Shown one piece after another: positions 1-64,000 of a stretch of 64,000 bases of DNA. The notes beneath the pieces were generated by a model that had not been told where the DNA came from, searched no databases, and saw only the letters and a list, made by a program, of their open reading frames with translations. The position numbers and the translations under genes were made by a program. How positions within the stretch are numbered: position 1 is the first letter of the stretch; each line of letters begins with the position of its first letter. Source of the stretch: Solirubrobacterales bacterium 67-14 (lineage in GTDB: Bacteria > Actinomycetota > Thermoleophilia > Solirubrobacterales > 70-9); assembly GCA_001897355.1 (NCBI GenBank), contig MKST01000007.1, positions 186,228-250,227 on the forward strand. Direction: 5' to 3'.

Positions 1-8
1 CATGGGTT

Positions 9-611
9 CTACTCCTCGACCATCACGTCGAGGTCGACCAGGTCGGCCAGGTTTGCGTTCAGGGCCTGGTCGTCGCGGCAGGCGACGGCCGGGGCCAGCA
101 CCGAGCACTCGTAGCCGAGCGAAACCGCATTGACCAGGGTGGCCCGCACGCTGCGGGAGAGGTCTACCCCGCAGCCGACGATCTTCGAGACCCCCGATTC
201 GCGCAGCTTCAAGTCCAGGTCGGTGCGGAAAAAAGCCGAGTAGGAAGGGGTGACCACGCTCAGGTCCTCCGGCTTCGGTTCGAGACCGTCGACCAGGGCG
301 GCCCCACGGGTGCCGGCCACCGCGTAAGGGTTCCGCTCGAAGCTTGGCTTGCGGGAAGGTTCGACGTTCGACCCGTCGGCCGAGTGGGCGCGGACGGTCC
401 AGACGATCAGGTCACCCTGATTCCTCATCCGCTCGGCCGCCGTGGCGACGGCGGGGATGATCTCCGTCGCGCCGGGCACCTGGCGGGGCGCTCCCCGCTC
501 GACGAAGTCGTTCTGCATGTCCATCACCAGGAGGGCGGTTCGGGACCCCTCCGGTAACGGCGCCGCAGCGGAAACTCCCAGGGGTCCCGGAAGGCTTTGC
601 GCGGCATACAT
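9..611 (-). CDS. Isochorismatase-like protein with degenerate catalytic triad
   Basis: The fold is that of the isochorismatase/nicotinamidase (cysteine hydrolase) family: a hydrophobic strand and MDMQND near residue 30, the block SYSAFFRTDLD, and the block GVDLSRSVRATLV. Family members use an Asp-Lys-Cys triad. Here the Asp is present, but the position of the Lys is Thr (in VVTPSYSAFF, family usually KPxYSAF) and the position of the nucleophilic Cys is Ser (SVRAT, family usually CVRAT). Hydrolase activity is therefore doubtful; it may be a binding protein or use other chemistry. A TTG lies directly before the ATG chosen here and a GGGAGAGGAAG ribosome site lies about 10 bases upstream, so either start is possible. 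Its partners lie outside the window. Family is clear, function is not. Confidence 0.85.
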   Translation of the reverse strand: MYAAQSLPGPLGVSAAAPLPEGSRTALLVMDMQNDFVERGAPRQVPGATEIIPAVATAAERMRNQGDLIVWTVRAHSADGSNVEPSRKPSFERNPYAVAGTRGAALVDGLEPKPEDLSVVTPSYSAFFRTDLDLKLRESGVSKIVGCGVDLSRSVRATLVNAVSLGYECSVLAPAVACRDDQALNANLADLVDLDVMVEE

Positions 612-765
612 CAATTTCGTACTTCCTCTCCCTAATAGTCCGCCAATTAACGCTCAAGAACGGGCACTACCCCGAACGCGCTACCGGGAATCTACAACCC
701 CCGGCAAGGTTTTATACCGAGAACTGAACTTTTTGGGTCTCCAGTTCGGAACCCGGCGACCACGC

Positions 766-2442
766 TCAGATGCGCAGGTCCCGTTCCAGCAACTCGTTTC
801 CGCGTTCCAGCTCCTCCCGGGTCGCCTTGCTGACCGAGGCGACACCGAGCTCCCGGTTGATCCGGGCGTTGATCTGCTGGTAGCTCTCTCCGGTCTTGCG
901 GGAAACGTCGGCGACCAGTTCCTTGCGCTCCTCCCTCAGCCGCTCCCGGATCGCGTAGGCGGATTCCGATTTCGGAGCGAGCGATTTGAGCGGCTTCTTC
1001 TTCGCCGGGGCCGGCGCCAGGGTCTTCTCCGCTTTCGGTCCCGTGTCGAGGTCGTCGGTGGCGAAGAGCTGCATCGTGGTCTGGGCGAGGATCGCGTCGT
1101 CGAGCTCGGCCCCGGTCGAGCTGAGCGCCGTGAAGGCCTCACCCGGCTCGGAGCGCTCGGGCAGTTCCTGGTCTAGCTCCTCCAGCTCATCGGCCAGCTC
1201 CGGCCCGAGTTCGATCGCGTGGCGCCGTTCCTTCTCGATCTCGAAGGCGAGTTGCTTGAGCCGGCTGTCGGCCGGCAGCAGCAGGTAGCTCATCTGCCGT
1301 TTGGGGGCAGGGGTGGTGCGGATGAAGCGGCCCACCACCTGGCGGAAGAAGAGTTCGGTCCGCGCCGCGGTCGCGTAGACGCCGACCCGCAGCCGGGGAA
1401 TGTCCACCCCCTCGGAAACCATCAGGACCGAGACCAGCCAACGCTGGTCAGATTCCGAGAAGGCCGCGATCCTGGCGCTGGCCCCGGGCTCGTCGCTCAT
1501 CACGATCTCCGGTTCCTCACCGGTGATGAAGGTGATCCGACGGGCGATCGCCCGGGCGTGGTCTTGGTCGGAGGCGACCACCAAGCCACCGGCATCGGCG
1601 TGGCCGGCGGCCCGCACCTCGCTCAGCCGGGCGTCGGCGTCGCGCAGCACCTCGCCCATCCAGTCGCCGTCCGCGGCCAGGGCGGTCCGCAGCCGCCGGG
1701 CCGTTTCCGCGGCCGGCAGGACGAGGTCGAAGTCCGCGTTCCAGACCTTGCCGTCGCTCGACCACTCCATCTCGCCGTCGTAGGGCAGGAAGGTGATCGG
1801 CCGGCAGACCCGGTCGACCAGGGCATCCGGGTAGCCGTAGGTGAAGTCGGCGCTGCTGACCCCATCCTCGTCGTAGCTGACCCAGGGGATCGCCTCGTTG
1901 TCGGAGCGGAACGGGGTGCCGGAGAGCAGGAGCCGGAAGGTGGCGTGGTCGAAGGCCCGGCGGGCGCTGACCCCCCAGCTCGCCTGATCCCCCATGTGGT
2001 GGGGCTCGTCGGCGATGACCAGGGTCGGTCTCCGGCCCGCGTCGGCGTGGACGCCCGGCCCGGCCGCGACGGTCTGGTAGGTGACCGTCACCCCGTGGAA
2101 GTCGGTCGTCTCGGGGCCGTCGGCGTTGGGCCGGTTGGGCTCGAGGTCGATCCCGTAACGGGCGGCGTCGGCGGCCCACTGCCTGCAGATGTGGGTGGTC
2201 GGGGCGACCACGACGACACGGTTCACGCGGCCACTCGAGAGCATCTCCCAGGCCACCCTGAGACCGAAAGTGGTCTTTCCGGCGGCCGGTGTCGCGGAGG
2301 CGAGAAAGCTGCTCCCCGGATGGGCGGCGAGCTCACCTAGTGCCTGCCGCTGCCAAGCCCGGAGCGGCCGGTCCGACGGCCACTCGGGAAGATTCCGGCC
2401 CGGACCTGGGGCGGGTTCGGGCTGTGGCTGCGGGGAGGTCAA
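766..2442 (-). CDS. DEAD/DEAH-type SF2 helicase
   Basis: About 558 residues. The first RecA domain has RPLRAWQRQAL, Walker A ATPAAGKTTFG, a DEPHH box (variant DEAH) and motif III LLLSGTPFRSD. The second RecA domain has SEGVDIPRLRVGVYATAARTEL-type motif V and QVVGRFIRTTP as motif VI. A charged C-terminal tail follows. This is the ATP-dependent nucleic-acid translocase arrangement of the UvsW/RadD-like superfamily 2 group; the substrate is unknown. The reading frame stays open far upstream, but only because it lies antisense to the neighbouring flavoprotein gene. The start chosen is a TTG about 24 residues before the conserved core; a GTG at 2541 is the alternative. It is divergent from the oxidoreductase at 2578. 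Confidence 0.85.
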   Translation of the reverse strand: MTSPQPQPEPAPGPGRNLPEWPSDRPLRAWQRQALGELAAHPGSSFLASATPAAGKTTFGLRVAWEMLSSGRVNRVVVVAPTTHICRQWAADAARYGIDLEPNRPNADGPETTDFHGVTVTYQTVAAGPGVHADAGRRPTLVIADEPHHMGDQASWGVSARRAFDHATFRLLLSGTPFRSDNEAIPWVSYDEDGVSSADFTYGYPDALVDRVCRPITFLPYDGEMEWSSDGKVWNADFDLVLPAAETARRLRTALAADGDWMGEVLRDADARLSEVRAAGHADAGGLVVASDQDHARAIARRITFITGEEPEIVMSDEPGASARIAAFSESDQRWLVSVLMVSEGVDIPRLRVGVYATAARTELFFRQVVGRFIRTTPAPKRQMSYLLLPADSRLKQLAFEIEKERRHAIELGPELADELEELDQELPERSEPGEAFTALSSTGAELDDAILAQTTMQLFATDDLDTGPKAEKTLAPAPAKKKPLKSLAPKSESAYAIRERLREERKELVADVSRKTGESYQQINARINRELGVASVSKATREELERGNELLERDLRI

Positions 2443-2541
2443 GGCAGCTGAAACTATCCGGACACGCGGTCGGAACGTCGGCCGATCCGGTCGTGATATG
2501 AGGGGTCGTTTCGAGCCGCTTCGACAGCGCGGCCACCTCAC

Positions 2542-2571
2542 TTGATCGGTGGCCCACCGGTGCCCTAGGGT
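2542..2571 (+). promoter_or_regulatory. Sigma-A-like promoter, leaderless
   Basis: TTGATC (2542-2547), an 18-base spacer and TAGGGT (2566-2571). The -10 box ends 6 bases before the ATG at 2578, so transcription should start at or next to the start codon. No Shine-Dalgarno sequence is present. Confidence 0.6.
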
Positions 2572-2577
2572 GGACCA

Positions 2578-3903
2578 ATGAGTACCGGCACCAGCATCGT
2601 CAGACCATCCGATCCTGGCTACGACAAGGCACGATCCGCCTTCGACCTCGCCGATCTCCGACCCGCCGCGATCAGCCTTCCCCAGACCGTGGCCGAGGCC
2701 CAGGGGGCGATTCGCTGGGCCCGGGTCAACGGGCTGAAGGTCGCGGTCCAGGCCATCGGGCACCGGGCCCTCGCCCTGCCTCCGCTGGAAGACGCCCTGC
2801 TGATCAAGCCGCAGATCAACGAGATGCCGGTGATCGACTCGGACCGGCGTTTCGCCCGGGTCGGGGCCGGCGTGGCCTGGGATCCCGTCGTCACCGCCGC
2901 TGCGGAAAAGGGACTTGCCGCGATGCACGGCTCCTCCCCGACGGTCGGCGTGGTCGGCTACACGCTCGGTGGCGGCCTGGGTTTCTACGGACGAGAGCAC
3001 GGCCTCATCTGCAACAAGGTCCGGGCGATCGAGGTGATCACCGCGGACGGCGAGTTCGCGAGGATCGACGACGATCACGAGCCCGACCTCTTCTGGGCGC
3101 TGCGCGGTGCCGGCGGCTGGGCCGCGCTCGTCACCGCGATCGAGTTCGACCTGCTCCCCTACTCCCAGGTCTTCGGGGGCGCCAGCTACTGGCCGGTCGA
3201 GGCCGCCGAGCCGGTGCTCTCGGCCTGGCTCGACTGGACGAGAAGCGCACCGCTTTCGGTGACCACCAGCTTCCGGATCCTCAACCTGCCCCCGATCGAG
3301 CAGCTGCCCGCACCACTGCGTGGCCAGAACCTGGTCGCGATCGACGGGGTCGCCACCGACGACGGTGACGGCCAGGCGCTGGTCGCCCAGCTCGAGGGCG
3401 TCGCCGAGCCGGTCCTCGGCCAGTGGGGGCCGATGCCCGTCGCCGCCGTGGCGAGGCTCCACGGCGATCCCGAGCAACCCTCCCCCGCCCACGGTTCCTC
3501 GACCCTGGTGGACGGGCTCGATGACGAAGCGGTCCACGCCTTCGTCGAGGCCGCCGGGGGCGAGTCGGGCTCCACCCTGTTCGACGCCGAGTTCCGGCAG
3601 CTGGGCGGTGTGCTGCGCCAACCCGACGAGTCCGGTGGCGTCGCCGACTGCATCGACGCCGAGTTCGTCGCCTTCGCGGTCGGGTTGGCCGCCGACGCCC
3701 ACTCCCTGGCCAAGACCAGAGAGGACCTGGAGCGCGTCATGGGATCGGTCGAGCCTTGGGAGAACGGACGGGACTTCCTCAACTTCTCGGACCCCACCGT
3801 CAGCCTGGAGCGCTGCTTCGGGGCCGACTCAGCGGAAGCGCTGAAGGCTATCCGCCATGAGTACGACCCCGAGGCGCTGTTCGTCCCCCCGGTCGCCTTC
3901 TAG
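2578..3903 (+). CDS. FAD-binding oxidoreductase (PCMH/BBE type)
   Basis: A 441-residue flavoprotein of the berberine-bridge-enzyme/6-hydroxynicotine-oxidase group. The FAD domain carries QAIGHRALALPPLEDALLI near residue 60, where the His is the usual covalent flavin site, then GVAWDPVV and the glycine-rich TLGGGLGFYGREHGL. The C-terminal BBE segment ends in RHEYDPEALFVPP. Such enzymes oxidise alcohols, amines or sugars with molecular oxygen; the substrate cannot be read from sequence. The ATG is supported by a -10 hexamer 6 bases upstream. Its TAG stop overlaps the stop codon of the convergent OsmC gene. Confidence 0.9.
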   Translation: MSTGTSIVRPSDPGYDKARSAFDLADLRPAAISLPQTVAEAQGAIRWARVNGLKVAVQAIGHRALALPPLEDALLIKPQINEMPVIDSDRRFARVGAGVAWDPVVTAAAEKGLAAMHGSSPTVGVVGYTLGGGLGFYGREHGLICNKVRAIEVITADGEFARIDDDHEPDLFWALRGAGGWAALVTAIEFDLLPYSQVFGGASYWPVEAAEPVLSAWLDWTRSAPLSVTTSFRILNLPPIEQLPAPLRGQNLVAIDGVATDDGDGQALVAQLEGVAEPVLGQWGPMPVAAVARLHGDPEQPSPAHGSSTLVDGLDDEAVHAFVEAAGGESGSTLFDAEFRQLGGVLRQPDESGGVADCIDAEFVAFAVGLAADAHSLAKTREDLERVMGSVEPWENGRDFLNFSDPTVSLERCFGADSAEALKAIRHEYDPEALFVPPVAF

Positions 3904-4325
3904 GACTCCAGGGTCGCGTCGAGGGTGATCTCGGGGACGCCGGCCAGGGCCTTGGAGACCGGGCAGCCGGCCTTGGCCGCTTCCGCCGCCGCCTGGAAGG
4001 TGTCGTCATCGGCACCGGGAACCCGGGCCACCGTGACCAGTTCGATCTTGGTGATGGTCGGGCCCTCGTCGAGCAGCCGGAGGGTCACCTTGGCGTCGGT
4101 CTTGACCGAGTCTGGCGTGTTGCCGCCTTCGGCCAGCACGTTGGAGAGCGCCATCGAATAGCAGGCGGCATGGGCACCGGCGATCAACTGCTCGGGGTTG
4201 GCGCCGGGGCCGTCCTCGAAACGGGACTTGAACGAGTACTCGCCGCTGAGCGAGTCACCAGCGGTGAAGGTGCCGTTCCCTTCTTTGAGATCGCCCTTCC
4301 ACTCGGCTGTTGCGCGTGCTGCCAT
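3900..4325 (-). CDS. OsmC-family peroxiredoxin
   Basis: 141 residues matching the OsmC/Ohr hydroperoxide reductase family: ATAEWKGDLKEGNGTF at the N-terminus, NPEQLIAGAHAACYSMALS with the first redox Cys (Cys55), and KAGCPVSKAL with the second (Cys121). The pair reduces organic peroxides through a dithiol mechanism in the cytoplasm. Length and motif spacing are normal, and the form is closer to OsmC than Ohr. An AGGAGG site sits four bases before the ATG. It converges on the flavoprotein gene with overlapping stop codons and is followed by the MMPL transporter on the same strand. Confidence 0.93.
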   Translation of the reverse strand: MAARATAEWKGDLKEGNGTFTAGDSLSGEYSFKSRFEDGPGANPEQLIAGAHAACYSMALSNVLAEGGNTPDSVKTDAKVTLRLLDEGPTITKIELVTVARVPGADDDTFQAAAEAAKAGCPVSKALAGVPEITLDATLES

Positions 4326-4384
4326 TGGTCCTCCTGAACGTTGTGATTTGCCGGTGAACCCCAGTTTCCCGGTGGAATTCCAGA

Positions 4385-6475
4385 CTATCGCCCGGCCGTC
4401 CCCGGCTCGCCGGTTTTCTTCTCACGGGCGAGTGCGGATGGCCACCAGATCCGCGAGCCGATGTCCAGAGTCAAGGCCGGGACCAGGACCGAACGGACCA
4501 GGAAGGTGTCGAGCAGGACGCCGAAAGCGACCGTGAACCCCATCTCGGCGAGGAAGACCAGCGGCAGTACGGCCAGCACCGAGAAGGTGCCGGCCAGCAC
4601 GATCCCGGCCGAGGTGATCACTCCGCCGGTCACCGCCAGGCCGCGCAGCATGCCCTCCCGGGTGCCGTGGGCGGCAGTCTCCTCCCGCACCCGGGCCATG
4701 AGGAAGATGTTGTAGTCGATTCCCAGGGCGACCAGGAACACGAACACGTAGAGCGGCAGCGAGGGATCGATGCCGGGGAAGTCGAAGACCTGGTCGGAGA
4801 CCACGAAGCCGATGCCGAGCGCGGCGAAGAAGCTGAGCACGACGGTGGCGATCAGCATCAGCGGCGCCGCCAGGGCACGCAGCAGGGCGATCAGGATCAG
4901 GAAGACGACCAGCAGCACGATCGGCACGATCAGCTTCACGTCGTGCCGGTTGGCCTCGCGGATGTCGTGTTCGACCGCGGTGCCACCACCGACCAGGGTG
5001 CTCGCGCCGCCGGCCCGATGGGCCGCCTTGCGGATCTCGGGGATCAGGTTGAAGGCCGGTTTCGAGTAGGGCTCGTCGACCAGGACCGCGTTCAGCACCG
5101 CACCCCCTTCGCCCCGGTACACGGTGCGGACGCTGGCCACCCCGTCGACCCGGTCCACCGCCCGGGTGACCGACCCGACCTTGGCCGGGTCACCGACCAC
5201 GATCTCGGTCGGCACGTTCGAGCCGCCGGGGAAGGACTTGGCGATCGCCTCTTCGCCCCGGACCGCCTCGACCTCGTTGACGTAGCCGTTGGCCGAGGTC
5301 AGGCCGTCGTTGTAGCTGAACAGCCCGAGGCACATGACCAGCAAGATCAGGACGGCGGTGATCCAGACCGGCCGGGGTCGTTTCGCGATGCGGTCGCCGA
5401 GCCGTCGCCAGGGGCCGTGTTCGGCGTCGGCCCCGCCGGTCCCGACCCGCGGCACCTTCGGCCAGAAGACGAAACGCGGCGCGATCACCAGCATCGCCGG
5501 CAGCAGGCTCAGCATCGAGAGCATCGCCATGAAGATCCCGATCGCGCCGATCGGCCCCATCGAGGCGGTCGAGTTGAGTTCGGCCAGGGAGAGGCAGAGC
5601 AGGGCGGCGATCACGGTCAGGCCGGAGGCGACGATCGCCGGGCCGGCTCCCCGGAGCGCGTATCGCATCGACTCGGACCTGCTCTCACGATGCCTCAGTT
5701 CCTCCCGATATCGGGCGATCAGCAGCAGGGCATAGTCGGTGCCGGCGCCCAAGACCAGGACCGAGAGGATCGAAGAGGACTGGCCGTTCACCGTTACGCC
5801 GAGTTCGGTCAGGCCGTAGCCGACCGCCCGTGCGCCGATCTCCGCGAAGCCGACCGCGACCAGAGGCAGCCAGAGCAGGAAGGGCGAGCGGTAGATCAGG
5901 ATCAGCAGGACGAAGACGAGGGCGAAAGCGGCCGCGAACAGGGTGCCGTTGATCGATTCGAAGACCTCGATCGAGTCCGAGGCATACCCGGCCGGCCCGG
6001 TCAGGTCCACCTCGAGCCCGCCGAAGCTGCCGCTGACCAGGTCGCGTGCGTCCTCGACCGGTTCGCGGATGTCCTCGGCCTCACCGGTCGAGGTGATCGA
6101 CGAAGTCACGATCACCGCCGAGCCGTCCTTTGACTCCTCGGCCAGCTTGAAGGGTTCGCTCACCCCTTTGACGTCCCGGTTGAGGGTGACCAGGTCACGC
6201 TTGATCCGGGTCTGGTCGGCCGGGGTGAGGCCGCCTTCGCGCCGGTAGACGATCACGATCGGCGCCTGTTCCGAGCCGACCAGCTCCTTCTGGGCTTCCA
6301 ACGCACGGGTCGCTTCGGCGTCGCCCGGCAGGTAGGAAATCGACTCGTTGTTCTCGGCGTCGGCGAACTTGCCGGGGATGTTCGTCCCGAAGACGACGAA
6401 CATCGCGACAAACCAGACGAGGACTGTGACCCAGCGGGCCCGGGGGCCGGTCGGGAGCAGGAGGAGAGACTTCAT
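4385..6475 (-). CDS. MMPL/RND-family membrane transporter
   Basis: About 696 residues with the two-fold MMPL layout: one N-terminal membrane helix (VTVLVWFVAMFVVFG), an extracytoplasmic domain, a five-helix bundle, then the same again. Diagnostic stretches are LGAGTDYALLLIARYREELRH in repeat 1 and LGIDYNIFLMARVREE in repeat 2, carrying the Asp-Tyr pair used for proton coupling. MmpL proteins export lipids or drugs using the proton gradient; the substrate is unknown here. The start was placed at MKSLLLLPTG rather than upstream because an ACAGTA (TACTGT on the coding strand) lies 7 bases before it, and the extra upstream residues would run into the divergent FKBP promoter. Confidence 0.92.
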   Translation of the reverse strand: MKSLLLLPTGPRARWVTVLVWFVAMFVVFGTNIPGKFADAENNESISYLPGDAEATRALEAQKELVGSEQAPIVIVYRREGGLTPADQTRIKRDLVTLNRDVKGVSEPFKLAEESKDGSAVIVTSSITSTGEAEDIREPVEDARDLVSGSFGGLEVDLTGPAGYASDSIEVFESINGTLFAAAFALVFVLLILIYRSPFLLWLPLVAVGFAEIGARAVGYGLTELGVTVNGQSSSILSVLVLGAGTDYALLLIARYREELRHRESRSESMRYALRGAGPAIVASGLTVIAALLCLSLAELNSTASMGPIGAIGIFMAMLSMLSLLPAMLVIAPRFVFWPKVPRVGTGGADAEHGPWRRLGDRIAKRPRPVWITAVLILLVMCLGLFSYNDGLTSANGYVNEVEAVRGEEAIAKSFPGGSNVPTEIVVGDPAKVGSVTRAVDRVDGVASVRTVYRGEGGAVLNAVLVDEPYSKPAFNLIPEIRKAAHRAGGASTLVGGGTAVEHDIREANRHDVKLIVPIVLLVVFLILIALLRALAAPLMLIATVVLSFFAALGIGFVVSDQVFDFPGIDPSLPLYVFVFLVALGIDYNIFLMARVREETAAHGTREGMLRGLAVTGGVITSAGIVLAGTFSVLAVLPLVFLAEMGFTVAFGVLLDTFLVRSVLVPALTLDIGSRIWWPSALAREKKTGEPGTAGR

Positions 6476-6482
6476 TGGCCAG

Positions 6483-6488
6483 ACAGTA
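6483..6488 (-). promoter_or_regulatory. -10 box (TACTGT), leaderless start
   Basis: TACTGT on the minus strand, 7 bases before the MMPL ATG, with no ribosome site between. It supports the shorter MMPL start. Confidence 0.45.
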
Positions 6489-6537
6489 AGGGCTGGCCGT
6501 GACCAAGTCGAGCAGGGCATGCGGTCCCGGGTCACCG

Positions 6538-6543
6538 TAATAT
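6538..6543 (+). promoter_or_regulatory. -10 box (TAATAT), leaderless start
   Basis: TAATAT lies 7 bases before the FKBP ATG at 6551. No clear -35 box or Shine-Dalgarno sequence is seen. It is divergent from the MMPL -10 box 50 bases away. Confidence 0.5.
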
Positions 6544-6550
6544 CTCCGCC

Positions 6551-7081
6551 ATGGATCGCAAGCTCGGGGTTCTCATTGGCCTGCTCGTTCTGGTTGCCGC
6601 TCTGGTGGCAGTCATCCTGATCGGTCGCGGTGGCGGCGACGATTCGGGTGGCGCGACGTCGGGTGAGGTTCCCGCAGCGGTCATCGCCGACGTCTCGGAC
6701 GACCTGAAGGAACGGCCCAAGCTGGCCGGCACCTCCGAGACCCCGCCGACGACCCTGGTCAAGAAGGACATCGTGGTCGGTGACGGCGCCGAAGCCAAGC
6801 AGGGCGACACGGTCAAGGTCCAGTACGTCGGCGCGCTCTACAACAACGGCAAGGAATTCGACGCCTCCTGGGATCGCAACCAGCCGTTCGAGTTCCCGCT
6901 CGGTGGCGGCCAGGTCATCAAGGGCTGGGACGAAGGTGTCGAAGGCATGAAGGTCGGTGGCCGCCGCGTGCTGGTGATCCCCCCGGACCTCGGCTACGGC
7001 GCCCAGGGCAGCCCGCCCACCATCCCGGCCAACTCGACCCTCGTCTTCGTGGTCGACCTCGAAGACGTCCAGAGCCAGTAG
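6551..7081 (+). CDS. Membrane-anchored FKBP-type peptidyl-prolyl isomerase
   Basis: 176 residues. Residues 5-25 (LGVLIGLLVLVAALVAVILI) form a signal anchor without a lipobox cysteine, followed by a Gly/Asp/Ser linker. The C-terminal FKBP domain is complete: GDTVKVQYVGALYNNGKEFDASW, FEFPLGGGQVIKGWDEGVEGM, RRVLVIPPDLGYGAQG and NSTLVFVVDLEDV, containing the usual ligand-pocket aromatic and acidic residues. It should catalyse proline isomerisation on proteins outside the membrane. It stands at the head of a same-strand run with the carbonic anhydrase and ArsC-like genes (spacings 23 and 7 bases). Confidence 0.93.
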   Translation: MDRKLGVLIGLLVLVAALVAVILIGRGGGDDSGGATSGEVPAAVIADVSDDLKERPKLAGTSETPPTTLVKKDIVVGDGAEAKQGDTVKVQYVGALYNNGKEFDASWDRNQPFEFPLGGGQVIKGWDEGVEGMKVGGRRVLVIPPDLGYGAQGSPPTIPANSTLVFVVDLEDVQSQ

Positions 7082-7104
7082 CGCTCCGCCCGGCGGATCT
7101 CCCG

Positions 7105-7611
7105 ATGAACATCATCGACGAACTCGTTGAGAACAACCGGGCCTTCTCGGCCCGGGTTCCCGATCAGGACCTAGACGTAAAGCCGAGCCGGCAGCTGACC
7201 ATCGTCACCTGCATGGACTCGCGGCTCGACGTCTTCGCGGCGCTCGGCCTCAAGGACGGCGAGGCCCATGTCTTGAGAAACGCCGGTGGCGTGATCACGG
7301 ACGACATGATCCGGTCGCTGGCGATCTCCCAGCGCCAGCTCGGCACCGATTCGGTCATGCTGATCCACCACACCAACTGCGGCATGCAGACGATCACCGA
7401 CGACGGCTTCCGGGCCACGCTCCAGGAAGCGACCGGCACCGCTCCCGCCTTCGCGATCGAGTCCTTCACCGACGTCGAGGCGGACGTCGCCCAGTCGATC
7501 CGCCGGGTCCGTCGTTCCGAGTTCATTCCGCATCGCGACAAGGTGCGAGGTTTCGTTTTCGACGTCAACACCCAGGCCCTTTCCGAAGTCGTCGTCGAAC
7601 CAGAGGACTGA
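7105..7611 (+). CDS. Beta-carbonic anhydrase (CanA/Rv1284-like)
   Basis: 168 residues, the short beta-class form. Zinc ligands are Cys36 in VTCMDSRLDV, His89 and Cys92 in HHTNCGM; the Asp38-Arg40 dyad is present. The RNAGGVITDDMIRSLAISQ block closely resembles Mycobacterium tuberculosis Rv1284 (CanA). The enzyme interconverts carbon dioxide and bicarbonate in the cytoplasm. The ATG lies 23 bases after the FKBP stop. The ArsC-like gene follows with its GTG 7 bases after this stop, and its ribosome site overlaps the stop codon, so translation is probably coupled. Confidence 0.94.
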   Translation: MNIIDELVENNRAFSARVPDQDLDVKPSRQLTIVTCMDSRLDVFAALGLKDGEAHVLRNAGGVITDDMIRSLAISQRQLGTDSVMLIHHTNCGMQTITDDGFRATLQEATGTAPAFAIESFTDVEADVAQSIRRVRRSEFIPHRDKVRGFVFDVNTQALSEVVVEPED

Positions 7612-7618
7612 GGCAACG

Positions 7619-7954
7619 GTGGGCATCGTCGTCTACGAGAAGCCGACCTGCACCACCTGCCGCAACCTCTTCAAGTTGCTCGAAGCCGAGGGCATCGATT
7701 TCGAGACGGTCGAGTACCACGTCACCGGGCTGACCGAGGACGAGATCCGCGACCTGCTCTCCAAGGCGCGCATCACCGCCGCCGAAGCGCTGCGCATGCG
7801 TGAGGAAGGCGCCCGAGCGCTCGCCGCCGAGGACGAAGACACGATCATCGCGGCGATGGCCGAAAGGCCCGAGCTGCTCCAACGGCCGATCGTCGTGAAC
7901 GGCGACAAGGCGGTCCTCGCCAGGCCGGTCGAACGCGCGCTCGAGATCCTCTGA
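7619..7954 (+). CDS. ArsC/Spx-family thioredoxin-fold protein
   Basis: 111 residues of the ArsC/Spx superfamily: VVYEKPTCTTCRNLFKLLEAEGIDFE gives the N-terminal thioredoxin strand with a CTTC motif, and LLQRPIVVNGDKAVLARP gives the conserved C-terminal RPI(V)-strand. Glutaredoxin-coupled arsenate reductases have CX5R plus three arginines. Here CTTCR would fit a dithiol or Spx-like redox protein equally well, so an arsenate role is unproven and no ars genes are nearby. The GTG start has GAGG 5 bases upstream, overlapping the carbonic anhydrase stop. A GC-rich hairpin follows. Confidence 0.85.
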   Translation: MGIVVYEKPTCTTCRNLFKLLEAEGIDFETVEYHVTGLTEDEIRDLLSKARITAAEALRMREEGARALAAEDEDTIIAAMAERPELLQRPIVVNGDKAVLARPVERALEIL

Positions 7955-7957
7955 TCG

Positions 7958-7982
7958 CGGGCGAGCCCGCGCGGGCTGCCCG
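7958..7982. terminator. GC-rich hairpin between convergent genes
   Basis: CGGGCGAGCCCG and CGGGCTGCCCG form an imperfect stem around a 2-base loop, exactly between the stops of the ArsC-like gene and DUF4235. There is no T-tract, so it may act in both directions or mainly as an mRNA end. Confidence 0.4.
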
Positions 7983-8249
7983 TTACTCGTCGCTCTCGCC
8001 GGGCCAAGCGCCGGTGTAGCGGCGGAAGGCGACCCGGGCACCATGGTCGACCAGCCCGCGGATCAAGCTGAACACCGCCCCTTCGAGAAGCAGCGCCAGC
8101 ACCAGCCTCCTCACGCTGATCGACTCTTCCTCGGGTGACGGGGGTTCGGTCTGGCTGAACGAGTTCCAGCCCTTGTCGAATACCTTGCGGGCCACGATGC
8201 CGGCGATCAAACCGGCAATCAGGCCCACAGGTCGGAACAGAAGGGTCAT
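7983..8249 (-). CDS. DUF4235 small membrane protein
   Basis: About 88 residues. TLLFRPVGLIAGLIAGIVARKVFDKGW at the N-terminus and RRLVLALLLEGAVFSLIRGLVDHGARVAFRRYTG match the actinobacterial DUF4235 family, with two membrane segments separated by a short Pro/Glu linker. Function is unknown. The start is set at the ATG preceded by GGAGGC; an upstream ATG at 8285 would add 12 residues not seen in the family. Confidence 0.85.
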   Translation of the reverse strand: MTLLFRPVGLIAGLIAGIVARKVFDKGWNSFSQTEPPSPEEESISVRRLVLALLLEGAVFSLIRGLVDHGARVAFRRYTGAWPGESDE

Positions 8250-8362
8250 GCCTCCGTGGTGCCCACAGACGGCTCCGCCAAACACGTTCCCACTCGGACG
8301 ATCGCGTTTGGCCGGTCGGGCGATCGCGTTTGGCCGGGGTTCGGGCGCGGTACCGGGGCGAT

Positions 8363-8836
8363 ATGTCAGATCGAGAACTGGGCATCTATCTCAACGACCA
8401 CCTGACCGGGGCGACGGGTGGCGTCGCGCTGGCCCGGCGCGCGGCCGCCAACGCGACCGACGACGAACGCGAGGCGATGTGGATCGAGGTCGGAAATGAG
8501 GTCGCCGAAGATCGTGAAACCCTGATCCGGGTGAGGAACCTGATCGGCGCGAAACCCAACCACCTCAAGTACGCGGTGGCCTGGACCGCCGAAAAGCTCG
8601 GCCGGATGAAGCTCAACGGCTATCTGCTGCGGCGATCGGACCTCGGCGAGTTCCTCGAGCTGGAGATGCTCGTGACCGGCGTCACTGGGAAGCTCTCCCT
8701 CTGGAAGGCGCTGGCCCGGCTCGATGACCCCCGTCTGCGCGAACTCGACTTCGACCAGCTGGTCGAGCGGACCGAGGCGCAGCGGCAGCGGCTCGAACAG
8801 TTCCGGATCGGCCTGGTTCCGGCCGCACTCGGGTAG
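8363..8836 (+). CDS. Conserved actinobacterial helical protein of unknown function
   Basis: 157 residues beginning MSDRELGIYLNDHLTGATGG. The sequence is predicted almost wholly helical, with heptad-like Leu/Arg/Glu spacing and a pattern (HLTGATGGVALARRAA ... EVAEDRETLIRVRNLIG) recalling ferritin-like four-helix proteins found in many Actinobacteria. I see no complete metal-ligand set, so an enzymatic role cannot be claimed. No ribosome site was clear. The aldo/keto reductase follows 50 bases later on the same strand. Confidence 0.75.
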   Translation: MSDRELGIYLNDHLTGATGGVALARRAAANATDDEREAMWIEVGNEVAEDRETLIRVRNLIGAKPNHLKYAVAWTAEKLGRMKLNGYLLRRSDLGEFLELEMLVTGVTGKLSLWKALARLDDPRLRELDFDQLVERTEAQRQRLEQFRIGLVPAALG

Positions 8837-8871
8837 GGCGTGCGCCCGGTTTGCCGGACAAGGCCGTTGGC

Positions 8872-8877
8872 TACCCT
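8872..8877 (+). promoter_or_regulatory. Possible -10 box (TACCCT)
   Basis: TACCCT is 6 bases before a GTG at 8884 and 9 before the ATG at 8887. A TTGCCG lies upstream with a rather short 15-base spacer. If used, the aldo/keto reductase would start leaderless at the GTG. Confidence 0.3.
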
Positions 8878-8886
8878 GGGTTCGTG

Positions 8887-9723
8887 ATGGTTCCAAGCAT
8901 CGACCTGAACGACGGGCATTCGATTCCACAACTTGGTTTCGGGGTCTTCCAGATCGAGCCCGGTGATACCGCCGAGGCGGTTCGGCGGGCCTTGGAGATC
9001 GGCTATCGACACATCGACACCGCCCAGATGTACGGCAACGAGGCGGAGGTCGGCGAGGGGATCCGGGACGCCGGCGTCCCGCGTGAGGAAGTCTTCATCA
9101 CCAGCAAGCTCAACAACGCCCATCACGAACCCGACGACGCCCGCCGCGAGTTCGAGACGACGCTCAACGAGCTTGGCACCGACTACCTGGACCTCTTCCT
9201 GATCCACTGGCCGCTGCCGACCCGGTTCGGCGGTGACTACCCAGCCACCTGGACCGTCCTCGAGGAGTTCAAGGCCGACGGCCGGGCCAAGTCGATCGGC
9301 GTCTCCAATTTCCAGGTCCCGCACCTGGAGCGCCTGGCCGCTCAGACCGACGTGGTCCCGGCGGTCAACCAGATCGAGCTCCACCCCTTCCTGCAGAACC
9401 GGTCGGTCAAAGCCTGGGGCGAGAACCACGGCATCGTCACCGAGGCCTGGTCACCGATCGCCCAGGGCGCCGTGCTCGACGACCCGACGATCGGCGGGAT
9501 CGCCGCCCGCCTCGATCGCAGCCCGGCTCAGGTCACGCTGCGCTGGCACATCCAGAAGGGCAATGTCATCTTCCCCAAGTCGGTCCACCCGGATCGCATG
9601 AAGCTCAATTTCGAGATCTTCGACTTCACCTTGGACGGCGAGGAGATGACGGCGATCGAAGGTCTCGAGCGGGGTGAGGAGGGCCGGACCGGCCCACACC
9701 CCGACACGTTCGACCGGGTCTGA
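8887..9723 (+). CDS. Aldo/keto reductase (AKR5-like)
   Basis: About 278 residues with the complete AKR catalytic tetrad: Asp and Tyr in HIDTAQMYGNE, Lys in TSKLNN, His in IHWPLP. The LGFGVFQIEPG start, GVSNFQVPHLERL and NQIELHPFLQ are typical of the 2,5-diketo-gluconate reductase type. The enzyme reduces aldehydes or ketones with NADPH in the cytoplasm; the C-terminal IFPKSVHPDRMKLNFEIFDF holds the cofactor-phosphate site. The physiological substrate is unknown. A GTG directly before the ATG is an alternative start. Confidence 0.93.
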   Translation: MVPSIDLNDGHSIPQLGFGVFQIEPGDTAEAVRRALEIGYRHIDTAQMYGNEAEVGEGIRDAGVPREEVFITSKLNNAHHEPDDARREFETTLNELGTDYLDLFLIHWPLPTRFGGDYPATWTVLEEFKADGRAKSIGVSNFQVPHLERLAAQTDVVPAVNQIELHPFLQNRSVKAWGENHGIVTEAWSPIAQGAVLDDPTIGGIAARLDRSPAQVTLRWHIQKGNVIFPKSVHPDRMKLNFEIFDFTLDGEEMTAIEGLERGEEGRTGPHPDTFDRV

Positions 9724-9778
9724 CCCGATCCGCGACCGCCCCGGCATCAAATTTGCGGTTGTGGTGACGGACACCGGG

Positions 9779-9784
9779 TACGCT
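9779..9784 (+). promoter_or_regulatory. -10 box (TACGCT), leaderless start
   Basis: TACGCT lies 6 bases before the ATG at 9791. TTGCGG and TTGTGG upstream are candidate -35 boxes, but with spacers of 20 or 14 bases. Confidence 0.4.
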
Positions 9785-9790
9785 GAAACC

Positions 9791-10057
9791 ATGAAACCAC
9801 CGTGGCGCGACCTCGAGGAGAGGCTGGAGTTCGAGAACGAAGCCGATCGCCCGCTGCGCGAATCCGGCGAGGGCGAGTCGGAAGGATTCGAGGAGTCGGA
9901 GCGGGACCTGATCCATCAGACGGAGGACACAGCAGCCGGCCAGAACCCGAAATACGACGCCGGCCTGCCCGAGGAAGAACAAACCGACCCGGAGGTCTAC
10001 GGCGAAGCCGACGAGGTCCTCAGCTCCGAGGAACCGGACTCCGACTACGACGGCTGA
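9791..10057 (+). CDS. Small acidic hypothetical protein
   Basis: 88 residues, strongly acidic (many Glu and Asp, few hydrophobics), probably disordered: MKPPWRDLEERLEFENEADR at the start and an EEP-Asp-Ser-rich tail. No domain recognised. The ATG is preceded by a -10-like TACGCT at leaderless spacing, and no other gene explains the interval, so I treat it as real. It is convergent with the Fpg-like gene. Confidence 0.6.
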   Translation: MKPPWRDLEERLEFENEADRPLRESGEGESEGFEESERDLIHQTEDTAAGQNPKYDAGLPEEEQTDPEVYGEADEVLSSEEPDSDYDG

Positions 10058-10081
10058 CCACGGCCGGGCCGGGTGTCCCGT

Positions 10082-10939
10082 CTACTTGAGCAGCCGGGAC
10101 AGGCGGCGATCCTTGAGCGGCTGCCCGCCGGTCTGCTCTTCCGGGCAGTAACAGAGCACGTACTCGCTGTAGTGAACGGCGTGGATCTCGGCCCCGCAGC
10201 GCGTGCATGGCTCCCCCTCACGGCCGTGGACCTCGAGCGGTTTCGGCAGCTTGTCCGGCAACGGCAGGCTCAGCTCCCTTTCGTAGAAGGAGATCGCACC
10301 ATCCAGCCGGTCGTGGATCGCGCGGATGAGGCTTTCGGTCTCTGACGGGTCCAGGTCGGCCGCGCGTTTGAAGGGGGAGAGCCGGGCGCTCCAGAGGATC
10401 TCGTCGGCCCAGGTGCGACCGATCCCGGCCAGGGTCCGTTGGTCGCGCAGCAGCGAGTAGAGCGGACGGTCGGTGGTGGACACGGCTTCCGCCGGCACCG
10501 GTTCGGGCCAGGCCTCGGGACCGAGCTTCACGACCTCCTCGTCGTCCTCGATTTCGCCGGCCGGCAGCAGCTTGGCCCAGGCCCGCTGCTTGGTCCCGAA
10601 CTCCCTCAGCCGCAACTCCCGTCCAGCCTCTCCGTCACCTTCCAGGCGAATCAGAACGCGCGAGGTGCGGTCCTTCGGGCCGGCCCGTTTGCCGAAGAGC
10701 TGGAGCCGGCCGGCCGACATCAGGTGGGTCAGCAGCGAAAGACCGGAGGCGAAATCGACGATCAGCAGCTTGCCTCGCCGACGGATCCCGGCGACCTGGT
10801 CGCCGGCCAAGCCGTCGAGCGGTGGCTTGAACGTTTTCATCGCGTTGATGCCCGGCGCCACCGCCGATTCGACTTTCGCTCCGCGCGTGGCCTGGTCGAG
10901 GAGCCGTGCCGTGATCTCGACCTCGGGCAGCTCCGGCAT
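10082..10939 (-). CDS. Fpg/Nei-family DNA glycosylase with altered zinc finger
   Basis: 285 residues. MPELPEVE supplies the Pro2 nucleophile and Glu3; Lys57 in RRRGKLLIV is the usual phosphate contact. The helix-two-turn-helix region reads RTLAGIGRTWADEILW, where most Fpg proteins have an Asn in GIGN. The C-terminal finger has Cys245, Cys248 and Cys265, but the fourth ligand position is Glu268 (PEEQ instead of PECQ); an extra Cys263 is nearby. It is probably a base-excision glycosylase/lyase for oxidised bases, of a divergent actinobacterial subgroup. It is the third gene of a tight operon after the GNAT and methyltransferase genes (3-base gap). Confidence 0.88.
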   Translation of the reverse strand: MPELPEVEITARLLDQATRGAKVESAVAPGINAMKTFKPPLDGLAGDQVAGIRRRGKLLIVDFASGLSLLTHLMSAGRLQLFGKRAGPKDRTSRVLIRLEGDGEAGRELRLREFGTKQRAWAKLLPAGEIEDDEEVVKLGPEAWPEPVPAEAVSTTDRPLYSLLRDQRTLAGIGRTWADEILWSARLSPFKRAADLDPSETESLIRAIHDRLDGAISFYERELSLPLPDKLPKPLEVHGREGEPCTRCGAEIHAVHYSEYVLCYCPEEQTGGQPLKDRRLSRLLK

Positions 10940-10942
10940 CGC

Positions 10943-11620
10943 TCAGGAGGCGGGGTCAGCGACCGGCCGGGCGACGCCGCTGACGATCGGCCGGACGACC
11001 GGCGGCATCGGGAACTTGTCCTGTTCGGCGACGACCTCGACCTCGAAGCCGCTGGCCTTCAGCATCGGCACCGTGCGCCGGTTGCAGTGGCAACCGTCGG
11101 CGAACTTCTTCCACGGCCCCTCCAACCGGTCTTGCAGACGGCCCAGCCGGGGCTTGTCGGAACGCACATGCTCCATGAACAGGAACCGGCCGTCAGGCTT
11201 GAGCACGCGTCGGATCTCGGCCGCGGTCGCTTCCGGGTCGGCGACCGTGCAGAGCACCAGGGTCTCGACCACGGTGTCGAAGCTGTCGTCCTCGAAGGGC
11301 AGCAGCTCCCCGGGGGCGCGCACGATTTCCGCGGAAACCCCGGGCGGCCTCGGCTTGGCGGCCAGCAACTTCGCCTTGTGGACGTCGGGCTCGACCAGGA
11401 CGAGGCGTTCCAGGCCGCACGGATAGTGGCCCAGGTTGAGCCCGGTGCCCGCCCCCAGTTCGAGTACGGACCCGGAAACCTGGGCCACCACCTTGTGGCG
11501 CCAGCGTCGGAATCCGGTCTTCTCGCCCAGCCAGAGGACGGGTTCATACAAGCGGGCCGAAAGCCGGCTGCCCGGAACCCGGTCGGCCGCCTCCTCCGCC
11601 TCTTCCCGGGTTGCCGTCAC
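10943..11620 (-). CDS. Class I SAM-dependent methyltransferase
   Basis: 225 residues. Motif I is VLELGAGTGLNLGHYP, followed by LVLVEPD (motif II acidic end), APGELLPFEDDSFDTVVETLVLCTVAD and an ISxLKPDGRFLFMEHV-type post-motif, a Methyltransf_11 layout. The C-terminal FADGCHCNRRTVPMLKASGFEVE is shared with the METTL7/UbiE-like membrane-associated group. The substrate is unknown. The GTG start overlaps the TGA of the upstream GNAT gene in the sequence GTGA, so translation is coupled. The open frame further upstream is only antisense to other genes. Confidence 0.88.
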   Translation of the reverse strand: MTATREEAEEAADRVPGSRLSARLYEPVLWLGEKTGFRRWRHKVVAQVSGSVLELGAGTGLNLGHYPCGLERLVLVEPDVHKAKLLAAKPRPPGVSAEIVRAPGELLPFEDDSFDTVVETLVLCTVADPEATAAEIRRVLKPDGRFLFMEHVRSDKPRLGRLQDRLEGPWKKFADGCHCNRRTVPMLKASGFEVEVVAEQDKFPMPPVVRPIVSGVARPVADPAS

Positions 11621-11901
11621 CCTTCCTCCGGATGCTCCGCGACCCACTTGCGGACGAAGGAGCATTGCGGCACGATCGCCAGGTTTCGCGACCGGGCGTC
11701 GGTCACCGCGAACTCGATCAGCTTGGTACCGAGGCCCCGGCCGCCGAAGGCGGGGTCGATCTCGGTGTGGGTGAAAGTGATCACATCCCCGTCGAGTCGA
11801 TAGTCCGCCAGCCCGGCCAGTTGGCCTTCGAACTCGATCTCGTAGCGGCAACGGCCTTCCGCGTCGCTCACGTTGACGGTTGGGTCTTCGGTATCTGCCA
11901 T
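11617..11901 (-). CDS. YidJ/YjdJ-type small GNAT acetyltransferase
   Basis: 94 residues of the compact GCN5-related family (Acetyltransf_CG). VITFTHTEIDPAFGGRGLGTKLIEFAV holds the acetyl-CoA pyrophosphate loop (GGRGLG), and FVRKWVAEHPEE is the family's C-terminal signature. Substrate unknown. It is the first gene of the GNAT - methyltransferase - Fpg-like operon. The ATG has TAACAT 6 bases upstream and no ribosome site, consistent with a leaderless transcript. Confidence 0.9.
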   Translation of the reverse strand: MADTEDPTVNVSDAEGRCRYEIEFEGQLAGLADYRLDGDVITFTHTEIDPAFGGRGLGTKLIEFAVTDARSRNLAIVPQCSFVRKWVAEHPEEG

Positions 11902-11907
11902 TGGCCC

Positions 11908-11913
11908 ATGTTA
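11908..11913 (-). promoter_or_regulatory. -10 box (TAACAT), leaderless start
   Basis: On the minus strand, TAACAT ends 6 bases before the ATG of the GNAT gene, which opens the three-gene operon. Confidence 0.45.
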
Positions 11914-11987
11914 GAACCCGTCGTGGCCGAGCCCGCGACGGTCGGCAGGTTTCGTCTTCGTCGCTGGTGGTTAAATGAACTGCGGTC

Positions 11988-12539
11988 ATGTCCGACTTCG
12001 AACCGACGCTCTCGAGCGAAAAGCTCGTCGAAGCGACCGGCAGGAACTGGGAGCAGTGGCTTGAGCTGCTGGACCAGGCCGGTGCGATCAAGCGAACCCA
12101 CACCGAAATTGCCCGCTGGCTGACCGACGAGCAGGGGGTTCCCGGCTGGTGGGCGCAATCGATCACCGTCGGCTACGAAAGAGCACGGGGGCTGCGCGAG
12201 CCCGGCCAAAGGGCGAACGGCTGGTCGGTGACCGCCTCGAAGACGATCGAGGTCCCAGTTGAAAGGGCCTTCGAGGCATTCCAGCGGGATTCCCTGCTCG
12301 AGCGCTGGCTGCCGGACACGAGGCTCTCCCTCCGCACCGCCACCGCCCCGGTTTCTGCCCGCTACGACTGGGGCGACGGCTCGACCCGGCTGGTCGTGAA
12401 CTTCGAAAGCCTCGGTCCGGACCGTTGCCGGGTCGCCCTCGAACACGAGAAACTGCCCGACGCCCAGATCGCCGAGAGGATGCAGGCCTGGTGGCGCGAA
12501 AGGGTCACCGCCCTGAAGGATCTGCTTGAACAAGGCTGA
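11988..12539 (+). CDS. DUF4287 - SRPBCC fusion protein
   Basis: 183 residues in two parts. Residues 1-75 match DUF4287: EATGRNWEQWLELLDQAGA, HTEIARWL, GVPGWWAQSITVGYERARGLR. Residues 80-183 are a START/AHSA1-like SRPBCC domain: TASKTIEVPVERAFEAFQRD, RWLPDTRLSLRTATA, LVVNFESLGPDRCRVALEHEKL. SRPBCC proteins bind small hydrophobic ligands, and the same fusion is common in Actinobacteria, but no ligand is known. It is divergent from the GNAT operon. Confidence 0.88.
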   Translation: MSDFEPTLSSEKLVEATGRNWEQWLELLDQAGAIKRTHTEIARWLTDEQGVPGWWAQSITVGYERARGLREPGQRANGWSVTASKTIEVPVERAFEAFQRDSLLERWLPDTRLSLRTATAPVSARYDWGDGSTRLVVNFESLGPDRCRVALEHEKLPDAQIAERMQAWWRERVTALKDLLEQG

Positions 12540-12625
12540 CCCGGACGTCCGGAGCGCGGCCAGCGATCCCGGACCGATCATCTACTATCCCCCCGGTCCC
12601 GTCCCCGCTCATTCGAAAGGTCTTG

Positions 12626-13087
12626 ATGAGAAACCCCCTAGCCGTCGGCGCCGCGACTCTCGCCGTCGTGCTTTCCCTCGGTCTTGCCGCCTGCGGCTCC
12701 AGTGACGATTCCGGTGATTCCGGCGACAGCACGCTGAGCAACTCCGAGTTGATCGCCCAGGCCGATCAGGTCTGCACCGACTACAACAAGAAGCTGACGA
12801 AGATCCAGGAGAACACCGATCTGACCGCCGACTCCAGCAAGGAAGACATCGCGGCCTTCATCAGCGACGACATCGTCCCGCTGTACAAGGACCAGATCGC
12901 GTCCCTGCGCGAGCTGAACCCGAACGAGGACGACGCCGACGATTTCAACGACATCGTCGACACCCTGGACTCGGAGTTGAAGGCGGTCGAGGACGATCCG
13001 GAGGGCTCGATCGACGAGTCCGATCCCTTCGCCGGCGCGACTGCGAAGGCCAAGGAGTTCGGCCTCAAGGTCTGCGGCTCCAACTAG
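12626..13087 (+). CDS. Secreted lipoprotein of unknown function
   Basis: 153 residues. The signal peptide RNPLAVGAATLAVVLSLGLAA ends in a lipobox LAAC with the lipidated Cys23, followed by a Ser/Asp/Gly linker. The mature part is acidic and helical with two further cysteines (VCTDYN and KVCGSN) that could form a disulfide. No enzymatic motif is visible. AAGG lies 5 bases before the ATG; a TTG directly before it is a less likely start. A strong terminator follows. Confidence 0.8.
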   Translation: MRNPLAVGAATLAVVLSLGLAACGSSDDSGDSGDSTLSNSELIAQADQVCTDYNKKLTKIQENTDLTADSSKEDIAAFISDDIVPLYKDQIASLRELNPNEDDADDFNDIVDTLDSELKAVEDDPEGSIDESDPFAGATAKAKEFGLKVCGSN

Positions 13088-13115
13088 CCAGGAGCGAGAG
13101 CAGAAGGATCCACCG

Positions 13116-13149
13116 GGAGCCGTCCGCGGAAGCGGGCGGCTCCTTTCTT
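13116..13149 (+). terminator. Rho-independent terminator
   Basis: GGAGCCGTCCGC pairs with GCGGGCGGCTCC (12 base pairs, one G-T) around a GGAA loop, followed by TTTCTTG. It ends the lipoprotein transcript. Confidence 0.8.
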
Positions 13150-13204
13150 GTTTCGCGGCCTGTCGAGATAGGCTCTCGGTGGAACCGAGGAGAGGAGCAC
13201 CGAG

Positions 13205-15166
13205 GTGCTTGACGAGAACCGCCTTGCCGTCCTGAACTGCGTCTGCGACACGATCGTGCCGTCGCTCGTGCGGGAGAACGACCCGACCGGCTTCTGGGCC
13301 AGATCGGCCGCCGACACCGGGGCCGACCAGGCTGTCGCCCAGGCGATCAGCGAGATGCCGGAGGCCGACCAGGCCGGCATGGCCGAGTTGCTCGACGGGC
13401 TCGCGATGCAGGGCTTCACCGCGCTTTCCCAGGCCTCCCGTGAGCAGATCCTGACCAACATGTCGCTCGCCAGCCGCCAGGCGGCGATCGGAGTCGGGGC
13501 GTTGACCCAGCTCACTCTCTTCTTCCATTACGGCCTGCCTCCCAACCCCGCCTGGGAGCAGTTCGGCTTCCCCGGCCCGACCTCCCCTCCGCCCCAGGTC
13601 GAGAAGCCGATCCATCCGCTCTCGCCGGCCGACGGCGAGGTGCTCGAGGCGGACGCAGTCGTGGTCGGTTCGGGCGCCGGCGGCGGGGTGATCGCCGCTC
13701 GCCTGGCCGAGGCCGGCCTCAAAGTGCTCGTGCTGGAAGCCGGCGGCTACTTCAACGAGGCCGACTTCGACCAGACCGAGTTGAACGGCTTTGCTCGCAT
13801 GTACTGGCGCGGCGGCCCGAGCTACACCGCCGATTACAACATCAGCCTGCAAGCCGGCAGCTGCCTCGGCGGCGGCACGGTGATCAACTGGACCAACTGC
13901 CTCAAGCCGAAGCCGTGGGTCCGTCAGGAATGGGCGGACGAGTACGGGTTGGATGATGTGAACACCCCCGACTTCGACCGTCACGTCGACTCGATCTGGG
14001 AGCGGATCAAGGTCAACAACCAGTGCTCCGAGCTGAACCAGACCCAGAAGACCTGGATCGACGCAGCCCAGCAGCTCGGCTGGAGCTGGCACAAGACCGA
14101 CCGCAACTGGGACCAGGAGAAGCACGACCCGCTGGTTGCCGGCCTGATGGGCTGGGGTGACCAGTCCGGTGCCAAGCAGTCGACCCTGAAGACCTACCTC
14201 CAAGATGCCGTGGAGAACGGCGCCGAGATCATCGTCGGATGCCAGGCCGAGAGGGTGCTGGTCGAGAACGGCCGTGCGGCCGGGGTCGAGGCAGTGACCG
14301 AAGGTGGCCGGGTCACGATCCGCGCGCCCCGGGTCGTGGTTGCCGGCGGTGCGCTCGAGTCACCGGCCCTGCTGCTGCGTTCCGGGATCGGCGGACCGGC
14401 GGCCGGGAAGCATCTCCGGCTCCACCCTTGCACCTTGATCTTCGCGAGCTATGCGGATGATCAGAAGGCCTGGTGGGGCCCGCCCCATGCCGCCGTGGTC
14501 GACCAGTTCGACCAGGGCCTCGAGGACGACGGCTACGGTTTCCTGATCGAGGGCGCTCAGTACACGACCGGCCTGGGTGGCTCCGCGATCCCGTTCACGA
14601 CCGCCGGTCAGCACCGCGAACTGATGGCCGGGTACGCGAACGGCTCGATCACGATCAACCTGACCCGGGAGCGTGGTGGCGGCCAGGTGCTGATCGACGG
14701 CGACGGCCAGTCGATGCCGCTCTACTCGCTGGACGATCCCCGCGACATCGCCAACATGCACTTCGGCCTCGAACAGCAGGTCAGGCTCCACCATGCAGCC
14801 GGTGCCAACCAGATCTACGCGCTGGCGACCGGCATGCCGGGCTGGCGGGTCGGCGACGACCTCGAGGCATTCGTCGATCGCATCCATCGGATCCCGCTCC
14901 GGGCCGGTGGGGCGAAGCTCTTCTCCGCCCATCAGATGGGCAGCTGCCGGATGGGATCCGACCCCGAGTCCAGCGTGGCGGACCCTCGTGGCGAGCTGCA
15001 TGACGTGCCCGGGGTCTGGATCGGTGACGGCTCCGCCTTCCCGACGCCCTCGGGCACAAACCCGATGATCACCATCATGTCGCTGGCCTCCCGCACCGCC
15101 GAGAAGATCCTCGAGCAGGCCGGCGCCACGCGAACCGCGAGCCAGGAAACGGAGGCAGCAGCATGA
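13205..15166 (+). CDS. GMC-family alcohol oxidase with N-terminal Gluconate_2-dh3-like domain
   Basis: 653 residues. Residues 1-120 resemble gluconate dehydrogenase subunit 3/fatty alcohol oxidase N-terminal helices. From about residue 150, VVVGSGAGGGVIAARLAEAGLKVLVLEAG is the FAD ADP-binding motif; AGSCLGGGTVINWTN follows, and the C-terminal part has HQMGSCRMG and SGTNPMITIMSLASRTAEKIL with the catalytic His/Asn region. This matches long-chain fatty alcohol oxidase-like GMC enzymes that turn alcohols into aldehydes. The GTG has a GAGGAGAGGAG ribosome site. The aldehyde dehydrogenase follows with an ATGA overlap, so the product is probably handed straight on for oxidation. Confidence 0.9.
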   Translation: MLDENRLAVLNCVCDTIVPSLVRENDPTGFWARSAADTGADQAVAQAISEMPEADQAGMAELLDGLAMQGFTALSQASREQILTNMSLASRQAAIGVGALTQLTLFFHYGLPPNPAWEQFGFPGPTSPPPQVEKPIHPLSPADGEVLEADAVVVGSGAGGGVIAARLAEAGLKVLVLEAGGYFNEADFDQTELNGFARMYWRGGPSYTADYNISLQAGSCLGGGTVINWTNCLKPKPWVRQEWADEYGLDDVNTPDFDRHVDSIWERIKVNNQCSELNQTQKTWIDAAQQLGWSWHKTDRNWDQEKHDPLVAGLMGWGDQSGAKQSTLKTYLQDAVENGAEIIVGCQAERVLVENGRAAGVEAVTEGGRVTIRAPRVVVAGGALESPALLLRSGIGGPAAGKHLRLHPCTLIFASYADDQKAWWGPPHAAVVDQFDQGLEDDGYGFLIEGAQYTTGLGGSAIPFTTAGQHRELMAGYANGSITINLTRERGGGQVLIDGDGQSMPLYSLDDPRDIANMHFGLEQQVRLHHAAGANQIYALATGMPGWRVGDDLEAFVDRIHRIPLRAGGAKLFSAHQMGSCRMGSDPESSVADPRGELHDVPGVWIGDGSAFPTPSGTNPMITIMSLASRTAEKILEQAGATRTASQETEAAA

Positions 15167-16626
15167 ACCCGAGCACGGCTCCCGCCGAAACCGAAACCGG
15201 CACCGAAGCTCCCCACACGAGCCGCCTCTTCATCGGCGGGGAGTGGCGCGAACCCTCCTCGACCGACACGATCGAGGTGATCAACTCGGTCACCGAAGAG
15301 GTGATGGCCACCGTCCCGGCCGGCAGCCCGGTCGACGTCGACTTCGCGGTCGAGGCGGCCCGCGCGGCCCTGCCCGAATGGAAGGCGCTTTCGGTCCAGG
15401 AGCGGGCCGGTTTCTGCACCCTGGTCGGCCACGGCCTGCAGGACCGGGCCGAGGAGATCGCCGGCCTGGTCAGTCAGGAGCTCGGCACCCCGGTCACCGA
15501 GGGCATGCTGATCCAGGCGGCCCTGCCGGCGATCGACTTCACCTCGATGGAGTTCCTGATCGAGGAGATGCCGTGGGAGCAGACGATCGGCAACTCGAAG
15601 GTGCTCCGCGAGCCGCTCGGCGTGGTCGGCGCGATCACCCCGTGGAACTATCCGATCCACCAGATCGCGGCCAAGGTCGCCCCTGCGATCACCGCCGGCA
15701 ACACGGTGGTCCTCAAGCCGAGTGAGACGACTCCGCTAGCCGCCTACCTGCTGATGGAGGTGATCGAGTCGGTCGGCCTGCCCGGCGGCGTGGTCAACAT
15801 GGTGCCTGGCACCGGCCCGGTGGTCGGCGAGGCGATCGCCTCCCACCCCGGCATCGAGATGGTCTCCTTCACCGGCTCCACCCGAGCCGGGATCCGGGTC
15901 TCCGAGCTGGCCGCCGCCTCGGTCAAGCCGGTCACGGTCGAGCTCGGCGGCAAGTCGGCAAACGTGATCCTCGACGACGCGGATTACGAGGCAGCGGTGG
16001 TCAACGGGGTCCGCAAGTGCTTCATCAACGGCGGCCAGACCTGCTCCGCCCTGACCCGGATGCTGGTCCCCCGCGAGGCATTGCCGGTGGTCGAGGCGGT
16101 GGCGGCCGCGGCCCTAGCCGAGATCAAGACCGGCGACCCGGCCGACCCGGAGACCCAGATCGGCCCGATGAGCTCGGCCGTCCAGCGTGACCGGGTCCGC
16201 GGCTACATCGAGAAGGGAATCGAGGAGGGCGCGAAGCTGGTCGCCGGCGGTCCGGAAACCCCGGAAGGCCTCGAGACCGGCTTCTTCGTCCAGCCGACCG
16301 TCTTCTCCGAGGTCACCCCGGAGATGACGATCGCCCGCGAGGAGATCTTCGGCCCGGTCCTTTCGATCCTGCCCTACGACAGCGAAGAAGAGGCGATTGC
16401 GCTGGCCAACGACTCGGACTACGGCCTGGCCGGCGGGGTCTGGTCATCGGATCAGGAGCGCGCCGTCGCCGTGGCCGGCCGGATCGAGACCGGCCAGGTC
16501 GAGGTCAACGGCGCGGCCTTCAACCCGCTCGCCCCCTTCGGGGGCCGCAAGCTCTCCGGCCACGGCCGCGAACTCGGCCCTTACGGGATCGACGACTTCC
16601 TCACCCTCAAGTCGATCCAGCTCTAG
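15163..16626 (+). CDS. NAD(P)-dependent aldehyde dehydrogenase
   Basis: 487 residues, standard ALDH length. [20 protein letters not shown] and [10 protein letters not shown] form the cofactor site, FTGSTRAGI the Rossmann glycines, [12 protein letters not shown] the general-base Glu, and [13 protein letters not shown] the catalytic Cys294. It oxidises an aldehyde to the acid. The start overlaps the GMC oxidase stop (ATGA), so the two genes form a coupled alcohol-to-acid pathway. The residue pattern does not tell which aldehyde. A long hairpin follows the stop. Confidence 0.93.
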
Positions 16627-16645
16627 CTTCGCTCGCCGCCGCCCG

Positions 16646-16696
16646 CGGTGAGGTTGAGATTTCGAGCGCTATATGGCGGAAATCTCAACCTCACCG
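16646..16696. terminator. Long perfect hairpin between convergent genes
   Basis: GGTGAGGTTGAGATTTC (16647-16663) is repeated as a perfect reverse complement at 16679-16695, extended by one further C-G pair; the 15-base loop can itself form a 3-bp inner stem. No T-tract flanks it. It sits exactly between the stops of the aldehyde dehydrogenase and the ABC permease, so a two-way terminator is likely; a repeated palindromic element is the alternative. Confidence 0.5.
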
Positions 16697-16698
16697 GT

Positions 16699-17478
16699 CT
16701 AGTCGGTGGTGCGGCGGTTGAAGGCGCGGACCGTCATCGGCACGACGATCGCCAGGATCAGCACGCACCAGCCGATCGAAGCCACGACCGGATGCTCGAG
16801 CGGCCATGCCGCGTCACCCGGAATCGCGGTCGGATTGCCGAAGAGGGTCCGGACCGCAGCGACCACGCAGCTGATCGGATTCCACTCTGCGACCTGACGG
16901 AGCCCGTCGGGCAGCGATTCGGTCGGCACGAACGCATTCGAGAGGAAGGTCAACGGGAAGACCGTCATGAAGGCGATGCCGGTGACCACGTCGGTGCTCC
17001 TGGCCATCGTGCCGATCAGGGTGCCGAGCCAGATCATCGCGAAGGCGAAGAGGACGAGCAGTCCGTAGGCGCCGATCGCTTCCGGCAGCGACGATTCGAT
17101 CCCCCAGCCGACCAGCAGCCCGGCCCCGCTCAGTACCGCGATCGCGAGCAAGGTCGCTGCCATCTCAGCCATGATGTGACCGGTCAGATACGAGGAGCGG
17201 CGGATCGGCAGGCTGCGAAGCCGGTCGATCATGCCTTCCCCGAGGTCGGTGGCGATCGCCACGCCCGGGCCCATCAAGCCGAAGGCCAGGGTCTGGACCA
17301 GGATGCCACCGATCAGGTACTCCTTGTAATCGCCGTCCGGAACCGCGATCACACCGCCGAAGACGAAGGCGAAGAGCAGCACGAACATCAGCGGCTGAAG
17401 GGTTACGTCGATCAGCTTTTCGGGGATCTGCCGCACATGTTCGAGATTGCGGCGGGCGAGGATGAGCGTCTCGCTCAT
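16699..17478 (-). CDS. ABC-2 type transporter permease (DrrB-like)
   Basis: 259 residues with six hydrophobic segments: PLMFVLLFAFVFGGVI, YLIGGILVQTLAFGLM, EMAATLLAIAVLSGAGLLVGW, GLLVLFAFAMIWLGTLIG, GIAFMTVFPLTFLSNAFVP and a last one near the C-terminus. The FVPTESLPDGLRQVAEWNPIS stretch is the ABC-2 permease hallmark. With the preceding ATPase it forms a drug or lipid exporter of the daunorubicin-resistance type. The ATG overlaps the ATPase stop (ATGA). Confidence 0.92.
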   Translation of the reverse strand: MSETLILARRNLEHVRQIPEKLIDVTLQPLMFVLLFAFVFGGVIAVPDGDYKEYLIGGILVQTLAFGLMGPGVAIATDLGEGMIDRLRSLPIRRSSYLTGHIMAEMAATLLAIAVLSGAGLLVGWGIESSLPEAIGAYGLLVLFAFAMIWLGTLIGTMARSTDVVTGIAFMTVFPLTFLSNAFVPTESLPDGLRQVAEWNPISCVVAAVRTLFGNPTAIPGDAAWPLEHPVVASIGWCVLILAIVVPMTVRAFNRRTTD

Positions 17479-18452
17479 GAGTGGGCCTCGACTTTCGGGT
17501 TGGAAGTGATGGAGAGGAAGACGTCATCGAGGGTGGCGTCGCGACGGTGGACGTCGGTCACGTCGATCCCGGCCGCGTCCAGAGACCGGACCACCTCGAC
17601 CAGTCGGGTGCCGGCCCGCACCGGTGCGGTGACCAGGCCCTGCCCGGGATCGGAGTGGACCTCGTTCTCGGCGAAACCGGCCAGTGCTTCTGCCGCGGGT
17701 CCGGCGTCGGCGGCGTCGGCCAGGGTGACCTCAATGCGGTCACCGCCGACCCGCTGCTTGAGCTGGGAGGGCGAGCCGGCCGCGGCGACCTTGCCGTGGT
17801 CGAGTACCACGATCTCGTCGGCCAGCCGGTCGGCTTCCTCGAGGTACTGGGTGGTGAGCAGCACGGTGACGCCCTCGGCGACCTGCTCGCGCAGCACTTC
17901 CCAGAGGTCGTTGCGGCTGGCCGGGTCGAGACCGGTGGTCGGCTCGTCGAGGAACAGCACCGGCGGGGTCGAGACCAGGGTTGCGGCGAGGTCGGCCCTG
18001 CGGCGCATTCCGCCCGAGTACTCCTTGACCAGCTTGTCGGCGGCATCGGTCAGGCCGAGCCGGTTGAGCAGCTCGTCGGCCCGCTCGGCGGCATCTTTCT
18101 TCGACATGCCATAGAGACGGCCGACCATTTCGAGATTGGCCCGGCCGGTGAGCAGACCGTCGACCGTGGCCGACTGGCCGGCGACGCCGATCCGTTTGCG
18201 GACCTCGGCACCCTGGCTGATCACGTCAAAGCCGGCGACCGTCGCGCTGCCCGTGGTGGGTACGGAGAGGGTTGTGAGGATTCGGATCGTGGTCGTCTTC
18301 CCGGCGCCGTTGTGGCCGAGCAGTCCGAGCACCGATCCCTTGGGGACGACGAGATCCAGGTCTTCGAGGGCGGTGAAGTCGCCGAAGCGCTTGCCCAGCC
18401 CCTCTGCCCTGATCCCGGCGTCCGTGGTGGTGTCGTTCAAATTTTCATACAT
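17475..18452 (-). CDS. ABC transporter ATP-binding protein (DrrA-like)
   Basis: About 325 residues. Walker A LLGHNGAGKTTTIRIL, signature EYSGGMRRRADLA, Walker B PPVLFLDEPTTGLDPASR and the switch-region LLTTQYLEEADRLAD are all intact. The C-terminal RRDATLDDVFLSIT is characteristic of DrrA proteins. It energises the permease encoded next. The ATG at 18452 is only 31 bases from the divergent TetR start; its promoter (TTGCCA, 17 bases, TATGTT) overlaps the regulator's own. Confidence 0.93.
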   Translation of the reverse strand: MYENLNDTTTDAGIRAEGLGKRFGDFTALEDLDLVVPKGSVLGLLGHNGAGKTTTIRILTTLSVPTTGSATVAGFDVISQGAEVRKRIGVAGQSATVDGLLTGRANLEMVGRLYGMSKKDAAERADELLNRLGLTDAADKLVKEYSGGMRRRADLAATLVSTPPVLFLDEPTTGLDPASRNDLWEVLREQVAEGVTVLLTTQYLEEADRLADEIVVLDHGKVAAAGSPSQLKQRVGGDRIEVTLADAADAGPAAEALAGFAENEVHSDPGQGLVTAPVRAGTRLVEVVRSLDAAGIDVTDVHRRDATLDDVFLSITSNPKVEAHS

Positions 18453-18461
18453 CGTACGAAC

Positions 18462-18490
18462 AACATAGCAGTACAATGTACGAATGGCAA
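18462..18490 (-). promoter_or_regulatory. drrAB-like operon promoter
   Basis: Minus strand: TTGCCA (18490-18485), a 17-base spacer and TATGTT (18467-18462), with the ATG 9 bases further. The -35 box lies inside the TetR coding sequence. Confidence 0.55.
18471..18481. promoter_or_regulatory. Candidate TetR operator
   Basis: GTACAATGTAC is a perfect odd palindrome. It contains the regulator's own -10 box (TACAAT, 6 bases before its ATG) and lies in the spacer of the transporter promoter. A second palindrome, TCGTACGA (18452-18459), abuts the transporter ATG. A repressor bound here would block both genes. Confidence 0.55.
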
Positions 18491-19272
18491 ATGAACGGAG
18501 TCGGGAAGATCGTGGGAGAGGCCGGGGTCGAGGTCGTGACGGTGGCCGCGGACATGGCCGAGAGCGGCCGGGTCGCCGTCCGGAGCGTCGACGGCTGAGC
18601 CGCGAGGAGATCGTCCAGGCGGCACTCGACATCGCCGAGGAAGACGGCATCCGCAACGTCTCGATGCGCAAGGTGGCCCGGCGGCTCGACGCCGGCACGA
18701 TGAGCCTCTACCACTACGTCCGCACCAAGGACGACCTGCTCGCCCTGATGGATGACGCGGTGATGGGCGAGATCGTGATCCCCGACGGCGAAATGCCCGA
18801 AGGCTGGCGCGAACGGGTGACCATGATCGCGAAGATGAGCCTGGCCGCCTGGATGAAACGCCCCTGGTTGCTCGACGAAGAGGACCAGTTCCGGATCACC
18901 GACAACGGCATGCGCCACATGGAGCAGACGATCGGTGCCCTCGACGGGGTCGACATAAGCCCGGCCATGAAGTTCGACATCATGAGCCAGGTCGACGATT
19001 ACCTGTTCGGCTTCGCAGTCCGCGAACGCAAGGTGAAGAGCATCAACCTGCTCGAGGCCGACGAGATGGAGGAGGTCACCGACTTCGTCGAGGACAACAT
19101 CCGCTCCGGGGACTACCCGCACCTGATGGGCATGTTCGACCCGGACCGCGACTTCGAAGAGCAGTGGCTGGAGATGATGGAGGACGTCTACGACGAAGCC
19201 CGCTTCGATCGCGGCCTGGCCCGCATCCTCGACGGCGTCGAAGCCGAGCTCAAGCGAATCGGCGCTCTCTGA
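18484..19272 (+). CDS. TetR/AcrR-family repressor with RG-rich N-terminal tail
   Basis: 262 residues. Residues 1-37 are an Arg/Gly/Glu-rich tail with GRGRGRG repeats, unusual for the family. Residues 38-85 are the HTH domain: LSREEIVQAALDIAEEDG, VSMRKVARRLDAGTMSLYHYVRTKDDLL. The remainder is a helical ligand domain of the TetR_C tetracycline-repressor type (ALDGVDISPAMKFDIMSQVDDYLFGF). It probably represses the divergent exporter genes and itself through the shared operator. The start codon has a -10 box 6 bases upstream and no ribosome site. Confidence 0.92.
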   Translation: MANERSREDRGRGRGRGRDGGRGHGRERPGRRPERRRLSREEIVQAALDIAEEDGIRNVSMRKVARRLDAGTMSLYHYVRTKDDLLALMDDAVMGEIVIPDGEMPEGWRERVTMIAKMSLAAWMKRPWLLDEEDQFRITDNGMRHMEQTIGALDGVDISPAMKFDIMSQVDDYLFGFAVRERKVKSINLLEADEMEEVTDFVEDNIRSGDYPHLMGMFDPDRDFEEQWLEMMEDVYDEARFDRGLARILDGVEAELKRIGAL

Positions 19273-19273
19273 T

Positions 19274-20686
19274 TCAGCCGGAGAGGCTGCGGAGGATCGA
19301 GCGGGCGGCGTTGGCGCCGCCCATCCCGTGGACCCCTCCCCCGGGCGGGGTGGCGGCGGAGCAGATCCAGATCCCATCGGCCGCCTTGTATGGGTCGAGG
19401 GCGAGTCGGGGGCGGGCGATCAGCTGCCGCGGAGTGTTGGCACCGGCGACGATGTCTCCGCCGACATAGTTGGCGTTGTAGGCCGAGAACCCGGACGGGT
19501 CCATCTCGGCCCGGGCGACGATCCGCTCGCGGAAGCCCGGGGCGAAGCGTTCGATCTGGGCGAGCATCGCCTCGGACGCGTCGCCGGTGAATCCGTTCGG
19601 CACATGCGCGTAGGCCCAGACCGGGTGGATCTCCCCGTTCGAGCGGGAGGGGTCAGCCAGGTACTGCTGGCCGACCAGGAGGAAGGGGCGTTCCGGCATC
19701 CGGCCGAAGTTGGTCTCCGACTCGGCGTGGACGAGTTCCTCGAAGGAGCCGATCACGTGGACGGTCCCGGCCCGGCGGCAGGCCTCGTTCAGCCAGGGGA
19801 TGCCGCCCTCGACCGCGAGGTCGAGCTTGAAGGCGGCCGGCCCGTACTGGTAGCGCTGATAGGCGTTCCGCACCCCTTCGGGCAGGCGGTGGCCGGCCAG
19901 GCCGACGACTCCGGCCGGGCTGGTGTCGAAGACGACCGGCTCGCCGGCCGGCAGCTCGTCGATCGAGCGCACCAGGCGGCCGGTCTCGATCTTGCCACCC
20001 GCCCCGGTGATCACGGAGGCCAGCGCGTCCGCGATCGATTGCGAACCCCCGCGGGCGACCGGCCAGCCCTGGGCGTGGCCGGCGGTGATCAGGGCCATCC
20101 CGATCGCCGAGCTCATTAGGCGGGTAAGCGGCGAAAAAGAGTGGGCGGCCACCCCACCGAACAACGCCTTGGCCGCCCCGCCCTTGAAGCCCTTGGCCAG
20201 GGTGGTCGCCGCGGTCAACGAGGGAAGCCCGAAGCGGGCCAGGCTGATCGGGTGGGAAGGGAAGTGGATGATCGGCCGATTGATGTCTCGGTTCAATCTG
20301 GGGAAGGCGCGGGCCGGCGGGCCGAACAGGGCCGCCCAGGCCTTGCCGTCTTCTCCCAGCCCGGCCACGGTCTCTTCGAGGTCACGGACCATGACCCCGG
20401 CCCGGCTGCCGTCTAGTGGATGGGCGAGATCAACTTCGGGGTAGCACCACCGAAGCCCGTGGTCTTCGAGGTCGAGCTCGAGGAAGACCGGTGAGGCGAC
20501 CGCCATCGGCTGGGAGGCCGAGCAGACGTCGTGGATCAGGCCCTTTCCGGTCAGGTCCATCGAGCGGGTGCCGCCGCCGACCGTGGAGGCTGCCTCGTAG
20601 ACCGTGACCTCGACCCCGGCCCGGGCCAGCACGGCGGCACAGGCCAGCCCGTTCGGGCCGGAGCCGACTATGTGGACGTGGGCCAT
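19274..20686 (-). CDS. NAD(P)/FAD-dependent oxidoreductase, phytoene-desaturase-like
   Basis: 470 residues. HIVGSGPNGLACAAVLARAGVEVTVYEA is the FAD ADP-binding motif, VGGGTRSMDL the conserved GG doublet, and the C-terminal DGIWICSAATPPGGGVHGMGGANAARSIL the second flavin-contact motif of the phytoene dehydrogenase-related (COG1233) family. No carotenoid genes are nearby, so a carotenoid substrate is not implied. It is convergent with the TetR gene (1 base between stops) and lies just after DUF3556. A TAGCTT sits 6 bases before the ATG. Confidence 0.9.
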   Translation of the reverse strand: MAHVHIVGSGPNGLACAAVLARAGVEVTVYEAASTVGGGTRSMDLTGKGLIHDVCSASQPMAVASPVFLELDLEDHGLRWCYPEVDLAHPLDGSRAGVMVRDLEETVAGLGEDGKAWAALFGPPARAFPRLNRDINRPIIHFPSHPISLARFGLPSLTAATTLAKGFKGGAAKALFGGVAAHSFSPLTRLMSSAIGMALITAGHAQGWPVARGGSQSIADALASVITGAGGKIETGRLVRSIDELPAGEPVVFDTSPAGVVGLAGHRLPEGVRNAYQRYQYGPAAFKLDLAVEGGIPWLNEACRRAGTVHVIGSFEELVHAESETNFGRMPERPFLLVGQQYLADPSRSNGEIHPVWAYAHVPNGFTGDASEAMLAQIERFAPGFRERIVARAEMDPSGFSAYNANYVGGDIVAGANTPRQLIARPRLALDPYKAADGIWICSAATPPGGGVHGMGGANAARSILRSLSG

Positions 20687-20692
20687 GTCCTG

Positions 20693-20698
20693 AAGCTA
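20693..20698 (-). promoter_or_regulatory. -10 box (TAGCTT), leaderless start
   Basis: TAGCTT on the minus strand ends 6 bases before the ATG at 20686. The box lies in the 20-base gap after the DUF3556 stop, so the flavoprotein may have its own promoter. Confidence 0.4.
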
Positions 20699-20706
20699 CC
20701 GGCCGC

Positions 20707-22416
20707 TCAGTCCGGGGTGCCCGGATCGGGCTGGACCGGGAAGCTCTCGCCCACGCCCAGCCAGGGCTGCCGAACCACCATGTCGGCCACCCTGACCGTG
20801 CCCTGCTCGATCAGGCCGTCCGCCGCGTCGTAGATCCGGTAGCGCTGGACCGGGTCGGCGGCCGGCTGTGATTCCAGGGTCACGACCCGGAGCTCACCCG
20901 GCTCGTAGCCGACCCGGGACTGGATCGAGGCGAGCAGCCGGTGGTCGTGGAAGTGGCCGTCGCCGAAGTTGTAGCCGCAGACCATGCCGGCGATCGTCTC
21001 GCCCTCCCGCACGTCGTAGTCCTCGATCTCATCGACCGCCCGGTCGCCCAGCCCGACCAGGGCCCGGCCATGCGAGTGCATCGAGCGGAAGGCGAGCCCC
21101 TTGTGCAGCAGCACCTCGTTCATCTCCGGCTCGTAGAACTTGCCGAGCTGGACCGGCAGGGTCTTCGCCGCCTTGGTGATGTGCTCGTCGAGCTTCGCCT
21201 CGGAGCCCTTCTCCCGGTTGAAGTACCACTGGCTGGTCGCCCAGTTGCCGGCGTAGTAGCGCATCGAGGGCAGAAAGCTGACCAGGTCGGGCCGGAAGTT
21301 GCCGAGGATCGGGATGCCGACGATGATCGGCGCCAGGCAGATGATCAGCAACGGGTCGTCCAGGGTGGAAAGCGGTACGTCCCCGTAGTGGCCGAAGAGG
21401 AAGAAGACCCCGAAGATCATGAAGACGTTCCACTCGAGGGGGACCGCCAGGGGGAAGGTCGAGAGGATATGCAGGTGGAAGATCACCATCCCGGCCACGG
21501 CGATCGTGCCGATCGTCCCACCGGACGATGCGATCAGGATCAGCGGCAGGGTGAACTCGATCACCGTGCCCAGGTGGGCCGACAACTCGCCGACCCGCGA
21601 GGGCAGCAGGTCCTCGGGATGGTTCCGGTAGAGCTTCCGCTTCGCCCATCTGGACCGGTTCCAGGGGGTGTTGGAGATCATCACCGTGACCACGAAGGGA
21701 AAGTGCCGGTTGAGTTTCGAGGCGGCGGCGCCCCACCAGATGCAGAACACGACGAACTGCGCGGCGACGATCATCTGGTCGGCCGGGAAGAGGAAGATCA
21801 GCAGGAACGGCCCGTAGACCTCGGCCCGGGCGGCGAGGAAGGGGATCTTGTCGCGCAGGCCGAGCGCCACCAGTATGGCCAGCAGACCAGCGACCCAGTA
21901 CGGATCGAACCCGGTGGCGCCGGAGGCGACCAGCAAGTGCAGCGCAAAGATCACGAAGGCTGCGTAGATGACCACGTCGAAGATCGTGCGACGGTCGCCA
22001 CCGGTCAGCGGCACCTTGCCCGGCCAGGGCGGTTGCCGGATCGTCCCGGGCCGGAGCCAATGCAGGAAACCACCGACCATCGGTGAGAAACGCAGAGTCA
22101 GGGGCAGCGAACCGGCCCCGAGGCCGAGTGCCTCCCAGAGCATGGTCCAGACCACGGCCTTCTGGAAGACCACCGGCTGATACCACCAGTCGCCGATCTT
22201 CGAAAGGCCACCGAGGTCGGAGGTGGCGGAGATCAGGAGCAGCCCACCGCCGGCGTAGACGACGAGCTTCACGATGTAGAGCAGGTAGACCGCCTGAGGC
22301 ACCCCGATCCCGTTGACCGCCCAGTCCTGTGCCAGTGGCTTCAGCCGCTCCCGGTATGACCTCCCCCGCCATTCGTCGATCTCGAACGGTGGCTCGGACG
22401 GACTGATGAAACCCAT
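20707..22416 (-). CDS. DUF3556 multi-pass membrane protein
   Basis: 569 residues. WWYQPVVFQKAVVWTMLWEALGLG, WLRPGTIRQPPWPGKVPLTGGDRRTI and NHPEDLLPSRVGELSAHLGTVIEF match the DUF3556 family found in mycobacteria and Solirubrobacterales. About nine membrane helices are visible between residues 40 and 380, and the C-terminal 180 residues are soluble (FHDHRLLASIQSRVGYEPGELRVV). Function is unknown; mycolate or lipid-linked roles are only guesses. GAGGAGGGG precedes the ATG. It is upstream of the phytoene-desaturase-like gene on the same strand. Confidence 0.88.
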   Translation of the reverse strand: MGFISPSEPPFEIDEWRGRSYRERLKPLAQDWAVNGIGVPQAVYLLYIVKLVVYAGGGLLLISATSDLGGLSKIGDWWYQPVVFQKAVVWTMLWEALGLGAGSLPLTLRFSPMVGGFLHWLRPGTIRQPPWPGKVPLTGGDRRTIFDVVIYAAFVIFALHLLVASGATGFDPYWVAGLLAILVALGLRDKIPFLAARAEVYGPFLLIFLFPADQMIVAAQFVVFCIWWGAAASKLNRHFPFVVTVMISNTPWNRSRWAKRKLYRNHPEDLLPSRVGELSAHLGTVIEFTLPLILIASSGGTIGTIAVAGMVIFHLHILSTFPLAVPLEWNVFMIFGVFFLFGHYGDVPLSTLDDPLLIICLAPIIVGIPILGNFRPDLVSFLPSMRYYAGNWATSQWYFNREKGSEAKLDEHITKAAKTLPVQLGKFYEPEMNEVLLHKGLAFRSMHSHGRALVGLGDRAVDEIEDYDVREGETIAGMVCGYNFGDGHFHDHRLLASIQSRVGYEPGELRVVTLESQPAADPVQRYRIYDAADGLIEQGTVRVADMVVRQPWLGVGESFPVQPDPGTPD

Positions 22417-22539
22417 GAATCACCCCTCCTCGGACAACCTCGGACCAGCCCAGCCTATCGCCGTCCGCGGCCGCAATATCCCCGCAACAACCCGACAACG
22501 ACGGGCCGCGAATCTCCCCTTCGTCAGCTATCCCGATCG

Positions 22540-22546
22540 AAGGAGG
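22540..22546 (+). promoter_or_regulatory. Consensus ribosome binding site that decides a start
   Basis: AAGGAGG is 5 bases before the ATG at 22552. It favours this start over the ATG at 22594 that begins at the thioredoxin core. Confidence 0.75.
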
Positions 22547-22551
22547 TTCGC

Positions 22552-23355
22552 ATGCGTCAAAGGCCGAGGAAGCGACGGGTCTATGCTCGGTCCATGGTCA
22601 AAGACGTAGATGAGGCGACCTTCAAGCAGGAGGTCATCGAGCGTTCCCGCGAGGTACCGGTCGTGGTCGATTTCTGGGCCGAGTGGTGCGGGCCCTGCCG
22701 GACCCTGGGCCCGGCGATCGAACAAGCCGTCGCCGGCCGGGACGGCAAAGTCGAGTTGGCCAAGGTCGACGTCGACGCCAACCAGCAGCTTGCCGCCGCC
22801 TTCCGGGTCCAGGGCATCCCCGCGGTCAAGGCATTCCGCAACGGCGAGGTCGTCGACGAGTTCACCGGTGCTCTGCCTCCCGCCCAGATCGAGGCTTTCC
22901 TCGACCGGATCGTGCCCAGCGCGGAAGAGGAAGCCGCCAAGGCGGCGATCGAGGTCGGCGACGAGGAAGCCCTCCGGGCCGCCGTCGCCGCCGACCCGAA
23001 CAACCCGGAAGCCACCGCCGCCCTGGCCCGGCTCCTGCTCTCAGAGGAGGAAACCACCGAGGCCGAGGAACTGACCGAGGCCCTCGCCGCGACCGACTTC
23101 GTCGTCGCCGGCCTGAACGCCCGTGCCCGGCTCGCCGGGGGCGAGAAGCCGCCGGCCGAGGCCTTCAAGGCATGGGACTCGGGCGACCACGAGTTCGCCT
23201 TCGACCTGCTCCAGAAGGAAGTCGAGCTCGCCGCCACCGATCCCGACCGCCGCGACCTGCTGCGCAAGCTGATGGTCGGCTACTTCACCGAGCTCGGTCC
23301 CACATCCGAGCTGGCCGCGACCCACCGCCGCCGCCTCTCCACCCTGCTCAGCTGA
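22552..23355 (+). CDS. Thioredoxin-domain protein with TPR-like tail (YbbN/CnoX type)
   Basis: 267 residues. A basic 14-residue leader (RQRPRKRRVYARS) precedes the thioredoxin fold, whose active site is DFWAEWCGPCRTLGP with Cys46 and Cys49, and the cis-Pro loop VQGIPAVKAF. Residues 125-267 are helical repeats (EEEAAKAAIEVGDEEALRAAVAADPNNPEATAALARLLLS) ending in a C-terminal YbbN-like HRRRLSTLL. Escherichia coli CnoX has lost the CXXC; here it is intact, so both redox and chaperone-holdase roles are possible. The longer start is fixed by AAGGAGG. Confidence 0.9.
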   Translation: MRQRPRKRRVYARSMVKDVDEATFKQEVIERSREVPVVVDFWAEWCGPCRTLGPAIEQAVAGRDGKVELAKVDVDANQQLAAAFRVQGIPAVKAFRNGEVVDEFTGALPPAQIEAFLDRIVPSAEEEAAKAAIEVGDEEALRAAVAADPNNPEATAALARLLLSEEETTEAEELTEALAATDFVVAGLNARARLAGGEKPPAEAFKAWDSGDHEFAFDLLQKEVELAATDPDRRDLLRKLMVGYFTELGPTSELAATHRRRLSTLLS

Positions 23356-23392
23356 GTTCTCCGCGGTCCCGGCATTTAGAGTCCGGGCGAAG

Positions 23393-25801
23393 TTGACCGT
23401 CTCCGAGGCACCGCCCGAACCGCAGGATCCCGCCGAAACTCCCGGGACCGGCCTCACCGCCGCCGAAGCGGCCCGGCGGCTGGAAGCACGTGGGCCGCTG
23501 CCAAAGCCGGAGACGAGCCGGTCTTACCGCTCGATCGTGGTCGGCAACGTCTTCACGGTCTTCAACGCGATCCTGCTCGGGTTCGGGCTTCTGACGATCT
23601 TCTTCGGGAATCCCAAAGACGCGCTCTTCATGGGGATCCTGGTCGCCAACGCGACGATCGGGATCGGCCAGGAGGTGCGGGCGAAGCTGGCCCTGGACAA
23701 GCTCGCCGCGCTGATCGCGGTCAAGGCCGAGGTGATGCGCGACGGCCGGAAGGTCGAGGTTCCGGTCGACGAGGTGGTGGTCGGTGACCTGGTCCTGATC
23801 AAGGCCGGCGACCAAGTGGTCGCCGACGGCGAGATCTTCAGCGCCGACGGCCTGCAGCTCGACGAGGCGAACCTGACCGGCGAATCGGAGCCGGTCCGCC
23901 GCGAGGCCGGCGGCGAAGTCTGGTCCGGTTCGTTCGCGGTCGAGGGCGAGGCCCGTTTCGTCGCCACCGCGGTCGGCCCGGACTGCCGCGCCGCGAAGCT
24001 GGCCGAGACCGCCCGTGCCTTCCGTCACCCCCGTTCCCCGCTGGAACGGGCGATGGACCGGCTGCTGATCATCCTGGTCGCGGTGATGGTGCCGCTGGCG
24101 GTCGGCCTCGGCATCTCGCTCGGGGTGCGGGAGGTGAGCCAGGCCGAGGCGGTCGAGACGATGACCGCCGCGGTCGTGAACATCGTCCCCGAGGGCCTGA
24201 TCCTGCTGGTCTCGCTGACCGCCGCGGTCTCGGCCGCGAAGATGGCCCGCCGCGGCATCCTCTCTCAGCAGCTCAACGCGATCGAGTCGCTGGCCTCGGT
24301 CAGCATCCTCTGCACCGACAAGACCGGCACCCTGACCGAGGCGGCGCTGCGGGTGGTCGAACTGATCCCCGCCGAAGGCGGGTCCGAAGAGGATCTGGCC
24401 CGTGCCTTCGGCCGTTACGCCGCTTCGATGCCGTCCCGCAACGGCACCCTGGAGGCAATCCACCAGGCCCACCTCGGCGAGGCCACGGCCGAGGATCCGA
24501 CCGCCCAGGTTCCCTTCTCTTCCCGCCGTCGCTGGGGAGCGCTGGAGATCGGTGGCGATCGGCTCGCGCTCGGCGCCCCGGAAGCGCTGCTGGCCGGTGG
24601 TGACGACCCGGCCCTTCAATCGAGCGCGACCGAGCAGGCCTCGGAGGGCCGCCGGGTGTTGGCGATCGCCGCCCTGCCCGGCCCGCTACCGGATCCGGAC
24701 CGGGATCCGCAGCTGCCGGCCGACCTCGAACCGCTCGGCCTGGTCGTGCTGGCCGAGAACCTCCGGCCGAACGCCGCCGATACGGTCGATTTCTTCCGCC
24801 GGGAGGAGGTCTCCCTGAAGATCCTTTCCGGCGATGCCCCGGCCACGGTCGGCGCGATCGCCCGTGACACCGGCATCGCCCGCGGCACCACCGGCCCCGC
24901 CCTGAACGGCGAGGCGCTGCCCGAAACCGACCGGGAGCTACTCGAGGCGATCGGCGATTCACCGGCGATCGGCCGCATCTCCCCCGAGGGCAAGGAGCGG
25001 GTGGTCACCGTCCTGAAGGAGTCGGGCCAGTACGTCGGCATGATCGGCGACGGGGTCAACGACGTGCCGGCCCTGAAGAAGTCGCGGCTGGCGATCGCCC
25101 AGGGCAACGGCACCCAGATGGCCCGTTCGGTGGCCGACCTGGTCCTGGTCGACGGCAGCTTCGGCGAGGTGCCGGGCATGGTCCACGAGGGCCGCCAGAT
25201 CCTCAGGAACATCCAGCGGGTCTCGAGGCTGTTCATCTCGAAGGCGATCTTCACCGCTTTCCTGCTCGCCACCGTCGCGATCCCGACCGGGATCTTCCCG
25301 CTGTTGCCACGCCAGTTCACGCTGACCTCTTCGCTGACGATCGGCATCCCGGCCTTCTTCCTCGCCCTGGCCCCCAGCACCGGACCGTGGCGACCGGACG
25401 GTTACCTCAAGGCGATCGCCCGCTTCTCGATCCCGGTCGGCCTGGCGACCGGGGCCGGAATCCTGCTCTCCTGGGTGATCGGCCGGCACCTGCTCGACGT
25501 GCCGCTGGAGGATTCCCGCGCCATCACCTGCGCCACCGTGGTCACCGCCGGCCTCGCGATCGTGATCGCGCTCGAGGACGAGCCCGGCAAACGCCGCCTG
25601 CTGGTCAGCGCCCTCTGCGGACTGATGGCCCTCGGCTTCGTCCTGGCGATCCTGATCACCCCGATCCGGGACTTCTTCGCCCTGGAAACCTTCAGCACAG
25701 ACATGCTGCTCGCCTGGGCCGCCGGATCCGCCCTCGGCCTCGTCCTGATGGGCGTCGCCCTCAAGCTGATCGGTCGCGGCCACGAACGCGGCGGCCGCTG
25801 A
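23393..25801 (+). CDS. Cation-transporting P-type ATPase (CtpE-like)
   Basis: 802 residues. Actuator TGES at 162-165, phosphorylated Asp309 in CTDKTGTLTE, hinge GDGVNDVPALKKSRLAIAQG, and membrane helix 4 with NIVPEGLILLVSL. The PEGL sequence and missing N-terminal metal-binding domains put it with Mycobacterium CtpE, a calcium-type exporter, rather than copper/zinc (CPx) pumps. Four further membrane helices follow the hydrolase domain. The TTG start lies 37 bases after the thioredoxin stop; TAGAGT at 23377 is a possible -10 box. Confidence 0.92.
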   Translation: MTVSEAPPEPQDPAETPGTGLTAAEAARRLEARGPLPKPETSRSYRSIVVGNVFTVFNAILLGFGLLTIFFGNPKDALFMGILVANATIGIGQEVRAKLALDKLAALIAVKAEVMRDGRKVEVPVDEVVVGDLVLIKAGDQVVADGEIFSADGLQLDEANLTGESEPVRREAGGEVWSGSFAVEGEARFVATAVGPDCRAAKLAETARAFRHPRSPLERAMDRLLIILVAVMVPLAVGLGISLGVREVSQAEAVETMTAAVVNIVPEGLILLVSLTAAVSAAKMARRGILSQQLNAIESLASVSILCTDKTGTLTEAALRVVELIPAEGGSEEDLARAFGRYAASMPSRNGTLEAIHQAHLGEATAEDPTAQVPFSSRRRWGALEIGGDRLALGAPEALLAGGDDPALQSSATEQASEGRRVLAIAALPGPLPDPDRDPQLPADLEPLGLVVLAENLRPNAADTVDFFRREEVSLKILSGDAPATVGAIARDTGIARGTTGPALNGEALPETDRELLEAIGDSPAIGRISPEGKERVVTVLKESGQYVGMIGDGVNDVPALKKSRLAIAQGNGTQMARSVADLVLVDGSFGEVPGMVHEGRQILRNIQRVSRLFISKAIFTAFLLATVAIPTGIFPLLPRQFTLTSSLTIGIPAFFLALAPSTGPWRPDGYLKAIARFSIPVGLATGAGILLSWVIGRHLLDVPLEDSRAITCATVVTAGLAIVIALEDEPGKRRLLVSALCGLMALGFVLAILITPIRDFFALETFSTDMLLAWAAGSALGLVLMGVALKLIGRGHERGGR

Positions 25802-25854
25802 GAGCGGGCCGGTCCGCGGGTTACAGCCGCAAGGCGAGCGGGTACCGGGACGGC

Positions 25855-26274
25855 ATGAGCGGATATTCGATCGTGCGGGCCGACGAGGTCGAGGATCCCT
25901 ACGCGGGCACCGAGGTTCCCGGCGAGTTCCGGCGCCTGACCGGTGACCTGGGTTGCCAGCAGGTCGCGCTGACCCTGATCCGTGTGCCACCTCACTCGGA
26001 CTTCGAGCAGGGCACGGGCCACTTCCACGACGAGATCGAGGAGATCTACCTGGTCACCAGCGGCACCCTGACCATGCGTCTCGGAGACGACGTTCACGAG
26101 ATCGGGCCGGAAACCGCGGTGCGGGTCGCTCCGAAGACGCCGCGGTCGCACCGGAACCTGGGTGACGAACCGGTCGAGATGTGGGCGATCTCGGTGCAGC
26201 TCGGCCGGGGAGACGCGACCAAGATCGACGACTTCTGGGAAGCCTCGCCGGAAGCGTCCCAGCACCGCCGCTGA
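25855..26274 (+). CDS. Cupin-domain protein
   Basis: 139 residues with one cupin barrel: GTGHFHDEIEEIYLVTSGTLTMRLGDDVHEIGPETAVRVAP. Motif 1 supplies two His and a Glu; in motif 2 KTPRSHRNLGDEPVEMW supplies the last His. It is probably a metal-binding small-molecule enzyme or sensor; the substrate is unknown. The frame continues upstream only as antisense/shadow sequence of the ATPase. It is convergent with the sigma factor gene, 10 bases apart. Confidence 0.85.
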   Translation: MSGYSIVRADEVEDPYAGTEVPGEFRRLTGDLGCQQVALTLIRVPPHSDFEQGTGHFHDEIEEIYLVTSGTLTMRLGDDVHEIGPETAVRVAPKTPRSHRNLGDEPVEMWAISVQLGRGDATKIDDFWEASPEASQHRR

Positions 26275-26284
26275 CCGGCGGCGA

Positions 26285-27223
26285 TCAGCGGGGGATGTTG
26301 CGGATCAGGGCCTTGAAGTCGGCTACCTCGCCCAGGTGGCCGATCTTGTCCGGGTTGACGATCGAGTAGACGTTCTCGACCCGGCCGTCGACGACGTCGA
26401 GCACCATCGCCGAGATGATCCGGTCCTCGCGGTCGCGCAACAGCGCGCCTGGTTGGCCGTTGATCTCGACCCGGTCCACCCAGGCGTCGACCTTGCGACC
26501 CACCTTGCTCCACTTGGCAAGCGCCTTGGCGACCGGCACTGCCCCGAAGAGCGGCCGGGCGATCGCCGGCACCTTGCCGCCACCGTCGCCGTGCAGCCTG
26601 ACGTCTTCGGCCAGGAGCGACTCGAGCCGGTCGACGTCACCGCCGAATGCGGCCGCGAAGAAGTGGTCGGCCAGCTCGTCACGCTGCTTCCTCGAACTCT
26701 CGAACCGGGGCCGCCGGGCCTCGACCGCCTTGCGGGCCCGGGCGGCGAGCTGGCGGGTGGCCGGCTCGGACTTGTCGATGATCGCGGCGACTTCGCCGTA
26801 CGAGTAGCCGAAGACGTCCCGGAGCAGGAAGGCGGCCCGCTGTTCCGGGCTCAGGCTCTCCAGCAGCACCATCATCGCGACCGAGAGCGAGTCCGCCAGC
26901 TCGGCCTGCTCGGCCGGTCCGGGCTCGGCGGTGGCGCTGGCCACCGGCTCGGCCTCTGCCTCGACCACCGGCTCGGGCAGCCACTCGCCGTGGTACTCCT
27001 CGCGCCGGGCCCGGGCCGAGCGCAGCTCGTCGATCGCCAGCCGGGTGACCACGGTCGAGAGGTAGGCCCGCCGCGAGTGGATCTGCTCGCCGTCCTCTTC
27101 GGCCTGATGCAGCCGGAGCAGCCCTTCCTGGACCACATCCTCGGCGTCGGCCACACTGCCCAGCATCCGGTAGGCGACCGCGAAGGCGTATCCGCGCAGG
27201 GTGTCCAGCGACTCGTCAGGCAC
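26285..27223 (-). CDS. ECF41-family RNA polymerase sigma factor (SigJ-like)
   Basis: 312 residues. Sigma region 2 (LRGYAFAVAYRMLGSVADAEDVVQEGLLRLH) and region 4 (LSPEQRAAFLLRDVFGYSYGEVAAIIDKSEPATRQL) are joined by a linker with WLPEP (81-85). The C-terminal SnoaL-like domain carries DGGGK (213-217) and NPDK (290-293), the diagnostic ECF41 motifs; in this group the fused domain, rather than an anti-sigma factor, controls activity. The GTG start overlaps the end of the epimerase gene by 8 bases. An ECF41-type promoter precedes that gene, so the operon is probably autoregulated. Confidence 0.95.
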   Translation of the reverse strand: MPDESLDTLRGYAFAVAYRMLGSVADAEDVVQEGLLRLHQAEEDGEQIHSRRAYLSTVVTRLAIDELRSARARREEYHGEWLPEPVVEAEAEPVASATAEPGPAEQAELADSLSVAMMVLLESLSPEQRAAFLLRDVFGYSYGEVAAIIDKSEPATRQLAARARKAVEARRPRFESSRKQRDELADHFFAAAFGGDVDRLESLLAEDVRLHGDGGGKVPAIARPLFGAVPVAKALAKWSKVGRKVDAWVDRVEINGQPGALLRDREDRIISAMVLDVVDGRVENVYSIVNPDKIGHLGEVADFKALIRNIPR

Positions 27224-28157
27224 TGCGGAGCGCTTCCCAGACCGAAGGGTGCTCGGGTCGCCAGCCCAGTTCCCGTTTGGCCTTCTCGTTCGAGGATCCG
27301 CGGAGTTCGGTCATCATCATCACGCCCATCTCGCCGGCGAAGATCCGGCCCAGCCACTTCGGCAGATGCCGCGGCGGCTTCGCCCCGATCGCGTCGGCGA
27401 CCTTCGGCAGCCAGTCTTTCACCGGGGCCGGGTTGTCGTCGACGATGTTGTAGATCCCGGGTTCGCCCTTCTCGACCGCGATCGCCGTTGCCTCGGCCGC
27501 GTCCTCGACGTTGACGAATGACCAGACCGCCCCGCCACCGCCGACGACCGGGAACTTGCGTGCCCGGATCGCCGCGATCTGCTCGGCGTCGGGGTTGACG
27601 TCGATCGACGTGCCCGGGCCGTAGAAGCCGCCGTAGCGGAGCACCAGGCCTTCGATGCCGTCGGCTGCGGTCACGGCCTGCTCGAGATACCTGGCCGCCT
27701 CGCTGGTCTGCTTCATCGCCTCGACCGGATGGGTGTCGACCGGATCCTGTTCGGTCTTGACCAGCGAGCCGGACCGCTCGTAGACCAGCGGCGCGAAGCT
27801 CTGGGCGACGAAGCGCCGCACCCCGGCCGCCTTCGCGGCGGAGAGCAGATGATCGGTCCCTTCGGTCCGCAGCCGGTTGGTCAGCGTGAAGTACTTGTCG
27901 ATCTTGCGAAAGTCGGTGCCCGCCCCGATCGCGGTCAGCTCGTGGACGATCACCTCAGGCTGCGTCTCCGCCACCACCCGGGCGACAGCCTCGGGGTCGA
28001 GCGCGTCGGCGACGACCGACTTGGCACCCAGCCATTCGATCTTGTCGCGCCGCGACTCGCTGCGGGTCATCCCGGTCACTTCATGGCCCCGTTCGACCAG
28101 CCTGACCACCAACGGCCGGCCGATCGCTCCGGTAGCCCCTGCCACCAATACCTTCAT
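27216..28157 (-). CDS. NAD-dependent epimerase/dehydratase-like protein (ECF41 partner)
   Basis: 313 residues. KVLVAGATGAIGRPLVVRLVERGHEVTGMTRS is the Rossmann nucleotide site of an extended/atypical SDR. YGGFYGPGTSID holds the Tyr area, and the C-terminal PRHLPKWLGRIFAGEMGVMMMTELRGSSNEKAKRELGW is typical of the NmrA-like/epimerase group. ECF41 sigma genes are usually coupled to an oxidoreductase, epimerase or carboxymuconolactone decarboxylase gene, and this gene fills that place. Its start was set at MKVLV; the upstream residues have no family match. It has an approximately 55-base leader after the ECF41 promoter. Confidence 0.9.
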   Translation of the reverse strand: MKVLVAGATGAIGRPLVVRLVERGHEVTGMTRSESRRDKIEWLGAKSVVADALDPEAVARVVAETQPEVIVHELTAIGAGTDFRKIDKYFTLTNRLRTEGTDHLLSAAKAAGVRRFVAQSFAPLVYERSGSLVKTEQDPVDTHPVEAMKQTSEAARYLEQAVTAADGIEGLVLRYGGFYGPGTSIDVNPDAEQIAAIRARKFPVVGGGGAVWSFVNVEDAAEATAIAVEKGEPGIYNIVDDNPAPVKDWLPKVADAIGAKPPRHLPKWLGRIFAGEMGVMMMTELRGSSNEKAKRELGWRPEHPSVWEALRSA

Positions 28158-28213
28158 GTCAAATCCTTCCGTCAAGCCACCATGAGGCGGCACGTTTCAA
28201 GCTCTACCCGGAA

Positions 28214-28240
28214 GACGAAATGACACTCAGGTTTGTGACA
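28214..28240 (-). promoter_or_regulatory. ECF41-type promoter
   Basis: Minus strand: TGTCACA (28240-28234), a 16-base spacer and CGTC (28217-28214). This is the bipartite sequence described for ECF41 sigma factors, placed 57 bases before the epimerase ATG. Confidence 0.8.
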
Positions 28241-28242
28241 GG

Positions 28243-29451
28243 TCACTCCCAGAGATCCGGCCGACGGCCGCTTCGGACCGCGCCTTCCATCAAGGCGGAG
28301 AACTCGCCGGCAGTGTGTTCGCCGACGAAGCGAAATGGCCCGACCGGCTCGATCAGGGCGGCCGTAAGATCGGCGTCGGGCGAGATCGAGTAGGCGGCCC
28401 TGACGAACGGGTCGTCGTCCCAGGTCGAGAGCACGGCCTGGTCAGGGTCGAGGGCGAGTTCGGGACGCAGTTCGGCGAGCGACCGGAGCCAGCGTTCTGG
28501 CCCGTCCTCGATCTCCAGGGTCTCGAGCGCGAGGGGTGAGCCGGCGAAGCAGTGGACCGCCGGTAGCGGTTCGCCGTCTGCCCCGCTCTGCACCCAGCTC
28601 CACCACCGTTCCGGCACGCACATGACCGCCCCGGGCGGGGCCGGTTCGAGCAGCGGCACGAAGAGCTTCGCCGCGTGTCCGTAGCGGAGGCCGGCGAACG
28701 CCTCTGCCTTGGCCTCGGGCAGCGCGGGAGCGAACTGGATCTCGCCCATAACCGTGCCCGGCACCGCCAGCACGCAGCCCTCGCCGTCGAAGATCGCACC
28801 CGACTCGGTGCAGACCGCCAGCCCGGTCTCCGACCAGTTGATGAACTCGACCTTCTCGTTCAAGTGCACCCGATCGCCAAGACGCTCGGCTAGACGTAGA
28901 GCAAGTGACTGGTTGCCACCGGCCAACCCGGGCGAGGGAGAGTCGTCGATCGCGGCCAGGCCGGATAGCTCGCCGGCCGGCACCCCGGCGGCATCGGTCG
29001 CAGCCGATATCTCGCAGCGCGCGAGGATCGCCTCCCGGGCACCCTCGTCGATGTCCAGGGACTCGATCAGTTCGGCCGCGCTCGGCTCCGGTCCGCCGAC
29101 AGCATCGATCCGCGCCAGCGCTTCCCGCAGCACGGACACGCCGGCCATCAGGGTTGGCTCATCGACCCCTGCTCCTCCCCGCGGCTCCCGGGTGCCGTAG
29201 CGCATGCCCTTGTCGACGGTGCCGATCCCGAGCTCGGCCGCCAGCGCGACCAGCTCGGTGTTGCCCGGCAGGACGAACTCCGCTCCCATCTCGATCGGCA
29301 CCCCGTTCGCGAGTGCTTGCGTCCAGGTTCGCCCGCCGACCCGGTCCCTCGCTTCGAGCACCGTGACTTCCCAGCCGTGTCGGTCCAGCTCGAATGCCGC
29401 GGTGAGCCCGGCCAACCCGGCCCCGACCACGACTGCGCTCCGCTTCGACAT
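28243..29451 (-). CDS. Flavin monoamine oxidase-family protein
   Basis: 402 residues. VVVGAGLAGLTAAFELDRHGWEVTVLEARDRVGGRTW is the complete FAD-binding and GG motif of the amine oxidase family, and the C-terminal GPFRFVGEHTAGEFSALMEGAVRSGRRP is the second flavin motif. It should oxidise an amine to an imine, although several family members act on other substrates. AGGAG lies 5 bases before the ATG chosen, 9 codons inside the longest frame. Its stop is directly beside the ECF41 promoter. Confidence 0.92.
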   Translation of the reverse strand: MSKRSAVVVGAGLAGLTAAFELDRHGWEVTVLEARDRVGGRTWTQALANGVPIEMGAEFVLPGNTELVALAAELGIGTVDKGMRYGTREPRGGAGVDEPTLMAGVSVLREALARIDAVGGPEPSAAELIESLDIDEGAREAILARCEISAATDAAGVPAGELSGLAAIDDSPSPGLAGGNQSLALRLAERLGDRVHLNEKVEFINWSETGLAVCTESGAIFDGEGCVLAVPGTVMGEIQFAPALPEAKAEAFAGLRYGHAAKLFVPLLEPAPPGAVMCVPERWWSWVQSGADGEPLPAVHCFAGSPLALETLEIEDGPERWLRSLAELRPELALDPDQAVLSTWDDDPFVRAAYSISPDADLTAALIEPVGPFRFVGEHTAGEFSALMEGAVRSGRRPDLWE

Positions 29452-29570
29452 CACCGCTCCTGACCGTTCGCAACTCATCGGACCAGTCGTCCGTCAGATC
29501 CGGACCTTGCCCGCCGACCCCCTGGTTGTCAAGTCCGGGCTGCGCGGGCAGCACCAACGAAAGGGGAAAC

Positions 29571-30155
29571 GTGAAGAAGACCGTGGTGATCGTTGCGATC
29601 CTGGCCGGCCTGTTGCTGGGGGCCTGCGGTGAGTCGGGCCCGACCGACGAGGAGAAGAAGGCAGCCGCCGACGAACGGGCCAAGGCGACCAAGCTGGCCC
29701 AGCAAGCGAAATCCGCCGCGACGCTGGCGACCGGCTGCCAGCAGGATCTCGGAAGCCTGATCAAGGCGCTCCGCAACACCGGCAGCCGCCTGGACGTCGG
29801 CCTGACCTTCGCCGATTACAGCACCCAGGTCGGGCAGATATCGGTCGCTTACAACCGGATCCCCTTCAAGCGGATGGACTTCGAGTGCATCTCACCCGCC
29901 GGGGTCAAGGCGGAGAAGGCTTTCGGCTCGTACACCGACGCGTACAACCAGTGGAACGACTGCATCAGCGACCTCTACTGCGACACGGATTCGATCGAAT
30001 CCGACCTCCAGGACAACTGGAGCAAGGCCGACCGCCAGACCAGGCAGGCCCGCAGCGCCCTCTTCGAGCTGGAAACCGAGGCGGTCCAGGCCCAAGCCCA
30101 GGCGGATCAGCAGAAGAAGAAAGCCGACGAGACCGAAGCCGCGCTCGAGACCTGA
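29571..30155 (+). CDS. Lipoprotein with coiled-coil ends, unknown function
   Basis: 194 residues. The GTG start (after AAAGGGG) gives KKTVVIVAILAGLLLGAC with lipobox LGAC and lipidated Cys19. A charged helical segment (DEEKKAAADERAKATKLAQQ) and a C-terminal Gln/Ala/Lys-rich helix (AQAQADQQKKKADETEAAL) suggest coiled coils. In between, four cysteines occur in a compact stretch (CQQDL, FECIS, DCISDLYCD) and probably form disulfides. No family recognised. Confidence 0.75.
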   Translation: MKKTVVIVAILAGLLLGACGESGPTDEEKKAAADERAKATKLAQQAKSAATLATGCQQDLGSLIKALRNTGSRLDVGLTFADYSTQVGQISVAYNRIPFKRMDFECISPAGVKAEKAFGSYTDAYNQWNDCISDLYCDTDSIESDLQDNWSKADRQTRQARSALFELETEAVQAQAQADQQKKKADETEAALET

Positions 30156-30191
30156 GTCGCGGCGCACCCCACGTTGGTTGACCCGAGCGCT

Positions 30192-30458
30192 TCAGGTCCG
30201 GCGGTAAACGTCGGAGCGATGACCGACCTTTCGCACAATGACCTCTCTCGCAGATTCGTCGATGGCGTAGATCACCCGGTAGGGGCCTCGTCGCGCCGAC
30301 CAATTCCCCTCAAGATCGAAGCGGAGCGGCTTACCCAAACGCTTGGGATTCTCGGCCAGGAGGCTCAGCAGATGGATCACGGCAAACGAATACTTGGCCG
30401 GAAGGGCTTCGAGATCTCTCCGTGCCGGACTATCAACGGTGACTTTCCAGTCCGGCAA
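30192..30458 (-). CDS. RelE/ParE-family toxin
   Basis: 88 residues. KVTVDSPARRDLEALP, GKPLRFDLEGNWSARRGPYRVIYAID and VRKVGHRSDVYRR are the standard RelE/YafQ fold landmarks; the basic surface and the C-terminal HRxDVYRR fit the mRNA interferase (RelE) branch. It should cleave ribosome-bound mRNA. The TTG start is one base after the antitoxin stop, so translation is coupled. Confidence 0.9.
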   Translation of the reverse strand: MPDWKVTVDSPARRDLEALPAKYSFAVIHLLSLLAENPKRLGKPLRFDLEGNWSARRGPYRVIYAIDESAREVIVRKVGHRSDVYRRT

Positions 30459-30459
30459 T

Positions 30460-30735
30460 TCACTCCTCGTATCCGAACTGCTTCTTCAGCTCATCGAGCG
30501 TTACATAGTCACCTGCGGCATGTGCCTCCTTCGCTTCCCGAATACCAGCCATCAGTTCGGGGTCGGACATGATGGCCAGCGTTTCTTCGAGACTTTCGAG
30601 GTCGTCCGGATGGACGATCACGGCGGCCGACTTGCCGTTTCGAGTGATCGTCACTCGTTCCTGGGTTGCCTCGACCCGATCCACGATCTCAGACAGATGT
30701 GCTTTCACATAGGAAAGCGACTGATCTTCGCTCAT
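30460..30735 (-). CDS. Phd/YefM-family antitoxin
   Basis: 91 residues. SYVKAHLSEIVDRVEATQERVTITRNGKSAAVIVHPDDLESLEETL is the DNA-binding Phd/YefM domain; the acidic C-terminal region (YVTLDELKKQFGYEE) should wrap the toxin. The start was chosen at the second of two in-frame ATGs because a promoter (TTGAAC, 17 bases, TAGAAT) ends 7 bases before it. The upstream ATG at 30753 would add TRILV and resembles the N-terminus of mycobacterial RelB proteins, so it cannot be excluded. Confidence 0.88.
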   Translation of the reverse strand: MSEDQSLSYVKAHLSEIVDRVEATQERVTITRNGKSAAVIVHPDDLESLEETLAIMSDPELMAGIREAKEAHAAGDYVTLDELKKQFGYEE

Positions 30736-30754
30736 GACCAGAATTCTAGTCATG
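30733..30754. promoter_or_regulatory. 22-bp palindromic toxin-antitoxin operator
   Basis: Arms CATGACCAGAA and TTCTAGTCATG are reverse complements except at one pair. The palindrome covers the antitoxin start codon and the -10 box (TAGAAT on the minus strand). Confidence 0.65.
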
Positions 30755-30771
30755 GGCGTATCCCGGTTCAA
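30743..30771 (-). promoter_or_regulatory. Promoter of the RelBE-like module
   Basis: Minus strand: TTGAAC (30771-30766), 17 bases, TAGAAT (30748-30743). The mRNA would begin at the ATG of 30735 with no leader. Confidence 0.6.
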
Positions 30772-30833
30772 GTCGAGGGCAAGCGAGCATGCCCCTCTAA
30801 GTGGTCGGGGCCGGAAGTTCGCCCCACCCGCCG

Positions 30834-32051
30834 CTAGGAGACCAGCTCGGCAACGACGTCGGCCGCGTAGGTCGGACCTCCGGTCGCGGCGTAGGCTTCC
30901 GCGATCCTTTCGGCGCCAGCGCGGCAGGCCATCGCCGCTCGAACCTGTTTCCTAAGGTTCGAGGGGGAGAGTTTCTTGGCTGGCAGCCGCGTGCCCGCCC
31001 CGCACACCCCGACCCGCCGGGCGACCTCAAGCTGGTCCCGGCCGAACGGAACTGCGCAGACCGGCACGCCCCGGGCGATCGCCTTCTGCGTCGCCCCCAT
31101 CCCGCCGTGGGTGATCACGCAGGCGGCCCGGTCGAGCAGCGGGGCATGCGGCACGAACGGCAGCACGCGGGCGTTCGCGGGAACATCGATCTCGGCCACG
31201 TCGGCTGCCGGCGCGGTCGCGACGACCTCGACCTCCTCTTCGGCGAGCGCTTCGAGAGCGGTCCGGATCAGGCGGGCGTCATCTTGAAGCTCGGATGAGG
31301 TGGTCACGAGCACCAGCGGCCGGTCGACGCCGGCCAGCCATTCGGGCGGCTCGGCCGGCGGGTCCCAGGCGCAAGGACCGACCAGCCGGATGTTCTCCGG
31401 CCAGTCGGAGCGTGGGTACTCGAATGGTTCCGCGGTCATGTAGAGCATCCGCGGCGGACGGGTGAACATCGTGGTCGCGTCCACGGCGTCCAGCCCGAAC
31501 CTGGCCCGGACCTCGTTCAACGGCTCGACCACCGAGCGCTCGATCGTGCCGAAAACGAGCGGTCGCAGGATCCGGTCACGCAGCCGGCCGAGGGACCCTC
31601 GGGCCGGCCGGAGACCCGGTCCGAATGGTGGCGCGTCACGGGAAGGCAGCGGCAGCGGGTAGGGACAGAACGACGCCCAAGGCCCTCCCCACGCGTCGGC
31701 CGCGGCCAGCGCTCCCCAGCACTGGACATCGACGATCAGCGCATCCGGCCGCTCCTGCTCGATCGCCCGCTGAAGGTCGGTTCCGTCCAGTTCGGCCCGG
31801 GCGCAGAAGGTGGCGACCGAGCGTTTGAGCGCGGCCCGCGGGTTCGGCGCGTCCCAGTCATCCTGCTCGATCGCCTCGATCGCCGGGTCGATCGCCGCGG
31901 CCTCGAAACCGCGGGAGTTCATCAGCTCGACCTGGGAGGAGAGAGTCCGTAGCGCAACTTCATGTCCACGGCTGTGGAGCTCGTCGAGGATCGGCGTCAG
32001 CGGAAAGAGATGCCCGCGCGCCGGCGAGGTGTAGGCGAGGATCCGGCTCAT
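30834..32051 (-). CDS. MGT-type glycosyltransferase (GT1)
   Basis: 405 residues of the GT-B fold. The N-terminal acceptor domain begins MSRILAYTSPARGHLFPLTPILDELHSRGHEV. The nucleotide-sugar domain has LVTTSSELQDD, VLPFVPHAPLLDRAACVITHGGMGATQKAIARGVPVCAVPFGRDQLEVA, the PSPG-like motif of macrolide/sterol glycosyltransferases. It should transfer a sugar to a lipid, phenolic or polyketide acceptor. It is the last gene of a run with the DAG kinase and PAP2 genes (15 bases apart), which hints at glycolipid synthesis; the acceptor is not known. Confidence 0.9.
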   Translation of the reverse strand: MSRILAYTSPARGHLFPLTPILDELHSRGHEVALRTLSSQVELMNSRGFEAAAIDPAIEAIEQDDWDAPNPRAALKRSVATFCARAELDGTDLQRAIEQERPDALIVDVQCWGALAAADAWGGPWASFCPYPLPLPSRDAPPFGPGLRPARGSLGRLRDRILRPLVFGTIERSVVEPLNEVRARFGLDAVDATTMFTRPPRMLYMTAEPFEYPRSDWPENIRLVGPCAWDPPAEPPEWLAGVDRPLVLVTTSSELQDDARLIRTALEALAEEEVEVVATAPAADVAEIDVPANARVLPFVPHAPLLDRAACVITHGGMGATQKAIARGVPVCAVPFGRDQLEVARRVGVCGAGTRLPAKKLSPSNLRKQVRAAMACRAGAERIAEAYAATGGPTYAADVVAELVS

Positions 32052-32066
32052 CTTAGAGTCCAGTTT

Positions 32067-32645
32067 CTACGATCCGCCCGGTAATTTCACCGCGTACCGG
32101 TCGAGCAGCGTGTTGGTCGCCTCGCCGAGGATCACGCCGGAGAGCGAGCCGATGATCACGTCGCCCGGGTAGTGGACCCCGGTGTGGACGCGGCTGTAGG
32201 CGACCCCGGCCGCGAGCAGGGTGAGTGGCGGAATCGACCAGGGCAGCACGTGCCCGACCCCGACCGCGAAGGCGAAAGCGGAGGCCGAATGACCAGAAGG
32301 GAATGAATGGGAGCGCGGCATCCTCACGTGCCGGGCGGCCGGGACCGCGGCTCCGTCCCGGTCGGGCCGTGCCCGTCGGGCGACCGGTTTGACCAACGCG
32401 TTCAGGACCGCCGAGGTGACACCAATGGAAGCCATCCCCCGCAGGGCGGCCTTGCGCCCCTTTGGTCCGCCGAGCGCGGCCAGCCCGATCGAGATGCCGC
32501 CGGAGATCCGCGAGTAGTTGGCTGCGTCCGAAAGACGGCGCAGGCCCGTATCGAGCGAAGGGGTAGGCGAGGCGGCAACGGCGGCGTAGACGGCCTGGTC
32601 GAGTTTGTTCAGTTCGCCGAGCACTTCTTTCGCCTTCTTGATCAT
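32067..32645 (-). CDS. PAP2-family phosphatase
   Basis: 192 residues with all three PAP2 motifs: KPVARRARP, RSHSFPSGHSASAF and SRVHTGVHYPGDV, the last two carrying the catalytic His residues. Two to four membrane segments are present. It should dephosphorylate a lipid phosphate such as phosphatidate or a prenyl pyrophosphate. Its ATG overlaps the DAG-kinase-like gene stop (ATGA). Kinase and phosphatase in one transcript suggests a lipid-remodelling pair. Confidence 0.92.
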   Translation of the reverse strand: MIKKAKEVLGELNKLDQAVYAAVAASPTPSLDTGLRRLSDAANYSRISGGISIGLAALGGPKGRKAALRGMASIGVTSAVLNALVKPVARRARPDRDGAAVPAARHVRMPRSHSFPSGHSASAFAFAVGVGHVLPWSIPPLTLLAAGVAYSRVHTGVHYPGDVIIGSLSGVILGEATNTLLDRYAVKLPGGS

Positions 32646-33982
32646 CGGGCGCCTTCCTGGAGGTGGTGGTTCACGACCGGGCCGTCGGCCGGCGGCCGGC
32701 CCAGCGCGATCCGGACCAGGGCAACGATCTCAGGGAAGAACCCATCGGGGATCGCCGCCGAAGGCGAGGCGCCGGGGTGTTGACGGGCGATCCGCACCCG
32801 CAGCACGCCCGGCCGGATCTTGAACTCGAGCGGCGGTTCGATCATCGCCGCCTCGCCGTCGATGCCGGCGGCGACCTGTTCGCTCGCCCCGACCTCGAAC
32901 TCGGCCGCCGACCAGTCCCGCCAGGGCTTCTGGAAGCTCTTGAGCCGCTGGCCCGCGGCGACCGGATCGGCCAGCACCGCGATCCCCAGTTGGCCGTCGT
33001 CGATCTTCGGCCGGGTGCCGGAGCCGACCGCCTTGCCGAGCCGGTACTTGTTGTTGGAGACCAGGATCGCCGCCCCGGAGTGATGTTTCTTGCCGGAGGG
33101 GCTGGTCCAGTCGAGCTCGGGCACCTCGGCATCCGGTCCGAGCACTTGGGGCACGGTGTCGAGCAGGGTCTTGATCTTCGCCTCCCGGTACTCGTCCTTC
33201 TGGACGGCTTCCGCGTAGATCCCTAGAGAGACGTTGTTGACGAAGACCCGCCCGTTCACCTCGGCCAGGTCGACCCGCCGCTCCCCCGCCTCGACGAAGG
33301 CGTCGAGTGCCCCGACGCAGTCCTCCCGGTCCACCCCGAGGTCGAGTGCGAAGTGATTCCGAGTCCCGGCCGGGATGCAGGCGTAGGGCAAGTCGTGCTC
33401 GGAGGCGATCTCGGCAACTATCGCCTGCGAACCGTCACCGCCGGCCATCGCCAGTCCGTCGGCCCCGGCGTCGACTTCCGCCCGGACCAGCTGGGCAAGA
33501 TCAGCTCCCTTGGTCAGCTCGACGGTGCGGAAGCCGCGGCTCCTCGCTTCCTCCGCCAAGTTGAGTTGCTCGGCCTTGCCCCCACCGGACTTGGGATTGA
33601 AGAAGAGCACCGGCCGCTCAGGAGGGGCCGCATCCGGCAAGGGCACCCGGACGCTGAACGCCTCCCGCGCCAACCCGAAAGCCCCGGCCAAAGCAACCAC
33701 CACAATCCCGGCCTGAACCAGGTTCCACCCAGACTCGATCAGCACCCCAAAGGTGAACCCGAAGGCCAGACCCGCCCCACAAAACGAAGCCAACCTCACC
33801 CACCCGCCACCAATCAACCCGAGCCCAACCAACCCAGCCGAAAGAGCAAGAAAGAAAACGATCACCAACCCAGCCGGAAACCGATCGGTCGCCAATTCAA
33901 TGACCAGTGCAACCGCCAGGACCCCAAGCAACAGCGACCCAACCGCCGCCAACCGCTCCCGACCTCCAACCGAGTGCCTCAC
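32642..33982 (-). CDS. Diacylglycerol kinase-like protein with N-terminal membrane domain
   Basis: 446 residues. Residues 10-110 hold three or four membrane segments (VGSLLLGVLAVALVIELAT, LVIVFFLALSAGLVGLGLIGG, GIVVVALAGAFGLA). The DAGK catalytic domain follows: RPVLFFNPKSGGGKAEQLN, DGLAMAGGDGSQAIVAEIA and IPAGTRNHFALDLG. It should phosphorylate a membrane lipid with ATP. The start is a GTG with TAGGTT 6 bases upstream, consistent with a leaderless mRNA. The membrane-domain part is encoded by conspicuously G/T-rich codons, unlike the rest of the gene. Confidence 0.9.
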   Translation of the reverse strand: MRHSVGGRERLAAVGSLLLGVLAVALVIELATDRFPAGLVIVFFLALSAGLVGLGLIGGGWVRLASFCGAGLAFGFTFGVLIESGWNLVQAGIVVVALAGAFGLAREAFSVRVPLPDAAPPERPVLFFNPKSGGGKAEQLNLAEEARSRGFRTVELTKGADLAQLVRAEVDAGADGLAMAGGDGSQAIVAEIASEHDLPYACIPAGTRNHFALDLGVDREDCVGALDAFVEAGERRVDLAEVNGRVFVNNVSLGIYAEAVQKDEYREAKIKTLLDTVPQVLGPDAEVPELDWTSPSGKKHHSGAAILVSNNKYRLGKAVGSGTRPKIDDGQLGIAVLADPVAAGQRLKSFQKPWRDWSAAEFEVGASEQVAAGIDGEAAMIEPPLEFKIRPGVLRVRIARQHPGASPSAAIPDGFFPEIVALVRIALGRPPADGPVVNHHLQEGAR

Positions 33983-33988
33983 ACGGCC

Positions 33989-33994
33989 AACCTA
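33989..33994 (-). promoter_or_regulatory. -10 box (TAGGTT), leaderless start
   Basis: TAGGTT on the minus strand ends 6 bases before the GTG at 33982, heading the DAG kinase - PAP2 - glycosyltransferase operon. Confidence 0.45.
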
Positions 33995-34010
33995 CCTGCC
34001 TCAGTAGTTC

Positions 34011-34039
34011 TGTACAGACTTTATATTTATATGTACAAT
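34011..34039 (+). promoter_or_regulatory. Promoter/operator of the second toxin-antitoxin module
   Basis: Two copies of the palindrome TGTACA (34011-34016 and 34032-34037) are 21 bases apart, two helical turns. The second overlaps a -10 box TACAAT (34034-34039), and the first sits exactly where a -35 box would be (17-base spacer). The ATG follows 7 bases later. Confidence 0.6.
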
Positions 34040-34046
34040 CGTTGAA

Positions 34047-34295
34047 ATGGCTAGCTTCAGCATCAGCAGCGCCCGGGAATCATTGGCCGAGGTCATCGAG
34101 CTGGCCCAGAACGAGGCCGTTCACCTCCAGCGCCACGGCAAGGACGCGGCGGTAGTGGTCAGCCCCGACCGTTTCGAGCGGATGATGGAAGCCCTCGACG
34201 AAGTCGAAGACGAGATCGCTTTCGACCTAGCCATGAGGGAAGAGGGCGAGAGCGTCCCCTGGGAGCAGGCCAAAGCCGACCTCGGCTGGGAATGA
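34047..34295 (+). CDS. Phd/YefM-family antitoxin
   Basis: 82 residues: ASFSISSARESLAEVIELAQNEAVHLQRHGKDAAVVVSPDRFERMMEAL is a Phd/YefM N-terminal DNA-binding domain, followed by an acidic tail (EEGESVPWEQAKADLGWE) that should neutralise the toxin. The stop overlaps the toxin ATG (ATGA). No ribosome site; a -10 box sits 7 bases before the ATG and is covered by an operator repeat. Confidence 0.9.
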   Translation: MASFSISSARESLAEVIELAQNEAVHLQRHGKDAAVVVSPDRFERMMEALDEVEDEIAFDLAMREEGESVPWEQAKADLGWE

Positions 34296-34552
34296 GCCGC
34301 TACCGAATCGAGATCCGCCCAGCGGCGATGAGGTCGCTACGAAAGCTCGACCCTCAGGTTCGACCTCGAATCCAGGGAGCCATAGCCCTCCTCGCCGAAG
34401 ACCCCCGCCCACCCAACGCCAGAAAACTAAGAGGCCGCGATGGCTACCGGGTAAGAGTCGGCAACTACCGAATCATCTACGCGATCAGAGATGAAGTCCT
34501 CCTGGTCACAATCGTCACCGTCGGCCACCGCCGCGACATCTACGAGCGCTAG
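34292..34552 (+). CDS. RelE/ParE-family toxin
   Basis: 86 residues: SRYRIEIRPAAMRSLRKLDPQVRPRIQGAIALLAEDPRP, then ARKLRGRDGYRVRVGNYRIIYAIRDEVLLVTIVTVGHRRDIYER, the complete RelE fold with the C-terminal GHRRDIYER expected of active mRNA interferases. Translationally coupled to the antitoxin. It is not close in sequence to the RelE at 30192, so the two modules are independent acquisitions or old duplicates. Confidence 0.92.
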   Translation: MSRYRIEIRPAAMRSLRKLDPQVRPRIQGAIALLAEDPRPPNARKLRGRDGYRVRVGNYRIIYAIRDEVLLVTIVTVGHRRDIYER

Positions 34553-34612
34553 TTGCCTAAACCTGGGAGAGATCCGTCCGTCAGAAAACCCGTTTTGAGC
34601 GACCTCCAGACC

Positions 34613-34888
34613 GTGGACCAGTTCCCGAGACAGGACGTAATCGACAGTGACAATGACCTCGAGTTGCAGAAGGAGCATCCCTGGCAGTGCGAGTCGCTGG
34701 ACCAGCGCAACTGGATGACCCGGATCAGAGACGAGGCGATCGCCGAGGGCGCAAGCCCGAACACCCATTGGCTCTACTTCAGGAGCCCCGATTCAACTTG
34801 GATGAGCGAATGCGGAACTGAAGGCTGGCTCCTGCTCGACTACCTCGATCTGAAACAGCACGAATACCTTGAGCGCGCAATGAGCTGA
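34613..34888 (+). CDS. Small conserved hypothetical protein, copy A of a duplicated family
   Basis: 91 residues from a GTG. It is about 60% identical by eye to the gene at 35838, with HPWQ, LDQRNWM, RDE, GAS-NTHW, YF-SP, ECG-EGWLL-DYL and C-terminal MS shared. The GTG was chosen because it aligns exactly with the ATG of copy B and gives the same length; a TTG at 34553 directly after the toxin stop would add 20 unmatched residues. No known domain. Tryptophan-rich and acidic, soluble. It is 60 bases downstream of a toxin gene, so it may share that operon. Confidence 0.65.
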   Translation: MDQFPRQDVIDSDNDLELQKEHPWQCESLDQRNWMTRIRDEAIAEGASPNTHWLYFRSPDSTWMSECGTEGWLLLDYLDLKQHEYLERAMS

Positions 34889-34951
34889 ACGTGCCGGCGC
34901 GCTGGCCGACCCTGCTTCCGACACGGGGCAGACTCACCCCCCGGTACTCGG

Positions 34952-34982
34952 GGGGAGAGTTTGGGTCGCTTATGCGTTATTG
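34952..34982 (+). promoter_or_regulatory. GGGGAGAGTTT - N14 - TTATTG motif, copy 1
   Basis: GGGGAGAGTTT (34952-34962) and TTATTG (34977-34982). The same pair with identical spacing occurs at 57131, and a close variant at 54827, each time between small genes. It may be a promoter for an alternative sigma factor. Confidence 0.3.
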
Positions 34983-35041
34983 AGGCATGGACGCTCGAGG
35001 ATCAACCCAGGTCGACCCTAGATGGCGATTCAAGCCAACCG

Positions 35042-35058
35042 GTATACCCAGGTATACT
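35042..35058 (+). promoter_or_regulatory. Operator and -10 box of the VapBC module
   Basis: GTATAC occurs at 35042-35047 and 35052-35057, one helical turn apart, as expected for a ribbon-helix-helix dimer pair. The second copy is part of the -10 box TATACT (35053-35058), 6 bases before the antitoxin ATG. Confidence 0.65.
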
Positions 35059-35064
35059 GGAGTA

Positions 35065-35292
35065 ATGGCAAAGGTGATGGTTTCGCTACCGGACGACCTG
35101 CTCGCCGAAGTGGACGCAGAGGCCAGGCGGCGCGGGAGCACTCGCAGCGGAGTCATGCGGGATTTCGCTGACCGTGCCTTGCGCGAACGCCGGGCAGCAC
35201 GCGCATCAGCGATAACTGCGCTTCTCCGGGAAGCCTCGGCCCACGGCGGCGGCTCGGCGGAACAGGTCAAACGGACACGACCTGAGCCGTGA
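35065..35292 (+). CDS. Ribbon-helix-helix antitoxin (VapB/CopG type)
   Basis: 75 residues. AKVMVSLPDDLLAEVDAEARRRGSTRSGVMRDFADRAL is a textbook RHH_1 DNA-binding domain: one strand and two helices. The rest is a short helix likely to bind the toxin. The ATG follows a near-consensus TATACT at 6 bases and the operator repeats overlap that box. The stop overlaps the toxin GTG (GTGA). A longer reading from 34987 would add 26 unmatched residues. Confidence 0.9.
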   Translation: MAKVMVSLPDDLLAEVDAEARRRGSTRSGVMRDFADRALRERRAARASAITALLREASAHGGGSAEQVKRTRPEP

Positions 35293-35690
35293 ACACCCTC
35301 CTTCTCGATGCCAGCGCCTTACTTGCCGCCTTCGACACCGAGGACCGGTACCACCGCGAGGCGCGGAAGATCATTGAAGACCTGGAAGCCTCCGTCGCCA
35401 CTCTCGACCTGGCCCGCTACGAAACTGTCAACGTAGCAATACGCGCATGGCAGAAGCCGGACCTCGTTCCGACTCTCCTCGCCGTCATTGACCGTATCGA
35501 TGACGACGGGGGCGTTCTCCCTTCCACCGCCAGACTCATCCAGCTCGCGGCCGACCTTGCCGTCGAACATGAGATCTCCGTCTATGACGCCACCTACGCC
35601 GCCGCCGCGATCGACTCAGGATCCCGTCTGATCAGCTGCGACCACCGAGACCTGATCAGCAAGAACCTCGCACAACCTCCCGGGCAGTAG
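35289..35690 (+). CDS. PIN-domain toxin (VapC type)
   Basis: 133 residues. NTLLLDASALLAAFDTEDRYH has the first acidic residue (Asp7), LARYETVNVAIRAW the second (Glu), and SVYDATYAAAAIDSGSRLISCDHRDL the remaining Asp residues of the metal-dependent PIN nuclease site. VapC toxins cut tRNA or rRNA. Coupled to the RHH antitoxin. All four acidic positions are intact, so it should be active. Confidence 0.92.
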   Translation: MNTLLLDASALLAAFDTEDRYHREARKIIEDLEASVATLDLARYETVNVAIRAWQKPDLVPTLLAVIDRIDDDGGVLPSTARLIQLAADLAVEHEISVYDATYAAAAIDSGSRLISCDHRDLISKNLAQPPGQ

Positions 35691-35837
35691 CCCACAGACC
35701 AACCACAAGGCGCGTCAACCTGTCGAACTCGCTGCGTGGAGCTGAAACTCAAGACGATCCCCAAACCGCGACAAGCCGATCACGGTTGACGTCAAACCTG
35801 CTTGTCAGAAGACCGCTATGCATCCGACCCATCAACC

Positions 35838-36113
35838 ATGGAGCAGTTTCCGAGAGAGGACTTGATAGCCAGCCAGGAAGATGACGCCCTCCAACGGGCA
35901 CACCCGTGGCAGAGCGAACCGCTGGATCAGCGCAACTGGATGTGCGAACTGAGAGACGAAACGATCAGGAAGGGCGCCAGCCAGAACACCCATTGGATCT
36001 ATTTCTCAAGCCCCGAATGGACGTGGCAGAACGAATGCGGCCGCGAGGGATGGCTGTTGATCGACTACCTGACGCTCGAACAGCACGATTTCGTGCTTCG
36101 AGTCATGAGCTAG
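35838..36113 (+). CDS. Small conserved hypothetical protein, copy B of a duplicated family
   Basis: 91 residues from ATG, beginning EQFPREDLI. Paralogue of the gene at 34613; the conserved core runs HPWQSEPLDQRNWM, RDETI, GASQNTHW, YFSSPEWTW, ECGREGWLLIDYL. The identical length and aligned start codons support both start choices. The two copies bracket the VapBC module and copy B is the last plus-strand gene before the defence island. No family or function recognised. Confidence 0.68.
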   Translation: MEQFPREDLIASQEDDALQRAHPWQSEPLDQRNWMCELRDETIRKGASQNTHWIYFSSPEWTWQNECGREGWLLIDYLTLEQHDFVLRVMS

Positions 36114-36239
36114 GCAGAGAAATTCAGTCCTCTCAGACCAGAATAATCCGTCAACTATGTCCAATGTCAAGGCCGGTTGAAAAGTACGACCAAAATCGTT
36201 AGGCGTTAGTGATCGACTTTGCCACCTCTCGAGATAGTC

Positions 36240-37331
36240 TCACGACGAGACCGGCCTCCAAAATGGAAGTTGACTGGCTGTCGTGTGCTTCTTGGTGACA
36301 ACGGCGACACTGAATCGTGCGCGTGTCACGGCGACGTAGAACTTAGCGGCAGTACCGTCAGCGAGCGCATCGCCATTCTCCAAATATTTTGTAATCGTGC
36401 CTGTCGGGTGTATAAGCACTCGATCAAATGCCTGGCCCTTCACCTGCCCGAAGTTTCGAGCTAGCGGTCCAGCGAGGGGAGAACGCCGGTCCCACCGTAA
36501 CTCCTGAGGAGAGAAGTTCTCAATGTATTCGGCAAGGTGGTCAGTATGGACCAGGAATACTCCCAGGTGATGGTCTGAGACGTCATTTAACGACGAAGTA
36601 CTTTGCATATCAGGGTAGATCGAGTCCGCGACGTCGCAGATAGCTTGGGTGCAGCGATAGCTCACGTCCATGTGCCTGAGGAAGCAATCGTCGCCTTCGA
36701 CCCTTTCGGTGATCCAGTCCACGAGTTTCGCTCCGCGGTACTGGCTGTTCTTGTTGGATCGGTTGGTGAGGTAGACAGACTGACGAGGGTCACCAACCAT
36801 TGTGATCTCGATTGACGAAACTAGCAATAGCTGCAACAGATCCAGGTCATATCCGGCCATGTCTTGGACTTCATCCACCAAGATCTGGTCGTACATACCC
36901 TCGAGGCGCTTCACGACCTTTCCGCCTGATGCTAAGTTGAGCTCGAATGCGAGATCGGAGACGGCGTCGCGGTATATGTTGTCGCTGCTGTCCAGGTAGT
37001 AGTTGTCGAAGTCATCGCGCCGAGCGAATGGCGGGTTCTGAGTGATGAAATTGATCGAGCGTATCCTCCCAAACCGTGTCTTGTAAGACTGGTAAGGCTT
37101 CACACCGTCTCGCAGAAGAAACTCGAACCATGTCATGGTCGTAACGCCTGGGGGCGGTCCAGATACCTTCTCCCAGAGTCGCGAGTTGATCTCGCGGAGG
37201 TTCTCGTTCGTGTAGGTGACGATCAGTGTGCGACGGTTCGGCTCCGAGAGGGCGGACTCGAGAAGGTATTCCGTCTTGCCTGAACCGGCTGCGGCAATAA
37301 CAGCCTCATTGGCCGATGCCATCAACCGCAT
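36240..37331 (-). CDS. Compact UvrD/Rep-like helicase (GajB-like)
   Basis: 363 residues, much shorter than UvrD (about 720) and also shorter than typical GajB (about 490). Superfamily 1 motifs are complete: Walker A IAAAGSGKTEYL (14-20), Ia TYTNENLREIN, II ILVDEVQDMAGYD, III MVGDPRQSVY, IV DVSYRCTQAI, V GQVKGQAFDRVLI, VI KFYVAVTRARFSVAV. The 1B/2B accessory domains are minimal. In Gabija, GajB acts with the OLD-type nuclease GajA, whose gene here lies immediately upstream and overlaps this one by 26 bases. It is the last gene of the seven-gene operon. Local GC is clearly lower than in the flanking chromosome. Confidence 0.88.
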   Translation of the reverse strand: MRLMASANEAVIAAAGSGKTEYLLESALSEPNRRTLIVTYTNENLREINSRLWEKVSGPPPGVTTMTWFEFLLRDGVKPYQSYKTRFGRIRSINFITQNPPFARRDDFDNYYLDSSDNIYRDAVSDLAFELNLASGGKVVKRLEGMYDQILVDEVQDMAGYDLDLLQLLLVSSIEITMVGDPRQSVYLTNRSNKNSQYRGAKLVDWITERVEGDDCFLRHMDVSYRCTQAICDVADSIYPDMQSTSSLNDVSDHHLGVFLVHTDHLAEYIENFSPQELRWDRRSPLAGPLARNFGQVKGQAFDRVLIHPTGTITKYLENGDALADGTAAKFYVAVTRARFSVAVVTKKHTTASQLPFWRPVSS

Positions 37332-38949
37332 CCTGGATGTACTGAGGAAACCGCAGATCTTCAGTTGTGTCGTGAAATGCTAGAGCCACGTCAGTCTTGT
37401 TGCCACTGGTTGTCATGAACTTCTCTGCCTCGGCAGGCGAGCCAAACGACCTCCCGAGAACATCGTTTACGAGATCTAGCCCACACGATGCGACTAAGTG
37501 AGGCTCCAAGGTTCTTAGATCGTTGTTATCGCTTCGGTGAATAGAAATAAAATCGTGAGACTGGTAGGGTGCGAACTTTGTGTCGACGTTCTCTGCGTAG
37601 TCGCCGTCGTTGTCGGTCACAACCGCAACTCTCCTCCTTAGGGGAATGGCAAGATCCAGGAAACGTTTGGCTGATAGACCTCGGACGTTGATGACGTCGA
37701 TACCGTCCTCGATCGGGCGCTTATTGTGCTTAGCGAGGTAAGCGCGTTGAATAATTAGTTCGTCGGATGGACCTTCCACGAGAATTACAGCTTTAGCAAG
37801 TACCAAGCGGAGAGTGTCGTATCCCGAGAGCTTTCTAAAATAGTTCTGTGTATCTTCAGGAAGATCGGTTGTTCGGGCCGCTCTGTCACCGTTTAGGAGC
37901 ATAAGGCGCTCCAGCCCCAACTTGTTGATGACGTACGAACTGTGCGTCGAGATGATTACCTGCCGTTCGCGACATTTTGCACTGATCTTCTCGATTAGCT
38001 GATTCAGAGCAGAAAACGATAGGTGGTTTTCGGGTTCTTCGATGAGGATTAGGTGTGCGTCTTCGAGTTTTCGGGCAAGAGCTAGCAGGATCTTCAGTTT
38101 GTGCTGCTCTCCGCTTCCCGAAAGATGGAACGGAAGTCGATCGAGGTGAGGCGCGATCACGCTTTCCCAATGGTTGGACTGAGACGAGACGATTTCCATC
38201 GTGAGCTGCTTGTCGGTGATCCGATCTTGGCTCGCATCAAGGGTGGCATTGATCGTCGCGATGGTGGGGTCAGACACGAATTGCTCCTGCAGCGTCCGAT
38301 ATCCGCGAGCAAGCTCGGCCCTTTGTTTGACGTCCAGGCTTTCGGTGATGATTCGCTGTAAGTAGTAGTCGGCGCCGGACTGGAGGCGGATCCTGGAAGC
38401 GTCGATAGTCGATGCAGCGACCTTTACTCCGCGAGCATTGACGACGCGACCCGCGAAGTCATACCAGTCAACACGGTAGTACTCGGTGGGGACAGATATC
38501 ACCTGATTCGGTTCGGCCACATATTCCGCGTACTCGGCGGTGAAGTCGGGGTCAAGGACGGCACTGACCCGCAGTCCTGGGGCATCTTCGCCCAGCGAGT
38601 TGTTCGTGCCCTTGAGAGCGAAGGTGTCGTCCGATTCAGCGAGGAACAGTTCGACAACGATTTCTGGTGGGGTGGGATTTCGTCCGTTTGAAACACCGTC
38701 GACATACTCGGCGGTGGCGGCAGAGTTGATCAGGTGCGGCGTTAGCTCGGAGGACAAGAGCTTGCCCTGCCACCGTCCGGTTAGAGCGAGGCTGATTGCT
38801 TCCAGAAGCGTCGACTTGCCGGCTTCATTGTCGCCCACGAGCATGTTGAGACCCGCCGAAAACTGAATTGTTGCGTCCTGAAAGCGGCGAAAGTTCTTGA
38901 TGACAATCTCGTCGATTACAGATGATGCGGCGGCATCCGTCATCTCCAC
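37306..38949 (-). CDS. OLD-family ATP-dependent nuclease, class 2 (GajA-like)
   Basis: 547 residues. ABC-type ATPase: Walker A LVGDNEAGKSTLLEAI (39-47), signature LSGSGEQHKLKILLALA (277-290), Walker B LILIEEPENHLS (300-311), His switch VIISTHSSYV. C-terminal TOPRIM nuclease: AVILVEGPSDELI with Glu392 and VVTDNDGDY with Asp446 to Asp450. OLD proteins with a neighbouring UvrD-like helicase are class 2 and form the Gabija phage-defence pair; length is close to GajA (about 580). It should nick or cut phage DNA when nucleotide is depleted. Overlaps the metallopeptidase gene by 10 bases and the helicase gene by 26. Confidence 0.9.
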   Translation of the reverse strand: MEMTDAAASSVIDEIVIKNFRRFQDATIQFSAGLNMLVGDNEAGKSTLLEAISLALTGRWQGKLLSSELTPHLINSAATAEYVDGVSNGRNPTPPEIVVELFLAESDDTFALKGTNNSLGEDAPGLRVSAVLDPDFTAEYAEYVAEPNQVISVPTEYYRVDWYDFAGRVVNARGVKVAASTIDASRIRLQSGADYYLQRIITESLDVKQRAELARGYRTLQEQFVSDPTIATINATLDASQDRITDKQLTMEIVSSQSNHWESVIAPHLDRLPFHLSGSGEQHKLKILLALARKLEDAHLILIEEPENHLSFSALNQLIEKISAKCRERQVIISTHSSYVINKLGLERLMLLNGDRAARTTDLPEDTQNYFRKLSGYDTLRLVLAKAVILVEGPSDELIIQRAYLAKHNKRPIEDGIDVINVRGLSAKRFLDLAIPLRRRVAVVTDNDGDYAENVDTKFAPYQSHDFISIHRSDNNDLRTLEPHLVASCGLDLVNDVLGRSFGSPAEAEKFMTTSGNKTDVALAFHDTTEDLRFPQYIQDAVDGIGQ

Positions 38950-39662
38950 ACCTCTTCAGTCAAGGGGGCCTCGTTGAGCTGGTCGCGGCGGCTGCGCCAG
39001 TCCGGTAGCTGCTTGTCCATGAGCTTGGTGAAGCGTTCGGTGTGGCTGCGTTCGAAGTAGTGGGTCATCTCATGGACGACGATGTATTCCAGGCAGTTGG
39101 GGTGCTTCTTGGCCAGTTCCAGGTTGAACCAGAGGTGGCGGGTTTCGCGGTTGCATGAGCCCCATTTGGTTTTCATGCGGCGGATCGTCCATTTCGGGAC
39201 GGTTACATCTAGTTTCGTCTCCCATTCCGCGATCAGCGCAGGGATTGCTTGGCGGAGTTGCTCCCTGTACCACCTGTCGAGTGCGACACGTCGTTCCTCG
39301 GTAGTTGCCTCGGGGGATGCGTAGAGAACCAGGCGTTCTCCGTCGATCTCGATGTTTGTGCGGCCGGGGCGCTCGACTACCTTCAGCCGTCGCCGTATGC
39401 CCCAGACATAGTGCGATTCGCCGGTGATCATCTCGCGTTCGCTCTGGCGCGACGCAGCTTGGAGTTTTTCACGTTGGCGTTTGATCCAGGACAGGCGCTG
39501 GATGACGGCGAGGCGTACCTGATCGTCATCGAGGCGTTCCGGGGCGGCAACCCGGACCCGCCCGATTGGAGGGTAGACCCCGATGTGGAGGTTCTTGATG
39601 TCCTTGTAGACGACGTCGACGCCGATTCCACGGACCGTGAGGTAAGCGTTAGCGGTACTCAT
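38940..39662 (-). CDS. YgjP-type zinc metallopeptidase
   Basis: 240 residues. IRRMKTKWGSCNRETRHLWFNLELAKKHPNCLEYIVVHEMTHYFERSHTERFTKLM is the YgjP/DUF45 catalytic region, with zinc ligands His197 and His201 (HEMTH, Glu198 as base) and His207. Members of this family are repeatedly found beside hsdR, but what they cleave is not established. Here it sits between hsdR and the OLD nuclease, overlapping both (14 and 10 bases). A role in processing or turning over the restriction subunits is possible but is inference. Confidence 0.9.
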   Translation of the reverse strand: MSTANAYLTVRGIGVDVVYKDIKNLHIGVYPPIGRVRVAAPERLDDDQVRLAVIQRLSWIKRQREKLQAASRQSEREMITGESHYVWGIRRRLKVVERPGRTNIEIDGERLVLYASPEATTEERRVALDRWYREQLRQAIPALIAEWETKLDVTVPKWTIRRMKTKWGSCNRETRHLWFNLELAKKHPNCLEYIVVHEMTHYFERSHTERFTKLMDKQLPDWRSRRDQLNEAPLTEEVWR

Positions 39663-42600
39663 CGCGGGCTCGTACGAGCTCGAACAGCTCGTCGAGCTGG
39701 TCGTAGTCCTTGGGCAAAGCTGTTCGAATCGCGTTACGGACGACGCGCTCTTTCATCGAGTTGCCAACCCAGTCGGCCGGCTTGCTTCGCAGCACTGCCC
39801 CATCGATTTCGACGGCAATACTTTCGTCGGGAGCAAAGAACTCGACCAGCGCACGTCGGGCACCGTTATCGGCCCAGGCTGGGTACTTGGTGTCTGATTC
39901 TTCGGTGCCGAGCTTCTTGGCGGCATCGAGCAGCCTTGCGAGGTAGTCCTTGTAGTCGAGAGCATCTTGGCGGTGTTCTTCGATGAGGGCGTCGAGCAGT
40001 TCACTCATGCGGTCGTAGTACTTCGGGTTCATCGGCCGTTCGTCGATGATCACTTTCCGCATGTTGTTCGTGATCGTCTCCGCAACCGCTTCGGGGTCTT
40101 TCTTGATTCCCTCGGGGAGCTTCTCGATCGCTCCGGCGCCCATTTTGACGATCAGGTCGATCAGGCCAGCATCCTCAAAGTCCGAGACGACCTCGGACGC
40201 GTCGGCCTGGATGTAGGTGTCAAGCAGGAACCTCATACCGGCTTCGTACTGCTTGAAATCGACGTCCTCACCGGCACCAAGCTTCACCTCGGCGCGAACA
40301 TCGACGTAGTGCGCAACCTCCTGCCTGATTTTCTGGGCTTCCTCAGCGGTGTATCCGGCGGCGGTCATTTCGTTGGCGAGGTTGCCGTAGGCCCGGCTGA
40401 CCGAAGCGACCGCCTTGTAAAGCTCGACCCGCTTCGGTTCGTTGGCCTTCAGCTGCTTGAAATTGCCCTGCTCCTGCGCGCAGAAGTAGTGCTGATATTG
40501 GAGTGTCCCCCTCGGGGGCATGACCGGCTCACACAGTGCTCGGATCCGTTCCAGCGCTTCGTCGAGGTCTTCACCGGCTTTGTCGATCCGGTCGGTGAGG
40601 AGACCTTCGATGTCTTTCTTCTCGTAGCCGTCAAGAGCACCGGAGGTGTAGTCATCGACAGCGTCTTCGATGGAGTTGAAGAGATCCTGGTAGTCAACGA
40701 TGTATCCGTAGTCCTTATCCTCACAGTCGAGGCGGTTGACCCGGCAGATCGCCTGGAACAGCCCGTGGTCGCGCATCTTCTTGTCGATGTACAGGTAAGT
40801 GGCAGATGGCGCATCAAAGCCGGTCAGGAGCTTGTCGACCACGATCAACAGACGCAACTGGCCAGGGTCATTCACGAACTGCTCTTTGACTTCCTGCTCG
40901 AACAATTCGACCTTACCCATGGCGCTGTCCTCGGACTCGTCGAAGTAGTCAGCAAGCATTTTCCGGTAGATGTCGTACTGGCGAAGCTTCTCCGTCTTGC
41001 CCTCACCGGAGTCTTCCTTGGAGATGTCGCTCGCGTTCGGCTCGTAGCTGGTGACAATCGCGCACTTCCCCTCGAATCCGGCCGAGACGAACATCTCGTA
41101 GAACTTGCAGGCCTGGTAGATGCTCGAGCCGACGAGCATGGCGTTTCCGCGCCCGTCCATCAGGCGGGGCTTTGAGCCCATGTCGATCAGGATGTCGTGG
41201 ACGATCTGTTTGGCACGAGGCTCTGCGGAAACGACCTTTCGCATGGTTCCCCAGCGCTTCTTCAGCTCTGCCTTAGAGAGGTCAGTCATGCCCTTGGTCT
41301 TGAGCTCAAACCACTTGTCGACCTGCTGCGGGGAAGTCAGGTGCTGATCGATGTTCCGGGCCTCGTAGCGCAGGTCAAGCACCACGCCGTCACCTACAGC
41401 TTCATCGAATTTGTAGGTGTGGATGAACGAGCCGAACGTCTCGATGCTCGTCGCCTTGTCTGCCTTCAGCAGTGGGGTGCCGGTGAACCCGATGAACATC
41501 GCCTCCGGCAGAAGCTGCTTCATAGCCCGGTGCATCTTCCCTGACTGGGTGCGATGCGCCTCATCAACGAAAACGAACAGATTCCCCTTGGCCGAAAAGC
41601 CTTTCGGTACCGCGGCATTCAGCTCAGCGATGAAGTCCTCACTGTCCTCGTCCAAAGCCGATTCTTCATCGGAACCACGGAACTTGTGGACGAGTGAGCA
41701 GATCAGCCACTCTTGAGACCTGTTCAAAGTGTCGAGCAGGTCCGCACCGCTCTTGGTGCGGTAGATGTCCTCGCTGACGCCCTGAAAGACCCCTTCGATC
41801 TGCTCGTCAAGCTCGGTGCGATCCGTGATCAGCAGGACCCTCGCATCGTCCTGGTTTTCCCGAATCCACTTGGCTAGCCACACCATCGTCAGGCTCTTAC
41901 CGGAACCCTGGGTATGCCAAATGATCCCGCCCTCACGCTTGGCAATCCGCTCCTGGGCGGCTTTCACGCCGAAATACTGATTGTGCCTGGGGGCCTTCCT
42001 GATCCCGGCGTCAAACACGGTGAAGTCATGGATCAGCTCAAGAAAGCGGCTCTTCCCGCACATCTGCACCAACGCCCGATCCAACGGCTCCGCGATATCG
42101 GAGTCTTCCTTCCATTCCAGCCAATACTTCTCCGGTGTTCCGATTACCCCATACCTCAGCCCCTCAACGTCATTGCCCGCAAAAGCGAACTGGACTGTGG
42201 AAAAGAACGGCCGGATGAACTCTGGCTTCTGGTTTCCGATGTTCTGCCTGATTCCCTCCGCCACAGAAACCTTCGACCGCTTCAGCTCCACCACCCCGAG
42301 CGCCAGACCGTTGACGTAGAGAACGACATCCGGACGCTTGGTGTGCTGACCCAGGACCGTTACCTCTTCGGCAACGGCAAAATGATTCGCTTCAACGTTT
42401 TTCCAGTCGATCAGCCAAACCGTCTTAACCTGCTCGCCGATTCCGGGCTTCACCTTCACGCCATAGCGCAGCAACTCATATACATCCCGATTCGCCTCGT
42501 ACAGGTCGTGCCCAGCACCAACCGAGGCCGCTTTGCCGAGCTGATCGAGGGCACGGTTGATCAAGTTGTCGTCGTAGCCGCGCGCCTTGAGGTTTTGCGT

Positions 42601-42735
42601 CAGCAGGTCAGTTTCGACGCCTGCCATCCGATCTCCATCGTGCCAGTCGCCAAGATAGTCGTAGCCGAGCCGGTCACGAAAGAGGCCAACGATGCGATTC
42701 TGTGCCATGCGTTCAATCTGCCCTACGTCACTCAC
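39649..42735 (-). CDS. hsdR: Type I restriction enzyme R subunit
   Basis: 1028 residues. N-terminal PD-(D/E)XK nuclease: Asp136 in RPDVVLYVNG, Glu150 and Lys152 in GVVELKRS. SF2 translocase: Walker A IIWHTQGSGKSLTMVWLA, DEAHRTQ box, FTGTPLL, and motif VI-type VNRLDCEDKDYGYIVDYQDL; a helical C-terminal region binds the methyltransferase core. It translocates DNA and cleaves it at a distance from unmethylated recognition sites. GTGA overlap with the TIGR02391 gene upstream. All catalytic residues look intact. Confidence 0.95.
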   Translation of the reverse strand: MSDVGQIERMAQNRIVGLFRDRLGYDYLGDWHDGDRMAGVETDLLTQNLKARGYDDNLINRALDQLGKAASVGAGHDLYEANRDVYELLRYGVKVKPGIGEQVKTVWLIDWKNVEANHFAVAEEVTVLGQHTKRPDVVLYVNGLALGVVELKRSKVSVAEGIRQNIGNQKPEFIRPFFSTVQFAFAGNDVEGLRYGVIGTPEKYWLEWKEDSDIAEPLDRALVQMCGKSRFLELIHDFTVFDAGIRKAPRHNQYFGVKAAQERIAKREGGIIWHTQGSGKSLTMVWLAKWIRENQDDARVLLITDRTELDEQIEGVFQGVSEDIYRTKSGADLLDTLNRSQEWLICSLVHKFRGSDEESALDEDSEDFIAELNAAVPKGFSAKGNLFVFVDEAHRTQSGKMHRAMKQLLPEAMFIGFTGTPLLKADKATSIETFGSFIHTYKFDEAVGDGVVLDLRYEARNIDQHLTSPQQVDKWFELKTKGMTDLSKAELKKRWGTMRKVVSAEPRAKQIVHDILIDMGSKPRLMDGRGNAMLVGSSIYQACKFYEMFVSAGFEGKCAIVTSYEPNASDISKEDSGEGKTEKLRQYDIYRKMLADYFDESEDSAMGKVELFEQEVKEQFVNDPGQLRLLIVVDKLLTGFDAPSATYLYIDKKMRDHGLFQAICRVNRLDCEDKDYGYIVDYQDLFNSIEDAVDDYTSGALDGYEKKDIEGLLTDRIDKAGEDLDEALERIRALCEPVMPPRGTLQYQHYFCAQEQGNFKQLKANEPKRVELYKAVASVSRAYGNLANEMTAAGYTAEEAQKIRQEVAHYVDVRAEVKLGAGEDVDFKQYEAGMRFLLDTYIQADASEVVSDFEDAGLIDLIVKMGAGAIEKLPEGIKKDPEAVAETITNNMRKVIIDERPMNPKYYDRMSELLDALIEEHRQDALDYKDYLARLLDAAKKLGTEESDTKYPAWADNGARRALVEFFAPDESIAVEIDGAVLRSKPADWVGNSMKERVVRNAIRTALPKDYDQLDELFELVRARDEYR

Positions 42736-43463
42736 GAGATTGCCTCCACTTGGGCCGCATCAACCCACCTGGCCAGCACACTCAGCGTCGCGAGATACTC
42801 AAGCGCCTCCTGCTCAGAAAGCTCCTGATCTGCCTCATGACTCAAAGGATTTCGGATGCCGGCGAAGACACCCTCAGCGAGGGTCATGGCACCACGCTGA
42901 ACCGACTTGTAGGTATCGCCCCCGTCATCCTCCAAGCGCCGCAGGCGAGCTTTGCCGGACTTCGGGGCGTCCAGCGAGAACGCTTGCTTGAACAAGTCTG
43001 TCTCGCTCACATCGCGGCGACCAACCTTGTTTTGCGTCTCCGCGTTCAACTTCTTGATAGCACCCTCTACTGCCTCACGGTAGTGACCGGACTGCCAGAG
43101 CGACTTAGCGCCGCTCCAGACCCAGTCGTGTAAATCGGCGGCGGACAGCTCAGGTGCATTCTCACCGAGATTCTCGCGAACTTCTTCCTCACGGAGTAGC
43201 TCTTCCTTTGCGCGTATAGCCGCCTCGCGATGTCTCGTCCAGCGATTGGTAGAAGACAGCTCAATCTCCGTTCGCCAAGACGACACCACACGGTCAAGGA
43301 TCTTCTCAACAACCTGGGCCTGCTTGGTCACATCAGCATCTGAAGCAGCCGTGCTGGACTTGTTAGAGATGGCCACATATCCAGCACCGCTACGACTGTT
43401 GTTCGTCATCACTGTCATGTCGATGAACTTGTCCAGCTCCTGTATCGCCCAACCTGTGTTCAT
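42732..43463 (-). CDS. TIGR02391 (Ymh) family protein
   Basis: 243 residues. The C-terminal half, VWSGAKSLWQSGHYREAVEGAIKKLNAETQNKVGRRD then QRGAMTLAEGVFAGIRNPLSHE, is the Hypoth_Ymh/TIGR02391 domain, a HEPN-like helical unit with the terminal RNPLSHE sequence. The N-terminal part is a helix-rich segment without clear relatives. Such genes are often found in type I restriction operons, though their job is unknown; the RNPxxH pattern recalls HEPN RNases. It overlaps hsdS and hsdR by 4 bases each. Confidence 0.88.
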   Translation of the reverse strand: MNTGWAIQELDKFIDMTVMTNNSRSGAGYVAISNKSSTAASDADVTKQAQVVEKILDRVVSSWRTEIELSSTNRWTRHREAAIRAKEELLREEEVRENLGENAPELSAADLHDWVWSGAKSLWQSGHYREAVEGAIKKLNAETQNKVGRRDVSETDLFKQAFSLDAPKSGKARLRRLEDDGGDTYKSVQRGAMTLAEGVFAGIRNPLSHEADQELSEQEALEYLATLSVLARWVDAAQVEAIS

Positions 43464-44689
43464 GAAGCTGCCTCCACGGGCAAGCGAATGCGGCCGGTCA
43501 GGAGTTGCTGCATCATGCCGGTTTTAGTATCGCGAGCTTTGGCCAGACGAGCCTGGTGTACTCTGATCTCCGCATCACAGTCGGCCAAGACAACGGCGAT
43601 GGCTCGCTGCTCATCAAGTTCGAAAGGCAGCGAGATCGGGATCGAACGGAGCTGACCACCGTTCAATGATGGCAAAGCTCCCGTTGCCACGAGCGAACTC
43701 ATCGGAAAGTCGGACAGGAGGTAGTGCATGAAACGCACATCCACGCGCTCTTTGTCGACGACGTAGGCCGCCATGTTGTTGTCTATACAGCTAGGTATGG
43801 TCAGTATTCGCTTGCGCTCCAGAAATACCGCCGCGCCCACCTTGGCGAACACGATCGCTTCCGCCGGCATGAGCGCAGCGGCCATCGACTTTCGCTGAGA
43901 CTCGGTGATGTAATTGTTCGCACGGCGCATGAATAGCTCATTGCCTTCGTTATTCATGTCCGAAACCTTGAAAAACGGGATAGGGCCAGAAGCCGCACCC
44001 TGGTACCTGGGCGCGAACCCACTTCCGCCTTTGAACGTTCCGAGGTCTCCGGCGCGCAACTCGACCCAGTCGCGACTAAATCCTGGAAGGCGGGTGCGGC
44101 CGGTGAGGAGTTGCTGCATCATGCCCTGCTTGATCGCCTGCTTCTTAGCGATAAGGCGGTCGAGGGTGGCGATCAAGTCGTCTGTATTCTGGCTAACGGA
44201 CCCGATTTCGCGCTGCTGCTCAATAGGCAGGTCTGGGACCTGGATGGAACCAACCTGCCGGAAATTCAATCCTTGGCGATTACCGCCCGCTTGGAACATG
44301 TCAATCTGGCTCTGACCCGATCGAGACAGCAGGAAGGCGTTCAAGAATCGTGGATCCATTCGTCCAGGATTCAGTCGGATCTCGCATACGTGCTGATTGA
44401 CGTTACCGCCGTTCAACGCGGGAGTGGCAACCGCCGATCGGCCAATCGATGCACCGGTAATGTTGAGAAGTACGTCTCCGGTACGAATTTCTGTAGCTGG
44501 AAAATTCGAGTGAGTCGCCTCATCGATATATGCCATGTCAGCCAAGCGCAGGTCACCCCAGCCTACGTTCTGACTGCGGATGAACGGCCTGCCTGCCGTC
44601 TTGTAAACAGCCGAACCGCCGCGCGGAGTGATTCCGCTCCCGATCTTTGTCGCCACATCAGCAAGACGAACGGTTGACACGCTCATCAC
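43460..44689 (-). CDS. hsdS: Type I restriction enzyme specificity subunit
   Basis: 409 residues in two target-recognition halves. Half 1 (1-190) starts VSTVRLADVATKIGSGITPRGG; half 2 (200-409) starts LPGFSRDWVELRAGDLGTFKGGSGF. Both end in the conserved repeat MMQQLLTGR(T/I)RLP that forms the spacer coiled coil. It selects the bipartite DNA sequence for both methylation and cleavage. The start is GTG (4-base overlap with hsdM) or the next ATG (1-base overlap). The target sequence cannot be predicted from here. Confidence 0.94.
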   Translation of the reverse strand: MMSVSTVRLADVATKIGSGITPRGGSAVYKTAGRPFIRSQNVGWGDLRLADMAYIDEATHSNFPATEIRTGDVLLNITGASIGRSAVATPALNGGNVNQHVCEIRLNPGRMDPRFLNAFLLSRSGQSQIDMFQAGGNRQGLNFRQVGSIQVPDLPIEQQREIGSVSQNTDDLIATLDRLIAKKQAIKQGMMQQLLTGRTRLPGFSRDWVELRAGDLGTFKGGSGFAPRYQGAASGPIPFFKVSDMNNEGNELFMRRANNYITESQRKSMAAALMPAEAIVFAKVGAAVFLERKRILTIPSCIDNNMAAYVVDKERVDVRFMHYLLSDFPMSSLVATGALPSLNGGQLRSIPISLPFELDEQRAIAVVLADCDAEIRVHQARLAKARDTKTGMMQQLLTGRIRLPVEAAS

Positions 44690-47121
44690 TCGACCCCCAT
44701 CGCGGCGAGGTGTCGAGAAACCTGCGCTTCCAGGCTCTGGAGCTCGGCATCAAGACTGCCAACAGTAGCGGCATACCGCTCGCCGAGCTGTTGGATACGG
44801 GCTACGAGGTTCAGGGTGAGTGCTTCGGCTTCGCCGGCGATTCGGTGCAGAACTGTTGCCTCCCACTTGTCGTCCAGTACGAGGGCCTTGACGTCTTCCT
44901 CCGTCAGGTCGCCGTACTTCTCTAGCGTGGCGATGTCGAGTTCCGCCTGGGCGCTCTTGAGGTCCTTCTTGGCGGCGGCTTCGGCGTTGTACAGCTTGCC
45001 GGCCTGTTTCAGGGCTTGGATTTCGTCTGGATCGCCATCGTTCTTGACCGCTTTCAATCGCGCGGTCACGAGCGCCTTGGAGATCTTCTCGTCATCCGTG
45101 GCGTCGGCAAGTAGTCCGTCCTCGATGGCGTGTTCTTCGACGTACTCCTCGACAGCACGAGTGGCTTCCTCGGCAGCGGCGGTGAGTTCATCGACCGTGG
45201 CCTGCTCGTCGGCGAAGTAGCGAGCGACGACTAGGCGAGGCGGGATGAGATCCATCTTGTACTTCTGGGCTTTCTTGCCGGTGCCGATGGTGAGGTCGGG
45301 TTCTTCAGTGAGTTTGCGTTCTTTGTCGTTTATGGTCAGGCGCGGCTTGGCGGCGTCGGTCCAGCCGTCATTCATGATGAGGAAGATGTCGTCGTGCATT
45401 ACTTCCTGCCAGTAGGTCATGAGCTGCTGGTAGGCGTCGTACTCGTCAAGGAGTGGCAGGCTCTTGAATCGAGCCAGAAAGTCGTCGCCAAGCTGCTGAA
45501 TCAGATCGCCCGGCACGGTGTGGGCGTTGATGTTGGAGAGGGTCTCGCGGTGGTCTGCGAACCAATCGTCGACAATTTCAGCGGCCTGGTCGCGAAGCTT
45601 GCGAAAGCCTGGCGCTTCAAGGATGGTGTTCTGAACCTCGTTGGTTTCGACGGCTAGGTCGCTGTAGCCGGGACGGTTCGGCTTGAAGAGTTGGTCTCGT
45701 AGTTCGGGGAATGACTCCCAGTAGTCGCTCAGTTGATCGAGGTCGTGGTTGGGGATGCCGCCGTGGATGTGGGCGTGGAGGTCCTGGAGGTCTTCTGGTT
45801 CGGATGAGTCGATGTAGCGCGGGATGTTGAGGTTGAAGTCGTTTTTCTCATCGGCGATTTCGCTCATCGGGACCATGCGTGAGTAGCGGTCGATCTCGAT
45901 TTGCTTGTTGAAGGTGTCGACGATCTTGTGGATGTCCTGGCTTCGGAGCCGGTTCTTGTTGCCGTCCTTCACGAAGCCTTTGGAGGCATCGATCATGAAT
46001 ACGCCGGTGCGTGCCTGGGCGTTTTCCTTGTCGAGCACGACGATGCAGGCGGGGATGCCGGTGCCGTAGAAGAGGTTGGCGGGCAGACCGATGATGCCCT
46101 TGATGAAGCCTTGCTTCAGGAGGCGGGTGCGGATCGTGGCTTCGGCGTTGCCACGGAAGAGCACGCCATGCGGCAGGATGATTGCTCCCTTGCCGTTGCT
46201 TTTCATCGACTTGAGTGCGTGGAGAAGAAACGCGTAGTCGCCGTTCTTCTCGGGCGGGCGTCCGTATTCGAAGCGGCCATACTCGCTTTCCAGGCCGGTA
46301 GTCCAAGCTTTTTCCGAAAATGGCGGATTCATCACGACGTAGTCGAAAGTTTTGAGGCCCGTACCTGAGCTATCGAGAAACTGTGGTGAGGAGAGGACGT
46401 TTCCCTTGCGGATATCGGCGATCTCGTTGTCGTGGAGGATCATGTTCATCTTCGACAAAGCCCAGGTCGCGTTGTCTTTCTCCTGTCCGTATACGGTCAT
46501 ACCGCGCGGCGCTTCATCGGCGGCCTTGAGTAGCAACGAACCCGATCCGCAGGCAGGGTCGTAAACGGTTTGGTCCTGGCGGGTTTCGCTGCCTATACCG
46601 ACGACTTTGGCAAGGATCTGAGACACCTCGGCCGGGGTGTAGAACTGCCCCTTGCTCTTGCCGGATTCGGTCGCGAAGTGCCGCATCAGGTACTCGTAGG
46701 CGTCACCGAGGAGATCGTCGCCCTCGGCACGGGAACCCTGGAAATCGAGGTCGTTGAAGATCGTGACGAGCTTGGACAGCACGTCCTGCATATCCTTGCC
46801 CTTGCCGAGTTTTTCCTCGTCGTTGAAATCCGCCTGGTCGATCACGTTCCGGAGATCGTTGGCCTCCGCGAGCCTGGCGATGATCTTGTTGAACCGGTCG
46901 CCGATCTCCTTATCGCCCTTCGCGGCGAGCATGTCATCGAAGGAGCCGCCCTCGGGAACGTCGATGAGGCTGTCAGGGTTGGCCTTGGCCTTATCGGAGA
47001 CGTACTTGACGAACAAAAGGGTGAGGATGTAGTCCTTGTACTGGCTGGCATCCATGCCTCCTCGAAGCTGATCGCAACTTGCCCAGAGCGAGCGGTAGAG
47101 ATCCGATTTTTTCAGCGCCAC
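44686..47121 (-). CDS. hsdM: Type I restriction enzyme M subunit (N6-adenine methyltransferase)
   Basis: 811 residues, longer than the usual 500-700 because of a charged C-terminal extension with likely coiled coil (KDLKSAQAELDIATLEKYGDLTEEDV and QLGERYAATVGSLDAELQSLEAQ). N-terminal HsdM domain from residue 8; SAM motif I DPACGSGSLLL (188-198) and catalytic NPPF (265-268) are intact. It methylates adenine within the HsdS target to protect host DNA. First gene of the seven-gene operon. GTG start with AAGGA about 9 bases upstream. Confidence 0.95.
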   Translation of the reverse strand: MALKKSDLYRSLWASCDQLRGGMDASQYKDYILTLLFVKYVSDKAKANPDSLIDVPEGGSFDDMLAAKGDKEIGDRFNKIIARLAEANDLRNVIDQADFNDEEKLGKGKDMQDVLSKLVTIFNDLDFQGSRAEGDDLLGDAYEYLMRHFATESGKSKGQFYTPAEVSQILAKVVGIGSETRQDQTVYDPACGSGSLLLKAADEAPRGMTVYGQEKDNATWALSKMNMILHDNEIADIRKGNVLSSPQFLDSSGTGLKTFDYVVMNPPFSEKAWTTGLESEYGRFEYGRPPEKNGDYAFLLHALKSMKSNGKGAIILPHGVLFRGNAEATIRTRLLKQGFIKGIIGLPANLFYGTGIPACIVVLDKENAQARTGVFMIDASKGFVKDGNKNRLRSQDIHKIVDTFNKQIEIDRYSRMVPMSEIADEKNDFNLNIPRYIDSSEPEDLQDLHAHIHGGIPNHDLDQLSDYWESFPELRDQLFKPNRPGYSDLAVETNEVQNTILEAPGFRKLRDQAAEIVDDWFADHRETLSNINAHTVPGDLIQQLGDDFLARFKSLPLLDEYDAYQQLMTYWQEVMHDDIFLIMNDGWTDAAKPRLTINDKERKLTEEPDLTIGTGKKAQKYKMDLIPPRLVVARYFADEQATVDELTAAAEEATRAVEEYVEEHAIEDGLLADATDDEKISKALVTARLKAVKNDGDPDEIQALKQAGKLYNAEAAAKKDLKSAQAELDIATLEKYGDLTEEDVKALVLDDKWEATVLHRIAGEAEALTLNLVARIQQLGERYAATVGSLDAELQSLEAQVSRHLAAMGVE

Positions 47122-47169
47122 AGGTCAAGTCCTTGTCGTATTTTTCGGGCTTCGTTCACGGGCATGAGC

Positions 47170-48516
47170 CTAAGGCGTCCGAACCAATTCGGGCCGAACG
47201 GGCGGAGTCGACCTGAAACGACTATTCGGAGCGACGATCCGAAGAAGTTGCGCCTTTGCCGAGTCGACATCGGGTGCGTACCGGTCGAATCTCACCCGAT
47301 GCCCGAAATTGGTGGCCCATGGTCCGTGGTCATTGGCGGACGCTTCGTCTCGGGGATGTTCCGGGTACGCCAATCCACCCAGCCGGACCTCTGGATGGCC
47401 AGTCAGATACGAGGTGAGCTGGTAGAGGTCGCCTCGGTCGACCCCGTGTGGACTGCCCTGCCTCCCTCGGAGTCGCTTGTATTTCGCGTCGATGACTGCG
47501 GTGACATTCCCGGTCTCATCCCGAATCAGGATGTCCGGCTTGAGTCGTCCCATCGTCGCTCCGGGCTTTGTGGTCGACGTAAGCAGGAAAGCACTCTCCC
47601 CCTCACTGGTTCCGTGCTCCACTCTCGTTGCCCCGAAGGCGAGTCGCGCGCAGTGGACGAGGAAAAGCTCCCATAGCTCGGCGACATCGATCAGTACACC
47701 GGATATGTCGTCTCGCTCAGCCGACACGAGGTGACCACGCTTCTTGGCAATCTCCATCGAGAAGGATGCGAGGGACTGAAAGGGACGGGTGATCGGGGAG
47801 TAGCGGACTCGTCGGAGTTCCGTCTCGTGAGGCATCCCAGGGGCTGATCCGACGGCCTGACGAAGATGGGAGAGCGTTTCCTCGCAACGATCCGGACGCC
47901 ATTCCGGACGCTCGCCGATCATGGAACAGAGCGTTCGGTCGGCGAGGACGAGAATCTTCGACACCGGATTCTCAAGACTCCTTTCGGAACGAACCGTGGA
48001 GACGAACGGTTTGCCCTCCGCTCTCAGTTTCACCGTCTTCCCCACATCCAACCGGTCGCGCACATACGGACCTCTGTTCACGACGGTGCGGCGAACGCGA
48101 GGACCACCGTGCCGCGAAGCATCCGCAACCGCGGCGGACCAGATTCGATCGATCAGTTGAGCGATCATCGGTCCTTTGCCGCTTCTGGTGGCACTCTTGG
48201 GGATTACATTCAAGTTCAGGGCGTATGACAGCCACTGGCCGATCACGTCCATTCCCAGCCTCGGCTCGATCCGTAGCACCCGATCTTCGAACCTGAGTTC
48301 GCCTATGAATCGACCCGCCCACCAGGTGCCAAAAGTGTCGCGAGAAAGCGCCGGGAGGTCCTCGTCGTCATTCCGGGCCGCACCCGCCAGGTGGAGGACG
48401 TGATCTTCGCCATACAGGCGTTCAGCGAGGCGACCAAGCCACTGATCCGTCTCGGCATCAACTTCCGCGTTGGGCGAAAGGTCCTGGAATACGACCTCCG
48501 TCTTGGGTTCGCTCAA
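47170..48516 (-). CDS. mcrC: McrC-like endonuclease subunit
   Basis: 448 residues of the McrBC 5-methylcytosine restriction system nuclease subunit. TFGTWWAGRFIGELRFEDRVLRIEPRLG is the N-terminal DUF2357-like part; the PD-(D/E)XK core is GRLKPDILIRDETGNVTAVIDAKYKRLRG with Asp328, Asp343 and Lys345. McrC cuts methylated DNA when driven by the McrB ring. Start overlaps mcrB (4 bases). 48 bases separate its stop from hsdM, so read-through into the type I operon is possible. Confidence 0.9.
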   Translation of the reverse strand: MSEPKTEVVFQDLSPNAEVDAETDQWLGRLAERLYGEDHVLHLAGAARNDDEDLPALSRDTFGTWWAGRFIGELRFEDRVLRIEPRLGMDVIGQWLSYALNLNVIPKSATRSGKGPMIAQLIDRIWSAAVADASRHGGPRVRRTVVNRGPYVRDRLDVGKTVKLRAEGKPFVSTVRSERSLENPVSKILVLADRTLCSMIGERPEWRPDRCEETLSHLRQAVGSAPGMPHETELRRVRYSPITRPFQSLASFSMEIAKKRGHLVSAERDDISGVLIDVAELWELFLVHCARLAFGATRVEHGTSEGESAFLLTSTTKPGATMGRLKPDILIRDETGNVTAVIDAKYKRLRGRQGSPHGVDRGDLYQLTSYLTGHPEVRLGGLAYPEHPRDEASANDHGPWATNFGHRVRFDRYAPDVDSAKAQLLRIVAPNSRFRSTPPVRPELVRTP

Positions 48517-50348
48517 GTCGCGGTCCCTCTGAGGAATACATCCCGAAGACTGTCGATCTCGGATCTGGCGGAATCGGCGTCGATCCCGGCCAGGTATTGC
48601 TCGAGCAGCGGCCGCACCGAAAATTCCCAGAGGTCTTCGATCGATGTCTTGGGATTGCCCGACTTCTGCCAGAAGACGCCGCCCGTCAGTTGCTTCACGC
48701 CCTCAAGGCTGTGGCCGGCAAAGAAGGACGCGTCGAAGAAATAGGTATGGCCGATGACGTACTGGCTGCCGAGATGCGGAGAACGCTCGATCGCTTCGTT
48801 GAGAAGCGATGCCCGCTCAGCGAGCAATTCCATATCTCCGACCGCCCTATCCCACCCGTATTTCGACGGTGCTTGTTCGGGCCAACGCGACTCGTTCACC
48901 GCGACGATTGACGTGGGATCGAATCCAGCTGGACGCCAGAAAAAGCGCCGCCTCAGAGCGAAATCGATCTCCTCGACGGATTGATCGATCAGGTTCATCG
49001 TGCCGATCACATAAAGGTCCGCTGGCAGCGAAAGCGTGGTCGAATTGCCCTCGTCATCTTGCCCAGGCAAGGTCAGCGGCTTGTCCCGGTTTTCGAGCAG
49101 GCTGAATGCCTCTCCGAAGAGTCGGCTGAGGTCCGCGCGATTGATCTCGTCGAGGACCAGGACGGTCGGGAGCCTGGTTTCCACAGGTTCTTTTTCGATT
49201 TCGCTGACAAGGAGGGGCAGGAAACCGTCCACGTATTCGGTGCCACCGTTCGCGTTGAGGCGAAGTCCACGCACGAAGTCTTCGTAGCTATAGGCGGCGT
49301 GCAACTGCAACCAATGGATGCGCCCTTTGGTTTCCCGTTCAACACGATCCTGCGAGGCGAAGAATTCACCGGCACCCCATTTCCGGAGTGCAGCCTGTCG
49401 AATGAGACTTGATGCGAGCTCCCGGGTGCGATGGGTCTTGCCGGTGCCGGGAGGCCCGTAAAGCACCATCTGCTTCTTGTATTCGAGAAGATCGAGATCA
49501 CTCGTACCTTCGCTTCGTGACGAGCTCGAATCCCAGATCTGGTGCAACGGCGGATGGTAGAAGTCGAGGATTCCCTGATGTGCGTTTGGCTGGGCGCCCA
49601 AAGCCACCAGCTTCTCCCGAATTCTCAAGATCCGCTCGTCAAGATCCTCTGGCCCGGGCTCGTCTCCGAACAGGTCGCCTTCGAATGCCCTGACGATGTT
49701 CTGCTTGTGGGTCTGGCTCGACATCCGCTCGAACTCATCCGGGCGAAGCAAGTGGAGCAGAACATGGCGCATCTCTCTGACCTGGATTCCCTCGGCGGCA
49801 TCGTCGGCGAAATCCCTGAGGCGCCACGGGTCATTCAGCAGTGCCTCCCGGTCCTCCCGAGCCTCGATGGCTTTGAATCTGAGCGTGAAATCCAGCAGGT
49901 ATCCGATCTGCCGGTCCCTGTGAATGTTGTAGCCAACCCCGGGATTGCCGATCCCGTAGTTCATTGTTTCCGCGATCTCTTCCCACGCAGGTGCCTCGGT
50001 CAGATCCAGAGGCCCCGCGACTCGAAAAAGTAGTTCCCGCTTGGCAGGCCCTTCGATGAGGCGCCGGGCGAAGAGGAAGTAGACGATCAGCAGCTCGACC
50101 GCTAGCCACCGGACGTCGTCAGGTGCCTCTTCGAGCTGGACTTCTATCTTGCCGCTGAAGTCCAGTTCGGTTCCGATCATCGGGTTCTCAAGGAAGCGAG
50201 ACTGAAAGTCCCTCAGGTTCGGCTCGGTCCACACCGGACGATCGCCCCAGAGGATCGACCCGGAGTCGACCAGGCAGTCCTGCTTCCACCGGTCGGCGAC
50301 TTTGTCGATAAGTGTCCTGCTTGAGTCAGGATCAATAAATCTCGCCAC
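48513..50348 (-). CDS. mcrB: McrB-like AAA+ GTPase/ATPase subunit
   Basis: 611 residues. The N-terminal 280 residues are a recognition region without a recognised reader domain. AAA+ core: Walker A MVLYGPPGTGKTHRTRELA (298-305), Walker B VLVLDEINRADLSRLFGEAFSLLE (Asp400-Glu401), sensor YVIGTMNLIDQSVEEIDFALRRRFFW. The DEINRADLSR and NLIDQS sequences are McrB hallmarks. It binds modified DNA and powers translocation for McrC. GTG start; 7 bases after the preceding nuclease-like gene. Confidence 0.92.
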   Translation of the reverse strand: MARFIDPDSSRTLIDKVADRWKQDCLVDSGSILWGDRPVWTEPNLRDFQSRFLENPMIGTELDFSGKIEVQLEEAPDDVRWLAVELLIVYFLFARRLIEGPAKRELLFRVAGPLDLTEAPAWEEIAETMNYGIGNPGVGYNIHRDRQIGYLLDFTLRFKAIEAREDREALLNDPWRLRDFADDAAEGIQVREMRHVLLHLLRPDEFERMSSQTHKQNIVRAFEGDLFGDEPGPEDLDERILRIREKLVALGAQPNAHQGILDFYHPPLHQIWDSSSSRSEGTSDLDLLEYKKQMVLYGPPGTGKTHRTRELASSLIRQAALRKWGAGEFFASQDRVERETKGRIHWLQLHAAYSYEDFVRGLRLNANGGTEYVDGFLPLLVSEIEKEPVETRLPTVLVLDEINRADLSRLFGEAFSLLENRDKPLTLPGQDDEGNSTTLSLPADLYVIGTMNLIDQSVEEIDFALRRRFFWRPAGFDPTSIVAVNESRWPEQAPSKYGWDRAVGDMELLAERASLLNEAIERSPHLGSQYVIGHTYFFDASFFAGHSLEGVKQLTGGVFWQKSGNPKTSIEDLWEFSVRPLLEQYLAGIDADSARSEIDSLRDVFLRGTAT

Positions 50349-50355
50349 AGGGTCT

Positions 50356-51501
50356 CTATTCCTTCGTTTGTTTTTCGACTGGTTTTGAAGCTTCCAACAT
50401 CAGCGAAGCAATCAGTTCGGGGGAATCATCGTCGACCAGGATGTCTCCATATCTCAGTCCAGGTCTTACGTTCCAAATGCCTCGCCGAGGCTTTCCCAAG
50501 TACGGCTCCGACCCAGGTATCCGCGCGGCGAGCTCTGCCAGCCGCTCCATTTCCGAGTCCGACCTGTAGGGCCGGACCCAATCGAAATTGATCGCGAGTC
50601 CGTTCATGTACATGCTCAAGCTCACTGCAGCGGGAGACCCGCTACTGAACCAGTAGTTCATGGATGGCTCGGTGGGACCTCGTCCGGGAAAGAGCGAAGC
50701 ACCTGCCCTGACGAGCGCTCGGTGAAGCTCGACCGCTCGGGCCCCCAGATCGGGGGGATAATCATCTCTGAGCCGAGATTCAAACTCATCGACAGACCAA
50801 GGCTCTCTTACTGCCGGGCTCGAAACACCCTTGACCTGCCGGGACGTTTCGGTCCTGCCGATCACGCTCGACATCAGCGTAGTTGCCTCTCCCCCTTCTT
50901 CCGCGAACTGCTTGACCTCGATCCCGATTACCTCGGTCGACTCCATTTGCTCGTTCAGAAACTCGATGACCCGTCTGAGTTCGCGTGGGATTTCGTCGGC
51001 TACAAATACGAGTCGGAGCTTGCCGAGTTTGAGGTTCTCTCCGACCTTGTTCCAGAACTCGTCCGGGTCTTCACCGCCACCCAAAAAACTCTCGAGTTCT
51101 GACTCGGGGTCTTTGCCATCACGTGAAGAGGCAGACTCGAAGCTCGCCCTGATGCTCTCCTGGCTCCAAACTGCCGATCCGTTTGCGGCGTAGTCGAGCA
51201 TTTGGCCGACGACCTCCCGCCTGATTCGGGAATCCGAGCTCCGTTTGACCTCAACCAAAGTGGGGACTGCATCCCTGTCAACGAACAGGTGGTCAAGACT
51301 CCAGCGAGTTCCTCCGTCCTCAGATTCCGCGATGCCTATCTCTCGCTCAATCAGGAGCCAATCGGATTCCGTTTCCTCTGAATCTCCTGCCAGTAGGCCG
51401 GGGTAATCGGCAAGCAGTTGCTGCAAGATGTTCTCGGCCTCGTAAGGAACCTCGACCATCCTGGACAGGACGCCGTCTCTGATCCGAAACATTGCTGACA
51501 T
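50356..51501 (-). CDS. PD-(D/E)XK nuclease-like protein in the mcrBC operon
   Basis: 381 residues. RWSLDHLFVDRDAVPTLVEVKRSSDSRIRREVVGQMLDYAAN is an Asp70 - Glu84-x-Lys86 - Gln100 arrangement of the NucS/archaeal Holliday-resolvase-like PD-(D/E)XK fold. The C-terminal 200 residues (MNYWFSSGSPAAVSLSMYMNGLAINFDWVRP) form a second domain of the DUF4268 kind with no catalytic motif. First gene of the three-gene operon, so it is probably part of the McrBC machinery or a second nuclease arm. Function unproven. Confidence 0.8.
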   Translation of the reverse strand: MSAMFRIRDGVLSRMVEVPYEAENILQQLLADYPGLLAGDSEETESDWLLIEREIGIAESEDGGTRWSLDHLFVDRDAVPTLVEVKRSSDSRIRREVVGQMLDYAANGSAVWSQESIRASFESASSRDGKDPESELESFLGGGEDPDEFWNKVGENLKLGKLRLVFVADEIPRELRRVIEFLNEQMESTEVIGIEVKQFAEEGGEATTLMSSVIGRTETSRQVKGVSSPAVREPWSVDEFESRLRDDYPPDLGARAVELHRALVRAGASLFPGRGPTEPSMNYWFSSGSPAAVSLSMYMNGLAINFDWVRPYRSDSEMERLAELAARIPGSEPYLGKPRRGIWNVRPGLRYGDILVDDDSPELIASLMLEASKPVEKQTKE

Positions 51502-51745
51502 TGGCTGGTCTACTCCGAATTCAGCGGGTTGTCAGTCCTACTCGGACGGTGGGGCCGTTGTAGCGATTGAATCGCAGACGCAAGTATTCGACGAGGTGGC
51601 CGTTTCTTCCCATGCTGCGGGAGTCTAGAAGGGGGCATCGATCTGACAACGGGGGAGAAGCGGCGGTCAGGCACGGCGGAGGCCGCTAGCGTTGACGAAG
51701 TCAGAAATTCAATCGATCGAGCCTCAAACTTGGGAGGGATGATTT

Positions 51746-52573
51746 ATGCCGGCCCCAGATATTCAGAGATTTCTCTCGTCTATGGAAGGTGAAACCCTCC
51801 CGACGCTCACGGGCAAGCCAAACGAGATTCTCGAAGTCGCTGAAAGTTACGTCTTGGTTGGCACCGAGCAGAAGCCCGAAGGCAGCCGGGTCTACTACAC
51901 GTATCTCCAGGCCGAAGTTGACCGACTTTGGTCGGAGAGTGGCGAACGAAACATCGTCACCACGGGTCGAGGAGGTGTGGTCGGAGCGATCCTGCAGGCG
52001 ATGGGCTACGAACTGCTGGGACGGCCGCGCCGGGTCGTAGTTCCAGCAAACGAGGTCAACGGGAACGATCTTTACTTCGAGGTTCCCTTGGAGCAGGACG
52101 ATCTAGCCACTGCTCTGGATCTCTACGGCCAAGAAGAGGACCAATCTCCGGAATCGGTCGAGAGATTTGGCGAGCTGCTCGAAACATTCCCGTTCGTCCG
52201 GGAACTGGCCGACGAACCAGAAATCGTGGATGCGGTGGAAGGAAGGATCCTGACCAGAGTTCATCGGACCCGCGAAAGAAATCGAAAGCTTGTGGAGCAG
52301 AAGAAAGAAACTGTTCTGAACAGAGAAGGAAGACTTAAGTGCGAGGTTTGCGATTTCGACTTCGAATCGACATACGGTGCACGCGGCCACGGCTTCATCG
52401 AGTGCCACCACACCATCCCCCTGAGCGAAGTCGACGAAGGTTCGCGGACCAAGCTGAGTGACCTCGCCCTGGTCTGTGCGAACTGCCATCGCATGATTCA
52501 CGCAAAGTCACCTTGGCTGACGATGGACGAACTCACGGACCTGCTTGAGAGTCAGCTCGAAGTTCCCGAGTAG
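51746..52573 (+). CDS. HNH endonuclease (McrA/ScoMcrA-like)
   Basis: 275 residues. The C-terminal HNH domain is CEVCDFDFESTYGARGHGFIECHHTIPLSEV then LSDLALVCANCHRMIH, with structural zinc Cys199, Cys202, Cys244, Cys247 and catalytic His221/His222 area. The N-terminal 150 residues are an unrecognised domain that may read the DNA. This HNH type is used by type IV enzymes that cut modified DNA. GGGAGGG precedes the ATG. Divergent from the mcrBC operon; the 244-base spacer between them holds no other gene I can support. Confidence 0.88.
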   Translation: MPAPDIQRFLSSMEGETLPTLTGKPNEILEVAESYVLVGTEQKPEGSRVYYTYLQAEVDRLWSESGERNIVTTGRGGVVGAILQAMGYELLGRPRRVVVPANEVNGNDLYFEVPLEQDDLATALDLYGQEEDQSPESVERFGELLETFPFVRELADEPEIVDAVEGRILTRVHRTRERNRKLVEQKKETVLNREGRLKCEVCDFDFESTYGARGHGFIECHHTIPLSEVDEGSRTKLSDLALVCANCHRMIHAKSPWLTMDELTDLLESQLEVPE

Positions 52574-52688
52574 CCCTTCTAGCGCGCCTCCCGAGCTGGC
52601 TTCGGATCCCCGAGGGCGTCGCTGAGATAGTCGACGACCTACTCCACCGGATGGAGTTCCCCGAGGACCGATTTGGTTGTCCGGAACA

Positions 52689-52934
52689 TCAGGGGAGTTC
52701 CGGGATCCACTGGGTCGTCGTGCCGTCTGGTAACTCGAGGATTGTGGTCGGGATGTGGTGGTGGCTGCCGTCGCGGCCGACCCGGAGGTAGCAGGCGTGG
52801 ACGAGCTTGAACTCGGTGACGCCGTTCGCGCGCAGGAGCTGGCTGGCCTCGCCGATCGGGACCGGTGGTTTGCCCGTCCACTTGCGGCATTCCTCGCACT
52901 CGAATTCGTCACGCCAGTCGCTTTGACTTGTCAT
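52689..52934 (-). CDS. Small hypothetical protein with CxxC
   Basis: 81 residues: TSQSDWRDEFECEECRKWTGKPPVPIGEASQLLRANGVTEFKLVHACYLRVGRDGSHHHIPTTIL and a short tail. One CEEC pair plus His-rich SHHH could bind a metal, but no family is recognised. GGAGGAAG precedes the ATG at normal distance, which supports it over the two overlapping minus-strand frames. It may be mobile-island debris. Confidence 0.6.
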   Translation of the reverse strand: MTSQSDWRDEFECEECRKWTGKPPVPIGEASQLLRANGVTEFKLVHACYLRVGRDGSHHHIPTTILELPDGTTTQWIPELP

Positions 52935-53187
52935 TCGCTTCCTCCATCGAATCCGGCGTTAGCACCGTTGCCGGGAGATCACTCCCGCTCGGTTGCTGCG
53001 GCATCACAGGGCCGGGCCCCTCAACCGCTCTTGATAGATGCCTTCTGAGTCGAAGATCCCGGGTGGATCTGACACGACCGCCAGAAATCCCCCTCCCTTC
53101 CGGCACTCACCGTGATGCTGCCGAAGAAGTTCAGCGCCAAACGCTGGCCGCTGGACTATCGGCTGAAGATCCGAACGAGTAGTCCGC

Positions 53188-54171
53188 TCAGGAGCCAGGT
53201 AGTTCGATGCCGTCCGGAGGGATGATGTTGATCGAAGTGCCGGGGTCAGGGGCTTCCGATCGGATCATCGTGATCACTCCTTCGGCTCCTTGATCGGCGA
53301 GTGCCTGCGCGAAAGACCCTTCGACCAGGTCCGCGTCCAGATGCACGAAGTTGAGGCCGTCCTGTTGGCATGCAGCTACTGCCTCTTCGCAGGATCCCCT
53401 GGCTTCATCGATCAGCCCCGGCGTTGTCAGGGCCGGCGAGTCAGGCTCGCGTTCAGCCAGATTCGAAACCAGAACCTGCGGGCAGGTGAACAAAACGGCA
53501 GAAGCCTGGTACCAGCCGGGGAGAAGCCTCGTCGGGCGGCTCATGTCGTCCCACGCATTGTCGACCAGGTATTGGAAACTGAAGCCTCGCTCGTTCAAGG
53601 CGATCGAAAACGTCTTGGCGCTGGCCTCGAGATAGTCGCTCACATCACCGTCCCACCAACCGATCGCACAAGCTGACTTGTAGAGATTGTCGGCGAAGTT
53701 CACGGCAGCGAGCACGAGCTGCTGGTCGGTCAGCGCGGCCGCATGCTGGTTCACGGAAGCGTTCACTTCGGCCAAAGCGGCCTGACGATCTCGCTCGTCG
53801 AGTCCAGCCAGTTGGCGGGCTGCTTGCTCGATAGACCGTTCGCTGGCGTCCCAGTAATCGGTGATTCGCGGTCGTAGCCATCCGCCAGAATCATCGGCCT
53901 TCGGACCGGCTGTGAACACCTGTGCCTGCCCGCCTTCGAGCAGGTTGAGGCAGGTTCCTTCAAAGGCGAGAGTCAGACCGCTATCGCCTGACTCTGCCGC
54001 ATAGGGGCGAAGCTCATCGAGGTCGATCTCCATCTGCGAGTGCCGGTAAACCAGTGTCCGGGCCCATTCCGGCAGATCCGGGTATGCCCCTTCCGGGGCC
54101 GGACCCAGAGAGTCTGCTTTGGAACGCAGACCATCGGGCAGTGGAGTGAAGATGTCGTCAACTTCGGTCAA
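53188..54171 (-). CDS. Hypothetical acidic protein, 327 residues
   Basis: A soluble, acidic and alanine-rich protein with predicted helices (ASERSIEQAARQLAGLDERDRQAALAEVNASVNQHAAALTDQQ) and a C-terminal alpha/beta segment (LNFVHLDADLVEGSFAQALADQGAEGVITMIRS). No signal peptide, membrane helix or catalytic motif recognised. TTG start with GGAGG 6 bases upstream. GC and codon use return to the chromosomal norm here. Confidence 0.7.
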   Translation of the reverse strand: MTEVDDIFTPLPDGLRSKADSLGPAPEGAYPDLPEWARTLVYRHSQMEIDLDELRPYAAESGDSGLTLAFEGTCLNLLEGGQAQVFTAGPKADDSGGWLRPRITDYWDASERSIEQAARQLAGLDERDRQAALAEVNASVNQHAAALTDQQLVLAAVNFADNLYKSACAIGWWDGDVSDYLEASAKTFSIALNERGFSFQYLVDNAWDDMSRPTRLLPGWYQASAVLFTCPQVLVSNLAEREPDSPALTTPGLIDEARGSCEEAVAACQQDGLNFVHLDADLVEGSFAQALADQGAEGVITMIRSEAPDPGTSINIIPPDGIELPGS

Positions 54172-54323
54172 TTCTCTCCTCCCGAATGAAGTCTTTGACC
54201 GGGCATGAGCGTCACGCTATCTGGAACCACCCGAGAGCACTGAACCTCATTGCTCCCTGATCTTGGCATTGCCCGGGCGGGCTTTGAGTCAGGAACGAGG
54301 ACTTGGATCCGACCCACCTTTCG

Positions 54324-54569
54324 ATGCTGCCGATGGAGGACTACATCCCGCCGTTCTTCTTGCTCGCTGTCGGGTTCGTGCTCGGCGTGGTCTTCGGGGA
54401 CGAGTCCGCGGCCGGGGTTGTTGGTGGCGGGTTGTTCGTCTGGGGATTCTTCTGGACGATTCGGGTCTGGTGTGACCACGGGACGGCGATCAGCTACCTG
54501 CGGCACCGAGACCGGGCCGAACGATTCGAACAGCTGGTCGAGGAACTGGACCGTGACCGGCGGGCCTGA
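54324..54569 (+). CDS. Two-helix membrane protein, probably 5' part of a frameshifted gene
   Basis: About 81 residues: PMEDYIPPFFLLAVGFVLGVVFGDES and AGVVGGGLFVWGFFWTIRVW are two membrane helices, followed by a charged tail RDRAERFEQLVEELDRDRRA. The tail and the DNA after it closely match a second copy at 55396-55494, where the frame stays open into DPEEG. Here one extra base in CGGCGGG ends the frame and the continuation lies in the next frame (54553-54744). The start is uncertain (TTG 54303, ATG 54324 or ATG 54333). Confidence 0.55.
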   Translation: MLPMEDYIPPFFLLAVGFVLGVVFGDESAAGVVGGGLFVWGFFWTIRVWCDHGTAISYLRHRDRAERFEQLVEELDRDRRA

Positions 54570-54744
54570 CCCGGAAGACGACCCGGCCGAGGCCGGCGTT
54601 GAGGATGAACTTCAGGACCTGGCCGATTCGGATCGGAAGTGCCGCAACAGGCAAGGCGAGGATGAGGATCTCGACTTCAGCCTGGGCGGAAAGCTGCCTC
54701 CTAACCATCCTGACGCTGACTTGATTGACGATCTCGATCTTTGA
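54553..54744 (+). CDS. Acidic tail, probably 3' part of the same frameshifted gene
   Basis: 63 residues from an overlapping GTG: TGGPDPEDDPAEAGVEDELQDLADSDRKCRN and a Leu/Asp-rich end. Compared with the duplicate at 55396, the DPED segment should be in frame with the preceding RFEQLVEELDRDR. It therefore looks like the cytosolic end of the membrane protein, separated by a single-base insertion, although coupled translation of two proteins is possible. Confidence 0.45.
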   Translation: MTGGPDPEDDPAEAGVEDELQDLADSDRKCRNRQGEDEDLDFSLGGKLPPNHPDADLIDDLDL

Positions 54745-54826
54745 GATCAGCGAGGTGAACTGTCTGATTCCCGTTCGCTCAAGACCTGCTCGATTCCCTC
54801 GGCGGAACCTTCACCAACAACCTGGA

Positions 54827-54857
54827 GGGGAGAGTTTTTCGGCCTGAGTGCTAGGGG
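54827..54857 (+). promoter_or_regulatory. GGGGAGAGTTT - N14 - TAGGGG motif, copy 2
   Basis: GGGGAGAGTTT (54827-54837) with TAGGGG 14 bases later, in the 169-base gap before the next small membrane protein gene. Compare 34952 and 57131. Confidence 0.25.
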
Positions 54858-54913
54858 AAGCATGACTTCACATGTAGAAGACCGATGCGGTCGTGAGGGA
54901 AGGGAGCTCCGAG

Positions 54914-55150
54914 GTGCTGATATCCACCATCGAGACCTTTGAATCCGTCGCGAACGTGACCGCGTTCTTCGCAGTTTCAGCCGGCCTGGCGGGGCTTCTG
55001 GGCCGCGTCATCGAAACGATCCGAATTCAGAGGTCAGCGAATATCTCCAAGGAAGATCGCGATATTCGGCTTCAGGACGCAACTACCCTCGGCAGCGTTT
55101 TGGGGATCGGTTGCGCTGCTGCGACCGTGGTTCTCCTTCTGATCGCGTAG
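54914..55150 (+). CDS. Small membrane protein of unknown function
   Basis: 78 residues. STIETFESVANVTAFFAVSAGLAGLLGRVIETIRIQ gives one membrane helix, a charged middle (SANISKEDRDIRLQDAT) and a second helix LGSVLGIGCAAATVVLLLIA. The GTG used here has AGGGAG at about 9 bases; a GTG at 54893 would add 7 residues. The next membrane protein follows 15 bases on. Confidence 0.6.
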   Translation: MLISTIETFESVANVTAFFAVSAGLAGLLGRVIETIRIQRSANISKEDRDIRLQDATTLGSVLGIGCAAATVVLLLIA

Positions 55151-55165
55151 GACGATTGGCGTACC

Positions 55166-55369
55166 ATGAAAGGTGCAATGCTCAGTAACCACACCAAAGC
55201 CGGTTTCGCAGCCCTTCTGGGTGTTCTCGGCGCGATGATCGTGGTCGGGCTGCTGACCGGCTCCACTGCCGCGATCCTTGGAATCCTCGTGGTCGCCCTC
55301 GTCGTCGGGGGATACTTGGCGGCCCTTCTTTCCGAAGATTTCGCCCGAGCCCGGAACAGGCGAATCTGA
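55166..55369 (+). CDS. Small two-helix membrane protein
   Basis: 67 residues: AGFAALLGVLGAMIVVGLLTGSTAAILGILVVALVVGGYLAALL covers two adjoining membrane helices, ending in a basic tail (ARARNRRI). The in-frame ATG at 55178, with GAAAGG 4 bases upstream, is an equally good start. No family recognised. Probably an operon with the preceding small membrane protein. Confidence 0.6.
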   Translation: MKGAMLSNHTKAGFAALLGVLGAMIVVGLLTGSTAAILGILVVALVVGGYLAALLSEDFARARNRRI

Positions 55370-55395
55370 CACTGCCCTGAAGATGTCAGTGATCA

Positions 55396-55494
55396 GTGTC
55401 TCGGCCCGACGCTGAACGATTCGAACGGCTGGTGGAGAAGCTGGATCGTGATCGTGGGCTTGACCCGGAAGAAGGTCCTTGCGAGCGCGGCTAG
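55396..55494 (+). pseudogene. Fragment duplicating the tail of the 54324 gene
   Basis: A 32-codon frame (RPDAERFERLVEKLDRDR then GLDPEEGP) that is about 80% identical at DNA level to 54515-54590 but lacks the membrane part. It ends on a TAG overlapping the stop of the collagen-like gene. It is best read as the remnant of a second copy. Confidence 0.5.
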
Positions 55495-56402
55495 CTGATC
55501 GCGATCGACATCGAGCCCTGGACGGGGATGCCGGCTACGCCGGGTGCGCCGGTGACGGACGCTTCGAGGGTGAAGAAGCCGATTGAGCCTTGAGTGACCG
55601 GGATGTTGAGTCCGGTGCACATGAAGGTTGCGATCGTCCCAATGCCGATAACGCCGGTCAGGGGCTGGGAAGTGCACGAGCTGCCAGGTTGTGGCGTCAG
55701 CGGATCCGAGCCGTTGGGGCTCAAGTACAACTTGCCGGTAAATCTCAGTGTGGAGGCGATGAGCGCTAACGCACCTTGGCTGTAGAACCAGCCGGAGAAC
55801 GAGGTGACCGTTCCGTCCCTTGGGATTGTCTGGACCACTCCGTTGGAGTTGTAGAGCGTCGGAGTGCTACTGATGGAGAGCGAGTTGGCCAGGGGACCGG
55901 AAAGCGGCAGCAGGGCGATATCCCAGGGCGAACCGTTGTTGAAGATCGTGGGGTTCATCGGGCCGCTGCCGGTGAGAATCGCGGGTGGCCCTGTCGCGTC
56001 CGAGCCGGCTGGGCCGGTCGGTCCCTCCGCGCCGGTCACACCCGGGATGCCGTCGGCTCCGGTCGGTCCCGTGGCGCCCGTGGCCCCGTCCGCCCCGGGC
56101 AGGCCGGCCGGGCCGGCAACGCCTTTGAGCCCAGCCGCGCCGGTCGCTCCCACCGGTCCCTTCGGACCGGTCGCGCCCTTGGGGATCTGGCCTTTCTTGA
56201 AGTCCTTGGCCAGCAGCGAGTGGTTCTTCACCTTGTTGCTGTTGACCGCGTTCTTCTTCAGCTGCTTGGTGCCGACGCTGTTCTTGGGGATCTTGACCGC
56301 CGCGTAGGAGGCACCGCCCAGGGCGATGAACAGCGCGATCACGGCGACCACATTCGAAAACGTCAGCCGCCCCTTCAACCTCCCGAACCCCCGCTTCAGC
56401 AT
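55491..56402 (-). CDS. Collagen-like surface protein of Thermoleophilia type
   Basis: 303 residues. Near the N-terminus, [61 protein letters not shown] is the recurring anchor-plus-linker of Solirubrobacterales surface proteins. About residues 76-140 are Gly-X-Y repeats ([19 protein letters not shown] and onward, many with Pro). The C-terminal 160 residues are Ser/Thr/Gly-rich beta-like sequence with two cysteines. It should form a trimeric collagen-like stalk outside the membrane. TAGGGT lies 6 bases before the ATG. Confidence 0.9.
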
Positions 56403-56408
56403 GCCTCC

Positions 56409-56414
56409 ACCCTA
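56409..56414 (-). promoter_or_regulatory. -10 box (TAGGGT), leaderless start
   Basis: TAGGGT on the minus strand ends 6 bases before the ATG of the collagen-like gene; GGAGGC between them could also serve as a very close ribosome site. Confidence 0.4.
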
Positions 56415-56489
56415 TCCGCCGCGATTGGAGGAAGTCAGATTGCGTGGCCCAAGGTGACTCTCTTCCCAGAAAGACAAGAGAGGAGCCCG

Positions 56490-57122
56490 ATGGCGGCCAG
56501 ACACCTGAATTACTACGAGTACGACCGGGACGCGACCATCGAATGTTCCTGCGGGTGGTCGGGCAGATGCAGTGCGGGGGAAGACTTCTTCCGGGAGGTT
56601 CTCGATGTGACCTGCCCTCGCTGCGACACGATGCTGATGGTCGTCGCCTACCCCACCCATGAGGACACGCGGGCCGCCGCCGCGGCCGGAAACGAGCAGG
56701 CGATCGAGGACTTGGCACAGGTGGAATCACGGGAGCGCTTCCTGGCCGCCGCCAAGGCCAGCGAACTGAAGGAGCCGGGGCAACTGCCCGACCTCGACGG
56801 CGACGACCTCGTAATCGACTGGGACTTCCTGGAAGTCGACGCCAACCAGACGGATGGCGAGATCGACCGGTGGACTGTCCTTCGTCTCGACGGCGAGGAG
56901 ATCTTCCGCGAAGCCGCCTATTGGGAAGGGATAAACCGGTTCGAGGCCGTGATCCGGATACTGCGGGAGAAATACGGGTCACGCCTGGCCGAGCTGCGAC
57001 CCACCGAGTCGAGCTGGCTGTACCTGCTCGGTGACTACCTCTGGGCCGACGGCAAGGTCAAGGCACTGAACGCCGAACTCGCCGACTACCGTCAAGCGGT
57101 CACCCCGGACGAATCGGCGTAA
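56490..57122 (+). CDS. Zinc-ribbon-containing hypothetical protein
   Basis: 210 residues. Near the N-terminus, IECSCGWSGRCSAGEDFFREVLDVTCPRCDTMLMVV is a short zinc ribbon (CxCGW and CPRC pairs). The middle is acidic and helical. The C-terminal half, including DDLVIDWDFLEV and WTVLRLDGEEIFREAAYWEGINRFEAVIRILREKYGSRLAEL, looks like a compact alpha/beta domain. GAGAGGAG precedes the ATG. No family name can be given. Confidence 0.7.
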   Translation: MAARHLNYYEYDRDATIECSCGWSGRCSAGEDFFREVLDVTCPRCDTMLMVVAYPTHEDTRAAAAAGNEQAIEDLAQVESRERFLAAAKASELKEPGQLPDLDGDDLVIDWDFLEVDANQTDGEIDRWTVLRLDGEEIFREAAYWEGINRFEAVIRILREKYGSRLAELRPTESSWLYLLGDYLWADGKVKALNAELADYRQAVTPDESA

Positions 57123-57130
57123 GCCAACGG

Positions 57131-57161
57131 GGGAGAGATTTCCGGGCTGTGGGCTTATTGG
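57131..57161 (+). promoter_or_regulatory. GGGGAGAGATT - N14 - TTATTG motif, copy 3
   Basis: GGGGAGAGATT (57131-57141) and TTATTG (57156-57161), the same order and spacing as at 34952, about 60 bases before the next gene. Confidence 0.3.
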
Positions 57162-57221
57162 TCTGGTGGCCGGCCTGGTTCTGGTCGGTCGCCGGCCCGT
57201 TCTGCCACGAGAGGAAATCCG

Positions 57222-57521
57222 ATGAGTGATGTTGATGAACCGCAGAAGGTGTGTCTTGAGTTCGCTGACTTTCCCGGGGCTGACATGCCCTGGCTGATCG
57301 AGAAGGCGAAGGCGATCGAGGAAGCGATGAGTGTGCGACTGGACGGTGTGTTTCTCTGGCACTCGGTCGTCGCGCATCCGGAAATCGACGGCTTCCGAGT
57401 GTTCTTCCAGATCGACCCGGGCGGTGACGGGATCGACGACTCGGTGCCGACGACTCTGATGGCGATCATCCGCGAGATCGCCGGCGACGACCTGCCTGGA
57501 GACCAGGCCCTTGCGGCTTGA
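57222..57521 (+). CDS. Small hypothetical protein, first of a tandem related pair
   Basis: 99 residues, soluble and acidic: FPGADMPWLIEKAKAIEEAMSVRLDGVFLWHSVVAHPEIDGFRVFFQIDPGGDGID. It is recognisably related to the next gene (shared FP-x-D-x-x-WL...A.AI....RL pattern and a closing MxII segment). No known domain. GAGAGGAA precedes the ATG. Preceded by the shared intergenic motif at 57131. Confidence 0.65.
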   Translation: MSDVDEPQKVCLEFADFPGADMPWLIEKAKAIEEAMSVRLDGVFLWHSVVAHPEIDGFRVFFQIDPGGDGIDDSVPTTLMAIIREIAGDDLPGDQALAA

Positions 57522-57555
57522 GTCCACCCAACCTGGAACCGGAGAGGACAGCAAG

Positions 57556-58014
57556 ATGGACGATGAAATCCTGACCCGCACCTTCTGCATCGAGGTCAGT
57601 CATTTCCCCGACGTCGACGAGGCCTGGCTGAACGAACGGGCCACTGCGATCGGCCTCGCCATCAACGATCGACTCATCCACAAGCTCGAATGGGGCCGGG
57701 TCTATGCCCTGACGGACCGGAACGGAATCGGGCTCGTTTACCTGATGTGGCCCGAGTACAAGCACGACGAAACTGTCGCCGCAACCTTCATGGAGATCAT
57801 CTGCGAGAAGACTGACATCGTCATGCCGAAACCCGGGAGCAGAAAGAAGCCCCACCGCAAAGGCGGAATGCCGCAGTTCGGGCTGGGCCCACGCTACCCG
57901 GCGGAATTCTTCGCAAGCCACGGCAAGATTGATCCTGTATCACCGGTGATACACTCGGGCAGTGGCGAGGGTAAGCGTGCGAGAACTCAGAAACCAGGGT
58001 GGCAAGGTGCTTGA
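57556..58014 (+). CDS. Small hypothetical protein, second of a tandem related pair
   Basis: 152 residues. The first 95 residues (FPDVDEAWLNERATAIGLAINDRLIHKLEWGRVYALTDRNGIGLVYLMWPEYKHDETVAATFMEII) pair with the gene before it; the C-terminal part is basic and Gly/Pro/Lys-rich (GSRKKPHRKGG). Its last 53 bases overlap the antitoxin gene and contain that module's palindromic operator. GGAGAGG precedes the ATG. Function unknown. Confidence 0.65.
   Translation: MDDEILTRTFCIEVSHFPDVDEAWLNERATAIGLAINDRLIHKLEWGRVYALTDRNGIGLVYLMWPEYKHDETVAATFMEIICEKTDIVMPKPGSRKKPHRKGGMPQFGLGPRYPAEFFASHGKIDPVSPVIHSGSGEGKRARTQKPGWQGA
57936..57955 (+). promoter_or_regulatory. Perfect palindromic operator with -10 box
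   Basis: TGTATCACCGGTGATACA (57936-57953) is a perfect 18-bp palindrome. It overlaps a -10 box TACACT (57950-57955), which ends 6 bases before the antitoxin GTG; a possible -35 box TTGATC starts at 57929. The whole regulatory region lies inside the preceding coding sequence. Confidence 0.7.
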
Positions 58015-58207
58015 CCGGGTACAGCAGGGCGAACAGATCGTCATAACTCGCGACGGCGAAGACGTGGCGGAGCTCAGACCGGTGCGAAAGCCGCTTTCCG
58101 CCGAGGCGCTCTACGCCAGGTGGCGGAACCTCCCCGCGATGGATCCGGAATCGCTTCGCCGCGATATCGACGAGATCCTCGACACGAATCTTTGGAACGT
58201 CCGATGA
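57962..58207 (+). CDS. Phd-type antitoxin of a VapBC module
   Basis: 81 residues: ARVSVRELRNQGGKVLDRVQQGEQIVITRDGEDVAELRPV is the Phd/YefM-like DNA-binding domain common to VapB antitoxins, with RWRNLPAMDPESLRRDIDEILD as the toxin-binding tail. GTG start directly after a palindromic operator and -10 box. ATGA overlap with the toxin. Confidence 0.9.
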   Translation: MARVSVRELRNQGGKVLDRVQQGEQIVITRDGEDVAELRPVRKPLSAEALYARWRNLPAMDPESLRRDIDEILDTNLWNVR

Positions 58208-58599
58208 CCAAAGAAGAAGGGCTACTCGACACCTCGGTGGTGATCCTGCTGGGGAAGGCCGCCCCATCCACCCTTCCTCGAATTCCGTTCATCTCGACCG
58301 TGACCCTCGCCGAACTCGCAGTTGGCCCGCTGGTCGCCAAGGACGAATCCGAACGGCTGGAGCGCCAAGCACGGCTGCTTCAAGCAGAGGCCGACTTCGA
58401 TCCGATCCCATTCGATGACCAGGCCGCACGTACCTTCGGGACGGTCTCCGCGAATCTTCGCGGGAAAGGCCGGAAGTCCGCTGCCCGTTCATTTGACGCG
58501 ATGATCGCGGCCACGGCCATCTCCAGAGGCCTGCCGCTTTTCACCGCCAATCCGGGTGATTTCGAAGGAATCGATTCGCTCGTGGTTCGTCAGGTCTGA
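58204..58599 (+). CDS. PIN-domain toxin (VapC type)
   Basis: 131 residues. EEGLLDTSVVILLGK with Asp9, STVTLAELAVGPLVA with the Glu, and SFDAMIAATAISRGLPLFTANPGDFEGI with the later Asp residues make a complete PIN nuclease site. It resembles mycobacterial VapC toxins that cleave tRNA. It faces a second, oppositely oriented VapBC pair, stop to stop, 15 bases apart. Confidence 0.92.
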   Translation: MTKEEGLLDTSVVILLGKAAPSTLPRIPFISTVTLAELAVGPLVAKDESERLERQARLLQAEADFDPIPFDDQAARTFGTVSANLRGKGRKSAARSFDAMIAATAISRGLPLFTANPGDFEGIDSLVVRQV

Positions 58600-58614
58600 A
58601 CCGGGGCCGGCCGC

Positions 58615-58998
58615 TCAAACGAAGATCACCTCAACCGAGGCGAAGGTCGAGAAATCCTTGTCCTGGGTCACCACCGCCGCATCGTGCCTGAGAGCGGTGG
58701 CGGCGATCCAGGTGTCATGGCGTCGTAGCTTTCGACCTTCGGAAAGTGCCGCTTCCGCGAGTCGGGCGAAACAGCTGCCGACCTCGGGGTCCACCGGGAG
58801 CAGCGTAAAAGTGGAGCGGACCCGAGAAAGCGTGGCGAGCCTCAAGGCACGTACCTCAGGATCTGCGGCGCGGAGAACTCCCAGTTCCAGTTCGGCGGCC
58901 GTGACTACCGAGACGGCGATCTCGTCGGGAAGCGAGCCGAGTTCACGACCCGACTCCTGGGCTACGAAAATCGAAGTGTCAGCAATAGCCCGGGTCAT
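58615..58998 (-). CDS. PIN-domain toxin (VapC type)
   Basis: 127 residues. TRAIADTSIFVAQESGR with Asp7, VTAAELELGVLRA with the Glu, and RHDTWIAATALRHDAAVVTQDKDFSTF with the final Asp residues form a complete PIN active site. Its start overlaps the antitoxin stop (ATGA). Distinct from the neighbouring VapC in sequence, so this is a separate module. Confidence 0.92.
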   Translation of the reverse strand: MTRAIADTSIFVAQESGRELGSLPDEIAVSVVTAAELELGVLRAADPEVRALRLATLSRVRSTFTLLPVDPEVGSCFARLAEAALSEGRKLRRHDTWIAATALRHDAAVVTQDKDFSTFASVEVIFV

Positions 58999-59246
58999 CC
59001 ATCTTCGATCAAGGCTTCACGCACCGCGGCAATGTCGCCAAGCAGGCCGCGGTCAGCCGGTGTTTCGGCAACTATCCGGCGCAGCTCGTCCGAGGGCGCC
59101 CAAGGGCTCCTGGTCAGTTGGTGAGGAACGATGTCGGCGACCGGACGCTTGTTGACGGTCAACGTGAGCGCCGTACCGTTTTCGATGTCGTCGATCACCT
59201 TGGTGGTCGAGTTCCTGAGTTCTCTGATGGACACCATTCGGGCCAT
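58995..59246 (-). CDS. Phd-type antitoxin of a VapBC module
   Basis: 83 residues: ARMVSIRELRNSTTKVIDDIENGTALTLTVNKRPVADIVP is the Phd/YefM-like domain, with an acidic, helical tail. The ATG at 59246 is supported by a TACGCT 6 bases upstream that is overlapped by a 17-bp palindrome. Upstream in-frame codons are not family-like. Confidence 0.9.
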   Translation of the reverse strand: MARMVSIRELRNSTTKVIDDIENGTALTLTVNKRPVADIVPHQLTRSPWAPSDELRRIVAETPADRGLLGDIAAVREALIEDG

Positions 59247-59252
59247 ACCTAA

Positions 59253-59272
59253 AGCGTAGCACTGAGTGCTAC
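59253..59272 (-). promoter_or_regulatory. Palindromic operator with -10 box
   Basis: GTAGCACTGAGTGCTAC (59256-59272) is a perfect odd palindrome. It overlaps the minus-strand -10 box TACGCT (59258-59253), which ends 6 bases before the antitoxin ATG. Confidence 0.7.
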
Positions 59273-59403
59273 AGAAATCGGGGACCTCGTTCATAGGTCC
59301 ATAAGTCCCTGGACGGTGGAGTTCGCCCCCTCTTGGATCGAATGTCAGAGATCGTTCCTGCCGTCGACTCAGGCGACCCTCCGGACCCCTATCATCAGCC
59401 TCT

Positions 59404-61932
59404 ATGCAGGGAATCGCAGGGGAAAGGCTGGCGCCGGGCATGGCGGCGCTGCTGACGGTCGCGGTCGCTTTGACCGCGCTGTTTTCGGCAACCGGAAATC
59501 AGGCCGAGGCGAAGGCGAAAGCCAAGTACCGCGCGGTCGCAAGCGGCCCGGCGAAGGCCGTGGTCGGGACCAAGAACTGGTCCTTCGGTTTTCGTGACAA
59601 GCGCAAGAAGGCCGTGCTCCAGGAGGCGGCCGGGGCCGGGGGCGGCCGGATCGGCCGGCTTGGTTTCGAGGTCGACGGAGAGTGGAAGCACGCCACCCGG
59701 GTGATCAAGGTCTCGAAGCGAGGCAACAGCCAAGTCTTGCTGCTGAAGACCACCGATCCCGAACGCAAACTCCAGGTTGAGGTCAACCGGGCCCACAACG
59801 GATCGGTCCGGCTGACCGGTTCGATTGTCGGGTCCCTGGACGGGGTCGAGGCGATCGGGATGTCGTTCAAAGCCCCCGCCGGTGAGCGCTACCTCGGCTT
59901 CGGCGAGCGCTCCAATGCGGTCAACCAGCGTGGCAACGTGGTCGAAAGCTGGGTCGGGGAAGGCCCGTACCAGAGCGAGGAGTACCCGGCGATCGAGCAC
60001 TTCGTCCCCGCCTGGGGCATGCGCCAGCGGGCCGATGACACCTACTTCCCGATGCCGTGGCTGCTTTCCACCGCCGGCTACGGGGTGCTGGTCGAGAACT
60101 CCGAGCCGAGCTACTTCCACCTCGGCTCCGACCGCAAGAACGCCTGGAGCGTCCAGCTCAGCCGGACCGTCGACGGGCTGGCCAACCAGCCCGAGGACCG
60201 GCCCGCCCCGCGTTCGATCACGCTGCGATTCTTCGCCGGGCCGAAGCCGGCCGACGTGCTGCGGCGGATGAGCGCCGCGGTCGGCAGGCAGCCCACCTCC
60301 GCCCCGTTCTTCTTCGGCCCCTGGGTCCAGCCCAAGGGCGACGCGCTTACGACCGTGCAGAACCTGCGGGACTCGGACGTGCCGACCTCGCTGCTCCAGA
60401 CCTACCTGCACTATCTGCCCTGCCAGGGACAGATCGGCGGCGAGCAGGCGCAGCGCGACTTCACCGCCCAGGTCCACGGCAACGGCATGGCGGTCACCAC
60501 CTACTTCAACCCGATGCTCTGCACCAGCCGGCCGCTGTTCGGCGAGCTGGCCGGCCAGGGTGGTCTGACCGAGGATGCGGCCGGCAACCCGTACGAGTAC
60601 GACTACCTCAGCTACCACGTCGGCCAGTTCGACTTCACCTCGCAGACCGGCCAGATCACCTACGGAGAACTGCTGCAGGAGGCGCTGGAGCACGGCTACG
60701 ACGGTTGGATGGAGGACTTCGGCGAGTACACCCCGCCCGACTCGGTCTCCGCCGACGGCACGCCCGGCATGGTCGAGCACAACCGCTACCCGCAGCAGTA
60801 CCACTGCACCGCCTGGGCCACGACCAACGCCCACGAGCGGCCGGTCGCCCGCTTCACCCGCTCCGGCTACACCGGCTCCGCGGGTTGCTCACCTGTCGTC
60901 TGGGGCGGCGACCCCTCCACCTCCTGGGACTACGACGGCCTGCGCGATGCGATCCGCAACGGACTGACCATGGGTCTCTCCGGGGTCGGCGTATGGGGAT
61001 CCGACATCGGCGGCTTCTTCTCGATCGGCGCGCCCGCACTCAGCGCCGAGCTGCTCGACCGCTGGGTCCAGTTCGGAGCCTTCTCCGGCGTGATGCGAAG
61101 CCAGGCCGACGGACTCGGCAAGGCCCGGCCGCAGATCACCGACCCGGGCCGGATCGAGAACTGGCGGCGCTACTCGAAGGTCCGCACCCAGCTCTACCCA
61201 TACGTGAGCGGCGCGGCCAAGGAGTACCGCGAGAGCGGTCTGCCGATGATGCGGGCGATGGCACTCGCCTTCCCGAACGACCGCAAGGCCGGCGCGCTCG
61301 AGGACCAGTACATGTTCGGCGACGGCCTGCTGGTCGCGCCGGTGATCACCGAGGGTGCGACCACCCGCAAGGTGTATCTGCCGAAGGGCAAGTGGATCGA
61401 CTTCTGGCGCACCTTTGCCTACGACCAGGCGACCGGTGCCCTCAGTGCCGGGACCGCGAAGCTGAAGAACGGTGGTGGCTTCCGCACCCTGCCCGCCCCC
61501 GCCGACCAGATCCCGCTGCTGGCCAAGGCCGGCACGATGATCACCACCGTCGACCCGGACGTGGCCACCCTTTCACCTTTCGGTGACGAGAGCGTGGTCG
61601 GCCTCGACGACCGACCCGACCGCACTCTCTACGCCTTCCCCCGCGGCAGTTCGACCGGCCGCTTCGAGGACCACGGCCGGATCACCTCGACCGAGTCCAA
61701 GGGCAGCTTCAAGATCAAGGTCAGCGACAACCAGGCCCGGAACTGGAAGGTCAACGCGGCGACCAACACTCTGAAGAAGCCGTTCAAGGCCCGCTGCGTG
61801 AAGCTGAACGGACGCAAACTGACGACCGGCAAGGGCGCCTGGCAGGCGACCGCGAACCAAGTCGGAGTGACCCTCTCTCAGAAACTGAAGAAATTCACGC
61901 TCACCTTCTCGGCCAGGAGGTGCGGAAAGTGA
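59404..61932 (+). CDS. Secreted glycoside hydrolase family 31
   Basis: 842 residues. A signal peptide (MAALLTVAVALTALFSAT) with likely cleavage near residue 38. GH31 domains: an N-terminal beta-sandwich, then GERYLGFGERSNAV, and a TIM barrel with nucleophile Asp438 in DGWMEDFGEYTP and acid/base Asp503 in WGGDPSTSWDYDG. C-terminal beta domains follow. GWMEDFGEY resembles the sulfoquinovosidase/bacterial alpha-glycosidase branch, but the Arg-Trp pair that recognises sulfoquinovose was not found, so an alpha-glucan or other alpha-glycoside is more likely. TATCAT lies 8 bases before the ATG. Next gene overlaps. Confidence 0.92.
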   Translation: MQGIAGERLAPGMAALLTVAVALTALFSATGNQAEAKAKAKYRAVASGPAKAVVGTKNWSFGFRDKRKKAVLQEAAGAGGGRIGRLGFEVDGEWKHATRVIKVSKRGNSQVLLLKTTDPERKLQVEVNRAHNGSVRLTGSIVGSLDGVEAIGMSFKAPAGERYLGFGERSNAVNQRGNVVESWVGEGPYQSEEYPAIEHFVPAWGMRQRADDTYFPMPWLLSTAGYGVLVENSEPSYFHLGSDRKNAWSVQLSRTVDGLANQPEDRPAPRSITLRFFAGPKPADVLRRMSAAVGRQPTSAPFFFGPWVQPKGDALTTVQNLRDSDVPTSLLQTYLHYLPCQGQIGGEQAQRDFTAQVHGNGMAVTTYFNPMLCTSRPLFGELAGQGGLTEDAAGNPYEYDYLSYHVGQFDFTSQTGQITYGELLQEALEHGYDGWMEDFGEYTPPDSVSADGTPGMVEHNRYPQQYHCTAWATTNAHERPVARFTRSGYTGSAGCSPVVWGGDPSTSWDYDGLRDAIRNGLTMGLSGVGVWGSDIGGFFSIGAPALSAELLDRWVQFGAFSGVMRSQADGLGKARPQITDPGRIENWRRYSKVRTQLYPYVSGAAKEYRESGLPMMRAMALAFPNDRKAGALEDQYMFGDGLLVAPVITEGATTRKVYLPKGKWIDFWRTFAYDQATGALSAGTAKLKNGGGFRTLPAPADQIPLLAKAGTMITTVDPDVATLSPFGDESVVGLDDRPDRTLYAFPRGSSTGRFEDHGRITSTESKGSFKIKVSDNQARNWKVNAATNTLKKPFKARCVKLNGRKLTTGKGAWQATANQVGVTLSQKLKKFTLTFSARRCGK

Positions 61933-64000
61933 CCATTCGTCGCCTTGCCTTCCTGTTCGCCTTCGCGCTTGCCACGATCACGCCGGCAACAACGGCCTCG
62001 GCGGCCGAGCCGGCGCCGGGGCAGTCGGCCTCACAATGCATCCATTCCGATGCGGGGTACGAGAACTACGGCCCGACCGACATCTCCGCCCAGGCCGGTG
62101 ACGCCAAACGCCGCGTGACCGTGAACGAGAACCAGGCCGGCACGATCACCGTCTTCAAGTGGCCGAACCCGAGCTACAACAACCAGGTCAAGTACCAGGC
62201 GGTTGAACGGGACGCGGCCGGCAACGTGAAGAACCTCTACCCGAACGAAGGCGTCTTCGCTGGGATCCGTTACCGCACCAAGGACGGGATCGGGTTCTCC
62301 TGGCTGCGCGACTGGAAGCACTCGCAGCGGTATGACTCGCCGGACACCGCGGTGCCGGTCAACCGGTACGTCTCCCCGAAGGCTCTGGGCCTGGTCGTGC
62401 TCTCCTTCGACCTGGTTTCCGGTGACAGCTTCCAGCGGCAGTTCGTGGTGCGACGCAAGTCCGGCTCAGCCGTGAAGAGCGCCGAGTTGGTCGCCTACGA
62501 GAACTTCAACCCGGTCGCCACTCGCAAGGCCAAAGTCCCGCTCGTGGACTGGTGCCTGACCTGGCTCTCAGATCAGCATGCCGTCTACAACGGAAAGTCG
62601 CACGCGATCCTCAACTGGTGGCAGGGGGTCGACGAGGCCACCGGCAAGCAGAGTTCGGTCGCGCTGGCGATGGGCTTCAACGGCAAGGACTCCGCTTATC
62701 AGATCGGGGCCGATGGCTTCGACCCGGGGGCCGACCCGAACGGACCAGCCGACCCGTACCACCAGCTCGAGTCAAGCCCCTACCGGCTCGGCGGCGCAGC
62801 CAAAGCGGACGGACAGACGGTCGGCGCGTTGACCTCGAAACTCGAGTTCAACCGCAAGGGCTACGCCCGGTCGCGGTTCATCGTGGCCGCCGACGAAACC
62901 CGGACCGGGGCCGCCAAGTCCCTGGCCCAGGCCCGGAAGCGGGGCTTCGCCAAGGACCTGCGCAAGAACGCGCGGCAATGGAAGCATTGGCTGGGCCAGA
63001 CCAGGTTGCCGAAGGACGCCGGTCAAAGAATCACCGAGGTCTCGAAGCGGGCCCTGATCAGCCTGCGGCTCGCCATGGTCGCGCAAACCGGAGCGATCGT
63101 CGCCTCCTCCGCAACCCAGGGGCCCTACGGCGAGGACTGGATCCGTGACGGCGCCTTCTTCAACGAGGCACTCGACTGGAACGGCTTCACCGACGCGGTC
63201 ACCCGCCACAACCGTTTCTACACCCGGATCCAGGCCAGCCCGGAGAACCCGAGCGACTCGCGGCCGGATGGCAACTGGGCGGAAGGGGTCTACGCCGACG
63301 GGATCGACGGCCTGCCTATCCCCTGGGAGATCGATGAAACCGGGCTCGGTCTCTGGACCCTCTACCGGCACGCCCACTTCCTCAAGGGCAAGGAGAAGAA
63401 GACCTACATCCGTGAGGTCTACCCGTCGATCATGCGCGCGGCCGACTTCCTCGCCTCTTGCAAGGACCCCGATAACGGCCTTCAGTGCAAGGCGCACGAG
63501 GACGACAACTTCAACCAGACCCAGACCATCCACGGCGCCCAGACAACGGTGCTGGCGCTGCGCTCGGCGATCGCCGCCGCGAAGCTGGCCGGTGACGCCT
63601 CGGCCCGGGTCGACGGCTGGCGCTCGCGCCTGGCCGAACTCCGGGCGGCGATCGAGCGTGAGCTCTTCGATCCGGAAACGCTGAGCTACCGCCAGCAAGC
63701 CGGTTCGACCAGCACGGCGTCTTTCAAGGAAAAGGGCTGGCTGCTCTGGCCCACCCAGATCAGGCCGCGCACCGACCCGGCGATGGAGGCCATGGCCCGC
63801 CAGGTCAACCAGGGTGTCGGCTCGGCCCTGGCCGGAGCCAAGGGCTCCTACGAGACCAAGGGCGTACTCGGGCTCTCCTACCAGTGGTCAAACCCGACCG
63901 CTCGCCAGGAACGGGCGATGAAGCGCCATGTCGCCTATATGGCCGACGAGCAGACCACCCCGACTGGGCACTTCGGCGAGGCCTGGCAGCGTTTCGAAGA
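61929..64000 (+). CDS. Secreted GH15-like glycosidase, runs off the window
   Basis: Open through the window end: 690 complete codons. Start GTG overlaps the GH31 stop (GTGA). TIRRLAFLFAFALATITPATTASAA is a signal peptide. A beta-rich N-terminal domain of about 330 residues precedes an (alpha/alpha)6 barrel with YGEDWIRDGAFFNEALDWNG, WEIDETGLGLWTLYRH and HGAQTTVLALRS, the glucoamylase/GH15-like layout, with the second catalytic acid presumably beyond the window. With the GH31 enzyme it forms an exported polysaccharide-degrading pair. Confidence 0.85.
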   Translation, partial: MTIRRLAFLFAFALATITPATTASAAEPAPGQSASQCIHSDAGYENYGPTDISAQAGDAKRRVTVNENQAGTITVFKWPNPSYNNQVKYQAVERDAAGNVKNLYPNEGVFAGIRYRTKDGIGFSWLRDWKHSQRYDSPDTAVPVNRYVSPKALGLVVLSFDLVSGDSFQRQFVVRRKSGSAVKSAELVAYENFNPVATRKAKVPLVDWCLTWLSDQHAVYNGKSHAILNWWQGVDEATGKQSSVALAMGFNGKDSAYQIGADGFDPGADPNGPADPYHQLESSPYRLGGAAKADGQTVGALTSKLEFNRKGYARSRFIVAADETRTGAAKSLAQARKRGFAKDLRKNARQWKHWLGQTRLPKDAGQRITEVSKRALISLRLAMVAQTGAIVASSATQGPYGEDWIRDGAFFNEALDWNGFTDAVTRHNRFYTRIQASPENPSDSRPDGNWAEGVYADGIDGLPIPWEIDETGLGLWTLYRHAHFLKGKEKKTYIREVYPSIMRAADFLASCKDPDNGLQCKAHEDDNFNQTQTIHGAQTTVLALRSAIAAAKLAGDASARVDGWRSRLAELRAAIERELFDPETLSYRQQAGSTSTASFKEKGWLLWPTQIRPRTDPAMEAMARQVNQGVGSALAGAKGSYETKGVLGLSYQWSNPTARQERAMKRHVAYMADEQTTPTGHFGEAWQRFE

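Follow-up and report, generated by a model that had tools for sequence, protein, structure and literature searches.

When seven genes overlap at every junction, are they the parts of one machine? The question is raised by a minus-strand array in Solirubrobacterales bacterium 67-14 (contig MKST01000007.1; the whole stretch of DNA analyzed, 64,000 nucleotides, is called the window below), in which hsdM, hsdS, a Ymh gene, hsdR, ygjP, an OLD nuclease gene and a short UvrD-like gene follow one another. A preliminary description concluded that the protease and the OLD-UvrD pair work as parts of the restriction system. We think it likely instead that the array comprises three defence layers, namely a restriction-modification core with YgjP, an exchangeable slot between hsdS and hsdR, and an independent, captured short Gabija pair, probably sharing one transcript.

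Table 1. Window coordinates of the genes in the minus-strand run and of other open reading frame pairs that overlap by 4 bases
Feature	Position	Strand	Evidence or context
Short UvrD-like SF1 ATPase, GajB of short kind, 363 aa	36240..37331	-	PADLOC GajB PDLC00148 383 bits
OLD-family ATPase-TOPRIM nuclease, GajA of short Gabija kind, 545-547 aa	37306..38949	-	PADLOC GajA PDLC00102 643 bits; OLD-like_TOPRIM 3.3e-13
YgjP-like zinc metallopeptidase, 240 aa	38940..39662	-	PF01863 4e-59
hsdR, type I restriction/translocase subunit, 1028 aa	39649..42735	-	HSDR_N, SWI2/SNF2, T1R_D3; PADLOC REase_I PDLC03044 1451 bits
Ymh/TIGR02391 protein, 243 aa	42732..43463	-	PF09509 5.6e-34; 4-base overlaps at both ends
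hsdS, specificity subunit, 409 aa	43460..44689	-	PF01420 5.1e-15 (one stretch); PADLOC Specificity_I residues 7-407
hsdM, type I DNA adenine methyltransferase, 811 aa	44686..47121	-	PF02384 7.6e-102, HsdM_N, PADLOC MTase_I 1240 bits
McrC-like nuclease subunit	47170..48516	-	PF10117 2.5e-21; 48-base gap to hsdM
McrB-like AAA protein	48513..50348	-	AAA_5 9e-17; 4-base overlap with McrC-like
PDC-S11-like protein, 381 aa	50356..51501	-	PADLOC PDLC04916 2.5e-13; 7 bases from McrB-like
4-base-overlap pair	13205-15166/15163-16626	same strand	ORF list
4-base-overlap pair	23348-24619/24616-25380	same strand	ORF list
4-base-overlap pair	32067-32645/32642-33982	same strand	ORF list
4-base-overlap pair	34047-34295/34292-34552	same strand	ORF list
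4-base-overlap pair	34987-35292/35289-35690	same strand	ORF list

The seven open reading frames lie at the positions and in the order first described, and Pfam, PADLOC and NCBIfam profiles bear out their family labels (Table 1). Measured from the first start codon of each gene, the overlaps of 4, 4, 4, 14, 10 and 26 bases were also reproduced. Their lengths depend on the start chosen: ATG 38943 shortens the OLD/YgjP overlap from 10 to 4 bases (ATGA), ATG 44686 leaves hsdS overlapping hsdM by 1 base, and a start at 37322 gives the UvrD-like gene a 17-base overlap with OLD. That OLD and ygjP overlap is nevertheless certain, because both in-frame starts within the first 35 codons of OLD are located inside ygjP. 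Overlap length was rejected as a sign of function, since five other same-strand pairs in the window, mostly taken as plain open reading frames whatever their status as genes, overlap by 4 bases. The overlaps had been read as implying one mRNA and a fixed stoichiometry; they do point to a single transcript and to coupled translation, yet they demonstrate neither fixed stoichiometry nor shared function. No consensus sigma-70 promoter was found within the seven genes. Over the region the scan gave 2 sites, where shuffled sequences averaged 5.0; promoter-like sites are below that average and terminator-like sites about 1 sd above theirs.

The genes and overlaps of the proposed seven-gene unit are thus real, but the run starts further upstream than hsdM and continues on the same strand through McrC-like, McrB-like and PDC-S11-like genes. 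The McrB-like protein scores 86 bits against the NCBIfam McrB model PRK11331, far under its cut-off of 637; it has the AAA_5 motor and is encoded next to a PF10117 partner, as expected of McrB with McrC, and GPPGTGKT and a D-x14-DAK stretch are present in the pair. The PDC-S11-like protein, named after a PADLOC defence candidate, has zero matches in a Pfam profile search, and its gene is possibly the first of the run. TA-like genes, McrBC-like genes and Gabija adjoin one another in the window. A possible reading, which we hold to be rather doubtful, is that the McrBC-like, type I, HEPN and Gabija genes constitute one island under a promoter upstream of 51501, induced jointly and coordinated at the level of expression only. 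All genes from 51501 to 36240 share a strand and overlap except at the two short gaps (7 and 48 bases), and a single weak promoter-like site (51649-51622) stands ahead of the run; however, the promoter scan does not rise above shuffled sequence, and the close relatives G827 and G842 lack McrBC.

What these two relatives do have is hsdM-hsdS-hsdR-ygjP, without Ymh, OLD or UvrD, and in terms of sequence these four genes are the core layer. HsdM (NPPF, DPACGSG), HsdS and HsdR (VVELK, GSGKS, DEAH) occur together with their catalytic motifs, which places the predicted proteins in a type I restriction-modification system, and the HsdM, HsdR and YgjP of the window are 68-79% identical to those of five relatives. 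When the flanking sequences were used to look for an unoccupied chromosomal site, they matched in pieces, mostly on separate contigs.

The protease had been proposed to be a partner of the restriction enzyme, and here conservation argues in favour. Among 43 loci with downstream sequence that carry an hsdR of the window's family (L157/L158 and L156/L159 being near-identical and L074-L076 about 97% alike), ygjP follows hsdR directly, in constant position and orientation, in 42, and the two genes overlap in 37 of those 42 (the YgjP of L078 was counted from annotation, not from an extracted open reading frame). This arrangement occurs in 8/9 genomes of the same phylum (it is absent in L085), in 15/15 of the phylum of L015, in the window and its relatives L153 and L154, and in 16/16 plasmid regions, which were chosen after their annotations were known; leaving the last group aside, the count is 26/27. 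Three truncated hsdR matches at contig ends (L061, L071/L088, L072/L089) were set aside. In a check of unselected plasmids, the top 27 hsdR matches (H81-H107) all reappear among the YgjP matches. Over all plasmids, YgjP (E<=1e-20) is found in 43 records versus 478 for hsdR (E<=1e-60), many of the latter with a more distant hsdR; one such plasmid that was opened, H119, has a SprT-family protease gene immediately after hsdR. The 14-base hsdR/ygjP overlap is common to the window and eight related loci; 275 bases separate the two genes in L086, and the hsdR frame is split in two in L109 and has an in-frame stop in L164.

The window YgjP has PF01863 and its zinc motif HExxH, as HEMTH, and this motif is present in 40 of 41 extracted YgjP open reading frames, the exception being the broken locus L164. 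YgjP has diverged about as much as HsdR and HsdM, and a second YgjP is encoded elsewhere in the same genome. A PDB sequence search with YgjP returned zero matches, and a search of the open-licence literature found no paper on an hsdR-ygjP module or on the role of the protease partner. Such constancy makes it improbable that the array reflects pure defence-island stacking, in which selection acts only on co-expression or co-transfer and no non-hsd protein, YgjP included, contacts the restriction enzyme; the wide variation of slot genes and the clustering of TA-like, McrBC-like and Gabija genes would fit such stacking, but an invariable ygjP in the identical place and orientation would not.

The space between hsdS and hsdR behaves differently from the protease position. 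Of the 31 loci in which hsdS is an open reading frame of its own, 20 have this space filled, mostly by toxin or defence families, 12 loci having been set aside (11 without a recognised hsdS, and L154). In L154 hsdS is fused to hsdM and the slot is empty. About ten effector families occupy it in relatives, among them HEPN, Fic, zeta, Schlafen, DarT and CBASS. Exchange is evident on two plasmids of one Rhodococcus strain, pDF01 and pDF03, which are 95% identical over hsdR-ygjP, with homology from base 1 of hsdR, and whose slot genes differ (GIY-YIG in pDF01, Ymh in pDF03).

By its position, Ymh is plausibly the slot gene of the window. Its HEPN RNase motif (Rx4-6H) is intact as RNPLSH at residue 204 of 243, and is kept in Ymh relatives, slot and stand-alone alike. 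The order hsdS-Ymh-hsdR is found in three loci (the window, L075 and L225), seven further Ymh loci have no recognised hsd gene in the fetched stretch, and Ymh is missing from two of the window's close relatives; identity to the one slot relative compared is 76%. No Ymh relative was found in a scan of viral contigs, a PDB sequence search gave a single match at E 0.12, and the AlphaFold model of Ymh alone (pLDDT 38) was unusable. The codons at the slot junctions are alike, with hsdS ending in VEAAS and Ymh in VEAIS, and hsdS of an empty Mycolicibacterium locus also ends in VEAAS. This similarity could be a duplicated joint for cassette exchange, and is explained equally well by a ribosome-binding sequence kept at constant spacing ahead of the following start codon.

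In the E. coli prr locus, the PrrC gene sits between hsdS and hsdR. The array resembles prr (EcoprrI type IC, with the anticodon nuclease PrrC) in that a type I locus has taken in a gene of the HEPN RNase kind, here between hsdS and hsdR and joined to both by 4-base overlaps; unlike prr, its Ymh is without the ABC-ATPase part of PrrC, and ygjP follows its hsdR. Ymh as a true PrrC was rejected, PF09509 being the only domain in its 243 residues, and it would be at most PrrC-like in role. According to excerpts of the published accounts, the restriction enzyme keeps PrrC inactive, and inhibition of that enzyme by T4 Stp switches the nuclease on (PMC3710099, PMC12707154), and Ymh is one of the HEPN domains found, alone or fused, in operons containing restriction-modification genes, the discussion in those excerpts dealing mainly with paraMORC ATPase fusions, whereas the window Ymh is a solo in a slot used by several other toxin families (PMC3710099, PMC3506569). 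Immunity and suicide modules are proposed there to be coupled (PMC3506569).

A bolder reading would make HsdR and YgjP the true unit, with YgjP as a fourth core subunit and a proteolytic switch that cuts or releases the slot effector once a phage protein has disabled HsdR. We regard this as quite unlikely; were it true, one conserved sensor would drive interchangeable killers of all the slot families named above. Of the 11 empty-slot loci, 10 have YgjP, and therefore the protease and the slot gene need not cooperate.

The last two genes of the array resemble Gabija (GajA-GajB) in that an OLD ATPase-TOPRIM nuclease is followed immediately by a UvrD-like protein, and PADLOC names both. OLD contains PF13175 and PF20469, that is, the ABC ATPase and TOPRIM parts of a GajA, and its Walker A, Walker B and TOPRIM residues (E390, D444-N-D446) are invariant among 9 aligned proteins; the AlphaFold model of the UvrD-like protein (pLDDT 93) matches UvrD/Rep and GajB. 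GajB is described, in an excerpt of PMC10681800, as two core and two accessory subdomains. The window protein differs from the solved one in having 363 residues against 494, with accessory parts apparently reduced, and sequence matches of the pair to solved Gabija proteins are weak.

Relatives of the pair bear directly on the earlier proposal that OLD and UvrD are working parts of the restriction system, and they speak against it. Among the matches listed, UvrD follows OLD in 49 of 52 genome and plasmid relatives (two of the remaining three lie at a contig edge) and in 17 of 19 viral-contig relatives, so chosen that the genome loci are L013-L044 (32 of 47 listed, 15 weak ones excluded before counting) and the viral loci those scoring 150 bits or more (19 of 45 listed). 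An hsdR lies within about 10 kb of OLD in 2/52 of the former, of which L009/L120 are near-identical and some contigs end inside 10 kb, and near OLD in 1/19 of the latter; the other 68 of these 71 listed relatives show none in the fetched flanks, in a search with seven query proteins that very divergent hsdR may escape. The three linked loci (L014, L023, L187) each have a different gene order, and the OLDs linked to type I genes in the window, L014 and L023 do not come out as one another's closest relatives; the best OLD match listed is 52% identical. In seven of 12 genomes tested with the HsdR model, from the 32 with an OLD locus among the matches listed, no match to HsdR reaches E<=1e-20. OLD or UvrD frames are split or disrupted in L008, L011, L026 and L029, the OLD of L127 is weak (169 bits) and without UvrD, and, in loci without hsdR, a gene on the opposite strand is McrB-like (L005, L018) or hsdM-like (L035).

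Viewed from the other side, the 42 other hsdR loci all lack the short pair in the stretches examined (from 8.5 kb before hsdR to 6 kb after it, contig permitting), where OLD profiles give weak matches in L077 (32 bits), L078 (39, a longer Gabija) and L164 (40). Plasmid records with OLD matches (E<=1e-40) number 1637 and those with short UvrD matches (E<=1e-20) 68; the low UvrD count seems due to divergence, because in 23 of 30 evenly sampled OLD records the match overlies a feature named UvrD. In the enterobacterial plasmid copies L244 and L245 the pair is present and overlapping, and the annotation names no hsd gene in the 10 kb around it. Together with the pair's absence from other hsdR loci and the genomes without an HsdR match, these stand-alone copies led us to reject OLD and UvrD as restriction subunits. 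The preliminary description had itself named a lack of co-occurrence with hsdR as one half of what would refute it, and no general co-occurrence was found among these relatives. In P. juntendi (L078) a longer-type Gabija lies 189 bases ahead of hsdM, and with L014, L023 and L187 it is possible that some type I/Gabija linkage exceeds chance. The window OLD, whose ATG overlaps ygjP by 4 bases, is about 8 N-terminal residues longer than most relatives, which suggests adaptation to the present operon.

A single integrated restriction machine built from the seven genes, with OLD/UvrD for backup cutting and the protease for subunit turnover, is therefore very improbable, since the unbroken overlaps, the missing internal promoter, the OLD start embedded in ygjP and the three type I-linked loci are outweighed by the rarity of hsdR beside OLD, by the HsdR-less genomes, by the pair's absence from other hsdR loci, and by its different divergence and slightly lower G+C relative to hsd.

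The array is thus better seen as stacked defences than as one new machine, because the protease is near-constant, the slot toxin is variable and OLD-UvrD is usually alone. The roles that we infer for the three layers, and their single transcript, are as follows. In the first, the HsdM-HsdS-HsdR core would have a dedicated metalloprotease, YgjP, whose most likely task is to degrade HsdR, or strip it away, when that subunit is stuck on or attacking the cell's own DNA, leading to restriction alleviation or to clearing of a DNA-protein block. The second would consist of the exchangeable slot effectors, here a HEPN protein that is most likely a latent RNase halting growth, in PrrC-like fashion, when a phage blocks restriction. 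The third would be the self-contained short Gabija pair, captured behind ygjP and acting independently, with all three layers probably on one transcript.

Defence genes embedded in type I loci are already known, PrrC and TgvAB being examples. TgvAB, as portrayed in part of PMC11411939, comprises two extra defence genes that lie in the type I operon of VPI-2 in Vibrio cholerae and protect without the type I system; that account also cites RloF, located between hsdR and hsdS, as well as genes nested inside further defence clusters (Payne and colleagues). The window operon is similar in its embedded extra defence genes and differs in kind, TgvAB being GmrSD-type, not HEPN, and Gabija going unmentioned in that portion of the account (PMC11411939).

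These results correct the attractive inference that overlap means one machine, and offer better targets in its place: YgjP, as a nearly constant partner of a widespread HsdR family, and the slot, whose genes without characterisation are good candidates for new defence effectors. If the slot effectors have a common trigger, they could be compared within one fixed sensor background, and such a comparison would be a clean test of the coupling of immunity and suicide as set out in part of PMC3506569.

In 42 of the 43 loci with downstream sequence, ygjP lies directly 3' of hsdR by ORF calls and annotation, the sole exception being L085, and the count is 26 of 27 when plasmid regions are left out. 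The loci were collected through the HsdR family PADLOC PDLC03044, which was present in 13 of 396 genomes of the window's own phylum (its own genome counted in) and at 15 places in 14 of 394 genomes of the phylum to which the Rhizobiales record L015 belongs. Two relatives were added, G827 from the same family as the window's genome and G842 from the same order, which gave the only long matches among 60 other genomes. Among plasmids 478 records matched hsdR; 40 matches are listed, and 16 regions were fetched, picked after their annotations had been viewed. An unselected check comes from the best 27 plasmid hsdR matches (H81–H107), all of which recur among the plasmid YgjP matches; 31 of the 40 listed do so, and the other nine are partial or about 30% identical.

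hsdR and ygjP overlap in 37 of these 42 loci (L078 counted by annotation); the 14 bases of the window are found again in L073–L077, L083, L153 and L154, and 11 bases are frequent in other loci. HsdM, HsdR and YgjP are 68–79% identical to those of five relatives, and HsdS just 29–36%. Because the window's genome has a second YgjP at another site, the ygjP of the array looks like a dedicated copy. We found no evident paper in the open-licence literature on YgjP or COG1451 linked to HsdR, and COG1451 was reportedly listed in an early defence-island survey. In G842 (L154) a single fused hsdM-hsdS ORF of 1231 aa stands upstream of hsdR-ygjP. An Acaryochloris plasmid (L116) has McrC and AAA genes downstream of ygjP and a YhcG nuclease gene between hsdM and hsdS, further sites of insertion within this operon family.

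To judge from gene order, the link between hsdR and a protease may be wider than the PDLC03044-type family, because the distant hsdR (29% identical) of a type I locus on a Klebsiella quasipneumoniae plasmid (L246, match H119) has an SprT-family protease gene overlapping its end by 4 bases. There hsdM-hsdS is followed by two genes, YecA-family and cold-shock-domain, in the slot between hsdS and hsdR, then hsdR and the protease gene, so the layout is found again outside this hsdR family.

In 31 of the 43 loci hsdS can be made out as an ORF of its own upstream of hsdR, and in 20 of these 31 the slot holds at least one ORF of at least 100 aa; it is empty in G827 and G842. The clearest exchange, a natural swap experiment, is found within one strain, Rhodococcus sp. 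p52, where hsdR-ygjP of plasmids pDF01 (L076) and pDF03 (L075) share 95% DNA identity beginning at the first base of hsdR, whereas the slot gene is GIY-YIG in pDF01 and Ymh in pDF03. The order hsdS-Ymh-hsdR with 4-base overlaps also occurs with another hsdR family (L225, without a YgjP match), and seven Ymh loci (L216–L218, L226–L229) have no hsd gene recognised in the fetched stretch. The slot junctions in the window have similar terminal codons (hsdS VEAAS, Ymh VEAIS) with an embedded GGAGG, which may reflect a duplicated joint or a convergent ribosome-binding site; hsdS also ends in VEAAS in a Mycolicibacterium locus with an empty slot. In Bizionia arctica (L023) the space between hsdS and an hsdR of another family is occupied by OLD-UvrD together with an AbiE-like pair.

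Slot contents of the compared loci (L handles), and positions of features in the window and on plasmids
Feature	Location	Positions	Strand	Remark
Toxin-antitoxin-like pairs	window	34047–35690	+	two, small
ParE-like	window	34292–34552	+	overlaps upstream ORF by 4 bases
PIN-domain	window	35289–35690	+	overlaps upstream ORF by 4 bases
Slot junctions	window	43460–43463, 42732–42735		
HNH endonuclease gene	window	51746–52573	+	divergent from array; weak match to type IV restriction model
Type I locus	L246	4510–13872		
Near-identical hsdR-ygjP of pDF03, pDF01	L075, L076	10001–13799		
Slot: Ymh/HEPN	window, L075			
Slot: GIY-YIG	L074, L076, L077			by annotation
Slot: DUF4357	L077, L084			
Slot: PADLOC PDC-S14	L077			the one locus tested
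Slot: Schlafen/AlbA	L155, L158, L167			
Slot: zeta toxin	L156, L159, L163			
Slot: Fic	L081, L161			
Slot: GmrSD/DUF262	L079, L158			
Slot: Uma2	L086			
Slot: CD-NTase + 2TM effector	L114			
Slot: DarT + macro domain	L115			
Slot: weakly LmuA-like protein	L078			
Slot: two small unknowns	L110			

An ORF check of the window recovered the seven ORFs and overlaps of the preliminary description, whose gene labels are backed by Pfam, PADLOC and NCBIfam, the last giving no match for YgjP. Motifs are intact in HsdM (NPPF), HsdR (VVELK, GSGKS, DEAH), YgjP (HEMTH), Ymh (RNPLSH), OLD (Walker and TOPRIM residues) and the UvrD-like protein (SF1 helicase). The same-strand run starts upstream of hsdM, where McrC-like, McrB-like and PDC-S11-like genes adjoin, and the toxin-antitoxin-like pairs border the array. 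G+C falls from about 0.67 to 0.53–0.63 across the defence array (34000–58000), as expected of an acquired island. Overlap lengths vary with the start chosen at some junctions, and both possible OLD starts within the first 35 codons fall inside ygjP. The overlaps had been taken to make OLD, UvrD and the protease working parts of the restriction system; because five further ORF pairs in the window also overlap by 4 bases, they point to what is probably one transcript, and the reading as one machine is not borne out.

Like other members of its family, HsdMSR would methylate the cell's own DNA and cleave DNA that lacks the modification. YgjP would probably remove or degrade HsdR; a role as a protease of DNA-protein blocks would fit its weak resemblance to SprT, which scores under the Pfam cut-off. 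Ymh would probably be a latent HEPN RNase; passages of PMC3710099 count it among HEPN families in operons with restriction-modification genes and describe PrrC as restrained by its restriction-modification partner. OLD-UvrD would probably act as an independent Gabija. OLD has a short extension at its N terminus and an ATGA start within ygjP, which suggest adaptation to translation from the hsd mRNA, in which case expression would be shared and function not. Defence genes embedded in type I loci are already known (PrrC, TgvAB and RloF), and repeated toxin displacement in restriction-modification loci has been proposed (in passages of PMC3506569); to this are added a near-constant protease partner of hsdR, a slot whose genes are exchangeable, with one swap observed, and evidence for the general independence of the Gabija pair at the end of the array.
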